From positions 1 to 20,144 of the IMG/VR virus record IMGVR_UViG_3300008263_000038: 20,144 nucleotides of DNA; one strand, 5' to 3'. This stretch comes from a virus. A model generated the notes under the pieces. It did no database searches. It was given only the letters and a program-made list of their open reading frames with translations, and was not told the origin of the DNA. Position 1 is the stretch's first letter. Every line of letters begins with the position of its first letter. The position numbers and the translations under genes were made by a program. Shown here piece by piece: positions 1-20,144 of this stretch.

Positions 1-101
1 TTTTGATGGTTTTTGGTTCGATTTTCGCGTTTTTGAACGGCACGCAACGTGCTATTGCCCGGGTTTCCTAACAATCGCCCCTCGTTAACGGAGTCGCCAT
101 C
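1..101. other. Non-coding leader upstream of the terminase genes
   Basis: This is the only sizeable untranslated stretch before the packaging genes and is T-rich in its first 35 bases, unlike the GC-rich coding DNA after it. It contains a short perfect inverted repeat GCACG-CAA-CGTGC at 40-52 and a smaller one, CGTT-TTTG-AACG, at 28-39. I found no convincing -35/-10 promoter pair. In cos-packaging phages with this terminase type the cos/packaging site commonly lies just upstream of the small subunit, so this could be part of such a region; that is inference only, and the leader is cut by the window edge. Confidence 0.35.
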
Positions 102-569
102 GTGGCAAAAGCTGGACGTAGGCCGAAGCCGACAGCCCTTCACATCCTGGAAGGAACGCAACGCGGGCCAGTGAAACGCGAGCCGTCGGCTCCGGTCGGC
201 GTTCCGCCCATGCCTGAGCGGTTGAAGGTGGACGAAGTCGCGGTCGAGAAGTGGCACGAGCTCGCCGGCATCCTGACGCGGATGGGTGTGCTGACCACGG
301 GTGACGGCGAGGCGTTGGCCACGCTGTGCGAGGTGCATTCGGCCGAGCAGTCGTGCCTGCTTCAGTTGCGGGCGGGTGGTGCGGTGATGCACACCGACTT
401 GGGTGGCGTCAAGCCGAACCCGGCTGGCCCGATGTACCGCTCGCTGGTTGCCATGAAGGCTAGTCTGTTGAGTGAGTTCGGGCTGACGCCAAGTTCAAGG
501 ACGAAACTTGCCACGCAAGTCGAAGTCAAAAAAGACGAGCTCGAAGAGTTCTTCTCCGCACACGGTTAG
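102..569 (+). CDS. terS: Phage terminase small subunit, P27 family
   Basis: Small subunit of the DNA-packaging motor, which recognises the packaging site and hands DNA to the large subunit. The 155-residue protein has the two hallmarks of the P27 family (Terminase_4): a basic N-terminus GRRPKPTALHILEGTQR (residues 5-21) and the C-terminal block KPNPA...EFGLTPSSR (residues 104-133). The length is normal for the family. The start is GTG at 102, with GGAG at 90-93 eight bases upstream. It is directly followed by, and overlaps by 62 bases, the large-subunit gene in another frame, the usual terS-terL order. The first gene of the + strand late unit seen here. Confidence 0.93.
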   Translation: MAKAGRRPKPTALHILEGTQRGPVKREPSAPVGVPPMPERLKVDEVAVEKWHELAGILTRMGVLTTGDGEALATLCEVHSAEQSCLLQLRAGGAVMHTDLGGVKPNPAGPMYRSLVAMKASLLSEFGLTPSSRTKLATQVEVKKDELEEFFSAHG

Positions 570-2112
570 CCGGCCAGGCATCGACCAGGCGAAGGCCGAC
601 CGCGTCTATGGGTTTTTCGAGAAGGTGCTGAAGCACAGCAAGGGGCAGACGGCCGGCCAGCCGTTTCTGCTCTTGCCGTGGCAGAAGTACGTGCTGGGTG
701 AAATCTTCGGCCGGTGTCGCTCGGATGGGCTGCGGCAGTACCGCCAGGGTTACATCGAAATCCCCAAGAAGAACGGGAAGTCAACCCTGCTGGCTGGCAT
801 CGCTCTCTACATGCTGGTCGCTGACGGCGAAGCCGGGGCCGAGGTGTACGGAGCGGCCAGCGACCGCGAGCAGGCTGGCATCATCTACCGGGAAGCGGCG
901 TCGATGGTCCGCTCGTCGCCGGCTCTGTCCAAGGTGCTCGAGGTGCTGGACAGCCGGAAGACCATCGTGCATCGCGGCAGCAACTCGTTCTATCGGGTGC
1001 TGAGTGCTGACGCGTTCCGTGCCGAGGGCTTGAATATCTCGTGCCTGCTCTTCGACGAACTGCACGCCCAGCGTGGCGACCGGCGGCTTTGGGACGCCTT
1101 GCGGTATGGCGGTGCGGCCCGGCGTCAGCCGCTGGTGCTGTCCATCACGACGGCCGGGGAGGCGAACAAAACGCACCTGTGGTACGAGCAGCACGACTAC
1201 GCGGAGCGGTGCATCGCCGACACGGCCTTCGACCCAAGTTTCTTCGGGTGCATCTATGCCGCCAGCCGGGAGGATGACTGGAAGAGCCCGAAGGTGTGGC
1301 GCAAGGCGAACCCGTCGCTCGGCGAAACCATCAGCGAGGAGTCGTTCGCCGCCGACTGCCGGGAGGCTGAGAACTCTGCCACGAAGCTCAATTCGTTCCT
1401 GCGGTATCGGCTCAATGTCCCCACGACTTCCGATGTGAGGTGGCTGCGTCCAGACCAGATTGCGGCGTGTAGCGGCCCGCTGTCTGAGTCATTGGAGGGC
1501 CGGGAAGTGTGGTGCGGGCTTGACCTGGCGAGCAACTACGACACGACGTGCTTTGCGGCTGTCGCCCCCAATGATGCCGGCGGGTACGACGTGTATGTCA
1601 TGGCGTGGATACCCGAGCACAATGCCGCAGAGCGTGAGCGAAACGACCGCGTGCAGTATTCGCAGTGGCAGCGGGAAGGCTGGGTGACGTACACGGAGGG
1701 CAAGAGCACCGACTACAAGAAGGTGCGAGCCGACATTCTGGAGTTCTGCCAGAAGCATCGCGTGCGGCGGTTGGCCGTGGACAGATGGAACGCCACTCAG
1801 CTTGCCACCGAGCTCGCGGATGAGGGCCTGCCGGTGACGCTATTCGGCCAGGGCTTTGCGTCCATGACAGCGCCTACCCGCAAGGTTGAGGCGTTGTTTG
1901 TGGATGGAAAGGTGCGATTTGGCGGGAATCCGTTGCTAGGCTGGCAGTTAGGCAACGCCGCCGTACAGACGGACCCGGCTGGCAACGTGAAGGTGTCGAA
2001 GGCCAAGAGCACCGAGCGAGTGGACGGCGTGGTGGCCATGGTGATGGCGGTCGGCGTGCATATGGGCGAGTCGATGAAGCCGGCCGAGATGCCCGAAATC
2101 TCTTTCTGGTGA
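508..2112 (+). CDS. terL: Phage terminase large subunit (ATPase/nuclease)
   Basis: Packaging motor ATPase and headful/cos nuclease that docks on the portal. The 534-residue protein shows the Terminase_1 (HK97-like) layout. The N-terminal ATPase has an atypical Walker A PKKNGKST (86-93), Walker B LLFDEL (180-185, D183/E184) and coupling motif SITTAG (212-217). The C-terminal RNase H-like nuclease has acidic residues in GLDLAS (D339), AVDRW (D425) and RVDGVV (D506). The start is taken as TTG at 508 because AAGG (497-500) lies seven bases upstream and no ATG or GTG precedes the conserved region in a better position; the first ~20 residues are Lys/Ser-rich and the exact start is the least certain point. 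Overlaps terS by 62 bases. Confidence 0.94.
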   Translation: MPRKSKSKKTSSKSSSPHTVSRPGIDQAKADRVYGFFEKVLKHSKGQTAGQPFLLLPWQKYVLGEIFGRCRSDGLRQYRQGYIEIPKKNGKSTLLAGIALYMLVADGEAGAEVYGAASDREQAGIIYREAASMVRSSPALSKVLEVLDSRKTIVHRGSNSFYRVLSADAFRAEGLNISCLLFDELHAQRGDRRLWDALRYGGAARRQPLVLSITTAGEANKTHLWYEQHDYAERCIADTAFDPSFFGCIYAASREDDWKSPKVWRKANPSLGETISEESFAADCREAENSATKLNSFLRYRLNVPTTSDVRWLRPDQIAACSGPLSESLEGREVWCGLDLASNYDTTCFAAVAPNDAGGYDVYVMAWIPEHNAAERERNDRVQYSQWQREGWVTYTEGKSTDYKKVRADILEFCQKHRVRRLAVDRWNATQLATELADEGLPVTLFGQGFASMTAPTRKVEALFVDGKVRFGGNPLLGWQLGNAAVQTDPAGNVKVSKAKSTERVDGVVAMVMAVGVHMGESMKPAEMPEISFW

Positions 2113-2115
2113 CGC

Positions 2116-3375
2116 ATGATTGCCGAATCGGCTGTGCCTGAAATCAAGTGGCTTGAGTCGCGCACGAGCCGCTGGGATGACTTGGTGGCCATGGCTGCCG
2201 ACAGCGGCGTGCGGGTAACGCCCGAGACGGCGATGAAGACGGCGGCGTACTTTGCGTGCGCCCGCGTTGTGGCCGAGACGGTCGCTAGCCTGCCGCTGCA
2301 TCTGTACCGCCGGCTGGATGACCACAACAGCGAACGGGCCAAGGATCTGCCGCTCTACAACGTGCTGGCCCGTCGGCCCAATTCGTGGCAGACCCGCTAC
2401 GAATGGGTGGAGCAGATGTGTCTGCACCTCGGGTTCTACGGCAATTCGTACCAGTTGAAGGTGGCTGGCAATCGCGGCAGCGTTGACCAGATTTACGCCC
2501 TGCACCCGTCTGGCATGAAGGTGGTGCAGGAGGATGACAAGAGCCTTTCGTACCTCTACGCGGACCCGCGTACTGGCAAGCCTGCGGCGTACCGCGATGA
2601 CCAGATCATGCACGTCCGATGGTTGTCGTTTGACGGCATCCACGGCGAGGTGCCGGTCGAACTTGGCCGTGACGCCATCGGATTGGCTCGTGCTCTCGAG
2701 CAGTACGCCGCGACGTTCTACAAGAACAACGCCCAGCCGGGCATCATCCTGCACACCGACCAGGTGTTGCCCCGCGAGGTCCGCGAGCAACTGCGTGACC
2801 AGTGGGAGGCCGCCCATCGTGGCCCTGCCAAGGCTGGCCGTACGGCGATTCTCAGCAACGGTTTGAAGGCCGACAGCGTTTCAGCCACCAACCAAGAGAG
2901 CCAGCTGGCTGAACTGTGGATGCAGTCGCTGCTGGCCATCTGCCGCGTCTGGCGAATGCCGCCCCACATGATTCAGGAGTTAGGCCGGGCGACATGGGGC
3001 AACCTGCAGAGCGAGATGGTGAGCTTTGAGAAGTTCACCATTGCCCCGTGGCTGCGGCGTATTGAGGGTGCCATTGAGCGTGATGTGCTGCCAGAGGACG
3101 GCGAGTTGTACGCGGAGTTCCTAGTTGAGGGGCTGCTGCGTGGCGACATCACGACGCGATACGCGGCCTACGAGGTTGCCATCCGCAATCAGTGGATGAC
3201 GCCCGAAGAGGTGCGGATGAAGGAAAATATGGGCCCGATGCCGGAAGGCGACGATTCGCCTGGCGAGGTTGAGGACACGACTGGCGATGCGGCTGAGGAT
3301 GTTGCCGAGCAAGAGGACGGCACGGGCGACGATACGCCCGACGCGCCGCCGGAACAATCAAACACGGAGGGTTGA
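2116..3375 (+). CDS. Phage portal protein, HK97 family
   Basis: Dodecameric portal at one head vertex, through which DNA enters and exits and to which terminase and connector bind. The 419-residue protein matches the HK97-type portal family (Phage_portal, PF04860): N-terminal AYFACARVVAETVASLPLHL (about 44-63), a central wing and stem region, and the clip/crown part with NQWMTPEEVRMKENMG near residue 360. The last ~45 residues form a very acidic Asp/Glu/Gly/Pro-rich tail, often present and disordered in portals. It starts three bases after the terL stop with no clear Shine-Dalgarno motif, suggesting translational coupling. Its stop overlaps the leader of the protease gene. Confidence 0.93.
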   Translation: MIAESAVPEIKWLESRTSRWDDLVAMAADSGVRVTPETAMKTAAYFACARVVAETVASLPLHLYRRLDDHNSERAKDLPLYNVLARRPNSWQTRYEWVEQMCLHLGFYGNSYQLKVAGNRGSVDQIYALHPSGMKVVQEDDKSLSYLYADPRTGKPAAYRDDQIMHVRWLSFDGIHGEVPVELGRDAIGLARALEQYAATFYKNNAQPGIILHTDQVLPREVREQLRDQWEAAHRGPAKAGRTAILSNGLKADSVSATNQESQLAELWMQSLLAICRVWRMPPHMIQELGRATWGNLQSEMVSFEKFTIAPWLRRIEGAIERDVLPEDGELYAEFLVEGLLRGDITTRYAAYEVAIRNQWMTPEEVRMKENMGPMPEGDDSPGEVEDTTGDAAEDVAEQEDGTGDDTPDAPPEQSNTEG

Positions 3376-3377
3376 CC

Positions 3378-4031
3378 ATGGACATCGAGCGTCGTGACTG
3401 GGAGTTCGGCAGTGATGATGACGCCCTGGTGGTCGAGAGCCGGGCTGACGGCCGCTCGGTGATTCGCGGCTATGCCGTGGTCTACAACCGGTTGAGCGTG
3501 GACCTCGGCGGCTTTCGGGAGCGAATCCTGCCGGGGGCGTTCGATGGCGTGTTTAATCGCCAGCGGGGCCGGGCGGATCTCGTCTCGTACTACAACCACA
3601 ACCCCGACATCCTGCTGGGCCGGGAATCATCGGGCACGCTCAAGGTGTGGACCGACGAGAAGGGCGTCGGGTTTGAGGTGGTGCCGCCCGCGAGCCGGGC
3701 CGACATCCTCGAGCTCGTGGCTCGTCGTGACGTGAAGGGTGCGTCGTTCACCTTTTCTATCGAGAAGAACGGCGAGACGTTCACGACCGACGAGAACGGC
3801 CGTGCCATCCGCGAGGTGCGTGCGGCGACAATCTACGAACTTGGGCCGGTAGTGCAGCCGGCGTACCCGTCCACGTCTGTCTCTGTGGCCATGCGTTCGT
3901 ACCAGCTGTGGCTTGCATCGCAGGCTACACCTGAGCCGACGCCACACGTCGTCAGCCCTGACATCGTGCAGGCGTCCATGCGGTTGCGTGCCGCAAAGCT
4001 CAGGAGTTTCATGCGTGGTTACGGCCGGTAG
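3378..4031 (+). CDS. HK97-family prohead maturation protease (peptidase S78)
   Basis: Serine protease packaged in the procapsid that trims the N-terminal scaffold part of the capsid protein and itself. The 217 residues match the S78 family: RGYAVVYN (30-37), the lid-like LPGAF (51-55), the catalytic histidine in YYNHNPD (H74) and the catalytic serine in VKGASFTF (S123), followed by ELGPVVQPAYPSTSV (154-168). ATG 3378 was chosen over an in-frame TTG at 3372 because GGAGG (3366-3370) has ideal seven-base spacing to 3378 and almost none to 3372. It sits in the classical portal-protease-capsid order, with a small zinc-ribbon gene inserted before the capsid gene. Confidence 0.92.
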   Translation: MDIERRDWEFGSDDDALVVESRADGRSVIRGYAVVYNRLSVDLGGFRERILPGAFDGVFNRQRGRADLVSYYNHNPDILLGRESSGTLKVWTDEKGVGFEVVPPASRADILELVARRDVKGASFTFSIEKNGETFTTDENGRAIREVRAATIYELGPVVQPAYPSTSVSVAMRSYQLWLASQATPEPTPHVVSPDIVQASMRLRAAKLRSFMRGYGR

Positions 4032-4206
4032 CCAATGCCCGAAGTGCAAGGCGGCTCGCCTTCGCACCCGCTCCAGCCATCAGTGCGGCGAGTACCAGCA
4101 GGTGCGGTACATCGAGTGCTGTGGCTGCGACTTCAAGACGAAGACCATCGTTCCAGCAGAACAGGTCTTCCGGCGGTCCTTTGTACCGTACAAACAAGAA
4201 CGCTGA
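4015..4206 (+). CDS. Small zinc-ribbon protein between protease and capsid genes
   Basis: A 63-residue protein with two CxxC knuckles, CPKC near the N-terminus and CCGC about 25 residues later (RYIECCGCDFKT), the spacing of a zinc ribbon. The layout is reminiscent of the NrdR N-terminal ribbon or phage Ogr/Com-like small zinc-finger regulators, but I cannot assign it to one family. The start is GTG at 4015 with AGGAG (4002-4006) eight bases upstream; it overlaps the last 17 bases of the protease gene in another frame. It probably binds nucleic acid and could regulate late genes or capsid expression; function is inferred from fold only. Confidence 0.72.
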   Translation: MVTAGSQCPKCKAARLRTRSSHQCGEYQQVRYIECCGCDFKTKTIVPAEQVFRRSFVPYKQER

Positions 4207-4229
4207 TTGCGGGCTGGTCGCCCCGTAGC

Positions 4230-4261
4230 GTGAACGACAGACACGGACTGTCACCGTTCAC
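4230..4261 (+). promoter_or_regulatory. RNA hairpin just upstream of the capsid ribosome-binding site
   Basis: An 11-bp inverted repeat lies in the 70-base gap before the capsid gene: GTGAAC-GACAG (4230-4240), seven-base loop, CTGTC (4248-4252), three-base bulge, GTTCAC (4256-4261). It ends three bases before the capsid Shine-Dalgarno GGAG (4265-4268). There is no T-tract, so it is not an intrinsic terminator. It could be an mRNA-stability or processing element, or a translational control site for the highly expressed capsid gene. Confidence 0.5.
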
Positions 4262-4276
4262 CACGGAGCGCCACGG

Positions 4277-5581
4277 ATGGCCACGCAACTCACCAAGCTT
4301 CAAGACCGGGCCGCCGCTGTGGCTGCCATGCTCGATGACCTCTCTAAGGTCGAGGAGCGGACTGCCGAGCAGACCGCCGAGATGGAGCGTCTGGCCGGCG
4401 AGGCCGATGGGCTTGAGAAGGAACTGGCCCGCGAGCACGCCATCGCGGAAAAGATCACCGCCCTGCGTGGCAAGGTCGCTGCGACCGCCAAGCCGGTCGA
4501 GGTGGCTGCGGTTCCTGCTGCTGCCCCGGCTGCCGTTGAGCGTGCGACTTCCGGCCGTGGCCGGCACTTCCGCTCGTCCAGCGACGCGGAGGCGTGTGGC
4601 CGCTGGATTCGCGGCTTCGTCCTCGGTCGTGCTGAAGACCGGGCGTGGTACGAGCGGCACGTCGAGAGCCGTGCCCTGTCGCCCAACGACAACAACAAGG
4701 GCGGCGTGTTCATCCCCGACACCTTCGCCAGCACGGTCATCCGCCTGGTGGAGTCCTTCGGTGCCTATCCCGCGCAGGCCAACAACCTGCAGATGGCGAG
4801 CGACACGCTCTACATTCCCCGTCGCACGTCGGGCAACACGGCGTACCACACCGGTGCCAATGCCGAAACGACCCAGACCGACATGGGCACGGACAACGTG
4901 ATGCTGTCCAGCAAGGAAGTTCGCGTCGGCACCCGCGTCCCGAATCAGCTGATTGACGATTCGGCGGTTGACCTAGCCGGGCTGGTTGCAGAAGAGTTTG
5001 CCCTGGCTATCGCGCAGCGAATTGATGAAGACGGCTTCATCGGGACAGGGGCCAGCCTGTACGGCGGCATCCGTGGCATCCAGTGGAAGTTTGAGAACGA
5101 GACGCTGACGGCTGGCATCAACGACTCTTCGCAGTCGGCGGTAACGGCCCTCACGGTCGATGACTTCCTGGCGACCGTTGCGAAGGCTCCGACCTACGCG
5201 ACGCAGAGCCCGACCTGCGGCTGGTACTGCACCCCGCAGATGCACGCCCTGGCGATGCAGTCGCTCGCCCTTGGCGGCAACGGCGTGGCTGCTAACGAGA
5301 TTGTGGACGGCGTCCGCCGGCCCACGTTCCTCGGCTGGCCGGTGTTCTTCAACAACGTGATGCGAAAGTCGGCGTCGGCTGGTCAGTGCGTCGCCCTCTT
5401 CGGCGACATGAAGCGGTCGAGCCACTTCGCCCTGCGGCGTCAGGTTGCGGTGCGGGCGAGCACCGACCGTTACATCGAGTTTGACCAGACCTACTTCCAG
5501 GCCACGGTGTCCTACGACGCGGTGACCTCGGACGTGGGCGACGCTTCCAACGCTGGGCCGGTCGTGGCTCTCATCCTCTGA
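4277..5581 (+). CDS. Major capsid protein, HK97 fold
   Basis: Forms the icosahedral shell. The 434-residue protein has the full HK97 gp5-type layout. Residues 1-68 are a charged coiled-coil delta (scaffold) domain, residues 70-90 a Pro/Ala/Val-rich linker where the S78 protease would be expected to cut, and from about residue 137 the conserved capsid core begins (GGVFIPDTFASTVIRLVES at 142-160, then SSKEVRVGTRVPNQLIDDS at 211-229). ATG 4277 has GGAG at 4265-4268, eight bases upstream. No separate scaffold gene is present, consistent with the fused delta domain. Followed by a likely decoration-protein gene. Confidence 0.95.
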   Translation: MATQLTKLQDRAAAVAAMLDDLSKVEERTAEQTAEMERLAGEADGLEKELAREHAIAEKITALRGKVAATAKPVEVAAVPAAAPAAVERATSGRGRHFRSSSDAEACGRWIRGFVLGRAEDRAWYERHVESRALSPNDNNKGGVFIPDTFASTVIRLVESFGAYPAQANNLQMASDTLYIPRRTSGNTAYHTGANAETTQTDMGTDNVMLSSKEVRVGTRVPNQLIDDSAVDLAGLVAEEFALAIAQRIDEDGFIGTGASLYGGIRGIQWKFENETLTAGINDSSQSAVTALTVDDFLATVAKAPTYATQSPTCGWYCTPQMHALAMQSLALGGNGVAANEIVDGVRRPTFLGWPVFFNNVMRKSASAGQCVALFGDMKRSSHFALRRQVAVRASTDRYIEFDQTYFQATVSYDAVTSDVGDASNAGPVVALIL

Positions 5582-5609
5582 ACCTAAGAACCTCAAGGAA
5601 ACCAGAAAC

Positions 5610-6071
5610 GTGAACCACCTCCAGAACAGCAAGAGCGTCCTGAGCCTTTCCGCCGGCATCGCCGGTGTCGCCTCCGCTGGCACGCACACCGTCGCGGTGG
5701 ACTGCCTCGGTTACGACTCGGTGAGCATCGACGTGGGCTACCGCTCGCTGGTGCACACGACTGCCCCGAGCGTCGTGGCTATCCGCCACAGCGACACGGA
5801 CGGCTCGTACGTCACTGTCAGCGGGCTCATTCAGGGCACCGACTACACGCTGGCCGGCGTGACCAACACGGCCGTCGTGAACGTGACGCGATTTGAGCTT
5901 TCGACCAAGGCTCTGCGGCGGTACCTGCAGGTTTCGGTGACGCCGTCTGCGGACGCGTCATCCAACGGCACCAACAACGACATCGTCGTTGCGGCTCGGC
6001 TGGGCCGTGGCGAGTCGGGTGTCGATTCGGCCAGTGACGCAGGCGTCACCAACCGGGTCGTGCTTGGCTGA
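5610..6071 (+). CDS. Putative head decoration/stabilisation protein
   Basis: A 153-residue protein, rich in Ser/Thr/Val/Ala and predicted by eye to be mostly beta-strand, with no enzymatic motif, signal peptide or membrane segment. It starts at GTG 5610 with AAGGAA (5595-5600) nine bases upstream. Its place directly after the major capsid gene is where phages usually encode a capsid decoration (cement) protein, and size and composition fit; I see no family-specific motif, so the role is inferred from position. A general virion structural protein is the alternative. Confidence 0.6.
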   Translation: MNHLQNSKSVLSLSAGIAGVASAGTHTVAVDCLGYDSVSIDVGYRSLVHTTAPSVVAIRHSDTDGSYVTVSGLIQGTDYTLAGVTNTAVVNVTRFELSTKALRRYLQVSVTPSADASSNGTNNDIVVAARLGRGESGVDSASDAGVTNRVVLG

Positions 6072-6111
6072 ACGAAGACGGTAGAACGACAACTCCAACG
6101 AAGGAGGAGCC

Positions 6112-6882
6112 GTGGGCGCGGCGACTTCGACGGTGGCGGGCGTGCAGCCTGCCATCTTGCAGACGGGCAATGGTCCTGTGCGGCTCATGTGTGCCATGAG
6201 CGTGCCACGGCTAGGCTGGCAGGACCACATGTTCTGTTGGGCCCGTGGGCTCATTCCGTACGGCATCTCGCCGATACGGCTAGAGGGCGCGTTTTGGGGG
6301 CAATGCCTGGAACGTGTCCTCACGGACATCATCGAATCCGACACGGATCCCAGCAAGCCACCGCTGTGGATTCTGACGCTCGACTACGACAGCATCTTCG
6401 AAGCGGATGCGGTGCCCCGCCTGCTGACGTACGCGGTAGCCAGCGGCTACGACTTTGTGGCGGCGTTGCAGATGAAGCGACGCACGGACGAGCCGCTGTT
6501 CACGATGGTGTCGGAGGGCGGCGAGCGTGTGGCCGAGGTGGCCCGTGACCACTTCGTCTACCACAACGTCATCCAAGCCAACACGGCACACTTCGGATTT
6601 ACCATGCTGAAGGCAGACGCGTTGAAGCGGCTGCCGCACCCGTGGTTTATCGGCAAGCCGAATGAGGCTGGCCGGTGGGAAGACGGGCGGATTGACGATG
6701 ACATTGCATTCTGGCTGTCGGCACAAAAGGCGGGGCTGAAAATCGGCGTGTGCCCTCGGGTTTGCCTGGGGCATGCGGAGGTGTGGATTAAGTGGCCTGA
6801 CCAGAACATGCGGGCCAGCATGCAACATCCTGGCGATTTCTGGGACAAGGGCGGGCGACCACCTGACAACGTATGGCGGTGA
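6112..6882 (+). CDS. GT-A-type glycosyltransferase inside the head operon
   Basis: A 256-residue protein resembling nucleotide-sugar-dependent GT-A glycosyltransferases (GT2/Anp1-like). Residues ~22-60 look like the nucleotide-binding start. WILTLDYDSIF (86-96) carries a DxD metal/nucleotide-sugar motif (D91, D93). IDDDIAFWLSAQKAGLKIGV (194-212 region) matches the acidic catalytic-base segment typical of GT2 enzymes, and a histidine follows in LGHAEVW (H221). GTG 6112 follows a strong AAGGAGGAG motif. It lies between decoration and connector genes, in the same orientation and overlapping the next gene, so it is co-expressed with virion proteins. Possible targets are capsid or tail protein, modified DNA, or host surface sugars; virion glycosylation is my preferred inference. 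Confidence 0.8.
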   Translation: MGAATSTVAGVQPAILQTGNGPVRLMCAMSVPRLGWQDHMFCWARGLIPYGISPIRLEGAFWGQCLERVLTDIIESDTDPSKPPLWILTLDYDSIFEADAVPRLLTYAVASGYDFVAALQMKRRTDEPLFTMVSEGGERVAEVARDHFVYHNVIQANTAHFGFTMLKADALKRLPHPWFIGKPNEAGRWEDGRIDDDIAFWLSAQKAGLKIGVCPRVCLGHAEVWIKWPDQNMRASMQHPGDFWDKGGRPPDNVWR

Positions 6883-7103
6883 CCATGGACGGCGTGAAGG
6901 TACAGATGCAGAGGTCCTACATGCGTTACCGCACAGGCCAGGTCGTGACCGTGACGGCCGGGCTGGCTCGCACGCTCGAGCTTGCCGGCTATGCGAAGCG
7001 GGTGCAGGACGTGCCGCAGTTTGAGTTTGCGACGGCCCCAGAGCCGGCCGGGCTGGAGCGAGCCGAGTCGCTCATGGGCAAGCGGAGGCGGAAGCGTGCG
7101 TAA
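6873..7103 (+). CDS. Small basic protein of unknown function in the connector region
   Basis: A 76-residue protein, not recognised. It has a compact N-terminal part (RTGQVVTVTAGLARTLELAG around residues 20-39) that looks like a small beta-alpha unit, and a strongly basic C-terminus GKRRRKRA. It overlaps the end of the glycosyltransferase gene by ten bases (ATG 6873); a second in-frame ATG at 6885 is an alternative start. Its last bases carry the ribosome-binding site and GTG start of the connector gene. The placement suggests a virion assembly or accessory role. Confidence 0.65.
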   Translation: MAVTMDGVKVQMQRSYMRYRTGQVVTVTAGLARTLELAGYAKRVQDVPQFEFATAPEPAGLERAESLMGKRRRKRA

Positions 7104-7749
7104 CTGGGACTTGCCGCAGACCGGCAGCCGGTATCGCAGCCTGGTGGTGAGCACCGCCAGCGGTGCGGGCGACCGTCCCGTGAGCGTTAGTGAGGCGAAG
7201 GAGCATCTTCGCATCGTGGATTTCACGGGCGACGATGACTACGTCGGCGGGCTCATTGATGCGGCGACTACGTGGTGCGAGGACTTCTGCGACCGCACCT
7301 TCGCCGACAAGACGTACACCGTGGCGTTCGATGACTTTCCTGCTCTTCGCACCGAGCTCCCGCGCCCGCCGGTGCGGCTGAACGCGACTGCCGCGAGCGC
7401 CACGGTGACTGTCTCCTACGTGGACACATCCGGTGCCACGCAGACACTCGCGTGGGCGCAGTCTGGAAGCCAAGACTTCCGCCTAGACCGCGACCACGTT
7501 CCTGCCTTGATGTACCCGAAGTATCTGGAGAACTGGCCGAGCACGCGGCTGGATGACAAGGCAGTGCAGGTGACGTACTTGGCCGGCTACGGCGGTGCCG
7601 CCAACGTGCCGACGCCCGCGAAGCACGCCATCAAGATGCTTGTGGGGCACTGGTACGCCACGCGGGAGGCGGTCGGCAACGCTGGCCAGGACGTGCCTAT
7701 GGGTGTGCATGCCCTGCTCGCCCCCTTGAAGTGGAAGCAATACGCATGA
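7096..7749 (+). CDS. Head-tail connector protein (phiE125 gp8 / HK97 gp6-like)
   Basis: Adaptor ring expected to bind below the portal. The 217-residue protein starts with the signature of the phiE125 gp8 / gp6-like connector family: VSVSEAKEHLRI...DDDYVGGLIDAATTWCEDF (roughly residues 32-68), a helical domain, followed by a beta-rich insert and a C-terminal helix KHAIKMLVGHWYATREAV. The start is GTG 7096 because GGAGG at 7084-7088 is spaced seven bases from it; the frame stays open further upstream, but that part is an out-of-frame shadow of the preceding gene. Overlaps the preceding stop by eight bases. Confidence 0.85.
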   Translation: MRNWDLPQTGSRYRSLVVSTASGAGDRPVSVSEAKEHLRIVDFTGDDDYVGGLIDAATTWCEDFCDRTFADKTYTVAFDDFPALRTELPRPPVRLNATAASATVTVSYVDTSGATQTLAWAQSGSQDFRLDRDHVPALMYPKYLENWPSTRLDDKAVQVTYLAGYGGAANVPTPAKHAIKMLVGHWYATREAVGNAGQDVPMGVHALLAPLKWKQYA

Positions 7750-8153
7750 GCCTGGAAGGCCGCATTGCCATCGACGTGGCGTTTTCCGACTCAACGGCCA
7801 GCACCGGCACGCAGTCGCTCAAGCGGCTCGTGCTGACCAGCACCGACGCGTACACGAGCGGCAAGGTGGCCCTGGTGGCCGGAACCTGCGGTACGGCTGC
7901 CGTGGCGATTGCCGTGGCTCCCAGCACGTACAAGGACTCCAGCGGTGCGGCTGTGTCGTTTGCCACTGTGACGCGGTTTGCGTTCGCCGCCTCGACTGCG
8001 GCGGTGTGCAGCGAGGCGGCTGGGGCGGGCGTTGCCATTTCGGGCGGCAGCCGGGTGGCGGTGAGCGATTCCCGCAACGGCGGCACGTCGGGCTTCAACG
8101 TCTCGGCCTACTCGGGAACGGCGTCCTACAGCCTCGTCATCTACGGGACGTGA
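7746..8153 (+). CDS. Small Ser/Ala/Thr-rich protein, likely virion-associated
   Basis: A 135-residue protein, not recognised. It is rich in Ala, Ser, Thr, Val and Gly, with alternating hydrophobic stretches suggesting a beta-sandwich, and has no enzymatic motif. ATG 7746 forms an ATGA overlap with the connector stop; an in-frame GTG at 7731 is a weaker alternative. It lies between the connector and the head-closure gene. Its style resembles the protein downstream of the capsid gene (5610-6071), but no alignable repeat was seen. A minor structural or decoration role is inferred only from context. Confidence 0.6.
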   Translation: MSLEGRIAIDVAFSDSTASTGTQSLKRLVLTSTDAYTSGKVALVAGTCGTAAVAIAVAPSTYKDSSGAAVSFATVTRFAFAASTAAVCSEAAGAGVAISGGSRVAVSDSRNGGTSGFNVSAYSGTASYSLVIYGT

Positions 8154-8156
8154 CGC

Positions 8157-8477
8157 ATGCTCAAGTCGGGTTTGATGGACACGCTCGCCACGGTGCAGAC
8201 GCCGACGGACTCCACCAATTCCATCGGCGAGCCGGAACTGGCGTGGAGCACGTTTGCGACGCGGTGGATTGCGATTCTGCCGCTGTCGGGCAACGAGCAA
8301 ATCAGTGCCATGGCGAACGAGGGCAGCGTCACGCATCGCGTGCGGATGCGGTACACGGACGGGCTGAAGCCGAAGATGCGGATCCAAGCCGACGGGCGGC
8401 AGTTTGAAATCATGTCGGTGATGGAACGGGGCCGCCGCGAGGAACACGAGCTCATGGTGTCGGAGGTCATCGACTGA
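8157..8477 (+). CDS. Head closure / head-tail adaptor protein (SPP1 gp16-like)
   Basis: A 106-residue protein with the pattern of the Phage_H_T_join family (PF05521; SPP1 gp16, HK97 gp7 class). It has a start with TLATVQTPTD, an extended middle WSTFATRWIAILPLSGNEQ, then HRVRMRYTDGLKPKMRIQ and a C-terminal QFEIMSVMERGRREEHELMV. It would form the ring that closes the head after packaging and receives the tail. ATG 8157 begins three bases after the preceding stop and the stop overlaps the next start (TGATG), indicating coupled translation. Confidence 0.85.
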   Translation: MLKSGLMDTLATVQTPTDSTNSIGEPELAWSTFATRWIAILPLSGNEQISAMANEGSVTHRVRMRYTDGLKPKMRIQADGRQFEIMSVMERGRREEHELMVSEVID

Positions 8478-9067
8478 TGGCTGACGTTGTCATGACGGTG
8501 GAAGGCGTCGAGCGAATCCTGGCGGGCTTCTCCCGGTTGTCTCGCGGTGTGCAGCGGAAGTACCTCGGGGCGTCCGTGCGGGCAGTCGTGAAGGCGGCCG
8601 TGCCCCAGGTGAAAGCTCTGACGCCGCGTGGTCCGACGGGCAACCTGCGGCGGTCGGTCGGGCTGAAGCTGGAGAAAAAGAAGAGGAACACCACCGTCAC
8701 CGGCATCGTGGGTTATCGGTCCTCGAACGGCGGCAACCGCAACGAGCTCGGTTTTCACGCGTGGTGGGTGGAGAACGGCACCCGTGACCGATACCCGCAA
8801 GGCAAGGCACTGAGCGTGCCGCTGCGGCTGGCTGCGAAATACCCGTACATGAAGGGCCAGGCGTCGCTCATTGGCGGCCCTGACGGCGGGGCCATCTTCT
8901 TCAAGAGCGTGCGGGGCTACACCGGAAGCGACAAGTTCCGCCAGTGGTCCGATGCCAACTTGCCACGCATGAAGCAGGAACTGGTCGGCAAGCTTGAGCA
9001 GAACCTCGGGGCCGCCATCGCTGAAGAAGAGCGGCGGATGATTCGCAAGATTCACGGTGGCAAGTAA
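8477..9067 (+). CDS. HK97 gp10-like tail completion protein
   Basis: A 196-residue protein of the HK97 gp10 family (PF04883), thought to act at tail completion and head-tail joining. Visible signatures are an N-terminal VEGVERILAGFSRLSRGVQR helix, VVKAAVPQVKALTPRGPTGN followed by LRRSVGLK, and the conserved HAWWVENGTRDRYP segment around residues 95-108. The C-terminus is longer than minimal gp10 proteins, ending in a basic helix. The start overlaps the preceding stop by one base and its stop overlaps the next start by one base. Confidence 0.85.
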   Translation: MADVVMTVEGVERILAGFSRLSRGVQRKYLGASVRAVVKAAVPQVKALTPRGPTGNLRRSVGLKLEKKKRNTTVTGIVGYRSSNGGNRNELGFHAWWVENGTRDRYPQGKALSVPLRLAAKYPYMKGQASLIGGPDGGAIFFKSVRGYTGSDKFRQWSDANLPRMKQELVGKLEQNLGAAIAEEERRMIRKIHGGK

Positions 9068-9480
9068 TGCCGACTTTCACGCTCATTGACGAATCCCTTG
9101 TGCAGCTGCTGTCGGCAGACGCCGACATTGCCTTGACTGTCGGAGGCCGCATCTACGCCGTACAGGCTCCGCAGGGAACGACGCTGCCGTGCATCGTCTA
9201 CCAACGGGAAAGCCTCGGCCGTGGGCCGTACATGCACATGCAGGGCATGACGGGAATTACCCGCGTGACGTTCACGGTTTCGGCTGTTGGCGAGTCGCTG
9301 TTGGAGGTGCGAAACCTCGCGCGAGCCATTCGGACAGCCCTACAATTCAAGAGGACGGAGGCTATTCGGCTCGCCGTGGTCAAGGACGACGACGATGCCC
9401 AGGAGCCGCCCGCCAACGGCGAGCAATTGCCGATTTATCGCACGGATGTTTCGGTGGAAATCACGTACACGGAGAGTTGA
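9067..9480 (+). CDS. Tail completion/terminator-like protein (DUF3168)
   Basis: A 137-residue protein matching the DUF3168 (gp17/gpU-like) family, the ring that ends tail polymerisation and contacts the head. Family-typical segments are LVQLLSADADIALTVGGRIY (about 11-30), QGTTLPCIVYQRES (about 36-49), a TRVTFTVSAVGESLLEVRNL strand-helix unit, and a C-terminal PIYRTDVSVEITY strand. ATG 9067 overlaps the previous stop (TAATG). It lies exactly where expected, between the gp10-like and tail-tube genes. Confidence 0.85.
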   Translation: MPTFTLIDESLVQLLSADADIALTVGGRIYAVQAPQGTTLPCIVYQRESLGRGPYMHMQGMTGITRVTFTVSAVGESLLEVRNLARAIRTALQFKRTEAIRLAVVKDDDDAQEPPANGEQLPIYRTDVSVEITYTES

Positions 9481-9483
9481 CGC

Positions 9484-9885
9484 ATGGCTGCTGACATCGG
9501 ACAGGGCACGTATGTTTCGTTCGGTACGGCCGTGCACACGGCGACCGGCTACAAGATCACCGGCGTGAACCACGGCGGTATCTCTCGTGCGGTGGCCGAG
9601 GCTACGCACATGACGAGCTCAGCGAAGGAGTTCGTGGCCAGTGCCATCTACGACCCCGGCGAGTTGTCGGTCGAGGTGCTGTTCGACCCGTCCATCAAGC
9701 CAACGGGCGACCTGGCGAACGTCGCCACCAATCAGGTCGTGACTGTGTACTGGGCCAACGGCGGAACCGCCGTGGCGCAGTGGACGGCGTTCGGCTTTGC
9801 CACCGGCTTCGAGGCTGGCGCCCAGATGGAAGACATGATGAGCGGCACGCTCACCATCAAGCTCTCGGGCACGCTGCCGAGCTAG
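9484..9885 (+). CDS. Major tail (tube) protein
   Basis: A 133-residue protein that would stack as hexamers to form the tail tube. It is short and beta-rich: GQGTYVSFGTAVHTATGYK at the N-terminus, an ELSVEVLFDPS strand in the middle and GTLTIKLSGTLPS at the C-terminus, the usual pattern of small siphovirus tube proteins. It has no extra immunoglobulin-like C-terminal domain as lambda gpV has. It sits immediately before the chaperone pair and tape measure, the invariant order of long-tailed phages. Confidence 0.85.
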   Translation: MAADIGQGTYVSFGTAVHTATGYKITGVNHGGISRAVAEATHMTSSAKEFVASAIYDPGELSVEVLFDPSIKPTGDLANVATNQVVTVYWANGGTAVAQWTAFGFATGFEAGAQMEDMMSGTLTIKLSGTLPS

Positions 9886-9903
9886 TGCTGACAGGAGGCG
9901 CGG

Positions 9904-10257
9904 ATGGCTCTGACCCGTGAGCAGATTAAGGCCAAGCGGGGCGTGCGGCCCCGTGTCGCCGTCGAGGTGCCGGAACTGGGCACGGTCTACGTCGCCAAGT
10001 TCTCGGCGAAAGACCGCGACCGGTTTGAGCAGATGGTGACGGGCGGACGCGTCGGCGGCAACGTCAACCTCGACAACGTGCGGGCCCGATTCGTGGCCAT
10101 GGTGTGCGTCAACGAAGACGGCACGCGGATGTTCGAAGACGGCGACGCCGAATGGATTGGCGAGCTCGACACGGACATTGTGCAGACCATCGTGGACGCT
10201 GGGTTCAAGCTGAACGGTATCGGCGTCAATGCAGTGGAGGAGGCGGCGGGAAAATAG
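9904..10257 (+). CDS. Tail assembly chaperone, short form (gpG-like)
   Basis: A 117-residue protein in the position of lambda gpG. It binds tape measure and tube subunits during tail assembly and is absent from the finished virion in studied phages. ATG 9904 has AGGAGG (9893-9898). Sequence features are a basic N-terminus (REQIKAKRGVRPR), a beta segment VYVAKFSAKDRDRFEQM and an acidic helical end. The last codons GCG GGA AAA TAG place a slippery heptamer directly at the stop, so a fraction of ribosomes should continue into the next frame and make a 221-residue gpGT-like fusion. Confidence 0.85.
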   Translation: MALTREQIKAKRGVRPRVAVEVPELGTVYVAKFSAKDRDRFEQMVTGGRVGGNVNLDNVRARFVAMVCVNEDGTRMFEDGDAEWIGELDTDIVQTIVDAGFKLNGIGVNAVEEAAGK

Positions 10258-10291
10258 AAAGCCGGCCGGTGCTGCTGTTCCTGTACCGGCT
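10236..10291 (+). promoter_or_regulatory. Programmed -1 ribosomal frameshift site of the chaperone pair
   Basis: The heptamer G_GGA_AAA lies at 10248-10254, in the correct X_XXY_YYZ phase relative to the upstream frame, and the 0-frame stop TAG follows at once (10255-10257). Two stimulatory elements are visible. A Shine-Dalgarno-like GGAGGAGG at 10236-10243 is just upstream. A downstream stem can form as AGCCGG (10260-10265) with CCGGCT (10286-10291), or alternatively GCCGGT (10265-10270) with ACCGGC (10285-10290), starting 5-10 bases after the heptamer. Lambda uses the related GGGAAAG at the same locus. Confidence 0.88.
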
Positions 10292-10568
10292 GGCGTTGAA
10301 GCTGGGAACGTGGAACGTCGAGGGTCCAGGCGGACTCGCGGAGGTGATGCCGGTAGACCAGCTGTACGGATGGATGGGGTACTACCTCATTGAGCCGTGG
10401 GGCGACGAGTGGCTGCGGGACGCAGTCGCACATTGCCAGCGGTACAACGCCAACCGAGGAAAGAACAAGCCGCCGAAGAAGCCCGAGGACTTCATGCCGG
10501 TGCCGAAGCGAGCCCAGACGCCAGACCAGATCCTCGCCACGTTGAACGCAATCCCACGCCCACAGTGA
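10254..10568 (+). CDS. Frameshift extension of the tail assembly chaperone (gpGT-like T domain)
   Basis: This frame encodes 104 residues after the slip (IESRPVLLFLYRLALKLGTW..., ending TLNAIPRPQ). It has no ATG or good ribosome-binding site of its own; an in-frame GTG at 10269 is a weak alternative start. Joined to the upstream 117 residues it gives a 221-residue product, matching the gpG/gpGT arrangement of siphoviruses, where the long form recruits the tape measure through its T domain. It has a helical hydrophobic start, a Trp-rich middle (GWMGYYLIEPWGDEWL) and a basic KNKPPKKPEDF segment. The region ends four bases before the tape-measure start. Confidence 0.86.
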   Translation: MESRPVLLFLYRLALKLGTWNVEGPGGLAEVMPVDQLYGWMGYYLIEPWGDEWLRDAVAHCQRYNANRGKNKPPKKPEDFMPVPKRAQTPDQILATLNAIPRPQ

Positions 10569-10572
10569 TGCC

Positions 10573-12042
10573 ATGGCCAAGAACTTCGGACGCGTCAACG
10601 TCAGCGTCACGGCCAGCACTGGCGGGCTGACGGCGGGGCTGGCTCGAGCGAGCAAGCAGCTCAAGGGCTTTCAGTCTGGCGTCAGCGGCATGTCGGCGTT
10701 GGGTGGTGCCCTTGGGCAGATTTCTCCCATGCTGCTGCCGGTAGTGGGTGGGTTTGCCACGCTGGCGGGGGCAATTGCCGCCCTCGCGTCTGCGACGCGT
10801 GCGGCCGAGGCGTTGCACAATCTGTCGCAAGAGTTGGGCGTGGCTACTGGCGACCTGCAGGTGATGCAGCAAGTAGCTGCCGAAACGGGCGTCAGTCAGG
10901 AGGCGTTGACTGCTGGGCTGCGGCGTACGTCTCGTATGGTCGGCGAGTTGGCACAAGGGTCAAAGCCGGCCGAGAAGGCGTTTGCCCAGTTGGGCCTGAC
11001 GATGCAAGACATGGCTGGGCTGTCCACGGCCCAGCAGTTCGCGTTAATTTCGCAGCGCATCGCCGCCCTGCCGCCGCAGATGCAGGCTGCCGCCGCCATC
11101 GACATCTTCGGTCGTAGTGGGCAAGGGCTGCTGAACTTCATCCGCTCGGGCGCAGACGGCATCGGGGAGATGGACACGCTGCTGACCAATCTCGGCGTGA
11201 AGATGAGCGGTCCGCAAGTCGCAGCCATCGAAGCCATGGGCGACGCAATTGGCCGCCTGGCGTTGCCGATGCAGGGCTTCGTCAATCAGTTCCTGGCCAA
11301 CCTTGCCCCTGCCATCACCACGGTATCCAACCTCATCGTGGAGTTCTTCGCTAAGAACACGGCCGGCTGGACAGTGGCGAAGACGCTTGCCGACGGCTTG
11401 GTGTTTTCTATCCGCATGGTGGTCGGTGCCGTCACGCTGCTCACTGGCATCTTCCAGGTCTTCATGGCTCTTGGCTCGCAGATTGGCCAGATGTTCAGTG
11501 AGGTGTTCTCGCTCATCTTGTCTGGCGTTTCTCGCGTGATGAAGTCAATGGCCGCCTTGGCCGACGCGGCCGGATTTGATGGCCTGGCCGACAGCCTGGC
11601 GGAAGGCAGCCGTGGTGCCCGCGCGATGGCACGCGGTGCCTCCGAGATGGGGCAGATGTACGGCGAAGAGGCCGCCAATAGTTTTGCCGCCGGCGTGCAG
11701 AATATCAGGAACCCGTTTGCAGCGTTTGATGCGGGATTCGCTCAAGCGCAGGCTGATGCTCAGGCTGCCAGTGCAGCCCAGGCAGGCAGTGCCGCCGGCC
11801 AGAGTATCGGCTCTGCCATCAAAGCCGCATCCTCCGAGCTTCGCGCCCTGGTGGTCGGCTCGTCAGAGGGCGAGTCGTTTCGCAACTCCCTGGCCCGTGG
11901 CGGCGACCCGCGACTTGCGGGCGGCGACGCCGCGAAGGCGACCGCCGACAACACCGAGCGAACCGCCGACGGCGTCGAGGATGTGGCCGCCGCCGTCCGC
12001 GAAATCCCCGGCTTCGGCCAAGCACAGATTGCGATGGTGTAG
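10573..12042 (+). CDS. Tail tape measure protein (short)
   Basis: A 489-residue, Ala/Gly/Ser-rich helical protein that would set tail length and is ejected with the DNA. The N-terminus NVSVTASTGGLTAGLARASKQLKG resembles the TP901-type tape-measure start (quoted in parts; residues 9-32). Two hydrophobic segments are seen at about 52-75 and 279-302, and long heptad-like helical regions lie between and after them. It follows the frameshifting chaperone pair. At about 0.15 nm per residue (the established ruler relation) it predicts a tail of only about 70 nm. No lysozyme or peptidase domain was recognised. Confidence 0.87.
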   Translation: MAKNFGRVNVSVTASTGGLTAGLARASKQLKGFQSGVSGMSALGGALGQISPMLLPVVGGFATLAGAIAALASATRAAEALHNLSQELGVATGDLQVMQQVAAETGVSQEALTAGLRRTSRMVGELAQGSKPAEKAFAQLGLTMQDMAGLSTAQQFALISQRIAALPPQMQAAAAIDIFGRSGQGLLNFIRSGADGIGEMDTLLTNLGVKMSGPQVAAIEAMGDAIGRLALPMQGFVNQFLANLAPAITTVSNLIVEFFAKNTAGWTVAKTLADGLVFSIRMVVGAVTLLTGIFQVFMALGSQIGQMFSEVFSLILSGVSRVMKSMAALADAAGFDGLADSLAEGSRGARAMARGASEMGQMYGEEAANSFAAGVQNIRNPFAAFDAGFAQAQADAQAASAAQAGSAAGQSIGSAIKAASSELRALVVGSSEGESFRNSLARGGDPRLAGGDAAKATADNTERTADGVEDVAAAVREIPGFGQAQIAMV

Positions 12043-12045
12043 CCG

Positions 12046-12960
12046 ATGGCCATTCGCACGGTTCGGCAACTGCGGTCGTTTGAGTTTTCGGAAACCAAAT
12101 CCGAGAAGGGCTCAATTCAATACGCGGGCTCGGTTGAGCTGCTCATTATCTGCACCTCGGCCCCAGACTTCGGTGCCATCAAGAACGACACCAACACTTG
12201 GCCGGAGTTCTTCAATCGCGCGATTCCGCAGATCAACGACTTTGAGCCGGTCGGCGGCATTGACTTCTATGTCACCGGCCGAGACTTTTCGTACTACGAC
12301 GATGAAAACGAGTTCTGCGTCAAATGCACTGTGAAGTATGACGCGAAGCCGGTTGACATCGACAATGACAAGGAAGACGAGCCGAACGACGAAGAACTGA
12401 CGTGGCTGAAGATTTCTCTGCAGTCGCTGCAGGAGCGTCGCCCGGCAAGCGAGTCAAACCAAGATGACCCGAACGAGCCAATCAAGCCGCCGCTGAACTC
12501 AGCTGGCGACCCGGTCGACGGGCTCGAGGAAGACACTGCCCTACTGCGACTGACGTACACCAACACGAACGTCCAGGCACCTGACTTTCCGCTGCTGTTC
12601 ACGTACCTCAATACCTGCAATCAGACGGCTTTCCTGGGTGCCGACCCGTACAAGCTTCGTGTCACCGGATACGGTGCGGAGTTTGACCAGAAAAATCAGG
12701 TCTGGAGTGTTTCGGTTGAGTGGACATACAACCCAGCGGACTGGAAGATCCGCTACTACGACGTGGGTTACAACGAAGTTGTCAGCGGTTATCGGATGGC
12801 CGTGCTTGATAAGTCAGGGAACCCCGTGTCAAAGCCGGTGGCGTTGAACCCCGACGGTTCCGCCAAGGATGTCGGGGAAGAACCCGATGTGCTGTCAATC
12901 AAGCCGTATGACGAGAAAGACCACACCACCATGCTTCGCAGCTGTGGGCTGCTGCCGTAG
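12046..12960 (+). CDS. Unknown protein in the distal-tail position
   Basis: A 304-residue protein I cannot assign. It is acidic, with a low-complexity Asp/Glu/Asn stretch (about 103-118, DIDNDKEDEPNDEE) and a Pro/Asn-rich hinge (about 138-152), flanked by beta-rich N- and C-terminal halves (for example WSVSVEWTYNPADWKIRYYD). No signal peptide or membrane segment is visible. It starts three bases after the tape-measure stop, where long-tailed phages encode the distal tail protein, so a tail-tip hub role is plausible but unproven. Six cysteines are scattered along the chain. Confidence 0.75.
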   Translation: MAIRTVRQLRSFEFSETKSEKGSIQYAGSVELLIICTSAPDFGAIKNDTNTWPEFFNRAIPQINDFEPVGGIDFYVTGRDFSYYDDENEFCVKCTVKYDAKPVDIDNDKEDEPNDEELTWLKISLQSLQERRPASESNQDDPNEPIKPPLNSAGDPVDGLEEDTALLRLTYTNTNVQAPDFPLLFTYLNTCNQTAFLGADPYKLRVTGYGAEFDQKNQVWSVSVEWTYNPADWKIRYYDVGYNEVVSGYRMAVLDKSGNPVSKPVALNPDGSAKDVGEEPDVLSIKPYDEKDHTTMLRSCGLLP

Positions 12961-12969
12961 GAGAAAACG

Positions 12970-13350
12970 ATGGCCAACGAAGTTTCTGTATCGCTGACTG
13001 TTGCTGTGGCAAATGGCAACCACAATGAGACATTTCAGGCCAGTGGCCTGCGGTTCAGCCAGGCGGCCCAGGGTGTCCACGCCCAGATCGTGAACGTCAC
13101 GACCAATGTTTCAACGCTGAGCATCGGCGCCATTACGGCGGCTGGCTACGCCGGGTTTCGTAATCTCTCGACGGCCACTAGCGGCACGGCGTACGTGGCC
13201 ATCGGCTCGTACGACGGCACGAACATTCAAGAGTTCTGCAAGCTCGCACGCGGTGCCGCAGCCGTTGTGCCGCTCGTGCCGACCGTCACGCTCGCAGCCA
13301 AGGGCTACGGCACCACCGGAAAGATTCGGTACGTCGTGTTTCAGGAGTGA
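12970..13350 (+). CDS. Small beta-rich tail-region protein, unknown
   Basis: A 126-residue protein, not recognised. The N-terminus ANEVSVSLTVAVANGNHNE and the rest (VNVTTNVSTLSIGAITAAG, TAYVAIGSYDGTNIQEF, TTGKIRYVVFQE) suggest a single beta-sandwich domain. ATG 12970 has a strong GGAG (12960-12963) that overlaps the preceding stop codon. Composition and size fit a virion surface or tail-tip component; the role is inferred from its place among tail genes. Confidence 0.7.
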   Translation: MANEVSVSLTVAVANGNHNETFQASGLRFSQAAQGVHAQIVNVTTNVSTLSIGAITAAGYAGFRNLSTATSGTAYVAIGSYDGTNIQEFCKLARGAAAVVPLVPTVTLAAKGYGTTGKIRYVVFQE

Positions 13351-13353
13351 CCC

Positions 13354-13848
13354 GTGGCCGACACCTTCGGGTTCTCACTGAATGACGCCAAGCGAATCGG
13401 CAAGGCTGTTCGGCTCATTGAGCGGGACGAGCCGCGCCAGTCGCTCGGCGGGCCGAATGACGCGGCTATCTCGCGTGGCGTTCGCCTGCTTATCGCCAAG
13501 CACGAAAGCACGGCCGGCTGGGCCAAGGAAACCACGGCCATCGTGACGGTCTACAACGGCGACCCTATCGCCTCTGCCGTGACGGTCGTGGCCCACAATC
13601 AGTTCCTGACGTTCTCGACCACGACGGCTTGTACGCAGCGGTGGGTGGCCCTGGGTCACAACGGCTGGGGCTGGTATGCCGTGAACCAAGAGCGGGTGTG
13701 TACTGCGACGTGCTCGATGGAGGTCGCGGGCGTGGATTTTTCTACGCTCCAAGGATACCAGCCGACCGCGACGCAAATGCTTGGCCACGCTGCAGGTTGC
13801 ATTCGGTGGTTTGATATTGCCACCTGTGCGACGGCGACATCGGCATGA
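13354..13848 (+). CDS. Unknown tail-region protein, 164 aa
   Basis: Not recognised. It starts at GTG 13354 with AGGAG (13343-13347) six bases away. The N-terminal ~45 residues are helical and charged (FSLNDAKRIGKAVRLIERDE). The rest is beta-rich with an aromatic patch VALGHNGWGWYAVNQ (about 98-112) and five cysteines concentrated in the second half. It has an ATGA overlap with the following cysteine-rich gene, so the two are probably made together. Possible tail-tip component. Confidence 0.7.
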   Translation: MADTFGFSLNDAKRIGKAVRLIERDEPRQSLGGPNDAAISRGVRLLIAKHESTAGWAKETTAIVTVYNGDPIASAVTVVAHNQFLTFSTTTACTQRWVALGHNGWGWYAVNQERVCTATCSMEVAGVDFSTLQGYQPTATQMLGHAAGCIRWFDIATCATATSA

Positions 13849-14537
13849 CGCTCATCACGTTTCAAGACGGCAGGCCCGTCATGCGTGACGGCAAAATCGG
13901 CACGGAGCAAGAGTGCTGCTGCTCTGCTCCCTGTACGTGCAACACATGCGAAGCACACATTTACGTGAACGGTGTCGAGCTGCCATTCACGCCGTTCACG
14001 GACTTTTTCGGCAATCCGACTTGCGACCCGTGCAGGCTGATTGATGCCAGCCCGAACTCCTACGCAGATATCCCATGCGCGGAAACGCCGCCGTGGGATC
14101 TTGCGGAGGCGTGCGAGGAGATTTTTGCAGGCTATCTCGATTGCGACGAGCCACAGCCTGACCCCGAGAATCCACTGCCGCGTTACGATGGATGCGTCAG
14201 CATTGAATGTGGCTACCGCGCTGCTGCGTGCTATTTGTGCGAGAACGACCAGCCTACGGTTCGCATTCACTACTTCGCTATTTACACGGTTAATTTTGCC
14301 ACATGCGAGGGCGGCACTGAGACTACGACCTTTGTGACGCGGTTCTGGTATCGCGACTACGCCCTGTCATCGCTCCCGCCGTGCGACGGGCCAGCCGTTA
14401 CGCTTGAGCAGGTTGGCGACGATGTTGACCTGTGGGATACGGACTGCGGCCAGACCGCCCCTGGATACGGCCAGGGCCAGATGTGCGGCTGCGACCTCAC
14501 GGCTTCCATCCTGTGCATCGGGCCGGACTTCCCATGA
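13845..14537 (+). CDS. Cysteine-rich protein (21 Cys in 230 aa), unknown
   Basis: Not recognised. I count 21 cysteines in 230 residues, with a dense N-terminal cluster ECCCSAPCTCNTCE (about 23-36) and others in CxxC or CxC form (CDPC, CYLC, CGC). There is no signal peptide or membrane segment. The N-terminal segment FQDGRPVMRDGKIGTEQECC looks like a short structured lead-in. Such density suggests several metal sites or a disulfide-hardened domain. It sits at the end of the tail module with ATGA overlaps on both sides, so it may be a tail-tip or adhesion protein; this is inference. Confidence 0.75.
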   Translation: MTLITFQDGRPVMRDGKIGTEQECCCSAPCTCNTCEAHIYVNGVELPFTPFTDFFGNPTCDPCRLIDASPNSYADIPCAETPPWDLAEACEEIFAGYLDCDEPQPDPENPLPRYDGCVSIECGYRAAACYLCENDQPTVRIHYFAIYTVNFATCEGGTETTTFVTRFWYRDYALSSLPPCDGPAVTLEQVGDDVDLWDTDCGQTAPGYGQGQMCGCDLTASILCIGPDFP

Positions 14538-14863
14538 TTACCGGGCGCCGCTCGTCGTTTGAGGCTCGCTGCCGCCAGCGTGGCTACACGCTCGACGAGG
14601 TGCGGCCGTGCATTCTCAGCGAAGACGGCGAAACCATCACGGTTGACGAGACGCACGCGGCTTACCCGCGTGCCCGCCCAGGCTTAGGCGACATGGTCGC
14701 CGCAGGACTTGCGTCTGTTGGTATCACCAAGGCAAGGGTTTCGGCGGTGCTCGGCCGCGACTGTGGCTGCGCCAAGCGGCAGCAGGCGTTGAACGAGCTC
14801 GGCAAACGTCTAGGGATTGGCGGCAATGCCGACGCAGGACCATCACTTCCGCCTCAACGGTGA
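14534..14863 (+). CDS. Unknown small basic protein with C-terminal CGC motif
   Basis: A 109-residue protein, not recognised. The start was set at ATG 14534, which forms an ATGA overlap with the stop of the cysteine-rich gene; the reading frame is open further upstream but that part is a shadow. The N-terminal half has FEARCRQRGYTLDEVRPC and the C-terminal half a short helix with DCGCAKRQQALNELGKRLGI. Four cysteines in two pairs could bind a metal. Translational coupling to the preceding gene suggests a shared task. Confidence 0.68.
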   Translation: MITGRRSSFEARCRQRGYTLDEVRPCILSEDGETITVDETHAAYPRARPGLGDMVAAGLASVGITKARVSAVLGRDCGCAKRQQALNELGKRLGIGGNADAGPSLPPQR

Positions 14864-15125
14864 CGAGCCGTGGCTGATCCGGTTCACCACGCTCAAGGGT
14901 GCGGCGTATGGCTACACGTTCAGCCAGAAGGCCAAGCATCCCCGCATCATCCTCGACGCTCGCATGCGTGGCCGGAAGAAGCTCGAGGTCATCGTGCACG
15001 AGCTGCTCCACGCTCTGAACCCGACGCAAAGCGAGGAACACGTCGAGCAGCAGGGCAAGGATATCGCACGCGTGCTGTGGACGCTTGGTTATAGGGAGGT
15101 GAGCGATGGCAAAGGCAACGACTAG
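14826..15125 (+). CDS. Small HExxH zincin-like metallopeptidase
   Basis: A 99-residue protein with a zincin signature: VIVHELLHAL (HELLH at 58-62) followed by EEHVE, where E70 or E71 could be the third zinc ligand. An upstream beta-strand (PRIILDARMRG) precedes the active-site helix, as in minimal zincins. Whether it cleaves peptides is unknown; phage genomes often carry such small SprT/WLM/IrrE-like proteins. ATG 14826 is preferred over TTG 14817 because AGGGA (14812-14816) has nine-base spacing to it. It overlaps the previous gene by 38 bases. Confidence 0.75.
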   Translation: MPTQDHHFRLNGDEPWLIRFTTLKGAAYGYTFSQKAKHPRIILDARMRGRKKLEVIVHELLHALNPTQSEEHVEQQGKDIARVLWTLGYREVSDGKGND

Positions 15126-15357
15126 CCTGGCCGACGATGTCCTGTCTGCCGTGACGAACTACAAGCCGGGGCAGCGGACGTGGTTTGACCGGCTGCCGCC
15201 CGAGGCCCAGCAGGAGTTGCTAGCGGTTCGCGAGGCGTTCGATCCGACACTGCATCAAAAGCGGGCGTTCTATAAGGCATTGAAAACCGCAGCGGAGAAA
15301 CGTGGATGGCAACTCGTGGGCGAAAAGCAATTCGGCGATTGGCTGCGCCAACGCTAG
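15106..15357 (+). CDS. Small helical protein, unknown
   Basis: An 83-residue protein, all-helical by eye and basic toward the C-terminus, not recognised. Notable segments are WFDRLPPEAQQELLAVREAF (about 26-45) and a C-terminal KTAAEKRGWQLVGEKQFGDW block that could be a small DNA-binding helix pair. ATG 15106 has GGAGG (15095-15099) six bases upstream. It overlaps both neighbours: 20 bases with the zincin and 52 with the phosphoesterase gene. Confidence 0.68.
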   Translation: MAKATTSLADDVLSAVTNYKPGQRTWFDRLPPEAQQELLAVREAFDPTLHQKRAFYKALKTAAEKRGWQLVGEKQFGDWLRQR

Positions 15358-16427
15358 CAGACGACGTTGCCGAGCAGATGGCGACGGTGGACCGGCTCGC
15401 AACCGACGCGGAACTCGCGCGGCTGCGGTCAGAGGTGGCGTCGTACCAAAAACGGTACAAGGCCGCCCTCCAGCAGATTGACCGCGAGCGGGAGCGGGCC
15501 GATGCACTTGTCGCACTGCGGGGCATAACGGCGACACGGCCGCCGCAGCGTGTTGCGCGGAGCGACAAGAAGCACGACGCCACGATGGTGGTGCTGCTGT
15601 CTGACATCCACTGCGAAGAGACGGTGCGACCAGAGACGGTGAACGGGCTCAACGCGTTTGACCTCGACGTGTGCTCAGCCCGGCTTGCGGAACTCCAGCG
15701 GCGGTTCCTTGCCATGCTGGAACACGAGCGGCAACTGGCTCGCGTGGACCGCGTCGTGTTGTGGATGGGCGGCGACCTCATCAGCGGCATGATTCACCCG
15801 GAACTCGCGGAGGAGAACAGCCTGCACCCACTGGCGGCGACTCGCTGGATTGGCGAACGGCTGCGGGGATTCATCGACGCGGCGGCCGACAATGCGAAAG
15901 AAATAGTGGTAGCGACTTCTTGCGGAAATCACGGCCGCACCACGGAGAAGCTGCGGACGAACGAGGCTGACACGTCCTATGAGCATCACCTGTATCTCAC
16001 CATGCGTGCCGCTGAGACTAACAAGCGGGTCCGCTGGCTCGTTGGTGAAGGCCACCTTAACTATGTGGACCTCGACGGGTTCAAGATTCGTTTCTGCCAC
16101 GGTCATGCCGTGCGATACCAGGGCGGCATCGGCGGCATCCACGTGCCGCTCAACAAGGCGGTGTCGGCATGGGACGCGACACAGAAAGCGGACCTCACCT
16201 GCATCGGGCACTGGCACCAGTTCTCATGGTCACGCTCGGGTCGCTACGTCACGAACGGCAGCGTGATTGGACACTCCGCATACGCTGTGCGAATCAAGGC
16301 GACATACGAGCCGCCGTGCCAAGCCGCCATCGTGATTGACCACGGGCGGCGCGAGGTGACCAAGGCTTACCCTCTGTTCTGCGACCACGATTTGCGAAAG
16401 GACACCAATGACCGCCGCCCTACTTGA
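15306..16427 (+). CDS. Calcineurin-like metallophosphoesterase
   Basis: A 373-residue protein with all metal-binding motifs of the calcineurin-like/Mre11-SbcD phosphoesterase superfamily in order: SDIH (D100, H102), MGGDLISG (D157), CGNHGR (N208, H209), CHGHA (H265/H267) and GHWHQ (H302, H304). A charged coiled-coil region (about 30-70) precedes the catalytic domain. It would hydrolyse phosphodiesters or phosphomonoesters with two metal ions; a nuclease role on phage or host DNA is possible but the substrate is not readable from sequence. ATG 15306 has GGAG (15294-15297) eight bases upstream. No partner SbcC/Rad50-type ATPase is in the window. Confidence 0.87.
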   Translation: MATRGRKAIRRLAAPTLADDVAEQMATVDRLATDAELARLRSEVASYQKRYKAALQQIDRERERADALVALRGITATRPPQRVARSDKKHDATMVVLLSDIHCEETVRPETVNGLNAFDLDVCSARLAELQRRFLAMLEHERQLARVDRVVLWMGGDLISGMIHPELAEENSLHPLAATRWIGERLRGFIDAAADNAKEIVVATSCGNHGRTTEKLRTNEADTSYEHHLYLTMRAAETNKRVRWLVGEGHLNYVDLDGFKIRFCHGHAVRYQGGIGGIHVPLNKAVSAWDATQKADLTCIGHWHQFSWSRSGRYVTNGSVIGHSAYAVRIKATYEPPCQAAIVIDHGRREVTKAYPLFCDHDLRKDTNDRRPT

Positions 16428-16518
16428 AGCCGCCAACGAAGCCCTCCGCTCTGCCGTGCGTGACCGCCTGGAGGCGACGCCCGCCGATGACCCGAAAGTG
16501 CCAGCCGAAGACGATTGA
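16408..16518 (+). CDS. Micro-ORF of 36 codons, possible small protein
   Basis: Encodes MTAALLEAANEALRSAVRDR and 16 further residues ending PAEDD: a short amphipathic helix followed by an acidic tail. ATG 16408 has AAAGGA (16397-16402) five bases upstream and overlaps the end of the phosphoesterase gene, and its own end overlaps the proposed start of the next gene, the packing style seen throughout this operon. There is no homology I can name; it could alternatively be a leader that couples translation of the next gene. Confidence 0.5.
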   Translation: MTAALLEAANEALRSAVRDRLEATPADDPKVPAEDD

Positions 16519-16975
16519 CGCAGAATCTCGCGTCACCAACGAGCTCCTGGCGGCCTCCGTGCAGGAGCAAATCGCCAAGTGGTCGCGAATCATCGACGAG
16601 GCAGAGGCTAAGTACGCAGCCAGCAAGGAGCCCCGCCAGACCGGCGACGGCGTGATGGGCGACGCCGTGCATCCAACGTCGCAGGCATTCTTTGACTTGT
16701 GCGATGCGTTGAAGGAAATGCACCGGAGGAAATCGAGCGACTACGGGTGCCCCAGCGGCACAGATCCGCTGGCGAACATCCGCAACGGGGCGAAGTTCGT
16801 CGGCATCCCGTCGTGGAAAGGTGCGATGGTTCGCCTGTCGGATAAGGTCACGCGGCTGGCGACGTTCAACGCCACTGGCCGCCTGGAGAACGAGAGCTTG
16901 GAAGACAACCTCTTCGACCTCGCTTCGTACTCGCTGCTCGCCCTGCTGCTGCACCGCGAGGAACGCGATGCCTGA
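16487..16975 (+). CDS. DUF1599 / Nmad1-like nucleotide-modification-associated protein
   Basis: A 162-residue protein whose second half matches the pattern of DUF1599 (nucleotide modification associated domain 1). Residues about 68-90 contain FFDLCDALKEMHRRKSSDYG, then DPLANIRNGAKFVGIPSW (93-110), RLSDKVTRLATF (116-127) and ESLEDNLFDLASYSLLALLL (136-155), where the E/D pattern resembles a MazG-like metal site. The family has been linked by genomic context to nucleotide or DNA-base modification in phages. Start ATG 16487 has GGAGG (16470-16474) at a rather long 12 bases; the frame is also open from TTG 16424. Its neighbours, phosphoesterase and DNA methyltransferase, fit a nucleic-acid role. 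Confidence 0.72.
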   Translation: MTRKCQPKTIDAESRVTNELLAASVQEQIAKWSRIIDEAEAKYAASKEPRQTGDGVMGDAVHPTSQAFFDLCDALKEMHRRKSSDYGCPSGTDPLANIRNGAKFVGIPSWKGAMVRLSDKVTRLATFNATGRLENESLEDNLFDLASYSLLALLLHREERDA

Positions 16976-17174
16976 ACCGTTAAGCGATGCTTATCTGTTG
17001 GAGGCCGAGTTTCGCGCCCGTGCCTTCTCGGGTGCCTTCACCGGCACCGCTGGCACGCTCGCGGCTGACGTGCTGCGATTGCTCGCGGAGTTGTCGCGCG
17101 TGAAGGGCAAGCTGGCCGTCACCATCGCACAGCGTGACGAGCGGCCGTGCCTGTCGCATATTCGCGGGGATTGA
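16968..17174 (+). CDS. Small helical protein, unknown
   Basis: A 68-residue protein, not recognised. It reads as two or three helices (SDAYLLEAEFRARAFSGAFT, ADVLRLLAELSRVKGKLAVT) ending in a basic, cysteine-containing tail. ATG 16968 overlaps the end of the Nmad1-like gene, with GAGG (16958-16961) six bases upstream. Upstream in-frame codons are shadows of the preceding gene. It is the last gene before the methyltransferase. Confidence 0.62.
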   Translation: MPEPLSDAYLLEAEFRARAFSGAFTGTAGTLAADVLRLLAELSRVKGKLAVTIAQRDERPCLSHIRGD

Positions 17175-17203
17175 TTGCTTGACATGCTTGCCACCATGGC
17201 GGC

Positions 17204-18565
17204 ATGGCATGGAACATCTACCACGGCGACTGCCGCGAGGTGATGCAGACGCTCCACCCCGAGAGCGTCGATAGCATCGTGAGCGATCCGCCCTACGGGC
17301 TGTCGTTCATGGGCAAGGGCTGGGACCACGGCGTGCCCGGCGTCGAGTTCTGGGCCGAAGCTCTCCGCGTGGCGAAGCCCGGTGCCCACCTGCTCGCGTT
17401 TGGCGGAACGCGCACGTTTCATCGGCTGGCGTGCGCGATTGAAGATGCGGGCTGGGAAATCCGCGACTGCGTGATGTGGGTGTACGGCAGCGGGTTCCCG
17501 AAGTCGCACGACGTGAGCAAGGCGATAGACAAGGCGGCGGGAGCGGAGCGGGAGGTGGTTGGGAGAGGGGTTTGCGGAGAAACCGCCATCAGCGACAAGG
17601 CAGGGGAAGTGGCTGGATACAGGCCGAAGGCATATTACGAAGGGCGGACGGGGTTTGACATCACCGCCCCCGCCACCGACGCGGCCCGCCAGTGGTCCGG
17701 CTGGGGCACGGCGTTGAAGCCCGCCTGGGAGCCAGTGATCGTGGCCCGCAAGCCGCTCTGCGGCACCGTCGCGGAGAACGTGCTGACGCACGGCACGGGC
17801 GGGATCAACGTGGATGGGTGCAGGGTGGCGTCGAGCGACCAGATCGCCGCCGTCACCGGCAAGGCAACGCTCTGCGGAACGCGAGACGGCTACGACCGAC
17901 CTTGGAAGCACGACCCCGCCGCATTGGCTGCACGGCAAGAGCGGGCGAACGCTGCCATTGAGAAGGCGAACACGCTAGGCCGCTGGCCCGCCAACGTCAT
18001 CCACGACGGCAGCGACGAGGTGGTGGGGCTGTTTCCGCAGACGGGGGCAAGCAGCGGCAGGCCGAGACGAAACACGGCGGCGGCTCATAACGCGACGAAC
18101 AGCATGGGCAAGTCAGTGGCGGATTGGACGACGCTCGGACACGACGACAACGGCGGTTCCGCCGCCCGCTTCTTCTACTGCGCCAAGGCGAGCAAGGCGG
18201 ATCGGGATGAAGGGTGCGAGGGGCTGGTGGCAAAAACGAACGACTGGCAAAGGCCGACTTCGGGGCTGTCGCAAGGGAAAAACCCGGCGACCGGCGAACG
18301 CAGCGGCGTGACGATGAAGCCACGAACAAACCACCACCCCACCGTGAAGCCCACCGCCTTGATGCGTTACCTCTGCCGCCTCGTCACGCCACCGGGCGGC
18401 GTGGTGCTCGACCCGTTCACAGGCAGCGGCTCTACCGGCAAGGCTGCCGTGCTCGAAGGGTTCCGCTTCATCGGTATCGAACGCGAGGCCGAATACGTCG
18501 AGATAGCCAAGGCGAGGATCGGGGCGGCAGAGGCGGGGGCCGGGCCGCTGTTCACGCAAGACTGA
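17204..18565 (+). CDS. DNA methyltransferase, N6-adenine/N4-cytosine type (class beta order)
   Basis: A 453-residue SAM-dependent DNA methyltransferase. The catalytic motif IV DPPY is near the N-terminus (28-31) and the SAM-binding motif I DPFTGSGSTG near the C-terminus (403-412), the beta-class order; IYHGDCREVM at 5-14 and the TVKPTALMRYLCRL segment before motif I also fit. A long insert (about 120-380) probably holds target recognition. Start ATG 17204 lacks a Shine-Dalgarno motif. No restriction enzyme is adjacent, so it is likely an orphan phage methyltransferase protecting DNA or altering regulation. The DPPY motif favours N6-adenine or N4-cytosine. Last gene of the + strand unit. Confidence 0.9.
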   Translation: MAWNIYHGDCREVMQTLHPESVDSIVSDPPYGLSFMGKGWDHGVPGVEFWAEALRVAKPGAHLLAFGGTRTFHRLACAIEDAGWEIRDCVMWVYGSGFPKSHDVSKAIDKAAGAEREVVGRGVCGETAISDKAGEVAGYRPKAYYEGRTGFDITAPATDAARQWSGWGTALKPAWEPVIVARKPLCGTVAENVLTHGTGGINVDGCRVASSDQIAAVTGKATLCGTRDGYDRPWKHDPAALAARQERANAAIEKANTLGRWPANVIHDGSDEVVGLFPQTGASSGRPRRNTAAAHNATNSMGKSVADWTTLGHDDNGGSAARFFYCAKASKADRDEGCEGLVAKTNDWQRPTSGLSQGKNPATGERSGVTMKPRTNHHPTVKPTALMRYLCRLVTPPGGVVLDPFTGSGSTGKAAVLEGFRFIGIEREAEYVEIAKARIGAAEAGAGPLFTQD

Positions 18566-18625
18566 GCCGGGCCTGGGGTGTGTGGCGCGAGTCATCCTTT
18601 CCTCGCGTCGCCCCCAGTGCCCGGC
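18566..18625. terminator. Long imperfect hairpin between convergent genes, candidate bidirectional terminator
   Basis: Immediately after the methyltransferase stop, GCCGGGCCTGGGG (18566-18578) pairs with CCCCAG-T-GCCCGGC (18612-18625, one bulged T): 13 bp. Inside, CGCGAG (18586-18591) pairs with CTCGCG (18602-18607) over a ten-base loop. The leftward gene ends at 18629, so the hairpin fills the convergent gap. There is no T-tract on either side, so classical intrinsic termination is not assured; transcript 3'-end protection is an alternative. Confidence 0.65.
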
Positions 18626-18628
18626 ACG

Positions 18629-18898
18629 CTATTGCGCCAGCCGCTCCACGACGTTCCCTACCGTGGCGAGCCATTCACGCACGCGAACCTTCTCATCCGG
18701 CGTCAGCCCTGTTGCGTGTTCGAGCAACCGGCAGACCACATTGCAGACGCTACCCAACGCTTCGCATTCCTCCAGGCTGAACGTCGCCTTTGCCAGCAGG
18801 GCTTCGTAGTCGTCGCGGCTGACCCACTGGCGACCGTCAGGCGAGCCGTAGACGTTGACGGCGTGGCGACGGGTGTCGGCGGCAAGGCGGTTGCTCAT
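18629..18898 (-). CDS. Unknown 89-aa protein, last gene of the leftward operon
   Basis: Not recognised. It is mostly helical (DDYEALLAKATFSLEECEAL and DEKVRVREWLATVGNVVERL), with a short beta-like lead SPDGRQWVSR. The ATG at 18898 has AGGAG on the - strand seven bases upstream, an excellent ribosome-binding site, and overlaps the upstream gene's stop (ATGA). Longer + strand open frames over the same bases lack ribosome-binding sites and are shadows. Probably an accessory phage protein. Confidence 0.72.
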   Translation of the reverse strand: MSNRLAADTRRHAVNVYGSPDGRQWVSRDDYEALLAKATFSLEECEALGSVCNVVCRLLEHATGLTPDEKVRVREWLATVGNVVERLAQ

Positions 18899-19110
18899 CG
18901 CGTCACTCCTGGCGGCTGGTCCGCATCTATCAGCATTCGCCGCTCCTCACGCAAGGCGGCGACCTCCTGGCGTAGCGTGCGAACCTCGGTGCGTAGGCTT
19001 GTGATGGTAGCGGCTGCGTCGCGTAGGCAGCGGCACAACTCAAGCCGTTCAAAGTCCTCGGGCGGCGTGTTCGCCAGCGTGGCATTGAGGCGGGCAATGA
19101 TGTCGCTCAC
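18895..19110 (-). CDS. Small coiled-coil protein, unknown
   Basis: A 71-residue protein with a clear heptad region at about 36-60 (ITSLRTEVRTLRQEVAALRE) after a helical N-terminus containing two cysteines (LELCRCLRDAA). It starts with GTG at 19110, preceded by GGAGG on the - strand, and the GTGA overlaps the stop of the upstream mini-gene. A role as an oligomerising adaptor is possible, but nothing in the sequence fixes it. Confidence 0.7.
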   Translation of the reverse strand: MSDIIARLNATLANTPPEDFERLELCRCLRDAAATITSLRTEVRTLRQEVAALREERRMLIDADQPPGVTR

Positions 19111-19214
19111 TTCACCTCCGGCGGCTCGGGTAGCGGCATCCAGTGGGTGACGTTGATTTCGTCAATGTCGCCGTCTGCGTGCTGCCAGAATCCATCTTGC
19201 GCGTGACGGCTCAT
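19107..19214 (-). CDS. 35-aa protein resembling the C-terminal end of DUF551
   Basis: Reads MSRHAQDGFWQHADGDIDEI then NVTHWMPLPEPPEVK. The VTHWMPLPEPP ending is the characteristic C-terminus of DUF551 phage proteins, whose usual length is about twice this; the N-terminal part (normally starting with a WISVKDRLP-like motif) is missing. A stop codon lies a short way upstream in the same frame, so it is a genuine stub. Its stop overlaps the GTG of the next gene (GTGA) and its 5' part overlaps the preceding gene by 53 bases. No ribosome-binding site is visible, so it may be a remnant or a coupled mini-protein. Confidence 0.55.
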   Translation of the reverse strand: MSRHAQDGFWQHADGDIDEINVTHWMPLPEPPEVK

Positions 19215-19422
19215 AAAGGAGACGTGCGATCCGCTTGGCTATCTGCTGCCCGAAACTGCCAATGAAATGCACGGCCGCCTTCATGTTCGCCGCAGCGTCG
19301 GTCGGGTTGAACGCAAAGCCGTTGGGTGCCTTGCCTGCCGATGCCTTTTCGTAGGCGTCGGCCAGCATCAGAAGGTTGTCGATGACTTCGCCACAGGTCA
19401 GGTTGTAGTCCTTCATCTCCAT
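19162..19422 (-). CDS. Unknown 86-aa protein, first small gene after the integrase
   Basis: Not recognised. Start ATG 19422 was chosen because the - strand has AAAGGAG ending seven bases before it; the longer form from 19449 lacks such a site. The protein is helical (GEVIDNLLMLADAYEKASAG, then DAAANMKAAVHFIGSFGQQI) and ends in an unusual Arg-rich tail (AARRRRH) that overlaps the DUF551-like stub. The odd tail could mean its normal stop was lost when the DUF551-like gene was truncated. No good promoter was found in the 82 bases before it. Confidence 0.65.
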   Translation of the reverse strand: MEMKDYNLTCGEVIDNLLMLADAYEKASAGKAPNGFAFNPTDAAANMKAAVHFIGSFGQQIAKRIARLLYEPSRARWILAARRRRH

Positions 19423-19504
19423 CGGCGGTCTCCTTTCGCGTGGCATCATACACGGTCACGCTATTTCACGCTGATTGCATGGCAGGCAATTACGGCGAAA
19501 TGGC

Positions 19505-20144
19505 CTACCTCGGCTTCCCCGGCCCGCCTCCAAGGTCGAGCGGCGGGAGGGCCGCCGTGCTGTTACTCTCCTGCGGGCAGATGAGCGGATCGACATACAC
19601 CCGCTGCAGGTTCGGGTCGCTGTGATCGAGCAGCTGCGTCGCCGCAGCGGCCCCACCGGCCAGGGCGGCGTATGAGGCTGCCGTCCTTCTAAGCCCGTGG
19701 AAGCCCCGATACTGCACCCCAGCGGTGCGGCACAACACCTTGAGGCTCGCCCACTGGCTGCGGCTTTTGCGGTCCCACGGCCAGACGAGGTCATCCGGCT
19801 GCCGCTGGTGCATCCGCAGCATGGCCGCCAGGTCGGGCGTGATGGCTCGCTCGATGTCCCTGGTCGAGCCCTTGCGGGTCGAACCAAGGAACACACCCTG
19901 CATCGGTCTAGGTCCACCTGGGCCCACCGGAGCGACGTAGCGGCCTCAAAACGCTCGCCGGTGCAGTAGATGGTGTAGAGCAGCGTGGACCACCACCAGG
20001 CCGACGGGAGGCCCCCTGTGTGGCCGATGCGGTGCTTGGCCTGTCTGACCAGCCTGGACACGTCATCGGCCGTGTAGGCCCTTCCTGTTGGCAGCCGCTT
20101 GGGAACCTTGATCTTTGGCAGCTCTGGGAACTCGGCAGCCCACC
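19505..20144 (-). pseudogene. int: Tyrosine recombinase/integrase, frameshifted and cut by the window edge
   Basis: Site-specific recombinase for phage integration. The catalytic domain reads leftward from the right edge in one frame (FPELPKIKVPKRLPTG..., then TGERFEAATSLRWAQVDLDR) and switches by -1 near 19894 to another (VFLGSTRKGSTRDIERAI..., ending GGGPGKPR at 19505). Across both frames every catalytic residue is present: Arg in TGERFEA (19953-19951), Lys in TRKGS (19873-19871), HxxR in FHGLRR, His in LLDHSDP and the nucleophile Tyr in RVYVDP (19597-19595). One missing base explains the break; the local sequence agggtgtgttcc is not a slippery heptamer. Recent inactivation or a sequencing error is likely. 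The N-terminal core-binding part is outside the window. Confidence 0.82.

Follow-up and report, generated by a model that had tools for sequence, protein, structure and literature searches.

The gene at the end of this virus contig raises the question of whether the frame break in its tyrosine recombinase was suffered by the phage or entered with the sequence record. The window, by which we mean the whole 20,144-nucleotide stretch analysed here, is a complete linear IMG/VR virus record, itself a fragment, and its end is the contig end. At 20144 this end truncates the 5' end of the recombinase gene, 250 bases from the frame break, with the result that about 93 N-terminal residues of the integrase (counted on the frame of the intact relative L002) are missing irrespective of the break.

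The sequence and the list of open reading frames confirmed what the earlier note had described, namely a recombinase laid out in two minus-strand frames that join by a -1 step near 19894. The upstream frame (19894-20142, minus strand, 83 amino acids), whose 5' part lies beyond the contig end, is open from 20142, carries the catalytic Arg and reads ...TGER...VDLDRCRV, with VDLDRCRV ending at 19896-19894. The downstream frame (19508-19894, minus strand, 129 amino acids) reads VFLGSTRKGS...HGLRR...LLDHS...RVYVDP, runs to 19508 and carries Lys, HxxR, His and Tyr. Between the two lies a break of net -1 nt at 19892-19896 on the minus strand, which leaves the window with no single continuous frame across the catalytic domain. 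Since a single uninterrupted open reading frame of L002 covers both halves at 99% identity, the split is more than a chance arrangement of frames.

The catalytic set of tyrosine recombinases consists of Arg, Lys, HxxR, His and a Tyr nucleophile. To locate these residues we used the window sequence together with an alignment of the two window halves and 18 hand-picked relatives (17 drawn from 58 IMG/VR loci, plus L060). This placed Arg at 19951-19953, Lys at 19871-19873, His at 19697-19699, Arg at 19688-19690, the second His at 19622-19624 and Tyr at 19595-19597. None of the 18 relatives lacks Arg, Lys, His, Arg or Tyr, and each of these residues is also present in whichever window half spans its position; the remaining His stands in its column in 16 of the 18, the GHS motif of L059 and L060 lying one column off. 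Thus the full set is retained, and the break does fall between the catalytic Arg and Lys, both as previously claimed. The visible part of the gene contains no further lesion.

The family assignment was clearest for the unbroken protein. Intact L002 passed the Pfam cut-off for PF00589 (E 2.6e-7, 31 bits against a cut-off of 27.1) and matched phrog_1 in PHROGs (E 3.4e-29). Taken alone, the C-side half of the window gene gave a weak Pfam match under the cut-off (E 0.0029) and a match to phrog_1 (E 1.4e-9), and the N-side half gave no Pfam match. A PDB sequence search returned nothing at E 0.001, and IntI4 (2a3v) appeared at an E value of only 0.97. Judged by these profile matches and by the conserved residues, the gene encodes a phage integrase of the ordinary tyrosine-recombinase type. 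Its phage is tailed, of temperate type, and known from metagenomes. The gene resembles other phage integrases of this kind (PF00589; phrog_1, phrog_216) in the profile matches of L002 and in its kept catalytic residues, differing only in the broken frame and in the 5' end lost at the contig end.

A comparison with relatives, which the earlier note had proposed, was made by scanning IMG/VR with the downstream half of the integrase. This yielded 58 loci, which include near-duplicates and are not independent. All 58 read through the break point in an open frame, and the two-frame layout occurs in none of them; in five (L003, L009, L030, L038 and L039) the frame reaches the edge of the locus, and in L003 and L039 fewer than 25 codons are visible upstream of the break point before that edge. 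The nearest relative, L002 (IMGVR_UViG_3300008120_007876), is 99% identical and unbroken. Between 19415 and 20144 of the window, three substitutions and two one-base indels separate the two sequences; one of the indels falls exactly at 19894, and this extra base in L002 supports the suggestion that a single base was lost, read as a net loss. An exact 25-mer over the broken joint was found in no IMG/VR record, and a gapped control pattern that fits either a broken or an unbroken joint matched only L002, unbroken, although the window's own record may have been excluded from that search.

On the C side, dN/dS between the window and L003 was 0.05 (46 synonymous and 11 non-synonymous differences), and the values against L023, L012 and L004 ranged from 0.12 to 0.28. 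The comparison with L003 points to an integrase that was under strong selection until recently. Neither the annotated phage collection nor a first genome scan yielded a close relative; a distant genome scan produced 41 loci, made up of one clear relative (L219) and 40 weaker matches. L219, the only clear genome relative, lies on a small Phycisphaerales MAG contig (37% identity, E 5e-51), a hint that the hosts may be Planctomycetota.

Together with two others, the integrase break makes three losses that disrupt a reading frame within the final 3.7 kb of the window; none was seen in the first 16 kb. At 19239/19240 the window lacks 68 nt relative to two contigs of the same phage, L060 and L061, and this breaks a DUF551 gene, leaving an open reading frame at 19162-19449 of 95 amino acids in place of the 136 of the intact protein. 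At 16495/16496 it lacks 47 nt relative to L060 and L002, which breaks a gene starting at 16408; its 204 codons in L060 are cut to 36 by a stop in the window. Neither loss is divisible by three, and each broken gene is open in at least one contig of the same phage. The window and L060 show no substitutions from 16177 to 19528. Microhomology at the 47-nt and 68-nt losses amounts to 1 and 0 bases, respectively.

The rest of the window looks different. Against two records of the same phage, positions 1-14962 matched that of L211 over 14,962 bases and positions 9087-16000 that of L061 over 6,914 bases; the printed identity is 100% for both matches, and neither shows a net change in length. Over positions 1-5109, L211 showed one substitution and no indel. 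As a control, the more distant contigs L140, L141 and L142 were compared over the head genes, which are more constrained, and differed by 98, 48 and 270 substitutions, again with no indels.

The other contigs vary in the same region. L061 is without 90 nt relative to L060, starting at the very base of the window's 47-nt loss (16495/16496), and this loss is in frame, so that its gene remains open with 174 codons. L061 also lacks window positions 17079-17241 (163 nt). L002 has losses elsewhere of 50, 2, 143, 83 and 276 nt, and window positions 15352-15401, 16842-16984, 18509-18591 and 19139-19414 are absent from it. Deletions among what appear to be contigs of the same phage are mostly not multiples of three, and up to 18508 hardly any substitutions accompany them; over 18592-19138, the window and L002 differ by 25 substitutions. 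The stretch from 15.3 to 19.4 kb may be one of deletion-prone strain variation, or may be poorly assembled in all of these contigs.

How then is the break to be read? Programmed -1 ribosomal frameshifting would yield a full recombinase from the two frames, which do overlap and need only a net -1 step to be joined. Yet the gene occupies a single frame in every one of the 58 relatives, including the one that is 99% identical, and a heptamer scan over 19456-20142 found no X_XXY_YYZ slippery heptamer in the zero frame. The earlier note had thought regulated frameshifting less likely for lack of such a heptamer; this was borne out by both the scan and the relatives, and on these grounds we rejected the idea, which is now barely conceivable. 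An old, decayed integrase pseudogene, as the broken frame and the sub-threshold Pfam match of the C-side half might suggest, is very improbable, and was likewise rejected, given the 99% identity of each half to the intact protein of L002 and a dN/dS of about 0.05 against L003. The same signature of purifying selection against near relatives would be expected of a very young break. A genuine, very recent one-base loss that inactivated the integrase, leaving a variant unable to integrate or excise by itself, would fit a clean break that keeps every catalytic residue in a gene with no other visible lesion, in surroundings (15.3-19.4 kb) that are also deletion-variable in L002 and L061. Against it, the broken joint was found in no other IMG/VR record, and all three frame-breaking losses sit together at the end of the contig, two of them with no substitutions nearby. 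Of the two possibilities left standing by the earlier note, recent knockout or assembly error, we therefore consider the knockout unlikely, and the evidence leans to error. It is more doubtful still that all three losses are real; in that case new breaks in the integrase, the DUF551 gene and the gene at 16408, confined to 3.7 kb, would mark a phage lineage of this population that is shedding its lysogeny end.

From this we infer that the frame break is probably a sequence or assembly error, rather than a mutation, in a poor contig end. The end of the contig appears poor because it holds three frame-breaking losses where the first 16 kb holds none, and error is favoured because these losses cluster there, in genes that contigs of the same phage keep open without substitutions. 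Strain differences can produce misassemblies, and indel errors left uncorrected in long noisy reads give rise to frameshifts, according to the review PMC8021871. Like such frame-breaking indel errors in metagenome assemblies, the losses in the window are net losses that shift the frame, lie close to the end of a contig and interrupt DNA that is otherwise identical; the point of difference is that the larger ones lack microhomology. Some observations count against an error. With microhomology of 1 and 0 bases, the two larger losses are not what a simple collapse of assembly-graph paths would leave; L061 also shows a loss from the same base (16495/16496), and there are further deletions in L002 and L061. 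In addition, a one-base gap is atypical of short-read error. The phage itself most likely carries an unbroken integrase gene, and we infer that its product most likely works as a standard Arg-Lys-His-Arg-His-Tyr recombinase.

The earlier note had added that a knockout would strand the prophage. The window encodes a terminase, portal, head protease, major head, tail completion and tape measure protein, and most of the genes that have clear family matches are structural genes of phages. No host DNA was identified in the window, and a tRNA search of it found none. As the named genes belong to phages and the record covers only a fragment, the window does not demonstrate an integrated state, and that statement is left unsupported. 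Among the head and tail genes, one at 6112-6882 has a weak match to glycosyltransferase family 2 (E 1.1e-4, below the cut-off). In the related locus L023, an excisionase-like gene adjoins the integrase, and further on come a RecT-like gene and a helicase; by virtue of these neighbours the phage group looks temperate.

In contigs of the same phage, identical downstream DNA adjoins a different integrase instead, as seen when window positions 19529-20144 are set against L060:3447-4082 and L061:7331-7909. The L060 integrase is 49% identical to that of L002 in alignment, and the two switch over within the final codons of the gene, where both have the tail PPLDLGGGPGKPR in common. Going by these alignments, one integrase seems to have been swapped for another within a single phage population.

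What the locus means depends on which of these readings holds. If the knockout were real, it would add one more recently inactivated phage integrase, and if the losses across the lysogeny end were all real, a temperate phage would have been caught in the course of turning strictly lytic. If the break is an error, as we think probable, it calls for caution, since the contig ends of virus records can mimic knockouts, something that contigs of the same phage are able to reveal. The presence of two different integrases on the same flanking DNA within one phage population bears, in turn, on how phages change their integration site.
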